Source: an uncultured Pseudomonadota bacterium
Lineage (GTDB): Bacteria > Desulfobacterota > Desulfobulbia > Desulfobulbales > Desulfurivibrionaceae
Direction of reading: 5' to 3'
Length of the DNA: 39,917 bases
NCBI GenBank assembly: GCA_937868185.1
Contig: CALMMG010000010.1
Coordinates: 1 to 39,917 of the forward strand
Shown here: in pieces, positions 1 to 39,917 of the stretch
Numbering within the stretch: the first letter of the stretch is position 1
Layout: each line of letters begins with the position of its first letter
Made by a program: the position numbers and the translations under genes
The notes under the pieces: generated by a model
The model's database searches: none
Seen by the model: only the letters and a program-made list of their open reading frames with translations
What the model was told of the DNA's origin: nothing

Positions 1-40
1 CACGCCGGTAACACGGGTTCGAGTCCCGTAGGGGTCACCA
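1..40 (+). tRNA. 3' part of a tRNA gene, probably tRNA-Glu (5' part lies left of the window)
   Basis: Read as the end of a tRNA: a variable region, then a 5-bp T-stem (ACGGG/CCCGT) around the loop TTCGAGT, the 3' acceptor strand AGGGGTC, discriminator A, and an encoded CCA. The preceding CACGCCGGTAAC matches the anticodon-stem and variable part of bacterial tRNA-Glu, recalled from the E. coli gene. The rest of the gene must lie upstream, so the isotype is probable, not proven. The prophage restores the complete tRNA at this end. Confidence 0.8.
1..40. repeat. attL: attL, 40-bp direct repeat
   Basis: Identical over 40 bases to positions 39878-39917. The repeat covers the 3' end of a tRNA gene, the usual target of tyrosine integrases, and the integrase gene lies beside the other copy. 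Together they define the prophage ends. The identity block could be slightly longer, because bases left of position 1 are not visible. Confidence 0.95.
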
Positions 41-51
41 AGTGAGAAATC

Positions 52-94
52 AAGGGAAATCAAGCGATTAGGCTTGGTTTCCCTTTTTCTTTTT
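52..94 (+). terminator. Rho-independent terminator just inside attL
   Basis: A 14-bp stem (AAGGGAAATCAAGC pairing with GCTTGGTTTCCCTT, one G-T pair) around a 6-base loop at 66-71, followed by a T-rich tail at 86-94. It points rightward. In the lysogen it sits 12 bases after the tRNA and can end tRNA transcription. In the excised circle it would lie downstream of the integrase gene across attP. It is phage DNA, since it is inside the repeats. Confidence 0.9.
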
Positions 95-115
95 GGGGTT
101 TTTGTGGGGAGATTC

Positions 116-177
116 AATGGTAAATAATGGTAAAATAATGGTAAAATATGGCGGGTGAACGGTAAAAAAACGGTAAC
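116..177 (+). repeat. Five phased integrase arm-type repeats
   Basis: The 9-mer AATGGTAAA occurs at 116-124, 126-134 and 137-145, with the variants AACGGTAAA at 158-166 and AACGGTAAC at 169-177. Start-to-start spacing within each cluster is 10-11 bp, one helical turn, so the sites face the same side of DNA. A 17-base stretch (128-144) recurs exactly at 39817-39833 beside attR. I infer arm-type binding sites for the integrase N-terminal domain, or for an excisionase. The interval 41-208 otherwise holds the terminator and the ribosome-binding site of the next gene (AAGGGGG, 6 bases before its ATG). Confidence 0.75.
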
Positions 178-208
178 GAGGATCTGCATAAAAACAAGGG
201 GGAAATAG

Positions 209-673
209 ATGGCGCGTGCGAATGAAACATTGAAGGCGATTTTCTTTGTTGCGACTGTGGTGATTGTTTCCGGGGTTGTATTTCGGTGGCTCGGGGCTGG
301 CAAGCTGGCTATCTCTGGCGCAGTCATCTATTCTTTCTTGGCGCTGGTCGCAATAATTTACGTCCAGGTAAATGTTTTATCTGCTTATTATTCTCTTCGT
401 GTTTCGTGGGGTGTGCTTTCTTGGTTCTCTGCCGTTGTTATGTGGCCAGCATGGGCAAAGTTGGTGCTTGAAAGCCTGGCGGATAATCTGAATGGTGTCG
501 GGAAACAGAAAACCCTGTTCGGCGAGCCCGCTCAATTTTATTTTCCAGAGGTGTATCAGGAGTTTTTATGGAACAGTGCTTGGTTCAAGTTCGCAGGAGA
601 ACTATTTTTTATCCTTGGACTCATCATTGCTATTTCCAGAGCGGCTTCAAGGGGGAGGCGTGGCTGGAGGTGA
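209..673 (+). CDS. Four-helix membrane protein, paralogue of the one at 20003-20425
   Basis: A 154-residue protein with hydrophobic segments near residues 9-27, 34-57, 66-84 and 128-145 and a basic tail, so an inner-membrane protein is likely. No known family is recognised. The block at 110-134 matches residues 101-125 of the protein at 20003-20425 at 14 of 25 positions, counted by hand, including WN-AWFK and E--FF; the second helix (VIYSFLAL versus VVFSFLAV) also matches. It has its own ribosome-binding site and runs against the late operon, overlapping the 3' end of the last late gene by 27 bases. Composition is AT-richer than the late genes. This is typical of a lysogen-expressed moron; superinfection exclusion is a reasonable guess but nothing shows it directly. 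Confidence 0.75.
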   Translation: MARANETLKAIFFVATVVIVSGVVFRWLGAGKLAISGAVIYSFLALVAIIYVQVNVLSAYYSLRVSWGVLSWFSAVVMWPAWAKLVLESLADNLNGVGKQKTLFGEPAQFYFPEVYQEFLWNSAWFKFAGELFFILGLIIAISRAASRGRRGWR

Positions 674-859
674 TAAGTTCCCGTTATTTTCTGCCGAGTC
701 CAACGCTTGCTCCAGGCGATCATACCCTTGCTCCACCTTGCGCCAGGCTGTAATGAACTGTCGGCGGCGGCGCATCTTGAGCGCCACCTTCATATCCGCA
801 TGGGCATGCAGGATCGCTTCGCGCAGATGATCAGCGCCAGAGATCTTGAGGGTGTTCAT
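647..859 (-). CDS. Small basic protein, last gene of the late operon
   Basis: A 70-residue protein beginning MNTLKISGADHL, rich in Arg and Lys in the middle (residues about 27-36) and helical by composition. No family is recognised. The start is set by an ATGA overlap with the stop of the Rz spanin gene. It is the most distal gene of the leftward late operon and its 3' end runs 27 bases into the convergent membrane-protein gene. A role in lysis is suggested only by position. Confidence 0.55.
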   Translation of the reverse strand: MNTLKISGADHLREAILHAHADMKVALKMRRRRQFITAWRKVEQGYDRLEQALDSAENNGNLSPPATPPP

Positions 860-1401
860 TTTGCCCTTACCGCCTCGGCATCGGCCCGGCAAGATATGTA
901 GGCATTGTTGATTTCGTCCGCTTCTTTCAGGAGCCGCCCAAGTAATCCACTAAGCTCTGCTGAAAGTACCCCGCTGGACGCGGTTCCGTTGTCTGGACGA
1001 TTGCGGGAACCGGTTGAATCTGTACCGTTGGAGCCACCACCACCGCCCCCACATCCTGGATCTGCGTGTGGGTCGCGCAGCCGGCCATTGACAGCAAGAC
1101 CCCGCAAACGAGCAGTGAGATTATCAACCGTTTTTTTATTCCCTGCATCTTTCACCTCCTGGCTATTTTTGAAGTCTTGCAAAGCCCGTTCGGCGGCGAC
1201 CACTCTGGCAGTTTCCCTGGCCAAAACACCGGCGGCTTCTTTTTTCTGGGCATCGATCAACGTGTTGTATTTTGCGGTAGCCCTTGCCTCGCCAATGCCC
1301 TGCTGGTGATTGGCCCAGATGATATATCCGGCGGTGATGGACAGAAACAAAAATACCCCGGCGCCAATCTTGACTTCCCATGGAAGAGATGGGTAATCCA
1401 T
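856..1401 (-). CDS. Rz: Rz-like inner-membrane spanin
   Basis: A 181-residue protein with an N-terminal transmembrane segment (about residues 11-30) followed by a charged coiled-coil region (about 35-95), the usual i-spanin plan. Spanins fuse the inner and outer membranes at the last step of lysis in Gram-negative hosts. Residues after about 105 include a Gly/Ser/Asn-rich stretch that corresponds to the region sharing DNA with Rz1. A strong ribosome-binding site (AAGGAGGTG) precedes the ATG, which lies one base after the endolysin stop. Order endolysin, Rz, Rz1 supports the call. Confidence 0.85.
   Translation of the reverse strand: MDYPSLPWEVKIGAGVFLFLSITAGYIIWANHQQGIGEARATAKYNTLIDAQKKEAAGVLARETARVVAAERALQDFKNSQEVKDAGNKKTVDNLTARLRGLAVNGRLRDPHADPGCGGGGGGSNGTDSTGSRNRPDNGTASSGVLSAELSGLLGRLLKEADEINNAYISCRADAEAVRAK
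927..1148 (-). CDS. Rz1: Rz1-like outer-membrane lipoprotein spanin, nested inside Rz
   Basis: A 73-residue lipoprotein: basic start, hydrophobic core, then the lipobox LLSMAGC with the acylated Cys at residue 23, followed by a short Val/Pro-rich mature part. It lies wholly within the Rz gene in another frame and has its own strong ribosome-binding site (AGGAGGTG, 4 bases before ATG). This fully embedded layout is known from lambda Rz/Rz1. The product would be sorted to the outer membrane and bind Rz through its C-terminus. Confidence 0.9.
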   Translation of the reverse strand: MQGIKKRLIISLLVCGVLLSMAGCATHTQIQDVGAVVVAPTVQIQPVPAIVQTTEPRPAGYFQQSLVDYLGGS

Positions 1402-1402
1402 C

Positions 1403-2332
1403 TTACACCTCCTTGAACCAGGCCGCGTAGTGTTGCCGCCTGAATCCCAAGATGTTGCGGGGGTATTCCCTGTTGATTTCAAAGAAGCTCTTGCCGTAGC
1501 CCTTGGCCGCAGTTTTTGCCTTGAGGCTGTGCCGCTCCACGTGGCCGAACCATATCCCTGGGTTGCAGCCGGGCACCGAGGCGCACACGCGGCGATCAGA
1601 GAGCAGTCCGCCCATCCCTCCGTTGTATGCAGCCAACGCCATGGCGAGGCGTTCCTGCGGGTTTTCGACCATAGCCAATCGCCGGTAGCTTGCTCGATCC
1701 ATGAGGAGCATGGCGCGGATCTGGCGCCGGGCATCGTAACGATCAGGCCATGACCAATCACGCAGGGATGGGTGGAGCCTTCTTGCTTCGGCAAAATTGT
1801 CAAACTGCTTGGTCACCGTGAGCTGTCCCAGTCCGAAGCCATACTCACGGGAGGTTTTCAGCTCGGCGGCGGGGCTCCAGCATTTCCTCGAGGTGAGCGA
1901 TGGGCAGGTCTCCTGTTCCACCTGTCCAGCTGGTGCAGAACGCAGCGGAATATCCGGCCAGTGGTCGCTAATCTCCGATTGCAGGGCAGGGAGGTGTTGT
2001 ATGGCTTGCTTCGGTAGCCACTCGGCCCGCGCCTGTCCAGCAAACGCCAGGAATAGCAGGCCGGTGAGCAGGCACAGGCCCAGAAATACCAACCCAGCGC
2101 CGATGGGGTGCTTGATGGCGGCCCGATACGCCTCCAGGCTGCGGGCGCCATCCATCAGCGCCCTGCGGATCAGATACACCGGCCCGGCCGCCACCAGCAG
2201 CCAGGCCAGCCATTGCAGCCGGGCGATGGTCTCGGCGCCGCCGTCTGGATCGGTCAGCCAGTACCAGGCAAGCACCACCAGCGAGGCAATCAACAGCACC
2301 CAAACTCTGTACTTGCGCGGAACAATCATCAT
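1403..2332 (-). CDS. Membrane-anchored lytic transglycosylase (endolysin with three N-terminal helices)
   Basis: A 309-residue protein. The first 100 residues hold three hydrophobic segments (about 9-26, 39-57, 77-98). The remainder resembles GH23 lytic transglycosylases, which cleave the glycan strand of peptidoglycan: a Glu-containing patch at 139-141, REYGFGLGQ at 162-170 and AAYNGG at 234-239. The three-helix head is unusual for an endolysin and looks like a holin-sized module fused to the enzyme. No separate multi-helix holin gene is visible nearby. GAGGTG precedes two in-frame ATGs (2332 and 2329); either could be used. The catalytic Glu assignment is tentative. Confidence 0.85.
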   Translation of the reverse strand: MMIVPRKYRVWVLLIASLVVLAWYWLTDPDGGAETIARLQWLAWLLVAAGPVYLIRRALMDGARSLEAYRAAIKHPIGAGLVFLGLCLLTGLLFLAFAGQARAEWLPKQAIQHLPALQSEISDHWPDIPLRSAPAGQVEQETCPSLTSRKCWSPAAELKTSREYGFGLGQLTVTKQFDNFAEARRLHPSLRDWSWPDRYDARRQIRAMLLMDRASYRRLAMVENPQERLAMALAAYNGGMGGLLSDRRVCASVPGCNPGIWFGHVERHSLKAKTAAKGYGKSFFEINREYPRNILGFRRQHYAAWFKEV

Positions 2333-2338
2333 CGCACC

Positions 2339-2425
2339 TCAACTTTTTAAGTAAAACCACCAGCCAACCACCGTCACCCCTAACCACATCACCCCCGCCA
2401 GGACCGGCGATCCTGTTTTGCTCAC
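2339..2425 (-). CDS. 28-residue single-helix membrane peptide (GTG start)
   Basis: A short frame starting with GTG immediately after the stop of the 42-residue gene and ending 6 bases before the endolysin start. The product is one hydrophobic helix (about residues 8-25) with a Lys near each end. Its place in an otherwise gap-free lysis cassette suggests it is real, perhaps a pinholin-like or accessory lysis peptide. It is very short and has no recognised homologue, so it could be chance. Confidence 0.4.
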   Translation of the reverse strand: MSKTGSPVLAGVMWLGVTVVGWWFYLKS

Positions 2426-2554
2426 TCACTGGTACAGTCGCAAATTCGCCAGCCAAAACCCTGCCTTGGCGGCATAATCCTCATCGTGGAGCAGGCAGCA
2501 GCCGGAGAGGTCGTAGCTGCCCCAGCGGTCGGGCCAGAAGGTGCAGGTGTTCAT
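2426..2554 (-). CDS. 42-residue protein with a phospholipase A2-like CCxxHDxxY motif
   Basis: A short frame beginning MNTCTFWPDRWG, with CCLLHDEDY at residues 19-27. CCxxHDxxY is the hallmark of the catalytic helix of secreted phospholipases A2, where His-Asp and paired Cys form the active site. From memory, small phage proteins with a WPDxW...CCxxHDxxY pattern occur in other proteobacterial prophages near lysis genes. The start is an ATGA overlap with the upstream gene, which supports translation. At 42 residues it lacks most of a PLA2 fold, so enzymatic activity is unproven. Confidence 0.65.
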   Translation of the reverse strand: MNTCTFWPDRWGSYDLSGCCLLHDEDYAAKAGFWLANLRLYQ

Positions 2555-3126
2555 GGCAGTTTCGCCTCATAGTATGGTGGCACCAGCTCTTTCAGGGTGG
2601 CGGCGTTGGCCGTGAGTTTGGCCTTGCTGATCGTTATGGAGTAGGTGCCGCGCATTTCCACTACCAGCTCTTGCAGGGCGGCAAGGGCAGTGGCGTCGCC
2701 GCAGACTGCCTCGGTGAGCAGGTAGATCATCTTGTTGATGTCGGCCATCTGGTCGCCTGCATCGCCGATGCCTTTGCATAGGCCCTGACGAAGGTTGGCT
2801 TTCAGCATCCCGTTGTGTTCCGCCACATACTCCGCGGCGATTTCTTCAGCGGTTTTGAGGCGGATCAGGCCGTCGACAAGGGTGAGGTTTTTCCGCTCCG
2901 GCCAGGTCATGGCCACTGGCTGGCTGCCTAGCACGGCTACGGCATGCAACTCGAAATGGTTTCCGGAAAGATGGCGCACATAAATTTGTGTGGCCTCGGC
3001 CAGATCGATGAGTTTCGAGCCATCCCAGCGCAACCGCTCGACCCCAACGCCCGAAGGCAAGCTGCCGATCTCGGTGTCGCCGGTGCCTACAGCCTGGATG
3101 ATATCTTCACATAGAAGAGCTTTCAT
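2551..3126 (-). CDS. Conserved-looking tail-region protein of unknown function
   Basis: A 191-residue soluble protein with no recognised family. The N-terminal half is beta-rich by composition and the C-terminal half is helical. It starts in an ATGA overlap with the fibre gene and ends in an ATGA overlap with the 42-residue lysis-region gene, so it is translationally coupled on both sides. A fibre-assembly or fibre-tip role is suggested by position only. Confidence 0.7.
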   Translation of the reverse strand: MKALLCEDIIQAVGTGDTEIGSLPSGVGVERLRWDGSKLIDLAEATQIYVRHLSGNHFELHAVAVLGSQPVAMTWPERKNLTLVDGLIRLKTAEEIAAEYVAEHNGMLKANLRQGLCKGIGDAGDQMADINKMIYLLTEAVCGDATALAALQELVVEMRGTYSITISKAKLTANAATLKELVPPYYEAKLP

Positions 3127-4268
3127 TTGCCACCGTTCTTCCAGCGCACCCCAGAAACCTGCACACCTGGGGGGCCATGACGCTTCAATGCCGCATTGTC
3201 GATAATCAGCTTGTTCTTGTAATACAGGTCGTGATGCTCATCATGGGCATCAGCGAATATCTCTGATGCCCGCAGAGTATGGGCGGAAACCGGGTCGATC
3301 AGCACCACAGTGAGGCCGGTGAGATCGTTGCCCATGAACGGGTGCGGAATGATGGCCATGTCCGCCTGCTTGACCGCCTGGGTGATTTCTTGCAGATGAT
3401 GGGTTTCCACCGCAGGATTTTGAAGCAGCATTTCCACGGACAACTCTTTGCGTACCCGCTTGAACCTGCGTCCATCTTCGGCGTATACGTCAGGTCGAAT
3501 GGAGGTTGGGCCGTTGTTGTGCCAGGGGGCTTCTGGGGCGGAATACATGGCAACCACATCCCCGTTTTTATTGACCAGAGCAAAGACAAAGAGTGGGATT
3601 TCCCCGTCTCCTAGATTATATGGCGGAGAAGCCTGGACATAACGCTGTTGGGCATATTTGGTATTTCCATTAGTGCTCCCTAAAGAAATATTCGTAACGT
3701 AAGACGCAACATTAAAAACAGTGGCAATGACGGCGGTCATATCGGTAACGGTGTTGCCTGCTTTTATCTGCGGATAAAAACCATATTCCCCCCCAGGCAA
3801 TGTCAACTCCGCCGAGGGGGTTGCCGTTGTGCTTACCGCCCCTGTTGTCGTTTTCAGCTTGCTCTGGCTGATACTGGCAGCGCTGACCGTTGCGGCAGTT
3901 GTTGCCGTGGCAGCATTGCCAAGCACATTGCCGGCCAAATTCCCGGAGGCATCACGCACAGCCACATTATTAGCCACCGCACTCTGCGAGGCATGAAATC
4001 CATCCACGGTATCCGCATCGGTGCTCTGGCCAACAGGCTTCCCAGTGGCCAGATCAAATATCCCCAACCAAGAAGTATTCGTCTCATTCCGAATCTTGAG
4101 GATATGCGTGGTGAGGTCCCCCCACGGCTGGAAGGGCACCGGGTTCGGCGGGGCCGTTAATCCGCTGAACTGCGACTTGAGCGCAGCAAAATTATTCTCA
4201 ATATTCTGTAAATCCGTCTGCCCGTCGTGGTTCGGGTCAAAGACATCATCTGTCCAGGTCTGCGCCAT
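3123..4268 (-). CDS. Tail fibre / receptor-binding protein
   Basis: A 381-residue protein that follows the tail hub gene. The N-terminus (FDPNHDGQTDLQNIENNF) and the DADTVDGFHASQS segment at about residues 82-94 are typical of short phage fibre proteins. An Ala/Thr-rich middle part (about 110-160) looks like a repetitive shaft, and the C-terminal 200 residues are probably the receptor-facing domain. AGGAG precedes the ATG. Which receptor it binds cannot be told from sequence. Confidence 0.8.
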   Translation of the reverse strand: MAQTWTDDVFDPNHDGQTDLQNIENNFAALKSQFSGLTAPPNPVPFQPWGDLTTHILKIRNETNTSWLGIFDLATGKPVGQSTDADTVDGFHASQSAVANNVAVRDASGNLAGNVLGNAATATTAATVSAASISQSKLKTTTGAVSTTATPSAELTLPGGEYGFYPQIKAGNTVTDMTAVIATVFNVASYVTNISLGSTNGNTKYAQQRYVQASPPYNLGDGEIPLFVFALVNKNGDVVAMYSAPEAPWHNNGPTSIRPDVYAEDGRRFKRVRKELSVEMLLQNPAVETHHLQEITQAVKQADMAIIPHPFMGNDLTGLTVVLIDPVSAHTLRASEIFADAHDEHHDLYYKNKLIIDNAALKRHGPPGVQVSGVRWKNGGK

Positions 4269-4277
4269 GGGTTTCTC

Positions 4278-6740
4278 CTACTGGCAAAGTTTCAGGGTAA
4301 AGTGTTCGACTAGGGCGTTCACGGTGAGGGTCGGGTCGGTGATCTCGATCTCCACCTGGAAGTATCTACCCTGCACGATGGCGGAGAGGATTTCCATGCG
4401 CTCCACCACGTTGGTCGGGGGATTGGTGTCGCCGTACCATAGTTTCATCTTCACCGAGGGCGCGGCCAGGGGCAGGAAGATATCCCGCCATTTTCGGGTG
4501 ATGCCCATCTGCGTCCAGGTTTTTCCGGAGGGGACAACATCCGCCCAGCGCTGGCCTTCGCCGGTAACCACCATGGAGGCGAGGATGTAAGCGAGGTAGC
4601 GGCCCGAGGCGCCACGGTCGATCACCGTGGACTTGTAGTTGCCGATAAGCACCCCGCCGGTGTGCGAGCATTTGAGATAATTCGCGCCGCCGTAGAGCAC
4701 CATCTGGGTATTGGTGAAGGTTCCGGTTGTGTAATCGCCTGCCTGGGTTGCCTGCACGGTCCAGTGGTCCGGGGGGTCGGCCAGGGTCACATAGGCGGAG
4801 CGCGGGGTGTCGCCGTACTGGCCGTTGCTGCTCTTAGTGTTGGCAAACAGGGTGAAGGTTCCCGGCTTTACCCCTGGCAGCGGCAAGTTGGGCGAGGAAA
4901 GCGAGGCCAGGAATACCCCGCTGGACCAGGACAGCCCCAGGCGGAACTCGTAGAGATCAACGTCAGGGTCGGACACCTTGGCGGAATATGCCCGGATGGA
5001 TGAGTTCTCCCCCACGATGCATTCCAGGCTGCCCAGCGATACCGGGGCGGTGTTGCGGCCCTGCACGGTGTGGCTCACCACAATGGCGTCATCGTCAGGG
5101 GTGCGATTCTCTGAGCCCAGGGCAACGGAAACGAGCCGGAAATAGTAGGTGGAGCCTTCCTCCACAGGGTCGATGGTGAATCCGGAGCCGGTGGAATCGA
5201 ACTGGTGGGTGTAGTTCGCGCCGCCGTCCAGCGACATCCAGACCTCCACCCTGTCGAACCATGGGTAGGTCGGGGGGATTATGTAGGAGACCTTGAGCCG
5301 GGTGAAGGTGCGGAGGCGAAAATTGTAGTTCTCTTCCACGATCTGGACATTGCCGACCGCGGGAGGGGGCGTGGAGCGATCCGGCAGGGTGCAGGTGTAG
5401 ACGTCCTCCACGGCCAGGTCGATCACCTGATTGTAGAGCGCCAAATCCTCGTACATAAAAACCAGGGACACAGTGCCGTCTTCCGCCCGGTCTTTCTGGT
5501 TGACCCGCAGCAACTGTCCGGCAATGGAGCGCGAGGAGCTGGACAGGCTCACCAGATCGTGGGGCTCCAGGTACACGCAGTCATCCCGGAACTGGCCGCT
5601 GATGGTCCGGTCCAGCTTCTGCCGCTCCAGGGCATAGCTGCCGATCTCCAGCACATGGCCCTTGTCGGTGGCCCCCAGCAGGGAATACTCGTTCACCACG
5701 CCCAGCTCGTTGCCGATGGGCAGATCATCCACCGAATACCCCTTGGCCGCATCGACGAACTTTACCAGCAGGCCATCGGCCTTGCCGTACCGGGAGGGCT
5801 GGGCCGGGGTGAGGACTGCCTTGCCGCTGCTGTTTTGCAGGATATGTTGATCGCCGATGACCAGGGCCACCGACTCGTAGTTGAGGTCGGCATAGCGCAG
5901 GGCGTACTTGCCGCCGCTCCAGATGATCTCCCCCCGGAAATGGCGGAGAATATCCTCCAGGATATCAAAGGACTTGCTGCGGTCGGCAATGACCATGTTC
6001 AGCTTCCAGCCCTTGAGGTCGCAGTAGTTGGCCCCGGAAATCCAGGAGGGCAGGTCGATCATGGATGGGTTCACTCCCAGGCCGTACCGGGTGGAGGTGA
6101 ACCAGTCATACGCGGCCAGGGCCGGGTTTTCGCTCCAGGCGGTGACGCCGGTGCGGTAATCGTAGAGCCTTTTTCCCTTGAGCAGCAGGGTGATCAGGGG
6201 CTTGCCGGAGAAATAATCCCTGTTGTAGGTGAGCTGAAAAACCCCGTAGGCGCAGTGCCGTTTGTTGTCGGTCCACTTCGGCACTGCGGCGGCAAGGTTG
6301 GTGTCCACGGTCTGGGTGGCGGTTCCGGTGTGGAACCAGAACTGCACATTGCCGCCATAGGTAGTGTACAGGCGGTCATCAAGCAACGCCTGGGGCACAC
6401 CATCCACTGTTGCAATTCCGTCGATCTCGCCCTCGGCGAAGTTCTGCACCATCCAGAGGGTCTTGTTGTCAGAGCCCGTGGCCTCAAGAAACACCTCGTT
6501 CCCCGCCACCTTGTAGGTGCCGTAGATCACCCGGTGCGGCTCCTGGGTGGTGCGGCTCGGCAGTTTGAAGCCGCCGCGCTCGATGGTGTTGCCCATCTGC
6601 GGGGCCTTGGCCATGGAGCGCTGGAGAGCGCCGGAAACCAGCGAAGCGCCTGCAACCAGGAGTGCGGAGGCTATGGCACCCAACTCAAATGCCTCGGCGG
6701 CCACCATGGCGACTAGAGGGATTGCTGCTGGCATCGCCAT
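4278..6740 (-). CDS. Central tail hub / tip attachment protein (gpJ-like)
   Basis: An 820-residue protein in the position of lambda gpJ and RcGTA gp15. The N-terminal 50 residues are hydrophobic and Ala-rich; the following region (VIYGTYKVAGNEVF onward) resembles the hub domains of gpJ-type proteins. Around residues 455-580 there are Fn3-like beta segments (PPAVGNVQIVEENYNFRLR, SYIIPPTYPWFDRVEVW). The protein forms the tail tip that contacts the cell and through which DNA leaves. Its start overlaps the NlpC/P60 gene by 28 bases. Confidence 0.85.
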   Translation of the reverse strand: MAMPAAIPLVAMVAAEAFELGAIASALLVAGASLVSGALQRSMAKAPQMGNTIERGGFKLPSRTTQEPHRVIYGTYKVAGNEVFLEATGSDNKTLWMVQNFAEGEIDGIATVDGVPQALLDDRLYTTYGGNVQFWFHTGTATQTVDTNLAAAVPKWTDNKRHCAYGVFQLTYNRDYFSGKPLITLLLKGKRLYDYRTGVTAWSENPALAAYDWFTSTRYGLGVNPSMIDLPSWISGANYCDLKGWKLNMVIADRSKSFDILEDILRHFRGEIIWSGGKYALRYADLNYESVALVIGDQHILQNSSGKAVLTPAQPSRYGKADGLLVKFVDAAKGYSVDDLPIGNELGVVNEYSLLGATDKGHVLEIGSYALERQKLDRTISGQFRDDCVYLEPHDLVSLSSSSRSIAGQLLRVNQKDRAEDGTVSLVFMYEDLALYNQVIDLAVEDVYTCTLPDRSTPPPAVGNVQIVEENYNFRLRTFTRLKVSYIIPPTYPWFDRVEVWMSLDGGANYTHQFDSTGSGFTIDPVEEGSTYYFRLVSVALGSENRTPDDDAIVVSHTVQGRNTAPVSLGSLECIVGENSSIRAYSAKVSDPDVDLYEFRLGLSWSSGVFLASLSSPNLPLPGVKPGTFTLFANTKSSNGQYGDTPRSAYVTLADPPDHWTVQATQAGDYTTGTFTNTQMVLYGGANYLKCSHTGGVLIGNYKSTVIDRGASGRYLAYILASMVVTGEGQRWADVVPSGKTWTQMGITRKWRDIFLPLAAPSVKMKLWYGDTNPPTNVVERMEILSAIVQGRYFQVEIEITDPTLTVNALVEHFTLKLCQ

Positions 6741-7129
6741 ACCCTCTCGATGGTGTAGTTGCGGAGCGAAATCTGACAGATGCCCCGTGATGCAACGGCG
6801 GCCAGGGCATGGCCGTTGCCGCCGTCAATTGCTAGAAATGGCGGCTTGTCGGAGCCGGTGAGGCGCAGAAGCAGGATATCCCCGGCAAAGGCCATGCCCG
6901 GCTCGAGCCGAGGCAGCAGGGAATCGATCAGCCGGATCATCACCGCCTTGGCTTCGGTTGGATGGGAGAGGAACAGGGCGGCGTAACTGTCGCGGGTCTG
7001 GCCCTCGAATTCCTGCGGGGTCTGGAAACCGCGGGCCTCGATGTAGCCGAGGATGGCGCTGAAACAATCCGTGTGCCCAAGCTGGTAGGGCCTGCCGACA
7101 AAGGTGCTGGTGAGGGCGGCCAGGCTCAT
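6713..7129 (-). CDS. NlpC/P60-type tail peptidoglycan hydrolase
   Basis: A 138-residue protein with GRPYQLGHTDCFS near the start; the Cys at residue 22 fits the NlpC/P60 nucleophile and the NGHAL segment (His 107) fits the catalytic His. Such proteins sit between the DUF2163-like protein and the hub in siphoviruses and gene transfer agents, where they open the cell wall during DNA entry. The start is an ATGA overlap with the upstream gene at 7126. The remaining fold is divergent. Confidence 0.8.
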   Translation of the reverse strand: MSLAALTSTFVGRPYQLGHTDCFSAILGYIEARGFQTPQEFEGQTRDSYAALFLSHPTEAKAVMIRLIDSLLPRLEPGMAFAGDILLLRLTGSDKPPFLAIDGGNGHALAAVASRGICQISLRNYTIERVWRCQQQSL

Positions 7130-7773
7130 GCGCTCACCTCCGGGGTCTGGCCCCACCAGATGTTGGCGCCTTCGATGCTGGGCAGCCAGCGCTCGCCGCC
7201 GAAATTTGCGGTGTTGCCCAGGGCGGAGCAGCGGGCATAGGAGCGGTCGCAGTTGGTGGCCACGCCGGAATACCCGCACTCCGTTCCTTTGAACACCGGC
7301 CAGGAGCAGGATGAGGACTGCATGCGCATGGTCTTTTGATGCCACTGCACCATATCGGAGGCAATGGTGACCTCGATGGAGCCTTCCGGCGAGGACCAGT
7401 CGTCGATGGTGCCGGAAAAGAGGATCAGGTTGTTGTCCGGATAGGTGCCGAGCAATTTGTAATCCGCGCCGAGACAAACCAGATACACTGTGACCGGGGA
7501 GCCTTGGGGATCTCCGCCGTCAAACGACGGGGTGAGCTGGTCGTCCATGTTGTCGATGGAAAACTGGGCGGAATCCACGATCTTGGCCAGGGAATAACTC
7601 ACCGTGCCGAGCTTGTACCCGCGAGGCTTATACAATGCGCCGTTAAGAGGAAGGGGCACATCGCAGTCGGTATAGCGATGGTCCACGCCTTTGATGGCCA
7701 TATGGATAAGGGTAAAGGCCCTGATCTCTCCGGAGGCGAGCTGCGCCTGGATGTCGGGGCTTGAATTAAGCAT
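7126..7773 (-). CDS. DUF2163/BR0599-type minor tail protein
   Basis: A 215-residue protein whose C-terminal part carries the Cys cluster of this family (CSWPVFKGTECGYSG, then NCDRSYARCSALGNTANFGG). The N-terminal half is beta-rich. In RcGTA and related phages this protein, with its neighbours DUF2460 and NlpC/P60, forms the tail tip; it is the functional equivalent of lambda gpL, which binds an iron-sulfur cluster through Cys residues. It overlaps the upstream gene by 8 bases. Confidence 0.85.
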   Translation of the reverse strand: MLNSSPDIQAQLASGEIRAFTLIHMAIKGVDHRYTDCDVPLPLNGALYKPRGYKLGTVSYSLAKIVDSAQFSIDNMDDQLTPSFDGGDPQGSPVTVYLVCLGADYKLLGTYPDNNLILFSGTIDDWSSPEGSIEVTIASDMVQWHQKTMRMQSSSCSWPVFKGTECGYSGVATNCDRSYARCSALGNTANFGGERWLPSIEGANIWWGQTPEVSA

Positions 7774-8350
7774 TGAGCATCCCCTTGAGCGTCAGGCCGG
7801 TGGTGACCAGCCGATTGCGGAAGGTATCGAAGCTCATCACATCTTCGCTGAATTTGCAGCGCACCTTGAGGATGCCGGTAAAATCGATGGTGATGTAGGC
7901 CCCGGCAGTGTGCGGAGTGGACAAGGTGATCTTGTCCGCGCCATCCTCGCCACCAGCGGCGGTGAAGGTGTAGTCGATCCCGGCGGTGAGAGCCGCGCCG
8001 CCCACATAGACGGTGTAGCCCGAGGCCATCTTGCTGGGCAGGTTGTAGATGGTGGTGACGCCGTCCGTGGTGCCGACGTATTCGCCGACGTACTCTGATT
8101 CCCATGGGAGAAACACGTTAAACGGCAGGTGCTTTCCCTTGCAGGACATGAAGAATTGCCAGAGAATGCGGGCGTTGGCCGTGGTAATATTCTTGTATTT
8201 CAGCGGGAAGCTGCGCTTGGGAAACAGCCATTTCTGCTTGGTGGCCGACTCGCCGGAATCGTACTCCGAGCCAAGGGTGCGAAACTCGATGGACTCGGAA
8301 AACGGATTGATCGGGCGGACGCCGGTGAGCAGGTCGGGGAAGGCAGTCAT
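7766..8350 (-). CDS. DUF2460-type distal tail protein
   Basis: A 194-residue protein directly after the tape measure. The start (FPDLLTGVRPINPFSESIEF) and the middle part (LWQFFMSCKGKHLPFNVF) fit the DUF2460 family, the RcGTA gp12 and lambda gpM-like distal tail protein that joins tail tube to tip. A repetitive beta-rich insert lies at about 90-150. Position between the tape measure and the DUF2163 gene is as expected. Confidence 0.85.
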   Translation of the reverse strand: MTAFPDLLTGVRPINPFSESIEFRTLGSEYDSGESATKQKWLFPKRSFPLKYKNITTANARILWQFFMSCKGKHLPFNVFLPWESEYVGEYVGTTDGVTTIYNLPSKMASGYTVYVGGAALTAGIDYTFTAAGGEDGADKITLSTPHTAGAYITIDFTGILKVRCKFSEDVMSFDTFRNRLVTTGLTLKGMLNA

Positions 8351-8351
8351 A

Positions 8352-11000
8352 TCACATCACCCTCTGCAGATCGGAGCGCAGGCCACGGTCGCCGCGTTGC
8401 AATGCTTCGCGCAGAGGGCCGAGAATCGCCTGGGGGTTGCGTTTCGTCATGTCGGCGAACGATTGGGCGTCGGCGGCGATGATGGTGACGTTGATGGGCG
8501 CTGCGCTGCTGGATTGGGCAACGGAGGTGGTGGTAGCCCGGCTGGTAGATGCCGAACGCACCTGGCTCTGGTTCAGGATCAGTTCGGACTCGTTTTCAGC
8601 GAAGGAGTACGATTTTCCAGAACGCGTGCCAACTCCCACCACCGGCTCGGGGATCCATCCGCCATCGGCAAATTTGAAGTCAAAGCCACCTGAAGGCGTG
8701 ATGGAGTCGAAAAACCGTGAATCAGACATCACCGCCCCGGATTCCGGAAGCGGGGTGTACGATGAACCGAACATGCCGCCGATGGCAGTAGCCGCAGTGC
8801 CAAGCAGCCCGCCCAAAGCTCCTCCCTTGCCGAAATCCTCGCCGAACATGCCCATCATTGCTTTGGCAGCGGCCCACTGGTCCACCATCTTGAGGGTCAT
8901 TTCCTTGAAGCTGGAGAGGAAACCATTACTGCCTGTGCGCAGGGACTCGAACATGCTGGCCCCTGCGTCCTGCACATTGCGGAAGGCCTGGATCTGGAAT
9001 TGCGACAGTTCGTCGTTTTTATCCTTGAGCTTATCCAGGGCCTCTGTTTCCTGTTCCAACTGCCTGGAATCAAGCAGAGTGAGACGCTTGCGCATTTCCT
9101 CCTCATCGATGCCATGCGCCGCCCACATGTCGATCACCGACTGGCGGAGGATGTCATACTCTTTCCCCACCTTGGCCACGGCCTGCTGCTCTTCGGGAAG
9201 GGAGGCCAATACCGCATCGTTGTAGGAGTCGGTGATCTTTTTCAGTTCATCAGTGGCCTTTTTTTGCCGGTCCAGATAATCTGCCTGGATGGCGGCGTTT
9301 TCCATCTCCGCCTGCCAGGTATCGATTTTTGATTGTGCCCCAGGCTGGCTGTCAAACTGGATGTGGTATTCAACCGCCTTGTTCGTGACCTCCTGAAGCT
9401 TTTGGTCCAGGCCGGTAAGCGAGGACATATTGATCTCCTGCTCCAGATCGCGCTTGGTTGACTTCCACTGGTCGGCGAGCCGAGCGGCGTCCTTTTCCGC
9501 CTCGGTCAGTTTATGGGTTAAATCCGGTCCTGGGGGCAATTTGGGCACGTGGATGCCAGCACTCTCATTTGTTGCCGCAGTTGGTTTTTCTGCGGCAGCC
9601 ATACTCATATCAAGCGCTGTATCTCTTACCCTGGCGAGGTCGGCGTATTTCTTGGAAATGGCATCTATTTCGGCCAGGGCGCTTTTAGTGAGAATCGGAT
9701 TTTTAATCACCACATACGCTCTTTCTGCGGCTTCCGACACATAATCCCACGCCTTTATCAAGGTGTGCACGATCATTACCCCAGTCTTTGCTCCAGACTC
9801 GAACTTCCCCCAGAATGTGCCAATTTCCCACCCTGCATATGCGGCGAAGACAAGACTGGTGGCTATTCTCAGTTTTGCCAGCCAACCAGTAGCCGCTTCC
9901 GCCGCGACCGAAACTCCCCACAAAGGTGTTGTTAAAAACTGTTGAATTCCTCCAGTTTTTGCGACAAGGAGAAGCATTTCATATTCTAACCGCAAAGACA
10001 AAACCGCCGTTCTGGTTGCCATGAAAACTGCTGGTAATGCCTCCAACCCAGCACCGACAATGGCAATTCTTCCTAATGCAAGCAATCCATCTCCAAGGTC
10101 GCGGACAACTCTGCCCGCAGTTTCGGCGGCGCCTTCGCTTTCTTTGAGCCAGGCTACAAACGCAGCACCACCTTTTACAATGTCCGGAAACATATCTTTT
10201 AGAAACGCCCTCTGGAGAATGCTCACTGCGGTTTCAAACGAAGATGTTACCGCCTGCCAGGTGGTGGCAATATCTCCAGAAGCTGCATTTATCCCCACGA
10301 GGAAGGGTGCCAGTCTCTCCAGTGTGTCGCCGTGTTTTTGCCCTTCCGCAACAATCTGTTTCAGGCCGTCTTTATACAGGCCGGAACTTTTTGCCATTGA
10401 ATCAATCTGGGTTGCCAATTGCGCTCCAGGAACGACTTCACCCGTCAGGAGTGCGCGAATTTCTTGATGGGCCTGGACTGACTGATTTTGTCCTGCCGTA
10501 TACATTGCAACGGCGTTGGATAGTGCCGTAAATGAATCAACCTGGCCCTTGTTGTTTACATCAAGCAATACATTGTGGAGTGTCATCTCCCGCGTCATTT
10601 GCAGCAGGGTCTGGTAGTTGGCGAAAGAATTTGCGTCCACCTCTTGGAGCTTTTTGGCTAAGGCGGTAGCGTAAACAGTTGCCTCCTGGTAGTGTTCCGC
10701 CACATTTTCCGGACCTTGCATTGTGGTTATTTGGGCGGCTATTTGGATAGTAGAAACTTTCAGATCATCAACGGCGGTGATCGCATTTTGTACTTGGGAG
10801 ACAAGAGCCCCGATGCTCCAACCGACACCAAGTGCAGCAAAAGCGCCGGCAACAAATTCAGTTGCCTTTCCGAGCATCCGTATTCGTTGCTCGACGGCTG
10901 CGGTGGAGCGCTCAACCATGGCCATGGCCTGATTCATCGGGGCGGTGGCCTGGTCTACCAACCGGAGGGCAATGCTTATGGCGGCGTCTTGACTGCTCAT
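8352..11000 (-). CDS. Tail tape measure protein
   Basis: An 882-residue protein, close to the length of lambda gpH (853). It has a helical N-terminus with several hydrophobic stretches (about 50-75, 290-390), a long charged coiled-coil region (about 490-700), and a Gly-rich tail typical of tape measures (FADGGWIPEPVVGVG near residue 790). It sets tail length and is thought to move into the host envelope with the DNA. By the usual relation of residues to length, the tail would be of lambda size. Its ATG overlaps the stop of the frameshifted chaperone (ATGA). Confidence 0.95.
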   Translation of the reverse strand: MSSQDAAISIALRLVDQATAPMNQAMAMVERSTAAVEQRIRMLGKATEFVAGAFAALGVGWSIGALVSQVQNAITAVDDLKVSTIQIAAQITTMQGPENVAEHYQEATVYATALAKKLQEVDANSFANYQTLLQMTREMTLHNVLLDVNNKGQVDSFTALSNAVAMYTAGQNQSVQAHQEIRALLTGEVVPGAQLATQIDSMAKSSGLYKDGLKQIVAEGQKHGDTLERLAPFLVGINAASGDIATTWQAVTSSFETAVSILQRAFLKDMFPDIVKGGAAFVAWLKESEGAAETAGRVVRDLGDGLLALGRIAIVGAGLEALPAVFMATRTAVLSLRLEYEMLLLVAKTGGIQQFLTTPLWGVSVAAEAATGWLAKLRIATSLVFAAYAGWEIGTFWGKFESGAKTGVMIVHTLIKAWDYVSEAAERAYVVIKNPILTKSALAEIDAISKKYADLARVRDTALDMSMAAAEKPTAATNESAGIHVPKLPPGPDLTHKLTEAEKDAARLADQWKSTKRDLEQEINMSSLTGLDQKLQEVTNKAVEYHIQFDSQPGAQSKIDTWQAEMENAAIQADYLDRQKKATDELKKITDSYNDAVLASLPEEQQAVAKVGKEYDILRQSVIDMWAAHGIDEEEMRKRLTLLDSRQLEQETEALDKLKDKNDELSQFQIQAFRNVQDAGASMFESLRTGSNGFLSSFKEMTLKMVDQWAAAKAMMGMFGEDFGKGGALGGLLGTAATAIGGMFGSSYTPLPESGAVMSDSRFFDSITPSGGFDFKFADGGWIPEPVVGVGTRSGKSYSFAENESELILNQSQVRSASTSRATTTSVAQSSSAAPINVTIIAADAQSFADMTKRNPQAILGPLREALQRGDRGLRSDLQRVM

Positions 11001-11661
11001 TCGTCGGCCCCGTCTCCGTCTGTTTTGCGGTGGCTTTTGGCGATGGCCTCGATGGCCAACACCTTTTCGAGATCTTCCTCGCTGCCGTCCAGGGCGGCGA
11101 GTGTGGCGATGATATTTACTGCTTGCATGATTCCGGCCATGCCTTCACGGCCTGCCTGGTTACAGATTTCCCAGGTATGCCAGGCGAGGGCATTCCCTGC
11201 GAACAGGTGCCCAGGCTTGGGGCACTCTTCGCAGGGAGGATCTCCGGCCCAGGTCTCGGTGCAATCTTCGCAGGTTACTTGGCCTGGGGCGAGGTGCCAC
11301 TCGGCCCAGGCTGTGAGTTTCCCTCTTCTCCCATGCGCCGCTCCGCAGCGACCGCTTCCATTTCCTTCAGGACATCGGCGGCGAAATCCGGGTTGTGCTC
11401 ATACACCAGCCGCTTGTTTTCGCTGGTGCAGGGGAGGGGGTTGTCATGTTCGTCCTGGATGCCATCCCAAGCCAGGACCACCCGGTCAAACATCTCCTTG
11501 GTCATTTCCGATCCGTTGAGCTTCTCGACTCCGCGATTGATGTTGGAGTGCTTCTGTCGGAGGCGACTCATGGCCGAGGCGGACATGGGATTCACGGTAA
11601 TAGTGGCATCCCCGACGATGATCGGGAAGCCTTCAGGGGTGGCGGAGGTGCGCAGCTTCAT
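10997..11661 (-). CDS. Tail assembly chaperone, -1 frameshift product (gpG-T-like)
   Basis: I translated the -1 frame by hand from the slippery site at 11317-11323. It stays open for 106 codons and ends in TGA at 10999-10997, overlapping the tape measure ATG. The extension is coherent: it begins LTAWAEWHLAPGQ, carries a four-Cys zinc-ribbon-like pattern (CEDC...CEEC) and then a helical region. The fusion would be 221 residues. In lambda the gpG-T fusion recruits tail tube subunits to the tape measure. The extension has no start codon near its beginning, so a frameshift is the economical explanation. Confidence 0.85.
11275..11661 (-). CDS. Tail assembly chaperone, zero-frame product (gpG-like)
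   Basis: A 128-residue protein starting MKLRTSATPEGFPI. The better start is at 11661: the frame is open further upstream to 11757, but that would run into the tail tube gene. It sits between the major tail protein and the tape measure, the fixed place of the G/GT chaperones in long-tailed phages. A GGGAAAC heptamer 13 codons before the stop allows the -1 shift into the T extension. Confidence 0.85.
   Translation of the reverse strand: MKLRTSATPEGFPIIVGDATITVNPMSASAMSRLRQKHSNINRGVEKLNGSEMTKEMFDRVVLAWDGIQDEHDNPLPCTSENKRLVYEHNPDFAADVLKEMEAVAAERRMGEEGNSQPGPSGTSPQAK
11317..11323 (-). other. Slippery heptamer GGGAAAC for programmed -1 frameshifting
   Basis: On the minus strand the zero-frame codons read GAG GGA AAC, giving G GGA AAC, the X XXY YYZ form. 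It differs only in the last base from lambda's GGGAAAG site in the same gene pair. The zero frame stops 13 codons later, while the -1 frame continues for 106 codons. Confidence 0.85.
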
Positions 11662-11713
11662 GGGTTGGTCCTTTTCTTTAAGTTGATTGTCTGGGTTTAT
11701 TCGCTGGCCAGAA

Positions 11714-12886
11714 TCAGTTGAACAGCATGGATATTTCGTCCTCGCCATTGGTGCCAAGGGCGGTGATATCCATTTTCAGCTCCACGGTGGGGGAGGATGG
11801 GTTCATGTTCGGGGCCTTGATTCTGGCCTTGCCCATGGTGATGGAGGCACGTTTTCCAGCGGTGGCTTCGCCGCAGGAAATCTTCAGGTTGGCAACCTGC
11901 CCGGCGGCAATGGAGTCATAAAAATATGACAGGTCATCCCGGCGCATTTGCAGGGTCACGCTGCCGGACACCGACCGCTGCCCCTCCACGTAATCGGTGG
12001 GGTTTTCCACGGAGCTTATTTCGTCCTCGAGGTACTGAATGCCGTTGCCGATGGACAGATCCATCCCCTTGATCTTGATGGTCGTGCTGCCGCCGTCAAA
12101 ACTTACCGATGTGGTCCGGGACTCAACCGGATCTCCAACGATGGCGCCAGTGGGAAGATACGGGGCGACCAGAGTGTTGATCGTCTGGCTGGTGGAGATA
12201 CCAGGGGAGATGGTCAGCACTTTGGTGGTCTGGTTGACCGCGGTGACCAAATATCCGGCTCCGGAGTTGTCGTCCGCGCCGATCTTGATTTTGCCGCCCA
12301 CACAGTATTTCTTCGCATCCTTCACCGTAACGGAGGTAATCGGGGTGGCGACATAGGTGATGGCTGTGGCAAGTTCGTCCGTGCCGCACCAGCCCATGGT
12401 CATGAACTTCCCGGACATATCGAACTTGAGAGCGCCTTTTTTGGAGATGCCGAGCTTGGCCTGGTCCGCCGTGGCTCCGGAGGCGAAAAATACGGTGTCT
12501 CCGTACTTGCACCAGATGGAGAAACTGGGCAGTTGCTTGGCCAGGGCGTAGGTCACAGAGGTGCTTGCCACGATGTTTTCAGCGCCGAACAGCGCCTTGA
12601 ACAAGGCTCCTCCCTGGGGGGCCACACCAGCGGAGCCGGATGGGCGCAAGTACATGGGCAGCGACCAGTCCCCAGCCGGAAGCGCGTCGCGGAATTGGGC
12701 CAACAGAGAGCGGGAATCCACAATCTCTTCGCTGTCGCTGTAGGTGGGCACCTGGCCTATATTTCCGTATCCAGCCGGAACCACCAGATTGGTGTTGGCC
12801 GGGAACACCAAGGTTCCCTTGGTTGTTTCTGGAACCACGAAGATCTTGTGCTCGCGGGCAAGGATGATTTTGTTGTCGGTGGTCAT
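11714..12886 (-). CDS. Major tail tube protein
   Basis: A 390-residue, beta-rich protein upstream of the chaperone pair, the standard place of the tail tube subunit (lambda gpV). The outer parts fit a tube-protein fold. The central insert (about residues 185-245, with SVTVKDAKKYCVGGKIKIG and repeated Thr/Val strands) looks like an added surface domain, which would explain its large size. AAGGAG lies 7 bases before the ATG. Confidence 0.85.
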   Translation of the reverse strand: MTTDNKIILAREHKIFVVPETTKGTLVFPANTNLVVPAGYGNIGQVPTYSDSEEIVDSRSLLAQFRDALPAGDWSLPMYLRPSGSAGVAPQGGALFKALFGAENIVASTSVTYALAKQLPSFSIWCKYGDTVFFASGATADQAKLGISKKGALKFDMSGKFMTMGWCGTDELATAITYVATPITSVTVKDAKKYCVGGKIKIGADDNSGAGYLVTAVNQTTKVLTISPGISTSQTINTLVAPYLPTGAIVGDPVESRTTSVSFDGGSTTIKIKGMDLSIGNGIQYLEDEISSVENPTDYVEGQRSVSGSVTLQMRRDDLSYFYDSIAAGQVANLKISCGEATAGKRASITMGKARIKAPNMNPSSPTVELKMDITALGTNGEDEISMLFN

Positions 12887-12916
12887 GGTTGTGCTCCTTT
12901 AATGTGGTTCGTCGAG

Positions 12917-13354
12917 CTATGATTCCAGCAGTTCTATCTTCCAGGTCTGCACATAGAGGAAACGGCCCATATGGACATGGACCTGCCCCTCGCCGATTAT
13001 TTCCGCTTTGCCGGCCTCGGCAATGAGTTGCCCTGCGATTCCTTCCTCGATTGCTCCCAGGATGGCATCGCAGGTATCGTCTCCGTCCGCGCCGTTCGGC
13101 ACATGGGCGGCATAGGTGAAAACGTGAAACACATGGCCGCGCTTGTAGGTGGCGCCGTCATCGTCCCGGATCTCTTCCGGCTCTCCGAACTCGATACCGG
13201 CCGGGGTGATGGAAATCCCTGGCCAGGCGTGATGCTCATTGAATACCGCGTCCTCTCCGGACCATTTCTCGATTGGCGCCGCAAGTCCGGCAGCGGCTAC
13301 AGCCGCCTCGATTTTTGCCTTCAGATCGCTTTTTAAGGCGGTGCGGATGTTCAT
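12917..13354 (-). CDS. Tail terminator protein (gpU-like)
   Basis: A 145-residue protein between the tail completion protein and the tail tube gene, the usual gpU position. The pattern of an N-terminal helix, then WPGISITPAG, a beta-rich core and VHMGRFLYVQTWKIELLE at the end resembles tail terminators, which cap the tube and join it to the head. Its start overlaps the stop of the preceding gene (ATGA). The call rests mainly on position and size. Confidence 0.65.
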   Translation of the reverse strand: MNIRTALKSDLKAKIEAAVAAAGLAAPIEKWSGEDAVFNEHHAWPGISITPAGIEFGEPEEIRDDDGATYKRGHVFHVFTYAAHVPNGADGDDTCDAILGAIEEGIAGQLIAEAGKAEIIGEGQVHVHMGRFLYVQTWKIELLES

Positions 13355-14013
13355 TGGTTACCCCAGTCGGTCATCCAGGTTTTTGAGTATCCGGCCCCGT
13401 TGAACTTGGCCGCATACAGGGCGTTTACGTTACGGACGCTGCGACTGTATTCCTGTTGCAGCACCACCCCGGCAAACGGTCGGGCGGCAACGCGCCGAAC
13501 ACCGATCCTGGGGATCATCCCGGTGAGCTTGACCAGTTTGCTCTCCATGCCGCGGGCGGTCTTGACTCCGCGCAACGCCTTGCCGGTGGGGTTGGTGAGC
13601 TGCTTGGCAATGCCGCGCTGCTCCTTTTTACCGATGACCATGTTAAACCCGGCGGACAGCCTCCTGGCCGAAGAGGCAAAGGAGCGGCTGATCGGGGTGA
13701 AGCGCATGGAGGTGTTGTTTTGCCCAGGCTGCTTGTCGATCAGCCCGGCATAGGCGGTAAGGTTTGCCATGTCGACGTAGTACCGGCTGAACTTGGCCAC
13801 CCACTTGCCATAGCCCTGCCCCTTGCGGAGAAACTTGGTGATCGGGGCATACCTCCAGGAGCCGTCGCCCTGCGACCTGGCATACTCCTGTATCGCCAGG
13901 TTGAGCCGGTACGACTCGCTCCGCAGGGCAGCAAGTTGGGCTGCCTGGTGCCGCTGGGGGAAATCGGCCCGCATTCTGCGCAGGCCGTTCTGGTCGACTT
14001 TGACCTCGAACAT
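13351..14013 (-). CDS. Tail completion / minor tail protein (gpZ-like)
   Basis: A 220-residue basic protein starting MFEVKVDQNGLRRM. It occupies the place of lambda gpZ between the head-tail connector genes and the tail terminator. Its high Arg/Lys content and the helical N-terminal third (about 1-50) fit minor tail proteins that work at the head-tail joint. The ATG overlaps the preceding stop (TAATG). No motif proves the function. Confidence 0.6.
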   Translation of the reverse strand: MFEVKVDQNGLRRMRADFPQRHQAAQLAALRSESYRLNLAIQEYARSQGDGSWRYAPITKFLRKGQGYGKWVAKFSRYYVDMANLTAYAGLIDKQPGQNNTSMRFTPISRSFASSARRLSAGFNMVIGKKEQRGIAKQLTNPTGKALRGVKTARGMESKLVKLTGMIPRIGVRRVAARPFAGVVLQQEYSRSVRNVNALYAAKFNGAGYSKTWMTDWGNQ

Positions 14014-14282
14014 TATTGCTTCACCAGCTTGACGATTTCATGTTCCGGGATCCCCACCTTCATGGCGATCAGCAGGGTGATGCGCCGCACCTGCGACAGT
14101 TCTTCCCTGACGCTTTTTTCCTCAATCTCCGACTTGCCCTGACACCCGGCGCACTGGGTGGTGGTGACGTAGGAGGTATCCACCGTTTTTTTGAAGAACC
14201 GGCCCACCCCCAGCTTGACGAACTCCCACGAGGCCAGCGCCACCAGAATAAGGATGGCTTGCAAAACATAGTTCTCCATCAT
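14013..14282 (-). CDS. Small membrane-anchored protein in the head-tail operon
   Basis: An 89-residue protein with one N-terminal hydrophobic segment (about residues 6-24), then a CAGC pair at about 44-47 and a charged helix. A membrane protein is out of place between two connector genes. Starts at 14282 or 14279 are both possible, since the sequence reads ATGATG across the previous stop. No family recognised. It could be a moron or a virion-associated membrane protein. Confidence 0.6.
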   Translation of the reverse strand: MMENYVLQAILILVALASWEFVKLGVGRFFKKTVDTSYVTTTQCAGCQGKSEIEEKSVREELSQVRRITLLIAMKVGIPEHEIVKLVKQ

Positions 14283-14614
14283 GGCACCACCCTGATATTT
14301 TGCTGGCAGGTGAGGGTCCAGATGCCGGACTCATCGCGTTTGCGGTCCACCACCTCAAGGGTTTGCTCACCAATGGCCAATGGTCTGGTTATGATATTTC
14401 CGCGTGCCGGAGCTGCTGACAGATCCGACTCTCTGATCTTGCAGATCACAGCGTCAGCCATGACATGCTCGCTCACCAGATCATCCGGGGTGAGGCCACG
14501 AAAAATCGCGGATACCGGATACGAGGCGGAACCGCTTGCTGCATAGCTGACGGCCTCTCCGGCCAGGTCGAAAAGGTCGTCAGCGGCTTCCTTGAGATCG
14601 GAGGCAAAGGCCAT
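14279..14614 (-). CDS. Head-tail joining protein (gpFII-like)
   Basis: A 111-residue protein with a helical start (FASDLKEAADDLFDLAGEAV) and a beta-rich body ending RDESGIWTLTCQQNIRVV. Size, shape and position after the decoration-like protein fit the lambda gpFII family, which closes the head end after packaging and receives the tail. Identity is by context and overall pattern, not a strict motif. Confidence 0.65.
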   Translation of the reverse strand: MAFASDLKEAADDLFDLAGEAVSYAASGSASYPVSAIFRGLTPDDLVSEHVMADAVICKIRESDLSAAPARGNIITRPLAIGEQTLEVVDRKRDESGIWTLTCQQNIRVVP

Positions 14615-14617
14615 TTC

Positions 14618-15004
14618 TTACAGGTATTCCAGCGCCACGGTGATCTTGCCGCCGGTAAGGGCCGCCGCACCAATGGCCATGTTGACACCCTTGCCTCCTG
14701 TCGTAGTGCGGATGGATGTGGCCGCCGTTCCTACCGGAACGGTGTCCTTGAGGGCGTTCGCGGTGAAGGCGGTGTAAGCGGTGGAGGCCAACACATCCAC
14801 GGCGGTTTCCACGCCCATGGTCACGGTGGCAGCACCACCGGAGGTCAGGGCTGTGTTGCTTTGGATCATGCCGCTGGTGATCACGGCATCGTTTGGCAGT
14901 TTGTCGCCGCGCAGGGCGATGGTGCCTATGGCGCCACCGTCAACGGCGAAATCGTATTCAAAATAGGCAACCCGCTTCTCCGGGCAAAGTCCGAGTCGTT
15001 TCAT
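14618..15004 (-). CDS. Head decoration or minor capsid protein
   Basis: A 128-residue, Ala/Gly/Thr-rich, beta-strand protein immediately after the capsid gene. Patterns such as FAVDGGAIGTIALRGDKLP are familiar from small head proteins encoded between capsid and connector genes in proteobacterial phages. In lambda this slot's equivalent is gpD, which stabilises the expanded head. The fold match is inferred. A 69-base gap separates it from the capsid stop. Confidence 0.6.
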   Translation of the reverse strand: MKRLGLCPEKRVAYFEYDFAVDGGAIGTIALRGDKLPNDAVITSGMIQSNTALTSGGAATVTMGVETAVDVLASTAYTAFTANALKDTVPVGTAATSIRTTTGGKGVNMAIGAAALTGGKITVALEYL

Positions 15005-15073
15005 GGTAGTGCTCCTTTTTATGCTGTGATTGGGGCAGGTTTTACCCTGCCCACAATGGGTTATTCAGCTTGA

Positions 15074-16492
15074 TTACGCCCCGGCGTTCTTGAGCAGGGC
15101 CGGCCAATCCACCGCCTTGGCGCCGCAATCGATGCGGACCTTATATTCCACGCCGTCCACGTTCCAACCCTGCCTGGTCTCCATGTACGGAGTCTGCTGG
15201 CCGTTGAGGAAAAATACCGTGACCGTCTTCCCTTTGGGACCTGCCAAGTACCAGGCGGTTTGCGAGTCGTCGTACAGGCGAGGCTCGAATACCATCTCCA
15301 CCAGATTGGCGTAGATGTTGGTCTGGTTCGGCTGGGCCTGGGTACCGATGACCGTGGACTTGAGGAAGGTCTCGACTGCCAAGGCGATGGACGGCGGGGC
15401 GATGACATACTTCGGCGAGAGGTTCAACCGCCGCTTGCCGCCGATGTCCTTTTGCAGGGCCATGAGCTTGACAGCCTCTGCCAACGTGGTGGTGCCGAAA
15501 ACCCCTGCAGTGCCAAGGTTGCCATGGCTGGCATGGAACAGGGCAATGCCGTCGCGCATGGCGGAGTTGGCCGTCAACACCGCATAGGCGACATCGCCGA
15601 TCTTCCGGGCTGCTGCCTCTCCGTGCGCCCGAGGGATATCGGAAAGGGCGGAGAGATCATCGTTGATGATGGTCTGCCGGGTAATGGCAAACATCTTGCC
15701 GTAGGTGGCGATGGCATACTGCTCCTTGGCGTCGCTGCGCTTTCCGTACTCATAGGGCTGGGAGTCGGTGATCTGGGTGAGGTCTTCCGCCTCGGACACG
15801 CTCATCAGCGAGTTGGTCTTGAAATCCGACACGGAACCGGTTCCGCACCATTTTTCCCAGGTCTCAGGGGCAGTTTCGTATCCGGCGGAAAGGCTTTTGT
15901 TCGCCACATTGGCCAGCAGGTTGGGGAAATCGCTGGTGGTCAGGGCACGGCCAACCATCTCCATGACGTTGCCGCCGGTGGGCTGATTGGCAGCCCGCAA
16001 TGCCAGACGGGCGATTTCGCGCAGGCTGTGGCCGGTGAGATCGGTTGCCCCTGGGGATGGGGTATTTACAGTGATCCCAGCCCGAATGCTCAAGGCATCC
16101 TCGGCTGCGGAGCGGAACTTGTCTTTCTCATCGGCCACGATTTCCACGCTGGGGCGGAAGTTCGGGGTGTTTTTCCCGGCACGGGCGATGACCTCATCCA
16201 TGATCGCCTTGCTGGCGGAATCAACGGTCACTTCCGGTTTCAGCAGGGCAGCGCGGTTCTCTGTCGGGATCTCGAAGCGCTCGCACATGGCGATGATCTC
16301 GGCGGAGCGGGCCTGCTCATTTTTAACGGCCTCGACGCGGACCGCCTCAACGTCCACGGGCGGTGAGGTAACGGTGGCGGCGGATTCTTCCCGCTTGACT
16401 TCCAGTTTGTCCATGAAGGCTTGCGCCTCCGCATCGGTTGCATCCTGGGGCAGTCCACGGCGCTCCAGGAAGGCGCGTAATTCTCTGTTCAT
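15074..16492 (-). CDS. Possible separate capsid product from an internal start
   Basis: Within the fusion gene, Met 190 (position 16492) is preceded by AAAGGAG with 6 bases to the ATG, as good a ribosome-binding site as that of the full gene. Initiation here would give a 472-residue scaffold-plus-capsid protein without the protease, similar in principle to nested lambda C/Nu3. This would let capsid greatly outnumber protease. The site is seen; its use is inference. Confidence 0.5.
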   Translation of the reverse strand: MNRELRAFLERRGLPQDATDAEAQAFMDKLEVKREESAATVTSPPVDVEAVRVEAVKNEQARSAEIIAMCERFEIPTENRAALLKPEVTVDSASKAIMDEVIARAGKNTPNFRPSVEIVADEKDKFRSAAEDALSIRAGITVNTPSPGATDLTGHSLREIARLALRAANQPTGGNVMEMVGRALTTSDFPNLLANVANKSLSAGYETAPETWEKWCGTGSVSDFKTNSLMSVSEAEDLTQITDSQPYEYGKRSDAKEQYAIATYGKMFAITRQTIINDDLSALSDIPRAHGEAAARKIGDVAYAVLTANSAMRDGIALFHASHGNLGTAGVFGTTTLAEAVKLMALQKDIGGKRRLNLSPKYVIAPPSIALAVETFLKSTVIGTQAQPNQTNIYANLVEMVFEPRLYDDSQTAWYLAGPKGKTVTVFFLNGQQTPYMETRQGWNVDGVEYKVRIDCGAKAVDWPALLKNAGA

Positions 16493-17059
16493 AGCGTGCT
16501 CCTTTATTGGTGGCGCGGACGAATCTGCCCTTGCCTTTGCATTTTCGTCGGCCCCGATTGGGCAGACGGACATCTCTCTTGGTTTCCACTTGGTGACGAT
16601 CTTGACCGGTCCGGTGTACGAGCGGCCGCCCACATAGGCGGTCTGGCCCTCGGCAACGATGGTGGATTCTTCGTCCACCCGGCCTACGGAGTAATCGGTG
16701 AGGTGTCCTTCCCTGGTTTTAAGCCAGGCGCTCTCGGCCTCGGGCGCGGCAGAGAAAGTCGCCCTGCCCACCAGTTTGTCTCCCTCGATCCGCATGTCCC
16801 GGAACGATCCGATTACAGAGCTGGTGTCGTAGCGGCTATGGCTGTCGAGCAGGGGGAGCTGCCGGGATTCCGGCAACTGGCACCCGGCCATGGTGATGAT
16901 GGTGGGGTAGACCTCCCAGGAGTCGTAATCCCTCTCGGGGATGGCGGCTTCGGTGGCCCCGATCACCTCAACGGAGCGGCTGGCTTCATCAATGGAGGCC
17001 GGGCCGGTGGCCTCTGCTCCAGGGGCGAGGGATAATTTTCGGTAGTAGAGTTTCGGCAT
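15074..17059 (-). CDS. Prohead protease-major capsid fusion protein
   Basis: A 661-residue protein in two parts. Residues about 1-170 resemble HK97-type prohead proteases: His 74 in LLDSHSRYD and Ser 124 in HLTDYSVG fit the catalytic pair. After a linker and a charged helical stretch (about 190-260, scaffold-like), residues about 330-661 resemble Mu gpT-type capsid proteins (IPRAHGEAAARKIGDVAY, ALFHASHGN). The start at 17059 follows AAGGAG; the frame is open further upstream but that overlaps the portal gene. Such fusions are known in proteobacterial phages and imply self-processing during head maturation. Confidence 0.9.
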   Translation of the reverse strand: MPKLYYRKLSLAPGAEATGPASIDEASRSVEVIGATEAAIPERDYDSWEVYPTIITMAGCQLPESRQLPLLDSHSRYDTSSVIGSFRDMRIEGDKLVGRATFSAAPEAESAWLKTREGHLTDYSVGRVDEESTIVAEGQTAYVGGRSYTGPVKIVTKWKPREMSVCPIGADENAKARADSSAPPIKEHAMNRELRAFLERRGLPQDATDAEAQAFMDKLEVKREESAATVTSPPVDVEAVRVEAVKNEQARSAEIIAMCERFEIPTENRAALLKPEVTVDSASKAIMDEVIARAGKNTPNFRPSVEIVADEKDKFRSAAEDALSIRAGITVNTPSPGATDLTGHSLREIARLALRAANQPTGGNVMEMVGRALTTSDFPNLLANVANKSLSAGYETAPETWEKWCGTGSVSDFKTNSLMSVSEAEDLTQITDSQPYEYGKRSDAKEQYAIATYGKMFAITRQTIINDDLSALSDIPRAHGEAAARKIGDVAYAVLTANSAMRDGIALFHASHGNLGTAGVFGTTTLAEAVKLMALQKDIGGKRRLNLSPKYVIAPPSIALAVETFLKSTVIGTQAQPNQTNIYANLVEMVFEPRLYDDSQTAWYLAGPKGKTVTVFFLNGQQTPYMETRQGWNVDGVEYKVRIDCGAKAVDWPALLKNAGA

Positions 17060-17069
17060 GGTGAGCTCC

Positions 17070-18629
17070 TTATGCTGCCGTTGTCGGGGCAACCGCTTCC
17101 GGGTTGGTCTGCAACGCCGTGCTGATCGCCTTTGGAATTTCGTTGATGAGATCGCGGGCCTTGGCCATCCTCTTGGCCTCGGCAATCTCATTGAGCACAT
17201 CTTCGTAATCCCGCCCACGCGCAGCGGTGATCTCCTGGGGAGAGCGCAGGTTGCTGTCGATCTGCTCGATCCAGGCCTTTCCCTCGCGCAGCGGGTCGAT
17301 GCTTTCGACGCCGGGCGGCTGCCAGACCGCAGCCTGATAGCGGAGAGGATCGGTGAAATATCCAGGCAGGGTGAGCTTGCCAGAGAGGACAGCGCTTTCA
17401 AGGAAAGCGGCCAGAACCGGCTTGCAGAATTGCCGGATGTGGCGCTGCTGGAGCGGGGCGACAACCTTCATGAAATCGTTGCGGATGCCGCGCAGGTTGC
17501 TGTAGTTGATGCCGGAATAGTCTCCGGTCAGCAGTTCGTAGGTGATGCCGGTGGAAACGGCAACCATCCGCAGAATCAGCCGGGTGAACGGCTCAAAAGA
17601 ACTGCCGGGACGGTTGGAAGAGGCGAAATTGATCTTTTCTCCGGGACGCAGGTACTCGATGATAGCGTTCTCCAGGGAGTCGAGCTTCTGGCCGGTGAGC
17701 GGGTCCACCGTATTGCCCCGGATATTCTGAAAACTGGCAATATCCGGGGTTTCGATCAGGGCCAGATACTTGGCGGCCATCTTGGCCCCGTCGATCTCGG
17801 CATCCAGGTAATCGTGCAGATCGTTGGCGATCAGGATCGCGGTGGTGAATGGGGATATTCCCCGGAGCTGGCCGGGACGCAGGGTGCGGAATCCGTGGAT
17901 CACGTTCTCGGCCAAGACCCGCTGGCTTTTGATCCCGCCAGTAAAGTTGTTGAATCCTGACGGAACGACGAAATGGTAGGCGATAACCTGGCCGGTGCGG
18001 AGATCGAACTCAACCCCCTGGTCCACCGGATTTCCGGCCTGCGGCGCAGCCCAGGAGTTGGAAAGCCAGTCGGCTTCGTAGGCCTGAAGCGCGAAGGGGA
18101 TAAACCGTTTGGGGTCGTTGAGATGGGTCTTGACGAAGATGAATTCTCCGGACTCCACATCCTGCCGCTTGGCCAGTTGCTCCAGCTCGTGGTAGTGCAT
18201 GCGGCCCGAGGAGTCGGCCTCATCCATCCACCTGGACCAGGCATCCTCAATCTGGCGGATGATGGTGGTGTGCAGTTTTGATTTCCCGTTGGCGTCGATT
18301 CCACGGGTGACCCGGCTCTGGAAGTTTACCCCGGTGCCAACGGTGTAGTCGGTGAGCACATCCACGGCGCGGGCAAAATAGGCGAAGTCGCGGACCAGTT
18401 GCCTGGATCTGGCTCTGATCTGAGGGGCGCTGGAACGGATCAGGGAATTGACATCGCCATCCACCGGCATCCAGCCTCCATCCAGACGGGAGGCCTTGGC
18501 CGCTGCATACTGGCGCTTGCGGATGACCTCACCCTGGATGCGGTTGATCCTGCGCAGGTTTTCCGTGCGCGGAGAAAAGATGCCGACCGCCCGGTCAAGG
18601 ACGTTTTCCATGAGGGCGAGAGGATTCAA
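17070..18629 (-). CDS. Portal protein (lambda gpB family)
   Basis: A 519-residue protein, close to lambda gpB (533). Family features include SLIRSSAPQIRARSRQLVRD near the start, HDYLDAEIDGAKMAAKYLAL in the middle and GITYELLTGDYSGINYSNLR near residue 370. Portals form the dodecameric ring at one head vertex through which terminase packages DNA. The gene starts in an ATGA overlap with the gpW-like gene and ends 10 bases before the protease-capsid start. Confidence 0.95.
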   Translation of the reverse strand: MNPLALMENVLDRAVGIFSPRTENLRRINRIQGEVIRKRQYAAAKASRLDGGWMPVDGDVNSLIRSSAPQIRARSRQLVRDFAYFARAVDVLTDYTVGTGVNFQSRVTRGIDANGKSKLHTTIIRQIEDAWSRWMDEADSSGRMHYHELEQLAKRQDVESGEFIFVKTHLNDPKRFIPFALQAYEADWLSNSWAAPQAGNPVDQGVEFDLRTGQVIAYHFVVPSGFNNFTGGIKSQRVLAENVIHGFRTLRPGQLRGISPFTTAILIANDLHDYLDAEIDGAKMAAKYLALIETPDIASFQNIRGNTVDPLTGQKLDSLENAIIEYLRPGEKINFASSNRPGSSFEPFTRLILRMVAVSTGITYELLTGDYSGINYSNLRGIRNDFMKVVAPLQQRHIRQFCKPVLAAFLESAVLSGKLTLPGYFTDPLRYQAAVWQPPGVESIDPLREGKAWIEQIDSNLRSPQEITAARGRDYEDVLNEIAEAKRMAKARDLINEIPKAISTALQTNPEAVAPTTAA

Positions 18630-18853
18630 CCGCGCCCCCCGTTCTGTGCGTATGTGCGGCCATGGGCGGAGCCGGTTTCCATGGACGCCATGACGCGAGC
18701 ATGGTCAATGGCTTCGCGCAGATCCTTGGCGCTGTTCCACTTGATGATATCCCCGCCCACTGAGGCCTCGGAGCGGACAAAGCTGTGATTGCGGTACTGT
18801 TCCAGCAGATGGCCCAGTAGTTCTGTCCAGGTTGTGAAGGGTGTTGTCGCCAT
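18626..18853 (-). CDS. Head-tail connector protein (gpW-like)
   Basis: A 75-residue protein upstream of the portal gene, as gpW is in lambda. gpW family proteins are 60-80 residues and contain a helix-strand-helix core; here EYRNH-type helix, a VGGDIIKWNSAKDLREAIDHA segment and a polar tail fit. It is the first head gene after the inverted island, separated from terL by about 2.2 kb. The ribosome-binding site is weak. Confidence 0.7.
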   Translation of the reverse strand: MATTPFTTWTELLGHLLEQYRNHSFVRSEASVGGDIIKWNSAKDLREAIDHARVMASMETGSAHGRTYAQNGGRG

Positions 18854-18888
18854 GCCCGGAGTGTACAGGACGTTTTTGGCGATTTTGG

Positions 18889-18957
18889 TATTTACGGGTA
18901 AACAGGGGATGGATACGGGTATTTACGGGTAAACAGGGCTTATATACGGTTTTTTAC
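18889..18957. repeat. Direct repeats TATTTACGGGTAAACAGGG with flanking half-units
   Basis: The 19-mer occurs at 18889-18907 and 18920-18938 (31 bp apart, about three helical turns), followed by shorter TACGG units at 18944-18948 and 18955-18959. The repeats fill the gap between the divergent gpW and hicA genes. They look like a regulator-binding array. The core ACGGGTAAA resembles the integrase arm unit AACGGTAAA, but this may be chance. No convincing leftward promoter is visible here. Confidence 0.6.
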
Positions 18958-19008
18958 GGTTGACACGGTTTCATTTGAGAATGAAATGAAACCGAAAAAA
19001 AACACAAT

Positions 19009-19063
19009 GATACTGTATATGGTATCGTTTTTTTCTTGACGATGATACCGTATGTGGTATCGT
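19009..19063 (+). promoter_or_regulatory. hicAB promoter with two palindromic operators
   Basis: Two near-identical 19-mers with dyad symmetry (GATACC...GGTATC) lie at 19009-19027 and 19044-19062, 35 bp apart. A candidate -35 TTGACG at 19036-19041 and -10 TATCGT at 19058-19063 (16-bp spacer) put transcription start at about the hicA ATG. The second operator covers the -10. HicB antitoxins repress their own promoters through such paired sites, so HicB (alone or with HicA) is the likely ligand. Confidence 0.75.
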
Positions 19064-19069
19064 TACCAC

Positions 19070-19300
19070 ATGAGCAAGACGGAAAAAATACTTCAGCAGA
19101 TGAAGAACAGCCCGCAGGGTGACTGGCAGATCGACACCCTCAAGGCCATTGCCAAGCGGCATAACATCGAATGGCGTCATCCGGGGTCAAGCCATGTGAC
19201 CTTCCGGCGCAAGGATGGCGCAAAGCTCACCGTCCCGGCCCATCGCCCGATCAAGCCCATCTATATCAAGCAATTTGTAAAATTAGTCGAAGGAGGATGA
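19070..19300 (+). CDS. hicA: HicA-family mRNA-interferase toxin
   Basis: A 76-residue protein with the HicA signature: PGSSHVTFRR around His 42, the catalytic His of the double-stranded-RNA-binding-like fold, then LTVPAHRPIKPIYIKQFVK. HicA cuts mRNA and stops growth unless bound by HicB. ATG 19070 is chosen because the upstream frame extension lies in the operator. There is no ribosome-binding site and the predicted transcript starts at the ATG, so it may be leaderless and weakly translated. The 3' end carries the strong ribosome-binding site of hicB. Confidence 0.92.
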   Translation: MSKTEKILQQMKNSPQGDWQIDTLKAIAKRHNIEWRHPGSSHVTFRRKDGAKLTVPAHRPIKPIYIKQFVKLVEGG

Positions 19301-19303
19301 CCA

Positions 19304-19645
19304 ATGGCAGAAAAAACAAAATATCCCTTTGAGGTGCGGCCGCTGGCCGAGGACGAAGGCGGCGGCTATCTGGTGACCTTTCCGGATCTTCCTGGCTGCA
19401 TGTCCGACGGAGCAACCATCGAGGAGGCCATTGCCAACGGGATGGAGGCGGAGATGGCGTGGCTTGAAACCGCCAGGGAATTTGGCGATGCGGTTCCGGA
19501 TCCTGGGCATGCCTATAGTGGAAAGTGGATGCAACGGGTTCCTAAAAGCATCCATGCCAGGCTGACGGCGAGGGCAGCGCAGGAAGGGGTGAGCATAAAC
19601 TCCCTGGTGGCGTCGTTCATCGCCCAAGGGTTGGGGCAGAAATAA
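19304..19645 (+). CDS. hicB: HicB-family antitoxin
   Basis: A 113-residue protein. The N-terminal half has the HicB RNase H-like fold signature (GGGYLVTFPDLPGCMSDGATIEEA), and the C-terminal half a ribbon-helix-helix DNA-binding domain (RVPKSIHARLTARAAQEGVS). It binds HicA and represses the shared promoter. It starts 3 bases after the hicA stop with AAGGAGG upstream, so it should be made in excess of toxin. Prophage HicAB pairs can stabilise the element or act in abortive infection. Confidence 0.93.
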   Translation: MAEKTKYPFEVRPLAEDEGGGYLVTFPDLPGCMSDGATIEEAIANGMEAEMAWLETAREFGDAVPDPGHAYSGKWMQRVPKSIHARLTARAAQEGVSINSLVASFIAQGLGQK

Positions 19646-19674
19646 TACCTAGATATGTAAGGGGACCATACACT

Positions 19675-20019
19675 GTGCCTTGGGATATTAAAGAACTTCA
19701 ACGTAGATTTTATGCTAACCAGAGAAAAATAGAGACAGATATTAACGGATTAAGAAAACACAAGATCCCTTCTGGTAGGAACTATGAACCGGCCTATGAC
19801 CGACAACTTGGGGCCTTGAACGTATACATAATTCTTGAAACTACAGACGCTCTTCGGTCACCTGATCGATTTTTAAATAAGCTTAAAAATATGCGGGAAG
19901 ATCTGCCACCTCGTGAACATGACGCATATGACCAAAGAATGGTTGTTGAAGGATGGCAGCGTGAACTTGATGGATTAATTAAGGAGTTTTCAGGAGGGGA
20001 GCATGTCGCAACAGAATAA
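19675..20019 (+). CDS. Soluble protein of unknown function in the cargo island (GTG start)
   Basis: A 114-residue, highly charged, mostly helical protein starting from GTG with AAGGGG about 10 bases upstream. No family recognised. It overlaps the membrane-protein gene at 20003 by 17 bases, so the two are probably translated together and may work as a pair. Base composition is clearly AT-richer than the adjacent head genes, a sign of separate origin. Confidence 0.7.
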   Translation: MPWDIKELQRRFYANQRKIETDINGLRKHKIPSGRNYEPAYDRQLGALNVYIILETTDALRSPDRFLNKLKNMREDLPPREHDAYDQRMVVEGWQRELDGLIKEFSGGEHVATE

Positions 20020-20425
20020 CGAATTGGCTTGGGCCGTTGTGATAGCAGCACCGTTTTTTATGGTGGCCGGGTGGGTCTCAAAAGCTCTTGGGGCTGAATT
20101 TTTTATATCCCTGCAAGCGGTCGTTTTTTCTTTTCTTGCGGTCGGTTGTGTTATTGGCATCAGGATGCTTGTTGCCCCTATCCGCTGGAGCGTCCTCTCT
20201 TCTTTTGCGGCAATGGCTGTTTGGAAGATATGGTGGCCGGTATTGGATAGCATGGCGGGAAACGGGTCTGGCTCCCACAAAAAAATGTCTCTGGATGATC
20301 CGTTCTATATGGCGGAAATACAGCAATCTTTTTGGTGGAATGAGGCATGGTTTAAATGGTCTGTTGAAGCTTTCTTTTTTGTGGTGCTCGCCATCTGCAT
20401 CTACCAAGGAGTTAAGCGGCGATAA
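20003..20425 (+). CDS. Four-helix membrane protein, paralogue of the one at 209-673
   Basis: A 140-residue protein with hydrophobic segments at about 9-28, 33-57, 62-80 and 115-135. The FYMAEIQQSF-WWNEAWFK block (101-118) and the next helix match the protein at 209-673 at 14 of 25 positions. AGGAGGGG lies 2-3 bases before the ATG, inside the preceding gene. The two paralogues are the only members of this family in the window and both are on the lysogenic strand. An envelope function such as exclusion of other phages is plausible but not shown. Confidence 0.75.
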   Translation: MSQQNNELAWAVVIAAPFFMVAGWVSKALGAEFFISLQAVVFSFLAVGCVIGIRMLVAPIRWSVLSSFAAMAVWKIWWPVLDSMAGNGSGSHKKMSLDDPFYMAEIQQSFWWNEAWFKWSVEAFFFVVLAICIYQGVKRR

Positions 20426-20513
20426 AGAAAGATCTGAACATAAAAAAATACTTGCCATAATTGAGTCATATTTCCTATCATTTTTATAAATGACCAAATA
20501 AAAGGAGGATGTC

Positions 20514-20750
20514 ATGAACAACGCAACGAAGATTACAGCAATGGTTGTTTTTGTATGGATTGGCTTTTTTGGCTCTTTAACTCTTCATTTTTTGAACAAC
20601 AAAAATGCATGTGACCAAGCATCAGTGAAATTTTCCGATGCAAGGAACGATGGAGAGATAGACATGGCGGCCACCCGGATGCGTGACGTTTGCGGAAAAG
20701 CAGGCAAGGAGGCGGAAGCCTTCCTGAATGGGCTTTCAAGTCGGAACTAG
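20514..20750 (+). CDS. Small membrane-anchored or exported protein
   Basis: A 78-residue protein with an N-terminal hydrophobic helix (about residues 8-26) and a polar domain of about 45 residues with two Cys (residues 33 and 60) that could form a disulfide. AAAGGAGG is 5 bases before the ATG. It is the last gene of the inverted island; 89 bases separate it from the preceding gene. Topology suggests a periplasmic domain. Function unknown. Confidence 0.65.
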   Translation: MNNATKITAMVVFVWIGFFGSLTLHFLNNKNACDQASVKFSDARNDGEIDMAATRMRDVCGKAGKEAEAFLNGLSSRN

Positions 20751-20806
20751 CCATCTCAACTCCACCCAAACCTACTCATGCTAATCACATTAGTAGGTTA
20801 AACAGC

Positions 20807-21031
20807 CTACGCAATTCCCTTCTTTGATTTTTTTTCAGGAGTTCTCGACTCCTTGGCTCCCTCTCCGGATATCTGCCCCACCCGCCACCGATCCGCCAGC
20901 TCGGTATCGCTCTCCCATATCCCTTTGATCTTCTTGGCCGGGAAATCAAGATCCCGGATGATATCAAGCATGGTGGATTCGCTTCTGCCCATGTACCCGC
21001 ATATCGCTTTCATTCCTGACAGTGCAGCCAT
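20807..21031 (-). CDS. Small HTH-like protein following the terminase gene
   Basis: A 74-residue protein. The first 50 residues (CGYMGRSESTMLDIIRDLDFPAKKI, then WESDTELADRW) fit a small winged-helix of the AlpA/excisionase-like type, and the tail is Lys/Glu-rich. It begins with an ATG directly after the terL stop (TAGATG), so it belongs to the packaging operon. The convergent island gene ends 57 bases away. A DNA-binding role in packaging or regulation is likely; the exact job is unknown. Confidence 0.6.
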   Translation of the reverse strand: MAALSGMKAICGYMGRSESTMLDIIRDLDFPAKKIKGIWESDTELADRWRVGQISGEGAKESRTPEKKSKKGIA

Positions 21032-23089
21032 CTACCACCTCGCTTGTTTTTGTGTGTGCGGTTTTTTACTGCTGGATAATTGATTCATCCTTTCTTCCAT
21101 CTCCTCCGGAGACAGCAGCAGATTCACCCCGCCTCCTGGCCACTCCGGATCAGCCAGGGCAAGGCACCCCACCTCGCAATCGAGATAGTGGTTGTCCTTG
21201 CTGGTTCTGATCCATTCCTCGATGCCTTTGCTGTTCTTCTGCTTTTTTTCGGCGGTGATCTGTCTTGCGTAATCGCTGCCGGTTTCGCTGTGCAGCCAGG
21301 CCGCCTGGGGGCCGCCGGTTATGGTCTGGCCCAGGCGGTAATGGAAGGCATCCTTGAGCTGGTCCGTGTCCAGGAAGATGAGCTGCAGCCCGCCCGGCAG
21401 CGGCTTTCCGCTGGGGGTCTTGTCCAGGGGTTTGCCCACCCGCAAGCGGCCCCCGGCAATGGCGGAGCTGGCTCCCTTGGTTCCCCACACACGGCAGCCG
21501 CGGCCCTGTCCGTTTTTCCGCAGCCAGAAATAGGCCTCCTCGGTGCGGCTGACATCCGAGTCCTTGTCCTTGCCGCCGCCGGTGTCCAGCCCGGCGCGCC
21601 AGATCCGCATCGTTCGTTCCGAGCCTTCCACCGGATAGCTGGTCTCAAAAAGCAGCTTTTCCACCTCCTCCCAACCTGGAAGCGGGCCGTGGTGGATCTT
21701 CCAGCTCGTGAAATCGCGGGCCCAGGCGCGGACCACAAACCAGAAGCCATGGCGCTGCATATCCACAAAGCAGGTCAGGGCCACGGCCTCGGCAGGCACG
21801 GTTTGCGGAGGCAGGGCGCAGCAGGCCTTGAGTATCTCCGATTCCCTGGTCTCGATCACCACCTGTTTCCACGGCTCCGCCGCGTAGTTGTTGCAGAAGT
21901 CCTTGAGCTTGTCCAGCCCTTCGCGCTCCGCCTTGAGAAATGCGGCGGCGCACTCGGACAGGCTCGGAAAGCAATGCCAGGCCGGGTTGTGGAAGCCGAT
22001 GAAGGCCGGGCGGTGCTGGCGCAGGTATTCGCCCAGGTCGATGGCATCGTCCATGGCCTGGGGGTCGCCTTTTTTAAGCGCCTCGAATCGATCCAGCCAC
22101 TCCGCCGACGGCGTGGCCCGCCAGCCGGTGCGGCCATCGGCCAAGGCCTTTTGCGCGGCCAGGTCGCGCTTGCGGTCATTCCATTGGGAGCCGCAGGCGT
22201 GGCAGACATAATAGGCCAGTTTTTCCGCCGCTACCGTCACCGGATCGGCCTTGGAGCCGCCGGGCCACTTGATCTGGGAAAAGATCATGATCTGATGCGT
22301 GCCGCAATCGGGGCAGACCACCCAGAAATTGCAGATGATCTGGGTCTCATGCAGCAGCGCCTGCCAGATATGGCCATCCTCGGTGGTGCAGGTGGAGTTG
22401 TCCCATATCTTGTAGTCGTGCTCGAAGGCGATTACCCGCTTATCGATCAGGTCGTGGGCGTTTGCCTCTTTTTTACTGGTATCCGACTCCTCCCACTTGT
22501 CCGCCTCATCCTTGATCACGTACATGGCCGGGAAATCGCCCAGCGAAGTTGGGGAGCCTGCCCAGCCTGCATAGACCAGCATGTTGAGCAGCTTGATGCG
22601 CAGGGAGGCCTTGTCGTCCTGCTTGCCGGTGAGCAGCGGGGCCAGGACCGGGCTTTTTTCGATCATGGCGATCAGGCCGTCCTGGATGCGCTTGCGGGCC
22701 GCATTCATGTTCGGCATGGCCATGAGGCAGGATCCAGGGCGACGGTCCATGGCATAGCCGAGGCAGATCTTGATAAATGTGGACCCTGCGCTCTGCACCG
22801 ATTTGCAGTTTTTTATCCGCCGCACCGAGGGGAAAAAGCTGGCATCCATCATCCCCACGGACCACGGCGCCGACTCAGACCGCCAGAATCCACCAGCCTG
22901 CGGTCCATCGGTGAGCACAAAACTTTTCGCCGCCCAGACAGAGGGCAGCTCGTGTTTCTTCTTGTGCAGCACCTTGCGCTCAGGCCGGGAAAACCGGAAC
23001 TCGTGGCGCAGATCCTGGACGCGGAGCCAGAGCGACGGCGGCAGCCAGGGAGGGGAGTTGGTGAGGGTTATGGTGCGGGGGGTGAGCAT
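21032..23089 (-). CDS. terL: Terminase large subunit (lambda gpA family)
   Basis: A 685-residue protein, close to lambda gpA (641). It pumps DNA into the prohead and cuts the concatemer. Visible features: a deviant Walker A KSVQSAGST (96-104), comparable to lambda KSARVGYSK; Walker B-like VIKDEADKW (D194, E195); two zinc-type Cys pairs (C259/C262, C296/C299); and FVDMQ (D443) opening the nuclease domain. Family membership implies cos-type packaging. It is the penultimate gene of the packaging operon. Confidence 0.95.
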   Translation of the reverse strand: MLTPRTITLTNSPPWLPPSLWLRVQDLRHEFRFSRPERKVLHKKKHELPSVWAAKSFVLTDGPQAGGFWRSESAPWSVGMMDASFFPSVRRIKNCKSVQSAGSTFIKICLGYAMDRRPGSCLMAMPNMNAARKRIQDGLIAMIEKSPVLAPLLTGKQDDKASLRIKLLNMLVYAGWAGSPTSLGDFPAMYVIKDEADKWEESDTSKKEANAHDLIDKRVIAFEHDYKIWDNSTCTTEDGHIWQALLHETQIICNFWVVCPDCGTHQIMIFSQIKWPGGSKADPVTVAAEKLAYYVCHACGSQWNDRKRDLAAQKALADGRTGWRATPSAEWLDRFEALKKGDPQAMDDAIDLGEYLRQHRPAFIGFHNPAWHCFPSLSECAAAFLKAEREGLDKLKDFCNNYAAEPWKQVVIETRESEILKACCALPPQTVPAEAVALTCFVDMQRHGFWFVVRAWARDFTSWKIHHGPLPGWEEVEKLLFETSYPVEGSERTMRIWRAGLDTGGGKDKDSDVSRTEEAYFWLRKNGQGRGCRVWGTKGASSAIAGGRLRVGKPLDKTPSGKPLPGGLQLIFLDTDQLKDAFHYRLGQTITGGPQAAWLHSETGSDYARQITAEKKQKNSKGIEEWIRTSKDNHYLDCEVGCLALADPEWPGGGVNLLLSPEEMEERMNQLSSSKKPHTQKQARW

Positions 23090-23094
23090 GATGG

Positions 23095-23355
23095 TTATTT
23101 TCCTGCTGCAACCAGGCGGGGTGATATCTTCAGCACTTCAACCTCGACAGGCGCGGGCTTTATATTGAGAAACTCGCCGAATACCCGATTGCAAAAATCC
23201 TGCCCTGGAGTAGAACCAAGCTCAACAATCACGACCCCATCTTCGTTTTCAAACTTACCCATTCCCTCCCATTCGGAAACCTTCTTGAATCCGGCGTGCT
23301 CAATTCCGTCGATGGTTATCTTGTATCGCTGATCAGCTAAGATTGTTCCTTTCAT
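23095..23355 (-). CDS. Small protein of unknown function upstream of terL
   Basis: An 86-residue beta-rich protein starting MKGTILADQRYKI; its stop is 5 bases before the terL ATG. The pattern of short strands with many Val, Ile and Glu suggests a compact single domain. No family recognised. It lies in the packaging operon between a zinc-ribbon protein and terL. Confidence 0.65.
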   Translation of the reverse strand: MKGTILADQRYKITIDGIEHAGFKKVSEWEGMGKFENEDGVVIVELGSTPGQDFCNRVFGEFLNIKPAPVEVEVLKISPRLVAAGK

Positions 23356-23370
23356 GTTCGCTCCTTTTCT

Positions 23371-23598
23371 CTATAATCTCGCCGGAACCAGCTCCAGCGT
23401 CACCTTGCCAGGAGCAACGAAAACAGGGGCTCCATCTTCATCACGAACCACCTTCGGCGGTCCGAACGTCTTTTTGATGGAGACCTTGCAGGCTGGGCAC
23501 TGAAACACATCTTTCGGCATGACCATGCCGGATATAGTTTCCAGCCACAACTCAAAGTCGCTTGTCTTTCCGCAGGCTCCGCAGGTTATGGTGCACAT
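23371..23598 (-). CDS. Zinc-ribbon protein
   Basis: A 75-residue protein with Cys at residues 6 and 9 (CGAC) and a second pair CPAC at about 34-37, a four-Cys zinc-ribbon layout. The C-terminal half is beta-rich. It overlaps the ASCH gene by 13 bases. It may be a nucleic-acid-binding or adaptor protein; the partner is unknown. Confidence 0.65.
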   Translation of the reverse strand: MCTITCGACGKTSDFELWLETISGMVMPKDVFQCPACKVSIKKTFGPPKVVRDEDGAPVFVAPGKVTLELVPARL

Positions 23599-23885
23599 CT
23601 GTTTTCCTCCTTGGTTTGTGAAACATCAATCGCAAACACCTCAACCGGATCCGGTCCGAAGTGTGGATGCGTGATTGTCTTTACCGTGTATCCTTTCCAG
23701 GGCAGCTCCAGACGCCTCTCTGTCTCGGTTTTTTTCGGATACCCACAGGTCACGATCACTCTGTCAAACGTCTTTCCCTCAATCCTCTTCCGCCAGTATG
23801 CGGTGCGCAGCCGAAACTCTTCCTGCTTAATTCCTGCCTTGATCTGGAAGAAATACAGCCCATTTACCGGCAATATTAAGTCCAT
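23586..23885 (-). CDS. ASCH-domain protein
   Basis: A 99-residue protein that fits the ASCH fold: NGLYFFQIKAGIKQEEFR at 8-25, then WRKRI, VIVTCGYPKK at 43-52 and ITHPHFGPDPVEVFAI at 71-86. ASCH domains are PUA-related and bind RNA or modified bases; some remove acetyl groups from N4-acetylcytidine. Next to a Nudix gene it suggests a small nucleotide or nucleic-acid modification module. The substrate cannot be read from the sequence. Confidence 0.8.
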   Translation of the reverse strand: MDLILPVNGLYFFQIKAGIKQEEFRLRTAYWRKRIEGKTFDRVIVTCGYPKKTETERRLELPWKGYTVKTITHPHFGPDPVEVFAIDVSQTKEENRCAP

Positions 23886-23890
23886 TTTTT

Positions 23891-24295
23891 TTAAAGTTCC
23901 CGATCAACAAGGCGCTGCATGCTTAACTCCAGCGCTGCACGTATGTTTTCCACGGCATTGATGTCATCAAAGCGGCTTACAGGAATCCGAAAGACCTCTT
24001 CGTCCGTGCAGGTCCTGGTTTCTCCAAAAAAGTCGTCATTCTGGCACGCGAAAAACTCAACTTCGGCATAAGGAAATCTGAGGGTCATAACGTGAGCCCA
24101 CATCTCGGCAGTTGACACTACTCCAGCTTCCTCCATGAACTCCCTTACCATTGCCTCAACTGGTTTTTCTCCTGATTCAATTTTTCCGCCTATGCCATTA
24201 AACAAGCCTGCCTGCCAGATAGGTCTGTTTTTTCTAATCATTACGACATTCTCTATTTTTGAATCGAACATGAATCCTACGACATATCGTTTCAT
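23891..24295 (-). CDS. Nudix hydrolase
   Basis: A 134-residue protein with a perfect Nudix box at residues 37-59 (G-x5-E-x7-REF-x-EE-x-G-V). Nudix enzymes hydrolyse nucleoside diphosphates linked to another group; the length and the phage setting suggest dNTP cleaning or a nucleotide-derived signal, but the substrate is open. I chose the start at 24295 because GGGGAG lies 8 bases upstream; two earlier in-frame ATGs exist at 24322 and 24310. It lies between the terminase subunits. Confidence 0.9.
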   Translation of the reverse strand: MKRYVVGFMFDSKIENVVMIRKNRPIWQAGLFNGIGGKIESGEKPVEAMVREFMEEAGVVSTAEMWAHVMTLRFPYAEVEFFACQNDDFFGETRTCTDEEVFRIPVSRFDDINAVENIRAALELSMQRLVDREL

Positions 24296-24343
24296 TGGCA
24301 GGCTCCCCATGTTGTTTTGCATTTTCTAGAATTTTTTTGGTGC

Positions 24344-24901
24344 TCATTCACCATCAACTTCCCTAATCTCCTTAAACACTACCTGAAACCTCGCGGTGGT
24401 GGCATAATCGCTCAACAGGGCGGCGGTGGCCGCTCCCATGGCCTCGATCAGGTCCGGAATCTTGGCCTGATCGCCGCCCACAAGCTCGATCAAGGCCGGG
24501 GCCTGCGCCTGGATCATGGAGCGCAGCCCGGCATCGAACACCACGGCGCGGCTGGCCAGCTCCAGGTCAAGATCCGCACGGGGGATGAACTTGCCCTCCA
24601 GGGCGGCCAGCTCGTGCTCCGCCTTTGCCGCCTGGGCCTCAACTTTCCTGACCTCAGCCTCTTCCCGCCTCTTGCTTCTTTCTTCCCGCTCTTCATCCAG
24701 CTTCTGGCCTGTTTCCTGGCGCCGCAGTTTCTTTTTGGCGTACCGGTCGATGGCCGCTTTTTCGTAGAGGCCGCTCCGCTTGTCCGGCCTCAGAAAACCA
24801 TCGGTGCAGGCATCGTACAAAGCTGTTTTCGATATCTGCCATCCCTCGCTGACCAGATAGGCAAGAACATCTATCTTCTTCTTGAACGGAGGAACGATCA
24901 T
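24344..24901 (-). CDS. terS: Terminase small subunit (Nu1-like)
   Basis: A 185-residue protein with an N-terminal winged-helix (about 5-55, KIDVLAYLVSEGWQISKTAL), a long charged coiled coil (about 60-105) and a C-terminal helical part. This plan fits Nu1/DUF1441 small terminases that bind cos and recruit the large subunit. Five small genes, including Nudix and ASCH, separate it from terL, which is unusual. Start overlaps the previous stop (ATGA). Confidence 0.85.
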   Translation of the reverse strand: MIVPPFKKKIDVLAYLVSEGWQISKTALYDACTDGFLRPDKRSGLYEKAAIDRYAKKKLRRQETGQKLDEEREERSKRREEAEVRKVEAQAAKAEHELAALEGKFIPRADLDLELASRAVVFDAGLRSMIQAQAPALIELVGGDQAKIPDLIEAMGAATAALLSDYATTARFQVVFKEIREVDGE

Positions 24902-25323
24902 TCGCAGACCCGGAAGAGGGCGGACACCCTGTCATCGTTCATTTTTTCAGCAGGCGTGGCCAGGAGAATAGTCAGCCCGTCCCACAGCCAGATCGTGGCG
25001 GCAGGAGACAGGCCGGACACTTTCTTGACCAGCGGCTGCACAGCGCCCCTGGCCTTGAGACCGCTGACCAGAACATCCTTGGCTGCCTCCAGTCCTCCAG
25101 GGGAGATGGGTGGCACTCCGGCGGCAACCTCGGCAATGGCCCGGACCTCGGCCAGGGTGAAAACCTCACCCATCTCGCTCACACCGACATACCGCAACAG
25201 CCGGAAGTACCACCAGAGGCTGTCGGTGACCACCGTTGATGTTTTGTGGCCACGGTGCCCGATGCGGAGGCGTAGTTCGTCCAGAATATCGTCTTGAAAG
25301 TAGATTGATTTCCGTTCCGGCAT
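24898..25323 (-). CDS. Ribbon-helix-helix-like protein opening the packaging operon
   Basis: A 141-residue protein. The first 45 residues (KSIYFQDDILDELRLRIGHRG, then STVVTDSLWWYFRLL) resemble an Arc/CopG-type ribbon-helix-helix DNA-binding domain. The C-terminal 90 residues are helical with an Ala/Leu-rich end and are not recognised. It is the first gene after the candidate late promoter and overlaps terS, so it may regulate or assist packaging. Confidence 0.65.
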   Translation of the reverse strand: MPERKSIYFQDDILDELRLRIGHRGHKTSTVVTDSLWWYFRLLRYVGVSEMGEVFTLAEVRAIAEVAAGVPPISPGGLEAAKDVLVSGLKARGAVQPLVKKVSGLSPAATIWLWDGLTILLATPAEKMNDDRVSALFRVCE

Positions 25324-25348
25324 TTTCGTGGTTTCCGCGTTAATTTGT

Positions 25349-25377
25349 TTTAAAAATCAGTATGTTACATGTGTAAA
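25349..25377 (-). promoter_or_regulatory. Candidate late promoter with a palindromic site
   Basis: On the minus strand TTTACA (25377-25372), a 17-base spacer and TTTAAA (25354-25349) form a near-consensus promoter about 26 bases before the packaging operon start. The 12-base dyad TTACATGTGTAA at 25365-25376 overlaps the -35 and could be an activator or repressor site. The surrounding 72-base gap is strikingly AT-rich against its neighbours. Confidence 0.6.
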
Positions 25378-25395
25378 ATTGGTGGAAATAAAGTG

Positions 25396-25614
25396 TTACT
25401 TTCCTTGTGCTGTTTGGGGCGTGCGATTTTTCCCGAGCAAGATTCTTTCCGCGCAACCATCGATCTTCTCAATCATCTCCAGAGCATGTGCTATCAACTC
25501 TTCAGGAGGGCACAACCGTGCTTGTGGAGAGATTCCCTGTAGATCGGTTCTTGCGGCAGACGCCCAATAAATCACGCCTTCCAGGTCTTCCATATCTTTA
25601 CTGTTCAGCTTCAT
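25396..25614 (-). CDS. Small acidic protein of unknown function
   Basis: A 72-residue, mostly helical protein starting MKLNSKDMEDLEG, with a good ribosome-binding site (GGGAGG, about 8 bases before ATG). No family recognised. It is the last gene of the early operon, just upstream of the late promoter region. Confidence 0.65.
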   Translation of the reverse strand: MKLNSKDMEDLEGVIYWASAARTDLQGISPQARLCPPEELIAHALEMIEKIDGCAERILLGKNRTPQTAQGK

Positions 25615-25632
25615 TAATTTCCTCCCTTACCC

Positions 25633-28128
25633 TTACGCCGCGACCATTGCTTTCTTCTCAAAATCAAACAGACTCGGCATGCTCTTTTTTCTCTCGGCAG
25701 CCTGCAGGTACTTCACCCCGTCAAAAAAATACCCGGTATTCAATTCGCTGGCCCGGCTGCGGCGGCCCAAAAGAATAGCCCGGTACGGCACGGTCATAAG
25801 CCCACCGAACGGGTCGAACACCTCCTCGCCAGGGTTGGTGAAACGGTTGATGATCCGGTCTACAATATCGAACTGCAGGGGACAGATATGGTTATTCAAT
25901 CCCTTCTGCGTCTGGTCTCCGTTGAGGGTCCGCATGCGGTTTACATCGTGCCAGACATCTTCATGGTGGGAGCCCGGCGCCAGGGTCATAAAGGTGGACG
26001 GCAGAGATCCCTTGGCGTCCAGCCGCTCACCCAGGCGGATATGCGCCTCGTAGTCGTAGAGGTTTTCCATGGTGTGCTGCTGGAATACTCGGCTTATGGT
26101 GTCCACCGGGTATTCCGCCATCTGTTCAGCGGTAAGCGACCGATCCCCGGAAGAGCGCCAGAATGAGTGGGCATCCACCTGCCACCGAGCGCGGCTGTAA
26201 TCCTCCTTACTCTTGACCACCCGGTCGTCGGCATAGGATTTGGTGCGGTCGGTGGGCAGCTTGCGGAACAGCAGGATATATTCCGGGGAACCGACGCCCA
26301 TCTTGGTGCCGTCCTTGCATTGCTCCGTCCATCCCAGGCGGTAGGTCTGGTTATTTTCCCGGACCACATCGGTCACCACCGTTATCATCCCGAAATAGAC
26401 AAAGCCGTGCTTCTGGGCATGGAAAATAGCCTCGGCATGGAAAGGGGAGACCGTGGGCATCCCGTGGCCGGTGACGTTGCCGAACATGATCCGGTCCTTG
26501 ACATGGCAGGCATAGACCCGGCCGGGCTTCAAGATGCGCAATAGCTCGGGGGTGAGGAAATCCATCTGCCGCCAGAAGTGATCGTTGTTGTCCGTGTGCC
26601 CGAAATCGTTATAGCTCGGGGTGTACTCGTAGTGGTTGGCAAAGGGGATGGAGGTATGGATCAGGTCGATGGAGTCCGTTTCGATCAGCTTGCACTCTTC
26701 CACGCAATCGTTATTGGCGACGCGGAATTTCTCCCCCGACACCTCGATGCGCTCGACGCCGATGGACCGGCGCAGCTCGCTTTCCATTTCCGCATGGGAC
26801 AGGCCGTACTTCTTGATGATCTCCGTCATTTTCGCCACCATTTCGATATGCCGCGACCACTTCTCTTTCAGGACATCGAGGATGCGCCGCTCGGAATCGG
26901 CGTAGATGATGTGGATGTGGCACTCTTTGACCTGGAGAAAGCGGAAGATACGGTGAATTGCCTGGATGAAATCGTTGAACTTGAAGCCGATACCGAGAAA
27001 GATAGCCGTGTGGCAATGCCTCTGGAAATTGCATCCGGAGCCGGACAAAACCGGCTTGGTGGCCAGGTACTTGATCTTGCCGTATGAAAAATCGATGATG
27101 TTCTGCTCCCGTTCGTCAAGGTCCTGGGAGCCGTACACCTCAACCGCCTCGGGCAAAGCCTTCTTGATGGCGTGGCGCTCTGATTCCTGATCGTGCCACA
27201 ACAGGCAATGGGCGGCAGGATCCTGGCCGATGATCTCCATCATCTTGTCCACCCTGGCCGCCATGCTCTCCCGCTTTTCCCGGCTGGCAGCCTGTAGGGA
27301 AATGGCAGCATTGGGGAACATACCCATCTGCCCGTCACGGTCAACCACGGGGCCGGAGTTGGCCTTGACCTGGTGGTAGTGGACGTGCAGCTGCGGCAGG
27401 TCGTAGCCTTCGTCCGAGTAACCAAGATCGGAAGGCCTTTGCAGAAAGATCGCCCAGGAACTGACCCACAACCAGAATTCATGCTCCTTGTGCGGATACA
27501 GGGTCAGATTGTTGGCCTTGGTGCTGTCGCGCTGGAAAAAGCGGGTAAGGGCCTGGCCGGTGTCCATGATCCCGAGAAACCCTGCGTAGTGGATAAGCTC
27601 CTTATAGCGGTTCGGGCTCGGGGTGGCCGTGGCCACAAAGCGGTATTTTATGTCCTTGAACAGCACCAAGAATTCTTGAAAGGTTTTTGACCCGTAGGAG
27701 CGCAGAACAGACGCCTCATCAAGCGACACGGCGTTGAATTCGTTGACATCCAGCCTGCCATCGCGCACGCTCTCGTAGTTGGTGATGTATAGGCCCTCAT
27801 CGGCCAGATCTTCCGGGCGGCGGACAAATGGAATCCGGATACCGAGTTTGGCTGCGTCGATCTTGAATTCCTGCCGGACTCCAAGCGGAGCGATGATAAG
27901 CTGCCGACCGCCCTCTTTTTTTCCGATAAGGCGCAGGCACTCAAGCTGCATGAAGCTCTTGCCAAGGCCAAAGGCGGCGAATATGGCACGGCGGCCACCG
28001 GCGACAGCCCACCGGGTGATATCAGACTGGTGTGGTTTTAAGAGGGGATTTACCTCCCCGGCTTGCACCGCAAAACCCATTCTGCTGTCAAGACGCACCT
28101 TGGAAGACAAAAAAGTTTTATAGTCCAT
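25633..28128 (-). CDS. SF2 helicase-DNA methyltransferase fusion
   Basis: An 831-residue protein. Residues 1-420 form an SNF2-like SF2 helicase: motif I FGLGKS (53-58), II LDEAS (136-140), III TATPSPN (168-173), VI QAIHRIFR (389-396). Residues about 460-810 resemble a permuted N4-C/N6-A methyltransferase: catalytic motif IV appears as TSIPF (492-496) in place of (D/S)PPY, and motif I as FDPFGGLMT (771-779) with SELN following. Several conserved-looking blocks (YEYTPSYNDFGHTD) remain. The fusion could protect phage DNA or remodel host defence complexes, as with P1 Dar-type proteins. Start 28128 directly follows the primase stop. Confidence 0.85.
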   Translation of the reverse strand: MDYKTFLSSKVRLDSRMGFAVQAGEVNPLLKPHQSDITRWAVAGGRRAIFAAFGLGKSFMQLECLRLIGKKEGGRQLIIAPLGVRQEFKIDAAKLGIRIPFVRRPEDLADEGLYITNYESVRDGRLDVNEFNAVSLDEASVLRSYGSKTFQEFLVLFKDIKYRFVATATPSPNRYKELIHYAGFLGIMDTGQALTRFFQRDSTKANNLTLYPHKEHEFWLWVSSWAIFLQRPSDLGYSDEGYDLPQLHVHYHQVKANSGPVVDRDGQMGMFPNAAISLQAASREKRESMAARVDKMMEIIGQDPAAHCLLWHDQESERHAIKKALPEAVEVYGSQDLDEREQNIIDFSYGKIKYLATKPVLSGSGCNFQRHCHTAIFLGIGFKFNDFIQAIHRIFRFLQVKECHIHIIYADSERRILDVLKEKWSRHIEMVAKMTEIIKKYGLSHAEMESELRRSIGVERIEVSGEKFRVANNDCVEECKLIETDSIDLIHTSIPFANHYEYTPSYNDFGHTDNNDHFWRQMDFLTPELLRILKPGRVYACHVKDRIMFGNVTGHGMPTVSPFHAEAIFHAQKHGFVYFGMITVVTDVVRENNQTYRLGWTEQCKDGTKMGVGSPEYILLFRKLPTDRTKSYADDRVVKSKEDYSRARWQVDAHSFWRSSGDRSLTAEQMAEYPVDTISRVFQQHTMENLYDYEAHIRLGERLDAKGSLPSTFMTLAPGSHHEDVWHDVNRMRTLNGDQTQKGLNNHICPLQFDIVDRIINRFTNPGEEVFDPFGGLMTVPYRAILLGRRSRASELNTGYFFDGVKYLQAAERKKSMPSLFDFEKKAMVAA

Positions 28129-28129
28129 A

Positions 28130-29611
28130 TCAAACCGACTCCCCGCCGCGGCGGATGTAAGCCCCTTGGAACACCTCTTTGACATCAAGCACAGCCGTGG
28201 CCATGGAAGCCGCCCCTTCCGTACCGCTAGCCCGGCAAGCTGCGTGCAGCCGCTCGATCTCTCCGCGGCTAAACACGATTTTTCCGCGCCCTACAGCCTT
28301 ATCCCAATCCTCTTTGCTATCAACCACCAGATACTCGCGGCCATCGGCTGACACGCCGTGAAGTCCTGAGCATTGATAATCCAACGCTTCCGGTGTGGCC
28401 ATTTCCTGTTTTTCGACATCATTTGAGGCCGCTTCCACATCCACCACCAACTCCTCAACAGCCGCCCCCCCCTTCGACAAATCAGAAAAACTGGACTGTC
28501 CGGCTGGTTCCAGCCCGGCGCCGACATGGAACACAGGCGGCAGGCCTGCCATGATCCAGGCGCGGAGATCCACCCCGGCCTTGAACGCCTCGCCCGGGTC
28601 CTTTCCCACCGGCACAGGCCAGCGCAGATGCCGCTCGAAGGTGGCGGACCACTTTGCCAGGGCACGTTGTAGGGCCGGGGTTTTCGGATCGTCCGCATCC
28701 AGGGCGTCGAGGATGGCCAGGGAGCCGGAGAGGAGTGTGTATGCCTCTTCGTCAAGGTTTCCTTCCAGGGTTTCGATGGACACGGCGGAGACCAGATCAG
28801 CGGCGGCGGAGAAGATAGCCACGGCGTCCAGCTCTGCCTCCACCACGGCGAAGGCCCGGGTTGATTCGCCCAGGATCATTGTGGTACCGGTAGAGCCAGG
28901 AATCCGGTAGTACTTGAGGTTTTCGCAGTTCTTTGCCCGTTCTGATTCCGGCCGCCGTACCCGCACCCTCTGAAGCACCCCGCCGCGGTACACAGGGATT
29001 ACCAGTCCGGCAGGAAGCCAGAGACGCTTTGCCTTTCCGCTTTGTTCGTGCAGTTCGGTGGGCAGGCCCCAGCTCTCCCTTGCCCGGTATGTGTCAGACG
29101 GGTTCCAGCCGAGGCGGCAGGCAATCGCCGCCTCACGGCTGATGCAGCGACCAGCGATATAGATCAACTCCTCATTGTTGGCCAGCAGCTGCTCATGGCA
29201 CCAGTCCACGAACTTCTCGGCATGTTCGATCCACAGCGCAGACGGTGAAGATACGGGGTGGATGGTGAGCTTGCGTGATTGCTCCGCCACCGGCCGGGCC
29301 CCGGATGAACGCCCTGGAACGGAGGCCTTAGCCTGAGACTTTGGCTCGATGCCGAGATAGGCGCAGGCCTCGAGATAGCCTTTGCCCTCGAAATCGTGTA
29401 GCCACTGGATGGCGTCGCCGCCCCGGCCGCACTTGCGACAGCTGAAGGTGCCGGTGTTGCCCTGCAACGGCCAGACCCGCATCCGGTTGTTGTTTTTCTC
29501 AAGGCAAATGCAGTCTGGACCATTGCCCGGACATTTGCCGTGGTACTCTCCACCGTTTTTGCCTCCGGCCCTAAACCCGGAAAAGCCAGGGAAATTAAAG
29601 AATTGCATCAT
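28130..29611 (-). CDS. Zinc-ribbon/TOPRIM primase-like protein
   Basis: A 493-residue protein. The N-terminus has a CHC2-like zinc ribbon (Cys 27, 34, 36, then CRKC at 58-61, followed by GGDAIQWL). A TOPRIM-like core follows: FAVVEAELDA (254-263) supplies the Glu, and ILDALDADDP (300-309) the Asp cluster. Such proteins make RNA primers or initiate replication. The C-terminal 150 residues are divergent and may bind the partner helicase two genes upstream. Coupled by ATGA to the gene before it. Confidence 0.85.
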   Translation of the reverse strand: MMQFFNFPGFSGFRAGGKNGGEYHGKCPGNGPDCICLEKNNNRMRVWPLQGNTGTFSCRKCGRGGDAIQWLHDFEGKGYLEACAYLGIEPKSQAKASVPGRSSGARPVAEQSRKLTIHPVSSPSALWIEHAEKFVDWCHEQLLANNEELIYIAGRCISREAAIACRLGWNPSDTYRARESWGLPTELHEQSGKAKRLWLPAGLVIPVYRGGVLQRVRVRRPESERAKNCENLKYYRIPGSTGTTMILGESTRAFAVVEAELDAVAIFSAAADLVSAVSIETLEGNLDEEAYTLLSGSLAILDALDADDPKTPALQRALAKWSATFERHLRWPVPVGKDPGEAFKAGVDLRAWIMAGLPPVFHVGAGLEPAGQSSFSDLSKGGAAVEELVVDVEAASNDVEKQEMATPEALDYQCSGLHGVSADGREYLVVDSKEDWDKAVGRGKIVFSRGEIERLHAACRASGTEGAASMATAVLDVKEVFQGAYIRRGGESV

Positions 29612-29832
29612 ATTCTCTTCCCTTTCTCTTCTTCTTTCTGGATAGTTAGACAGTATGGAGGGTTATATAGTACGTGCGCGCGTAAACATTCCCCCTGTGA
29701 GTTTATTTGGCTAAATAACACCGTACGAAATGTCCACTGTCCAGACGCAAGAGCGTAACTATCTGTAATCAGATCGATTGCGTACTGTTTGATCATGGAG
29801 ATACTGTCCATTTTATTGTCCGGACTGTCCAT
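29608..29832 (-). CDS. Small protein of unknown function between helicase-primase and primase
   Basis: A 74-residue protein starting MDSPDNKMDSIS. It starts in a TAATG overlap with the helicase gene and ends in an ATGA overlap with the primase gene, which argues that it is translated. Composition is AT-richer than both neighbours. No family recognised; possibly a replication accessory protein. Confidence 0.6.
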   Translation of the reverse strand: MDSPDNKMDSISMIKQYAIDLITDSYALASGQWTFRTVLFSQINSQGECLRAHVLYNPPYCLTIQKEEEKGKRI

Positions 29833-31439
29833 TATTGCGCCCATAAGCCACCTGAATCGGAAGGTTTTCCGTCCTTAAGGGCAGCCTCAAGAATGTCAGG
29901 CTTAACCTTCAGGCCAAAGTAGGTGACTGTTCCTTTCTTCTCTTTTTTGAAATGCATTTTGAGCCCATCCCCAAAGTTACGGGCGTTTGGCGGTGTGTTG
30001 TTGACGTTTTCCTTCCACCATATCCTGAACGTGGTGTAGAGATTTGTGGCGTTCTCCTTAAGGGATGGATCCTGTAGGCAGCAGGCCTCCACGAAATCAA
30101 GGATCTGATCTTCGCCGCGTCTATATGCAGCGGTCGGTTCCTTGATGCTGTCCGGAGTGGCCATCCCCATCTGTTGGAAGAGAAGCGCCCCCTCCACAAG
30201 CCAGCCGAGGATGCCGGAGGCTTCGGCAAGGAGCTTCTCCTTGAGGTGCTGATCAGCCTTTTTTTCGTATGGTGCCTTTGGTTCCTCCACAAAGGAAAAC
30301 GGAAAGGGGATGATCTTGGCCCGGTTGAAGAAACCGTTATCATCCGTCGGAGCGTGGGGAGTGTAGTTGGTGAGCAAAAACATGGTATGAGTGGGGAGGA
30401 ACTCGGTGAAGTCTCGGTCCTGCAGGCCCCTGCCCTTGAGGCTATCGCCGCCGGCGTACCTCTTGACCGCGGCGGTGGCGAAGCGTTGACCTTTTTCTGT
30501 CTCACTGGCGAACACTGGCCTCTTGCCCTTGAGATCCATTATCTCCGGGGTTGGGCTGCCGGCCGACTTGGCGAACTTGGTGGCGATCAGCATCTCCGAC
30601 TGTATGGTTCCTGCCACCTGGCCGAGTACCGAAAGTATAACCTCCTTGATGGTTCCCTTACCGTTCTGGGAGTGCTCTCCGTGGAAGATCGGGAAAACAC
30701 GGACCCCGAGATCGGCGCCGATGATGGAATAGCCCAAGAGTCGCTGGACATAATCAACGGTGTCCTGATCAACCAGGACCTCAAGTAGGAAACTGCGCCA
30801 GTCATCACATTTGGCCTTGATTCCGTGGTATTCGGTTGGGGCGACTATGGTGATGAGGTCCTCAGGGCGGCCATCGCGGCGCAGACCGGTGCGCAGATCA
30901 ACCACCCCGTTTTTCACGCCCATGAGAAAAGGATCCTGGTCGAGCTGATTGTAGGCGATCACCAGAGGCTGTGAATTGGAGGTGGCGAGATCAAGCACAT
31001 TTTTTCGCCCGCGGCCGGTGCGGAGCCTGCTACAGCGCTTGACTATCGCCTCCTGTTGTTTGCTCAGTCTGGCAACGATATCCTTTTTGTTTTCATCTCC
31101 GGTGAGACTGAGGAGCTTTTCTTCTACATCTTCCAGTTCACGCAGGTAGGCCTGGACCACATCCTCAACCGCATCCAGAGAGCGGTTTGTCTTGTCAATC
31201 TGCCAATGGTGGCCGGTGAATGCATACCATGTTCCCAGGGTATCCACGTTTTTCGCGTATCGTTTGCGGTGCAAGGCGCAGTAAAGCTCCGAGTCTCCCA
31301 CTTCATTCTTGGCGCGACAATCTGATATGAACTCAAGGGAAAGACCGGCTACTCCCTGGGGGGTATCCGGCTTTGCCGCCTCGCGCTCTGCCTCGGCCCG
31401 CTCCCGACTCAGCTGCTGTATTTTTTCGATATCGCTCAT
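29832..31439 (-). CDS. D5/P4-type SF3 helicase-primase
   Basis: A 535-residue protein of the phage/plasmid primase C-terminal family. Walker A GEHSQNGKGT (254-263), Walker B-like RPVFASETE (307-315) and the SF3 motif C LLTNYTPHAP (355-364) are clear. The D5_N-type region precedes them (residues about 80-240). SF3 helicases form hexamers that open the origin and drive phage replication. The zinc-ribbon/TOPRIM protein is the likely primase partner. Ribosome-binding site AAAGG. Confidence 0.92.
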   Translation of the reverse strand: MSDIEKIQQLSRERAEAEREAAKPDTPQGVAGLSLEFISDCRAKNEVGDSELYCALHRKRYAKNVDTLGTWYAFTGHHWQIDKTNRSLDAVEDVVQAYLRELEDVEEKLLSLTGDENKKDIVARLSKQQEAIVKRCSRLRTGRGRKNVLDLATSNSQPLVIAYNQLDQDPFLMGVKNGVVDLRTGLRRDGRPEDLITIVAPTEYHGIKAKCDDWRSFLLEVLVDQDTVDYVQRLLGYSIIGADLGVRVFPIFHGEHSQNGKGTIKEVILSVLGQVAGTIQSEMLIATKFAKSAGSPTPEIMDLKGKRPVFASETEKGQRFATAAVKRYAGGDSLKGRGLQDRDFTEFLPTHTMFLLTNYTPHAPTDDNGFFNRAKIIPFPFSFVEEPKAPYEKKADQHLKEKLLAEASGILGWLVEGALLFQQMGMATPDSIKEPTAAYRRGEDQILDFVEACCLQDPSLKENATNLYTTFRIWWKENVNNTPPNARNFGDGLKMHFKKEKKGTVTYFGLKVKPDILEAALKDGKPSDSGGLWAQ

Positions 31440-31457
31440 TGCAGCCTTTATTCTCGA

Positions 31458-31832
31458 TTAAACGTCAAAAAACTGACCATTTTTTAGGCAGAAAAATAGG
31501 CACGATGGCCAGCCAAAAAAATGTGGCATTTCAAAGCAATTCCGTTTTTCCACCCCTTTCCGGAACTTCCGCGCGCAAAACAATCGCGGGGAGCCGACCC
31601 TTGCTGACGGAGGGGGCCAGAAGGACCCGTGACCGTCATGGACCTTTGGGCTGCTTTCTTTAGAAAGGGGGAGGGGGGCGGCGGCGGGGAGCGCAACCCT
31701 GTGAGAATGTACGGCCACCGTAATGGTCTGCACCTGCGAGGCCTCGAGAAAGCGCGGCGGATGACCGTAGGGATCGGCTTGCGGGAGGCGGTGGCCATCT
31801 ATTAGAAGCATGCCAGAGTTAAAGGGGATCAT
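31458..31832 (-). CDS. Doubtful 124-residue protein with a homopolymeric C/G run
   Basis: An ATGA overlap with the gene before it gives a start MIPFNSGMLLIDGHRL. The N-terminal half looks like protein; the second half is Pro/Ser/Cys/Phe-rich and less convincing. The DNA at 31667-31689 carries long G tracts on the plus strand (GGGGGAGGGGGG and more), a place where frameshift by slippage is possible. The reading frame could have shifted here. The region could also hold a replication origin. Confidence 0.4.
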   Translation of the reverse strand: MIPFNSGMLLIDGHRLPQADPYGHPPRFLEASQVQTITVAVHSHRVALPAAAPLPLSKESSPKVHDGHGSFWPPPSARVGSPRLFCARKFRKGVEKRNCFEMPHFFGWPSCLFFCLKNGQFFDV

Positions 31833-32065
31833 CGGGTCACTCCTCTTCCTGTCTCGCGGTTTCGCCACATGAAAAAGCCCACCACGGAAAAGCCGAGGTA
31901 GGCGGTAAAGAGCGCGACCTGTGACCAAAGGCCACGGGAAGCATTGGCGATCACCCAGCCTATGTTGCTGAATATCCAGATAGTGAACCCAGCACGGCGT
32001 CCCACCGCGTTCAGGGCGGCACCGAGTACGCTGGCTGCTGTCAAGGCCCAGGTCGGATCGATCAT
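31829..32065 (-). CDS. Small PnuC-like membrane protein
   Basis: A 78-residue protein with three hydrophobic segments (about 6-21, 27-43, 48-67). The pattern NAVGRRAGFTIWIFSNIGW and the ALFTAYLGF segment resembles short phage proteins related to the PnuC transporter core. Real PnuC proteins are over 200 residues and carry nicotinamide riboside, so this could be a partial pore or just a membrane protein. ATGA overlaps on both sides. Confidence 0.7.
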   Translation of the reverse strand: MIDPTWALTAASVLGAALNAVGRRAGFTIWIFSNIGWVIANASRGLWSQVALFTAYLGFSVVGFFMWRNRETGRGVTR

Positions 32066-32310
32066 GAGATCATCTCAGTCTTCTGGTGGACGTTGCCTAA
32101 ATAATGTTTTTTGAGCTGATAGACGATCTTGCCCAGAGCCACCATAGCCTCGTGATATACCTTTTGTTTTGTGAGGCCTAGCATTCTCCCTATATCCTCG
32201 TAGGTGTATTTCGATTCCAATTGCTTAGATGTCTCCACCCCAAGCCGATGGTATTCTTTCCATGTTGGTTTGCGCCGGGCGGTAGGTTGACAAGCGTTCA
32301 CCTTGCTCAT
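32062..32310 (-). CDS. Sigma-region-4-like HTH protein, possible late regulator
   Basis: An 82-residue protein with an HTH at about 36-60 (YTYEDIGRMLGLTKQKVYH) of the sigma-70 region 4 type. Small early-operon proteins of this kind often switch on late genes, and the candidate late promoter with its dyad lies 7 kb downstream. That link is inference. The start overlaps the preceding stop (ATGA). Confidence 0.7.
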   Translation of the reverse strand: MSKVNACQPTARRKPTWKEYHRLGVETSKQLESKYTYEDIGRMLGLTKQKVYHEAMVALGKIVYQLKKHYLGNVHQKTEMIS

Positions 32311-33380
32311 GCAGCCTGCTCCACAATACTGGCACGGATGGCAATAACCAGGGCAGCAGTGTAGTTGATGGCGCCGAGCAGGTCGGCTATCGCGCGGTCG
32401 GGGTGATCTTGGCAGCAGCGCACTGCCTCGAGGATTTTCTTGCGGGCTTGGCCTGCTGGGTGGCCGAGGCCTACCGCTTCAGTCTCCCGCATGATGGGCT
32501 GCTCGTGGAATGGCCGGTGGTCGGCGTGACGCTCCAACCCTTTGCCGTATGCGGCCTGGTTGATGGCTTCTGTCAGGACATCGGACAAGGAATCGTAACC
32601 ATCAGGGATCGGCAACGCTGACCACTTGGCAACGATTGCATCCTCGGGGGCTGGCGTAGTCTCTATAGGTTGAGTGGCCAATAGCCGGTTGAGGCTGGCG
32701 ATCTTTTCGGTAAGCTCTGCAACCTTTTCGGTGGCGCTTTCCAGTTCAGCCATTCGTCGTTCGGCCATTTCTCTGATTGTGAAAACACCTTTTACACCAA
32801 GGATTTTAGATACCAAGCTGTATTCGGTTGCAACTTTCTGGTTATGCTCGTTGTGGTAATTTATGTTTGCGAGTATATCGTCAATGTGCTTCGGAATCTC
32901 AGACAACGGGGACTTATCATCAAGCCCCAGGGACATACGGATGGCTTGCACGATAAAGTGCAGCTGCATTGTGAGGTCTTTGGACTCCACCTGCCCGGCC
33001 ACGGGGGGGAGGGCCGCAGGAGATGACGGCCCCGCAACCGGGCTGGTGGATTTCTTGATAGTTTTTTTGGGACCGGCCGGCCGGATCTTCTTGCCGCCCT
33101 TTGCTCGTTTGGCTAGATGATCCAGGAGCGCAATGCCTGAAAGGCCTTTTTTTTGAGCAGGGTCATAACATCCTCCGCAGAGTCCATGCGCGGCAAGGGG
33201 ATGCACCCCGCTACAGCATGGGCACTTTGTTGGTTTCCCTCCATAGGTTATCTCGGGGAGCAACCAATATCCTTGCACATGCAACTGCTTGAGGGTGACA
33301 AGCCGGATCATAGCCGGAGGGATCGGTTTTAATATCTTGGCCAGCACTGGCGGAACTGTGTATTCCTGCGAATCTTCCAT
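32307..33380 (-). CDS. Zinc-knuckle, coiled-coil protein of unknown function
   Basis: A 357-residue protein in four parts: an N-terminal region of about 50 residues, a cysteine-rich zinc module (KCPCCSGVHPLAAHGLCGGC, about 51-70), a Lys/Pro/Ala-rich linker (about 90-130), and a helical body with a coiled coil (about 215-260). The last 70 residues are helical and Ala-rich and may form a separate small domain. AAGGAG lies 6 bases before ATG 33380, preferred over an upstream in-frame start. It may bind nucleic acid; no family is recognised. Confidence 0.7.
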   Translation of the reverse strand: MEDSQEYTVPPVLAKILKPIPPAMIRLVTLKQLHVQGYWLLPEITYGGKPTKCPCCSGVHPLAAHGLCGGCYDPAQKKGLSGIALLDHLAKRAKGGKKIRPAGPKKTIKKSTSPVAGPSSPAALPPVAGQVESKDLTMQLHFIVQAIRMSLGLDDKSPLSEIPKHIDDILANINYHNEHNQKVATEYSLVSKILGVKGVFTIREMAERRMAELESATEKVAELTEKIASLNRLLATQPIETTPAPEDAIVAKWSALPIPDGYDSLSDVLTEAINQAAYGKGLERHADHRPFHEQPIMRETEAVGLGHPAGQARKKILEAVRCCQDHPDRAIADLLGAINYTAALVIAIRASIVEQAA

Positions 33381-33397
33381 CACCTGCTCCTTGTTGA

Positions 33398-33598
33398 TTA
33401 TCTCGAAACAAAACACAGTTGCATCGTTACAGAATCGATATGCCACCAGCCAATGACCGCCTGTTGGGCCATTTCTTTTTTCGCATGCTCCAGGGCGGCA
33501 ATATCATTTCTCAGGCCCTGGTTCGCATGAGACCCTGCCATGGCCCCAGCAACAAGAGAGACAAGCAGCAGGATGACAGCCTTCTCGAAGGCGTTCAA
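33398..33598 (-). CDS. Small membrane protein with a coiled coil
   Basis: A 66-residue protein with a hydrophobic helix at about 7-22 (VILLLVSLVAGAMAG) and a charged helix at about 27-46. It could be a signal-anchored periplasmic protein. The start overlaps the preceding stop (ATGA), as in most of this operon. No family recognised. Confidence 0.6.
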   Translation of the reverse strand: MNAFEKAVILLLVSLVAGAMAGSHANQGLRNDIAALEHAKKEMAQQAVIGWWHIDSVTMQLCFVSR

Positions 33599-33696
33599 TC
33601 GTCAGCCTTCCATGCGGAACAGGCCTTGCCCGATCTGCTCGGGCAGCCAACCGCAGTGCGCCATGTGCATTTTGAGCACTGCAGGCCCTTGGTCAT
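33595..33696 (-). CDS. 33-residue Cys-rich mini-protein
   Basis: MTKGLQCSKC at the start and two further Cys (residues 20 and 27) give a zinc-finger-like spacing reminiscent of Com-type translational activators of Mu, though much shorter. ATGA overlaps join it to genes on both sides, the main argument that it is real. The product has only 33 residues. Confidence 0.5.
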   Translation of the reverse strand: MTKGLQCSKCTWRTAVGCPSRSGKACSAWKADD

Positions 33697-33815
33697 GCGA
33701 TCTTTACAGCGAGAATCGCAAATCCGAACCCCAGCGCCAGGATAATGGCCGCTACCACAAGGGCTGTTCCGAAGCTGATCAAGACATCCGTTACCGTGTG
33801 ATCGCATTTGCTCAT
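33693..33815 (-). CDS. 40-residue single-helix membrane protein
   Basis: Translated by hand: MSKCDHTVTDVLISFG, then a helix rich in Ala, Ile, Leu and Val (about residues 11-38). Both junctions are ATGA overlaps (33815-33812 and 33696-33693), so it fits exactly between its neighbours. Function unknown; small one-helix proteins in early operons can be inhibitors of membrane proteins. Confidence 0.6.
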   Translation of the reverse strand: MSKCDHTVTDVLISFGTALVVAAIILALGFGFAILAVKIA

Positions 33816-34000
33816 ACCCTCACCGTTGGTTGAGTTGATTCCTGCTTTGCAGCGCGGTATTCCTTAACCACCCGCAATGCACACCTTGCTCCGTAGACCT
33901 TGCAGGCCAGGTGTACCACCTCACGCTCCAGCTCGTTGGCGTCAATAGAGTCCAGGGCCAGATCAACAGTAGGTGGTGATGTGGTCCCGGAATAGCTCAT
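33812..34000 (-). CDS. Small helical protein of unknown function
   Basis: A 62-residue protein starting MSYSGTTSPPTVDLALDS. The start is set by an ATGA overlap with the excisionase-like gene. The C-terminal half (about residues 20-55) is an amphipathic helix with Cys and Arg. No family recognised. Confidence 0.6.
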   Translation of the reverse strand: MSYSGTTSPPTVDLALDSIDANELEREVVHLACKVYGARCALRVVKEYRAAKQESTQPTVRV

Positions 34001-34290
34001 TGTGGCCGCTTCCCTTTCAGCTTCGGGTAATTCTTGACAAAGTATTGCCAGTCTTCGGGAAGCACAAAGCGATGACGGCCCAGCTTGACTGTTTTGAGCC
34101 ATCCTTGTTGCCGCCAGTAAATGATGGTGTTTTCCGGCACCGTTCCCTTGGTGATTTTGATAATGTCATCCGGGAAGGCGTACATTTCCGGAAGTGCCTG
34201 CTGGTGCTGCATGACTGCAGCCATCTGCCTTGCCATTTCACCGGCAAGGGCAGAAAGGTCGGAACGGCTCATGGTGATGACATCACTCAT
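33997..34290 (-). CDS. Small DNA-binding protein, excisionase/AlpA-like
   Basis: A 97-residue protein. The part from about residue 40 (FPDDIIKITKGTVPENTIIY, then WRQQGWLKTVKLGRHRF) has the winged-helix pattern of MerR/AlpA/excisionase proteins. A role as directionality factor for the integrase or as an early regulator is likely. It is far from attP (4-5 kb from the nearest end), so either is possible. Start 34290 overlaps the stop of the previous gene (ATGA). Confidence 0.65.
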   Translation of the reverse strand: MSDVITMSRSDLSALAGEMARQMAAVMQHQQALPEMYAFPDDIIKITKGTVPENTIIYWRQQGWLKTVKLGRHRFVLPEDWQYFVKNYPKLKGKRPQ

Positions 34291-34817
34291 TTCCCACCCA
34301 CCTTTTCCGCACTCCATTTCCGCAGACTAAGCAGTGCAGCGACCGCCGCATCGATTTCCGAAGAGAGCGCGAGGTATTCTTTCTTTGTGATCTCGCCCGG
34401 CGAATACTCGAACCAATCCTTGCGGAATTCCTCCACGACATGACCAGTCTCTTTCATGATGTGGCTGACCTGTTGCAGGGCCTCGCTGTCTGCGCAAGAT
34501 GGTTGGGAAGGCATGGGGAAAAAGACACCACAGCAGCGCTCTGCCACATGGTGGGCGATAGGTTGTGCGGTTACTGGCGAGCCTTCGCGCAGTATCACAA
34601 AATCAATGATGTCGTCGATGCGCTGCAGTGGAGAAATGCGTCCGGTGTCCCGGTAATCCTCGCTTTCCGGAGGGCGTTTCCATGCCCGCACGAGCTGGCC
34701 AGAAAAAGCGCCCTGGATGAAGTGGGAAAAAGCCTCGGCATATCCGTGCTTGGCAAGGACCTTGGCGAGAACCTCCCAGGCTGCGAGCCCGTGTTTGTTT
34801 TCTGTTGCACTCATCAC
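34287..34817 (-). CDS. Possible CII-like phage regulator, first gene of the early operon
   Basis: A 176-residue protein. The arrangement of an N-terminal helical part (about 8-40), RISPLQRIDDIIDFVI in the middle and a C-terminal helix (EITKKEYLALSSEIDAAVAALLSL) resembles the phage regulatory CII/CP76 family. In P2-like and lambda-like phages such proteins sit beside cro and direct the lysogeny choice. AGGAG or GAGTG precedes tandem ATGs at 34817 and 34814. The assignment is tentative. Confidence 0.6.
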   Translation of the reverse strand: MMSATENKHGLAAWEVLAKVLAKHGYAEAFSHFIQGAFSGQLVRAWKRPPESEDYRDTGRISPLQRIDDIIDFVILREGSPVTAQPIAHHVAERCCGVFFPMPSQPSCADSEALQQVSHIMKETGHVVEEFRKDWFEYSPGEITKKEYLALSSEIDAAVAALLSLRKWSAEKVGGK

Positions 34818-34856
34818 TTCACTCCTGCGCGAATTTCATGGATGATGTGTTGGAAA

Positions 34857-34877
34857 GGGGCAACGCAATGTTGCCCC
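34857..34877. promoter_or_regulatory. Perfect inverted repeat GGGGCAAC-5-GTTGCCCC
   Basis: The 8-bp arms are perfect reverse complements separated by GCAAT. It lies between the divergent early operon start (34817) and the inverted XRE gene (start 34937). Size and symmetry fit an operator for a dimeric HTH protein, most simply that XRE gene product. The rest of 34818-34936 shows no convincing promoter. Confidence 0.65.
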
Positions 34878-34936
34878 AAGGCGAGCGGCAAAGTTGTATT
34901 GTTTTGGAGCGATATGGTGCGTACAACGATCAAGCT

Positions 34937-35245
34937 ATGGATTTTGGCAAGCGGCTCAGAGACAGACGGGAAGAGATCGGACTCTCGCAGGAAGGGCTGG
35001 CGCGGCTGCTTGGCGTCACTTACCAGTGCGTTCAGGGTTGGGAAAGGGAACGCACCTGTCCGAGAACCACGACATTGCCCAATCTTGTCCAGGCCCTGGG
35101 AGTTACCTCGGACTGGCTCCTTGGCATTGCTCCGGTGGCATCCAGACACAGCCATGCCATTCCGCCGCATATTTTGGAAGCGCTTCAAGATGTGCGGATG
35201 CAGCGGGTTATGGTGGCTCTGTGTGAGATTATTCATGGGGAGTAG
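34937..35245 (+). CDS. XRE-family HTH regulator in reverse orientation to the early operon
   Basis: A 102-residue protein with a strong XRE HTH in residues 1-65: FGKRLRDRREEIGLSQEGLA, RLLGVTYQCVQGWERERTCP, ALGVTSDWLLG. The C-terminus is short, without a self-cleavage domain. Start 34937 is chosen from the domain limit; an earlier ATG at 34868 lies within the inverted repeat. It lies between the Cro-like gene and the early operon but on the opposite strand, so leftward transcription from the switch runs antisense through it. It ends 14 bases before the convergent Cro-like gene. Confidence 0.88.
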   Translation: MDFGKRLRDRREEIGLSQEGLARLLGVTYQCVQGWERERTCPRTTTLPNLVQALGVTSDWLLGIAPVASRHSHAIPPHILEALQDVRMQRVMVALCEIIHGE

Positions 35246-35259
35246 CTTCGCCTTAATGG

Positions 35260-35472
35260 TTAAGCTGCTTGCTGAAATGCTTGCTGGATTTTTTCTGGAG
35301 ATCCGCTTGCCACAACTGAAACAGGAATTCCGAACATTTTCTCAATCTCCACCGCCAAGCCCATTGATGGGCGCTTCCCTCCGAGAATGCGGTAAAAATA
35401 TTGTTCGGTAATTCCGAGCCGTTCAGCGATACTCTGTATCTGTGCTCTAGGGATTATGTATTTCATGGGCAT
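35260..35472 (-). CDS. Cro-like HTH regulator
   Basis: A 70-residue protein, mostly one HTH domain (IQSIAERLGITEQYFYRILG, then KRPSMGLAVEIEKMFGIPV). It is divergent from the main repressor across an operator-rich region, the place of cro in lambdoid phages. Starts at 35472 and 35466 are both in frame; the predicted promoter would begin transcription near the second ATG, so translation may be leaderless. It would repress the lysogenic promoter and open lytic growth. Confidence 0.8.
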   Translation of the reverse strand: MPMKYIIPRAQIQSIAERLGITEQYFYRILGGKRPSMGLAVEIEKMFGIPVSVVASGSPEKIQQAFQQAA

Positions 35473-35474
35473 AG

Positions 35475-35502
35475 CTTAAACTCAATGATTAAACTGTGTC
35501 AA
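35475..35502 (-). promoter_or_regulatory. Candidate promoter for the Cro-like gene and leftward early transcript
   Basis: On the minus strand, TTGACA (35502-35497), a consensus -35, is followed by a 16-base spacer and TTTAAG (35480-35475). The start would be about 35468, at the cro ATG codons. Repeats CTTAAAC and GATTAAAC lie within the promoter. Confidence 0.65.
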
Positions 35503-35562
35503 CCGAAAAGATTAAAAAAGAGTAAAAAAATGCAAATTGACGGTTTAATCTTTTCGTTTAAG
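35475..35562. promoter_or_regulatory. Operator cluster of the lysis-lysogeny switch
   Basis: A perfect 13-bp inverted repeat, CGAAAAGATTAAA (35504-35516) and TTTAATCTTTTCG (35544-35556), spaces two binding sites about four helical turns apart. Related half-sites CTTAAAC (35475-35481), GATTAAAC (35487-35494) and CGTTTAAG (35555-35562) surround them. The sites overlap both divergent promoters, as expected for repressor and Cro competition. Which protein prefers which site cannot be told. Confidence 0.75.
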
Positions 35563-35565
35563 AAT
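35537..35565 (+). promoter_or_regulatory. Candidate repressor maintenance promoter
   Basis: TTGACG (35537-35542), 17-base spacer, AAGAAT (35560-35565). Transcription would start at about 35572, the repressor ATG, giving a leaderless mRNA as with lambda cI from PRM. One arm of the 13-bp inverted repeat lies inside the spacer. Confidence 0.6.
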
Positions 35566-35571
35566 GCTGCC

Positions 35572-36099
35572 ATGGGAAGCAAGATTGGAGCATTGATAGA
35601 CAAAAGGTTGATGGACCTTGGTATTACGAACACCGATGTCGCCGCCAAGATTGGGGTTACCCCTCAATATTTGAGTGCTATTAAAAGCGGCAAGCGTGGA
35701 TCGATAGCACCTCGGCCAACCACAGTGAAAAAGATTTCCGAAGCCATTGACGTGCCAATCGGAGAGGTGTGGAATGCATTTCTAGGACAAGATTCCCCAG
35801 CCGCAGACATAAAAAAGACGACCTCTTGGCCTCATGCCGCCGAAGCCGCAGCCAAAGCGGCGACTATGAACATCATCGATTACGTCTACTGGATATTCGA
35901 CCGCGCCATTGAGCGCTATCCACACACGCAGATATTTCTCTCTCATCCGCGAGACTCGATGGAAGGGCACGAAAAACCCATGCAGCGGCGTCTGGACGGA
36001 TTAACCACCGATGCGGAGTTTTATTGGGAGGCTGTCGACTGGATCAAGATGATCCTCGACATCGATGTGAAAAACGCCATGAAAGGCCGTCCGGAATAG
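35572..36099 (+). CDS. Phage repressor with HTH and no self-cleavage domain
   Basis: A 175-residue protein. Residues 1-75 form an XRE HTH (ALIDKRLMDLGITNTDVAAK, IGVTPQYLSAIKSGKRGS, then IDVPIGEVWNAFL). The remaining ~100 residues are helical, without the Ser/Lys peptidase S24 domain of LexA or lambda CI. It must therefore be inactivated another way, and the next gene encodes an HExxH protease. I prefer start 35572, which matches the predicted leaderless transcript; 35530 is also in frame but would place operator DNA in the coding region. Confidence 0.85.
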   Translation: MGSKIGALIDKRLMDLGITNTDVAAKIGVTPQYLSAIKSGKRGSIAPRPTTVKKISEAIDVPIGEVWNAFLGQDSPAADIKKTTSWPHAAEAAAKAATMNIIDYVYWIFDRAIERYPHTQIFLSHPRDSMEGHEKPMQRRLDGLTTDAEFYWEAVDWIKMILDIDVKNAMKGRPE

Positions 36100-36130
36100 G
36101 TCGGCCTATTAAGACATAGCCTGGGGGGGC

Positions 36131-36727
36131 ATGGTGTACGCACAAGAGCGGAGGGTGTTTTTTTGGCAGCGGGTGGCACAACTGTCAAACTGTTATCCAT
36201 TGCTGGGCCGCAGGCCGTGGGGGTGGCACGAAGCACTGTCCCTGGCAGACACCTGCCCGGTGAAACTGATCGCCACCAACATGGTGGATAACGCCGCCCT
36301 GGCTATGAGCCACGGCTACAAACGCATCCTCTACAACCCAGACAGTAAATCAATCGTACCGGTGGTGAAGATCATCCACGAGTGTGCGCATTTCAAACTC
36401 CGGCATCAAGCACTTGCCTGGACCAACAGGCCCGCCGTGGACAAATTCGTCGCCGAGGTCGAGGCGGACGATTTCGTTTTGCTTACCCTTATACCTTCAT
36501 CAGGAATTGAATGGCTTCCCAACTATACCATCGAAAGAATATATGCCGAATATTGTCAGGACTGGCGCTTGGGCAATGTGGCGGCGCGGAAAATGATAAC
36601 CCGGCGCATCGCGTTGCACCTGGAGCATGCCGATGCGGCCGGGGTGCATGTGCGCAACCATACCCAGCTCGCCAGGGTAGTAGCCAATGAAGGACGCCAA
36701 CGAACCCCTGATATTGGTCTGCGATGA
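36131..36727 (+). CDS. ImmA/IrrE-like zinc metallopeptidase
   Basis: A 198-residue protein with HECAH at residues 83-87 (HExxH zinc motif) and EVEADDF at 109-115, where Glu 111 fits the third ligand of the ImmA/IrrE family. In ICEBs1, phi105 and Deinococcus, such proteases cut HTH repressors and thereby induce the element. It is 31 bases after the repressor gene, on the same strand, and overlaps the receiver-PAS gene by 41 bases. Its target is therefore probably the neighbouring repressor. The ribosome-binding site is poor, so expression may be low. Confidence 0.85.
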   Translation: MVYAQERRVFFWQRVAQLSNCYPLLGRRPWGWHEALSLADTCPVKLIATNMVDNAALAMSHGYKRILYNPDSKSIVPVVKIIHECAHFKLRHQALAWTNRPAVDKFVAEVEADDFVLLTLIPSSGIEWLPNYTIERIYAEYCQDWRLGNVAARKMITRRIALHLEHADAAGVHVRNHTQLARVVANEGRQRTPDIGLR

Positions 36728-38126
36728 TCACCGGCAATCGGTTTCCCTGGCGCTTGCCGCCCTGGAAAACCAAGGGTGGGATGTAGTCGCCACCCAAAGC
36801 CCGGCCATCGCCTATCAAGTGGCAACGGAAATGGCCAGAACACCGGACCTGATCCTGCTGGATATCATCATGCCGGAGATGGACGGCTACGAGCTGACAA
36901 GAAAGCTCCAGCAGCACCACAAGACATGCAATGTGCCGATCATCTTTGTCACCTGCATGGGACAGGCAGGTGAAGAGGTCAAGGGCCTGGGCATGGGCGC
37001 GGTGGATTACGTGGTGAAACCGTATTCCGTCGAAGTGCTCCGGGCCCGGGTGCGCAACCAACTGGAAATAGCCAAGCAGCGCCGCCGGGCAGTGGAATGC
37101 GAGTGCCAGCGGCAACGGGCCATTGTCGGCAGCATTACCGATGGGGTGATCATCCTGAATTCCGCAGGGGTCATCACCGAGTGGTCGTCCCAGGTGGAGG
37201 CCATCTGCGGATTCGGCGGCGAGGAAGCCTTAGGGATGCACATCACCGAAATCATGTCGCCGGACTTGCGGCGCCTGCATGAGGGGGTGATCGGCGAAAC
37301 CTTCTCCGGGGCGCGGCCCGATATGTACGGCAAGCGGATACGGAGCGAAATTCTGTGCAAGGACAGCGGATATATCCCGGTGGAGGTGTCCATCGGTCTG
37401 ATGCGGATCGGGGAAGAGATCGCCATCACCGTGCGGGATTTGCGCCCTGACCTGGATGCAGTGGACGAAGGACGCAAACGGGCGCATGAGGCCATGTCTG
37501 CCATGGCCTTTGTCCTGGCCAAGCAGGCAGCCGAACCGCTGGCCGCAGCAAGGGCAAAACTTGCAGCGGTGGGTGATGCCGAGGCGGTGGAACTGGCCAG
37601 TGATCTTGGCGAACTGGCCAATATGTATGACTACCTGTCCGAGATAGAAGCGTTGGGCAGCCATGCCGACCCGATAAACACCCAGGTCTGTATCGAGCGG
37701 GCGGTGCGGGTGTGCTCCGAACAGTGGCGGAAACACATGGGCCACGGCTTGACGGTGCATGTGCCGCCGCTGCCGCCGGTGCGTGCGCATTGCTATGCCC
37801 TGGACTCGATTCTGCATGGCCTGATCTGCCGGGCCATCCAATCATGCACGGCAAAGGGCGATGGCCATGAGGCGAAAATAGTGGTTTCGGCCCTGGCTGA
37901 CAATGGCCGGGTTTGCATCGATGTGGAGGACAACGGCGGCCGGGTGGCGGATGCCAAAAAAATATTTGAATCCTTCCACCCGAAAAGCCAGGCGGAAGCC
38001 GGTGGGCCTCCGCTGTATATCTGCAAGCAACTGGCCAGAAGGTACGGCGGTGATGTGGCTTTGAAAACAAACAAGCCGAGCGGGGCGGTGTTTGAGGTTT
38101 GGCTGCCGGTGGATGGGGTAGAATAG
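36687..38126 (+). CDS. Receiver-PAS-degenerate histidine kinase protein
   Basis: A 479-residue protein. Residues 6-125 are a complete receiver: acidic D13 D14, phospho-acceptor D59 (LILLDIIMPEMDG), T89 and K111. Residues about 142-250 form a PAS sensor domain. Residues about 265-479 resemble a histidine kinase but look inactive: the H-box position reads AKQAAEPLAA with no His, the N-box reads LHGLICRAIQ without the ATP-binding Asn residues, and the G2 box is GGPPLYICKQLA; only DNGG (415-418) is kept. So it can receive a phosphate from another kinase and perhaps bind a ligand, but probably not phosphorylate. Its overlap with the protease gene points to control of repressor cleavage. Confidence 0.9.
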   Translation: MKDANEPLILVCDDHRQSVSLALAALENQGWDVVATQSPAIAYQVATEMARTPDLILLDIIMPEMDGYELTRKLQQHHKTCNVPIIFVTCMGQAGEEVKGLGMGAVDYVVKPYSVEVLRARVRNQLEIAKQRRRAVECECQRQRAIVGSITDGVIILNSAGVITEWSSQVEAICGFGGEEALGMHITEIMSPDLRRLHEGVIGETFSGARPDMYGKRIRSEILCKDSGYIPVEVSIGLMRIGEEIAITVRDLRPDLDAVDEGRKRAHEAMSAMAFVLAKQAAEPLAAARAKLAAVGDAEAVELASDLGELANMYDYLSEIEALGSHADPINTQVCIERAVRVCSEQWRKHMGHGLTVHVPPLPPVRAHCYALDSILHGLICRAIQSCTAKGDGHEAKIVVSALADNGRVCIDVEDNGGRVADAKKIFESFHPKSQAEAGGPPLYICKQLARRYGGDVALKTNKPSGAVFEVWLPVDGVE

Positions 38127-38141
38127 GGAAAGGGAGAAATA

Positions 38142-38582
38142 ATGCGAAGAAATATTTTGGGATTGCTGATTCTGGTGGTTCTGCTTGGAACGGGAGGTTG
38201 TGCGACGACTGTACCCACCATGGCAGAGCTGCAACCTGCGCCGGAAAATAAAATTTTTGCCAATCAAGTGCGGACTGAAGGCAATGCTGAGGTCTCCGTA
38301 CTCAGGGACAAGTCTTTCTCCGGATCAGTCGTTGACTATCGTTTGTTGGTTGATGGAAAACTGTCCGCGCAATTGGCGTGGGGAGAATTTGTTGTGTTAT
38401 CCCTGCCGGCCGGAGATCGCGTCATTGAAGTTCGTCATCCCAGTGCTTTGGTGGGATCGATAGGCGACTCCACAACATTACGCGCCGAGCCAAACGGTAA
38501 ATACTATTATAGGATCAACTCGGACCACGGACAAATCCGACTCCTTCGCACAACGGTTGAATCTGTAAAACCAGCGTTGTAG
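38142..38582 (+). CDS. Prophage-encoded lipoprotein
   Basis: A 146-residue protein with a lipoprotein signal (basic start, hydrophobic core, lipobox LLGTGGC, acylated Cys near residue 20). The mature part is beta-rich (RDKSFSGSVVDYRLLVDGKL, LPAGDRVIEVRHPS) and resembles DUF2846/PEGA-like lipoproteins. AAAGGGAG precedes the ATG. It is a likely lysogenic-conversion gene; outer-membrane lipoproteins of prophages can block receptors. No function is shown. Confidence 0.8.
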   Translation: MRRNILGLLILVVLLGTGGCATTVPTMAELQPAPENKIFANQVRTEGNAEVSVLRDKSFSGSVVDYRLLVDGKLSAQLAWGEFVVLSLPAGDRVIEVRHPSALVGSIGDSTTLRAEPNGKYYYRINSDHGQIRLLRTTVESVKPAL

Positions 38583-38606
38583 CTGTAGGAGATGAGGGTG
38601 TAGGGG

Positions 38607-39827
38607 ATGGCAGCGAATATCACCAAACAAGGCAGCAAGTGGCGGGTGCGTTGGCGCCTCTATCTGCCGGACGATACCTGGCTGGAAAGGTCACGCCTGA
38701 CCACCGACAAGGGGCAAGCCCGCGAGATCAAAGCCATGGCCGATCTTATCGAGATCAAGACCATGCACCAAGAAAGCACGGTGGCTGATCTCGAGCATTG
38801 GCAGCGCCATCGCTTAATAAGCAGGCAGGATGCAGCGCTGCTCAATACGTATAAAGATGCCAGAAAGACCTTGGCCCAGGCGGCCGAGGAGTACAAGATA
38901 TCAAACGATTGCGGAAAGGAAGAGACCGAGGCGCGGGCGGTGCGCATTGACCGTCTGGTGGCGATTCTGGGCCCGGAAAGATCGGTAGGAGATATCCGCC
39001 ACTCCGATGGTGAGCGCGTCAAAACAGTATTGAGGGATGGGTGGAAAGACAATAAAGACGCGAAGGAAAAAAAATACAAGGCGGTAACCATCAATAAGCA
39101 TCTGCAGGACGGCAAACGTATGTTCACCCTACAGATGGCTGAAGGGGTAATTGAACACAATCCATGGGGCGTGCTCAAAGGCGCGAAGATTCCCAAGGAT
39201 GAAGTGATCGCCCATACTGTCCTCAGTCATGACGACATTGCCAAGGTACTGGCAGAAGCAGAGAAGAGCGACCGGAGAATCGAGCCAGGAAACCCGGCGA
39301 GCCTGGGGGGGAACATGGTCCTTTTTCTGCTTATGTTCTTCGGGACAGGATTGCGGCGGAAGGAAGCAATGGCCGCCAAGATGGAGAACATTGACTGGCA
39401 GAGCCGCAGCCTGCTACTGACGATCACTAAAAATGATGAGGCCCGGTCTGTCGGGCTCGGAGAACGTCTCTACTCTTTGCTACTGGCGAGAAAAGGCGAA
39501 ACAGGCTTTATCCTGCCACGCTTTTACCTCAACTCTGTGAGCCGGGCAATCAGCCGTCATTTCAAACGATGCGGATTTAATATGCGGTTGCACGATGCCA
39601 GGCATACCTATGCCACCAGGCTGCTCGACCTTGGGGTGTTGCGGCACGATGCCATGGGCCGCACAGGCCATAAGGACAGCCGGATGCTTGATCACTACAC
39701 CCACCCGGAATTCGGGGAGGTATACGAGGATCAGTTCCCGTTCATGCAACAGACCGTGGGGGTGGCCGCAGAGACCCCCATAAAGCCCGTGAAAAATATG
39801 AAAACCGTACTGCGGGTGGTAAAATAA
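38607..39827 (+). CDS. int: Tyrosine-recombinase integrase
   Basis: A 406-residue integrase. Catalytic residues are in place: R250 (FGTGLRRKEA), K275, H329 and R332 (HDARHTYAT), H355 (GHKDS) and nucleophile Y364 (LDHYTH). The N-terminal 60 residues would be the arm-binding domain and about 85-190 the core-binding domain. It acts on attP and the tRNA target to integrate, and with a directionality factor to excise. Its stop codon lies inside the arm-type repeats beside attR. The usual position next to attR supports prophage-end assignment. Confidence 0.96.
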   Translation: MAANITKQGSKWRVRWRLYLPDDTWLERSRLTTDKGQAREIKAMADLIEIKTMHQESTVADLEHWQRHRLISRQDAALLNTYKDARKTLAQAAEEYKISNDCGKEETEARAVRIDRLVAILGPERSVGDIRHSDGERVKTVLRDGWKDNKDAKEKKYKAVTINKHLQDGKRMFTLQMAEGVIEHNPWGVLKGAKIPKDEVIAHTVLSHDDIAKVLAEAEKSDRRIEPGNPASLGGNMVLFLLMFFGTGLRRKEAMAAKMENIDWQSRSLLLTITKNDEARSVGLGERLYSLLLARKGETGFILPRFYLNSVSRAISRHFKRCGFNMRLHDARHTYATRLLDLGVLRHDAMGRTGHKDSRMLDHYTHPEFGEVYEDQFPFMQQTVGVAAETPIKPVKNMKTVLRVVK

Positions 39828-39834
39828 TGGTAAG
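39815..39834 (+). repeat. Right-arm integrase repeats
   Basis: Two copies of the arm unit, GGTGGTAAA (39815-39823) and AATGGTAAG (39826-39834), spaced 11 bp. Positions 39817-39833 equal 128-144 on the left exactly. The first copy overlaps the int stop codon, so integrase binding could affect its own gene end. The remaining bases to attR (39835-39877) show no other feature. Confidence 0.75.
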
Positions 39835-39877
39835 CAGGCTGGAAAGCCTTGTGGGACTAAATACGGCACACACCTCT

Positions 39878-39917
39878 CACGCCGGTAACACGGGTTCGAG
39901 TCCCGTAGGGGTCACCA
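39878..39917. repeat. attR: attR, 40-bp direct repeat
   Basis: Identical to positions 1-40. It is the 3' tRNA fragment left behind after integration; the DNA before it (CACACACCTCTCAC...) does not continue a functional tRNA stem, so the intact tRNA is at the left end. Confidence 0.95.

Follow-up and report, generated by a model that had tools for sequence, protein, structure and literature searches.

Switches built from a repressor and a peptidase are best known for responding to DNA damage and to peptide signals. For ImmR/ImmA, PMC6540685 describes the function of the pair and the rise in ImmA activity caused by the element-encoded RapI, and states that ICESt1 and ICESt3 retain both repressor types. 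In pneumococcal prophages of the ImmAR type, differing third genes of the lysogeny module alter activation, and SzaL acts separately from ImmAR (PMC12637031). The ImmA-family peptidases PprI and CapP are activated by ssDNA alone (PMC10904395). We analysed a contig of 39,917 nt (the window) on which a repressor-like gene (Rep) and a putative M78-type peptidase gene are followed by a gene for a receiver-PAS-pseudokinase protein (the sensor).

Prophage ends and gene organisation

The contig has the appearance of a complete prophage, with a 40-bp direct terminal repeat that overlaps the 3' end of a tRNA. The last 40 bases of a further contig, C166, equal window positions 39873–39912 (35 repeat bases plus 5 upstream), and C166 continues into the remainder of a tRNA-like sequence, which was read as a tRNA by eye; ARAGORN reported no tRNA on the C166 piece, which was truncated. 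The repeat copies and the features of the lysogeny region are as follows.

1–40 (+): left terminal repeat copy, att core, tRNA 3' end; identical to 39878–39917
33997–34317 (-): AlpA/excisionase-like small protein (by-eye reading); 71% identical in the sibling phage L078
34287–34817 (-): CII/CP76-like regulator; PF06892, E = 2.8e-5, just under cut-off; phrog_101, E = 0.001
34857–34877 (no strand): GGGGCAACGCAATGTTGCCCC, a palindrome of 21 bp; putative operator in the first divergent unit
34937–35245 (+): HTH2, HTH repressor-like, 102 aa; phrog_8, E = 8.1e-14; PF01381, E = 2.5e-12
35260–35472 (-): small HTH protein, Cro-like, encoded divergently from Rep; PF01381, E = 0.0014, under cut-off; phrog_4, E = 0.00048
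35475–35494 (-): operator-like site O1, 3 mismatches to O3
35498–35517 (-): operator-like site O2, 4 mismatches to O3
35543–35562 (+): operator-like site O3, GTTTAATCTTTTCGTTTAAG; overlaps promoter-like TTGACG-17-AAGAAT (35537–35565)
35572–36099 (+): Rep, HTH repressor-like, 175 aa, no S24 domain; PF01381 (HTH_3), E = 4e-11; phrog_1468, E = 1e-7
36131–36727 (+): divergent M78/ImmA-like metallopeptidase, 198 aa
36687–38126 (+): sensor, 479 aa, with receiver, FixL-like PAS and degenerate HATPase domains
38142–38582 (+): lipoprotein; phrog_890, E = 8.2e-18; 78% identical in the sibling
38607–39827 (+): tyrosine integrase; PF00589, E = 6.3e-16; sibling copy 87% identical
39878–39917 (+): right terminal repeat copy, 40 bp

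Rep, the peptidase, the sensor, the lipoprotein and the integrase are consecutive on the same strand, with little space between them, and the first three form an apparent operon that extends into the integrase. The integrase had no match at E ≤ 1e-20 outside its own genome among 395 genomes of the phylum. The prophage host bears dsrA. The host bacterium is probably sulfur-metabolising.

A repressor and a putative M78-type peptidase

Rep was read from the ATG at 35572 (the ORF list starts at TTG 35401). It matched four Pfam HTH families (the cut-off was exceeded by one), whereas none of the S24 families matched at E ≤ 0.1. This agrees with the initial annotation, which had described a repressor without an S24 cleavage domain. 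Viral contigs contained no relative of Rep, and phages a single HTH-only match. The HTH proteins as chance look-alikes were ruled out by the strong profile matches of Rep and HTH2; the Cro-like protein matched weakly. Three sites that are operator-like by sequence similarity, and to which we infer that Rep may bind, are confined to the gap between the Cro-like gene and Rep, and no fourth such site within five mismatches occurs anywhere in the window. Promoter-like matches in the region (four found, 2.9 expected) were not above chance, nor were consensus promoters and terminators.

The HExxH metallopeptidase that had been placed after the repressor was likewise recovered. Its HECAH motif (residues 83–87, 36377–36391) is followed 26–39 residues further on by EVEADDF...LIP, with EVEADDF beginning at residue 109, so that a putative M78-type peptidase with HExxH and the downstream E..A..F adjoins Rep, as in an ImmA module. 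Comparison with a profile of 52 M78/ImmA rows (51 distinct) gave an hhalign probability of 88 (E = 3e-6), and the M78 profile score of 39.1 exceeded those of all 300 shuffles that kept HECAH, if narrowly (best shuffle, 37.5). By single-sequence search the M78 assignment is weak: no Pfam or NCBIfam family matched at E ≤ 0.1, PF06114 included, and the PHROG matches were weak (phrog_1914, E = 0.001; phrog_87, 'metallo-protease', E = 0.0034). Pfam showed no GAF-like domain in the peptidase. No relatives were present in viral contigs, phages, genome contigs or plasmids, and no match at E ≤ 0.001 was obtained outside the own genome in 97 relatives and 257 genomes of the class (overlapping sets), three of the 257 matching weakly (E 0.008–0.04). 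A single-sequence structure model (mean pLDDT 33.9) was left out of the evidence.

A receiver-PAS protein with a degenerate kinase half

The sensor and peptidase genes overlap by 41 bases with both ORFs intact. The overlap, and the series of intact receiver, PAS domain and kinase-like domain lacking the phospho-His and the N-box Asn, had all been reported initially and proved correct. The receiver (PF00072, E = 6.8e-23, 81 bits) retains D13, D14, D59 (36861–36863), T89 and K111. In the kinase-like half (PF02518, E = 1.7e-10), Lys279 (37521–37523) occupies the position at which all 18 aligned kinase relatives carry the phospho-His (18 rows from 19 loci; L040 dropped out). Pairwise BLASTP against a REC-PAS-histidine kinase of the host (L198) places the H-box His on the sensor's His267, in an AHE triplet; we favour Lys279 because the 18-row alignment keeps the spacing to EPL/NPL. 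The N-box Asn is replaced by Arg, the second G1 Gly by Arg (DNGGR), and the G2 glycines are gone (GGPPLY). These losses stand even with His267, so that the set of motifs of an active histidine kinase is incomplete under either alignment and the sensor, by its motifs, should not phosphorylate.

The PAS domain (PF00989, E = 1.5e-8) resembles FixL. All seven of its matches to PDB sequences at E ≤ 0.01 were FixL (best, 1.8e-6), and His198 (37278–37280) aligns with the heme-ligating His. In the best of five models (mean pLDDT 73.3) His198 lies in a helix (fragment residues 57–72), and alignment and model together place the His in the F-alpha helix, as in FixL-type heme-PAS domains; the model is single-sequence, with pLDDT of about 60 near His198, and the other four models had mean pLDDT of 36–51. 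Foldseek with this model returned FixL heme domains at all of ranks 1–20. At the positions of FixL Arg206 and Arg220 the sensor has Glu and Ile. Among PAS domains of the own genome (30 of 75 places sampled), one of 29 aligned shares the His, and three are more FixL-like than that of the sensor. Alignment and fold prediction suggest that the PAS domain probably binds heme or another ligand.

Matches to receiver plus PAS occurred in 308 of 395 phylum genomes, with identity reaching 47% outside the own copy, and therefore no close donor was identified. For the kinase half, 35 of the 395 had a match at E ≤ 1e-9, and apart from the own copy the identity did not exceed 37%. Viral contigs yielded seven loci with receiver-type matches, no full-length relative and no match to residues 136–479, and none of 204 phage records covered 80% of the query. 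Many of these 204 records, by name, look like bacterial contigs filed as phage.

Second divergent unit, sibling phage and co-occurrence

A second divergent HTH unit (34287–35245), newly recognised here, is formed by HTH2 and the CII/CP76-like gene, the latter being the apparent first gene of a leftward operon. The palindrome between them has 8-bp arms that are 100% complementary, and its next-best match in the window has seven mismatches. The sole Pfam match of the small protein at 33997–34317 was sub-threshold, to GAD-like. HTH2, this unit, the operator-like sites, the FixL-like nature of the PAS domain and the att repeat were absent from the initial annotation.

Integrase and lipoprotein searches each returned one locus, in the same phage, and the primase search returned five viral loci and one genome locus. 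We counted one sibling phage, because L078, L079 and L087 are one contig and L086 (MAG contig JAHJTI010000158.1) gave the same matches. The sibling keeps the flanking genes, and its entire lysogeny region is replaced: its switch region carries three ATATTTCAAAC-like copies, and an unrelated HSDR_N-type gene occupies the slot of the sensor. Of 12 window proteins compared with the sibling repressor, HTH2 was the nearest (E = 2e-9; Rep, E = 0.012). The primase also occurs in L081, together with the divergent HTH pair of the sibling and a different integrase; L080/L118, L082 and L083/L120 yielded no comparable lysogeny region.

The initial annotation had treated absence of the repressor-ImmA-REC/PAS trio elsewhere as telling against its reading. 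Scans of ±1.5 kb around 60 ImmA-type loci and of at most about ±3.5 kb around 40 (89 distinct loci in all) found no receiver gene, with a positive result for the control of the receiver HMM. We regard this as weak counter-evidence, because it arises mainly from the lack of close relatives of the proteins in the searched sets.

Proposed mechanism and alternatives

Our tentative reading, to which we give somewhat less than even probability, is an ImmR/ImmA-like module with a decayed REC-PAS-kinase sensor that biases induction by contact. Rep would bind O1–O3, keep the divergent Cro-like promoter down and tune its own operon, from which an M78-type peptidase able to inactivate Rep would be made. 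The third gene would encode a decayed host-type REC-PAS-histidine-kinase protein whose D59 can take phosphate and whose PAS domain probably takes heme or another ligand. This protein would most likely work by contact, raising or lowering the activity of the peptidase (or of Rep), and gas or redox state or host phosphorelays could thereby bias induction. The module would stand in tandem with the CII-like/HTH2 unit. We consider it unlikely that a captured, apparently dead receiver-heme-PAS-kinase is a two-input gate (gas/redox and host phosphorelay) on an ImmA-type repressor-cutting peptidase, atop a second, conventional repressor switch. Peptidase gating is put forward as a hypothesis, because the searches found no relative of the peptidase, no full-length phage relative of Rep or the sensor, and no receiver gene near the 89 loci; nor is a gate required, because ssDNA alone can activate ImmA-family peptidases. 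If true, prophage induction would be tied to oxygen, nitric oxide, redox or a host phosphorelay, and so to chemical conditions in sediments and along other redox gradients. Phages would in that case also re-use dead kinases as sensors.

The lysogeny switch claimed initially stands as regards the repressor-peptidase pair, now joined by operator-like sites, and is in question as regards Rep as main repressor. With a second divergent HTH unit present, Rep may therefore not hold that role, and the CII-like/HTH2 unit may be the primary lysogeny switch. That HTH2 and the CII-like gene decide lysogeny and the Rep-peptidase-sensor module is separate is, in our view, rather unlikely. The unit occupies the place that the divergent pair has in the sibling, beside the excisionase-like gene, with the palindrome between its genes and a repressor nearer to that of the sibling; its closer proximity to the leftward operon counts against our main reading. 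The Rep unit, however, also has three operator-like sites, like the three copies in the sibling switch, and the integrase belongs to its run of genes. Both repressors may matter, because ICESt1 and ICESt3 keep both types.

Two other explanations make the sensor something other than an input. As an output, it would be released by a CapH/CapP-like stress switch of Rep and peptidase and would cause lysogenic conversion by interfering with signalling in the host, for instance by acting as a phosphate sink. Its gene lies downstream within the repressor's own apparent operon, the sibling has an unrelated gene in that slot, as in cargo slots, D59 is intact beside a motif-poor kinase half, and CapH/CapP govern a downstream system (PMC10233336); yet the gene run goes on into the lipoprotein and integrase and no defence gene was recognised, and we doubt this explanation. 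It is also quite improbable that the receiver gene arrived as an unrelated moron behind an ordinary repressor-peptidase pair activated by ssDNA or DNA damage, the overlap being an insertion scar. The empty neighbourhood scan, the variable slot between sibling phages and the sufficiency of ssDNA for PprI and CapP (PMC10904395) agree with a moron, but the gene is intact, its receiver residues are kept, the overlap is tight and motif loss is seen in the kinase half.

Comparison with known systems

The host kinase L198 (671 aa) has collinear domains over residues 9–474 at 24% identity; it carries an AHD H-box and GTGLGL, whereas the sensor lacks the N-box Asn, the G2 glycines and, if the 18-row alignment is followed, the His as well. 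DivL-type pseudokinases have a kinase fold without the phospho-His and an interplay of PAS and receiver; DivL is a host cell-cycle protein, and here, in contrast, receiver and pseudokinase share one chain. The sensor PAS is nearest FixL among solved structures in sequence and predicted fold, with the heme-ligating His aligned; unlike FixL and DosP, the sensor has an N-terminal receiver and no intact kinase, and the two FixL arginines are not kept.

PprI-DdrO and CapP-CapH have the peptidase-repressor logic in common with this locus, which differs in having no recognised CBASS genes and no GAF-like domain in the peptidase. A CapH/CapP-CBASS locus was rejected: PADLOC, run on ten proteins, gave capH matches at the HTH level (HTH2, E = 1.8e-6; Rep, E = 0.0084), other matches being marginal (E 0.0019 or worse), and recognised no defence gene among them. 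The gene order of ICEBs1 is similar to that from Rep to the integrase. With ImmR/ImmA of ICEBs1 and the ImmAR-type TnSmu1 and pneumococcal prophages, the locus shares the placing of an M78-type peptidase gene after that of an HTH repressor, with an integrase nearby. Elements of this kind also have extra element-encoded inputs or third genes (RapI; szaL, spaL). Here, by comparison, the peptidase is very divergent, the third gene encodes a receiver-PAS-pseudokinase and the module is flanked by a second divergent repressor unit; the locus is possibly a gas- or redox-responsive variant of the ImmR/ImmA kind.

Repressor, peptidase and sensor genes

To the right of a divergent Cro-like gene, three intact ORFs on one strand are followed by a lipoprotein gene and then the integrase.

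Genes of the lysogeny region in the window
34937-35245, +, HTH2, a clear HTH repressor-like protein by profile
35260-35472, -, Cro-like gene, divergent from Rep
35572-36099, +, Rep, HTH repressor-like protein without S24 domain, intact ORF
36131-36727, +, peptidase, divergent M78/ImmA-like, intact ORF
36687-38126, +, receiver protein (sensor), intact ORF

The 41-base overlap of peptidase and sensor genes described in the initial annotation is real, because the receiver domain begins at residue 9 and would be cut by a later start codon. The peptidase had no match to Pfam or NCBIfam at E≤0.1 and matched PHROGs weakly. Against a profile of 52 M78/ImmA rows (51 distinct) drawn from the order and phylum it reached a probability of 88 (E=3e-6) and scored above all 300 shuffles that kept the HECAH motif, by a narrow margin (39.1 vs 37.5 for the best shuffle); a previous alignment had given a probability of 74 and exceeded 200 of 200 such shuffles (35.4 vs 34.2). 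By profile comparison it is thus classed as a divergent M78/ImmA-like protein.

A degenerate kinase with a FixL-like PAS domain

All receiver residues are present in the sensor, confirming an intact receiver. The proposed degeneration of its kinase-like half held for the N-box Asn, which is replaced by Arg, while loss of the phospho-His is favoured and disputed by one pairwise alignment. In an alignment with 18 kinase relatives (one of 19 loci dropped out), Lys279 occupies the column where all 18 have His. Pairwise BLASTP with L198, a REC-PAS-histidine kinase of the host (671 aa), instead placed the H-box His on His267 within an AHE triplet, which counts against a lost His. Only with Lys279 is the distance to the next motif, EPL here and NPL in the relatives, preserved, and we therefore favour Lys279 at the phospho-His position. 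The other losses stand whichever residue is right, with DNGGR replacing DxGxG and GGPPLY replacing the G2 glycines. L198 has the same domain order (24% identity across aa 9-474) and retains the motifs that the sensor has lost, which makes a decayed REC-PAS-kinase the best reading of the phage gene.

At E≤0.01 the PAS domain matched seven PDB sequences, every one of them a FixL heme domain (best E=1.8e-6). His198 aligned onto the FixL heme ligand. The best of five single-sequence models (mean pLDDT 73.3, pTM 0.67; the others 36–51) placed His198 within a helix (fragment residues 57-72, local pLDDT ~60), and Foldseek ranks 1–20 with this model were all FixL, the E. coli direct oxygen sensor following at rank 22. 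For comparison, 30 of 75 PAS places in the same genome were fetched and 29 aligned; His occurred in the His198 column in one of the 29. The window PAS was fourth of 30 in FixL similarity, so FixL-likeness alone is not unique. The FixL residues Arg206 and Arg220 align to Glu and Ile. Heme binding by the sensor PAS is a prediction.

The prophage and its host

The window is the entire contig C10 (39,917 bases) of a draft genome estimated at 86% completeness, and its bases 1-40 and 39878-39917 form an identical 40-bp terminal direct repeat. The terminal 40 bases of C166, another contig of this genome, equal window 39873-39912 (35 repeat bases and five upstream) and, read by eye, run on into the apparent remainder of a tRNA-Glu gene; ARAGORN reported no tRNA on this truncated piece. 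The repeat overlaps the tRNA 3' end, a likely integration site. PHROG matches covered terminase, head, tail, endolysin, helicase and primase families, which together with the terminal repeat at a tRNA and the right-end integrase make the window look like a complete prophage. The genome has a dsrA match of 571.8 bits, above the curated cut-off, and a second hit adjoins it; the host therefore probably metabolises sulfur.

Three further minus-strand genes were noted. A single 796-aa ORF (15074-17464) matches PHROGs for head maturation protease and for major head protein (phrog_4523, E=4.1e-155). An 851-aa ORF (25633-28188) has a helicase match, its residues 482-837 match DNA methyltransferase PHROGs, and it may be a fusion or a shared region. 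A small NUDIX-hydrolase-like gene (23891-24322; phrog_1198, E=6e-9) adjoins the terminase small subunit gene.

Two divergent units and block exchange

The Cro-Rep gap contains a 20-bp site in three copies, O1–O3. O1 and O2 differ from O3 at 3 and 4 positions, and the best further match in the window has six mismatches. Consensus promoter matches in the region did not exceed chance (4 found, 2.9 expected). HTH2, outside the interval initially annotated, and a CII/CP76-like gene point away from each other, with a 21-bp palindrome in the gap separating them; with the Rep/Cro-like unit beside this pair, the region holds two tandem divergent units.

One sibling phage (IMG/VR 3300015370_000032; the region is also present on MAG contig JAHJTI010000158.1) shares the integrase (87% identity), primase (88%), lipoprotein (78%) and AlpA-like protein (71%), and has no nucleotide match to window 34276-38195 at E≤1e-5. 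Its lysogeny region holds a 184-aa HTH gene that diverges from the gene of a 212-aa repressor, and three ATATTTCAAAC-like sites occupy the space separating the two; L081, a more distant relative, has the same HTH pair (E=8.5e-94 and 8.4e-19). Given the missing nucleotide match between shared flanking genes, the lysogeny region is swapped as a block, and the gene adjoining the lipoprotein differs. In the sibling this gene is HSDR_N-type (E=1.9e-8), a restriction-like gene between repressor and lipoprotein (L078:6668-7474, +) and possibly a defence or cargo gene. Window 1-95 recurs at 97% on the sibling contigs L079 and L086, directly beyond the end that bears the integrase, so the attachment site and 55 left-side bases are common to both phages; beyond that end the MAG contig also encodes a UmuD/S24-like protein (L086:372-929, -; by eye).

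Occurrence in other genomes

ImmA-type loci, picked by score and then short ORF, came from a PF06114 sample (30 of 33 places in 97 related genomes) and a phrog_1914 sample (60 of a longer list of places in 345 phylum genomes). Flanks spanned ±1.5 kb for 60 loci and up to ~3.5 kb per side for 40, many ending at contig ends; ten of these 40 duplicated earlier ones and L060 and L112 are one locus, leaving 89 distinct. The trio expected in other prophages did not recur: no receiver ORF at E≤1e-3 lay near any of the 89, and as a control the HMM readily detected receivers in other loci. The peptidase had no relative in viral contigs, phages, genome contigs or plasmids, and none at E≤0.001 in the related and class genomes beyond its own. 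No close full-length relative was found for the sensor in viral contigs, phages and phylum genomes, or for Rep in the two phage collections. The co-occurrence result therefore addresses the type of arrangement, not orthologues. Titles and abstract beginnings in the literature covered, with subscription journals mostly outside it, described nothing of the kind of a phage-encoded receiver/PAS gate on a repressor peptidase.

Possible modes of regulation

Most likely, Rep would be a repressor of the ImmR kind, counteracted by the peptidase. Our tentative first choice, held at somewhat below an even chance, is that the sensor gates the peptidase; apparently without phosphorylating ability, it would work by contact. 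PprI and CapP are reported to be activated by ssDNA (PMC10904395), so ssDNA would suffice without any sensor. We think it unlikely that the sensor is itself the output of the switch, as its intact receiver might suggest, and marginally less likely that it is unrelated cargo, as the different gene before the lipoprotein in the sibling might suggest.

Whether the Rep unit governs lysogeny is a separate question, and the confidences are not exclusive. That HTH2 and the CII-like gene decide lysogeny and the Rep unit does not is, in our view, less likely than not. In favour of this reading, among 12 window proteins compared, HTH2 is closest to the sibling repressor (E=2e-9, against 0.012 for Rep); against it, the Rep unit also has three operator-like sites. 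Two repressors in one element are not without precedent, as ICESt1 and ICESt3 reportedly carry cI and ImmR together (PMC6540685). The differing gene beside the lipoprotein in window and sibling resembles the situation in pneumococcal ImmAR prophages, in which a variable third lysogeny-module gene (szaL, spaL) reportedly alters activation and SzaL acts on it separately from ImmAR (PMC12637031).
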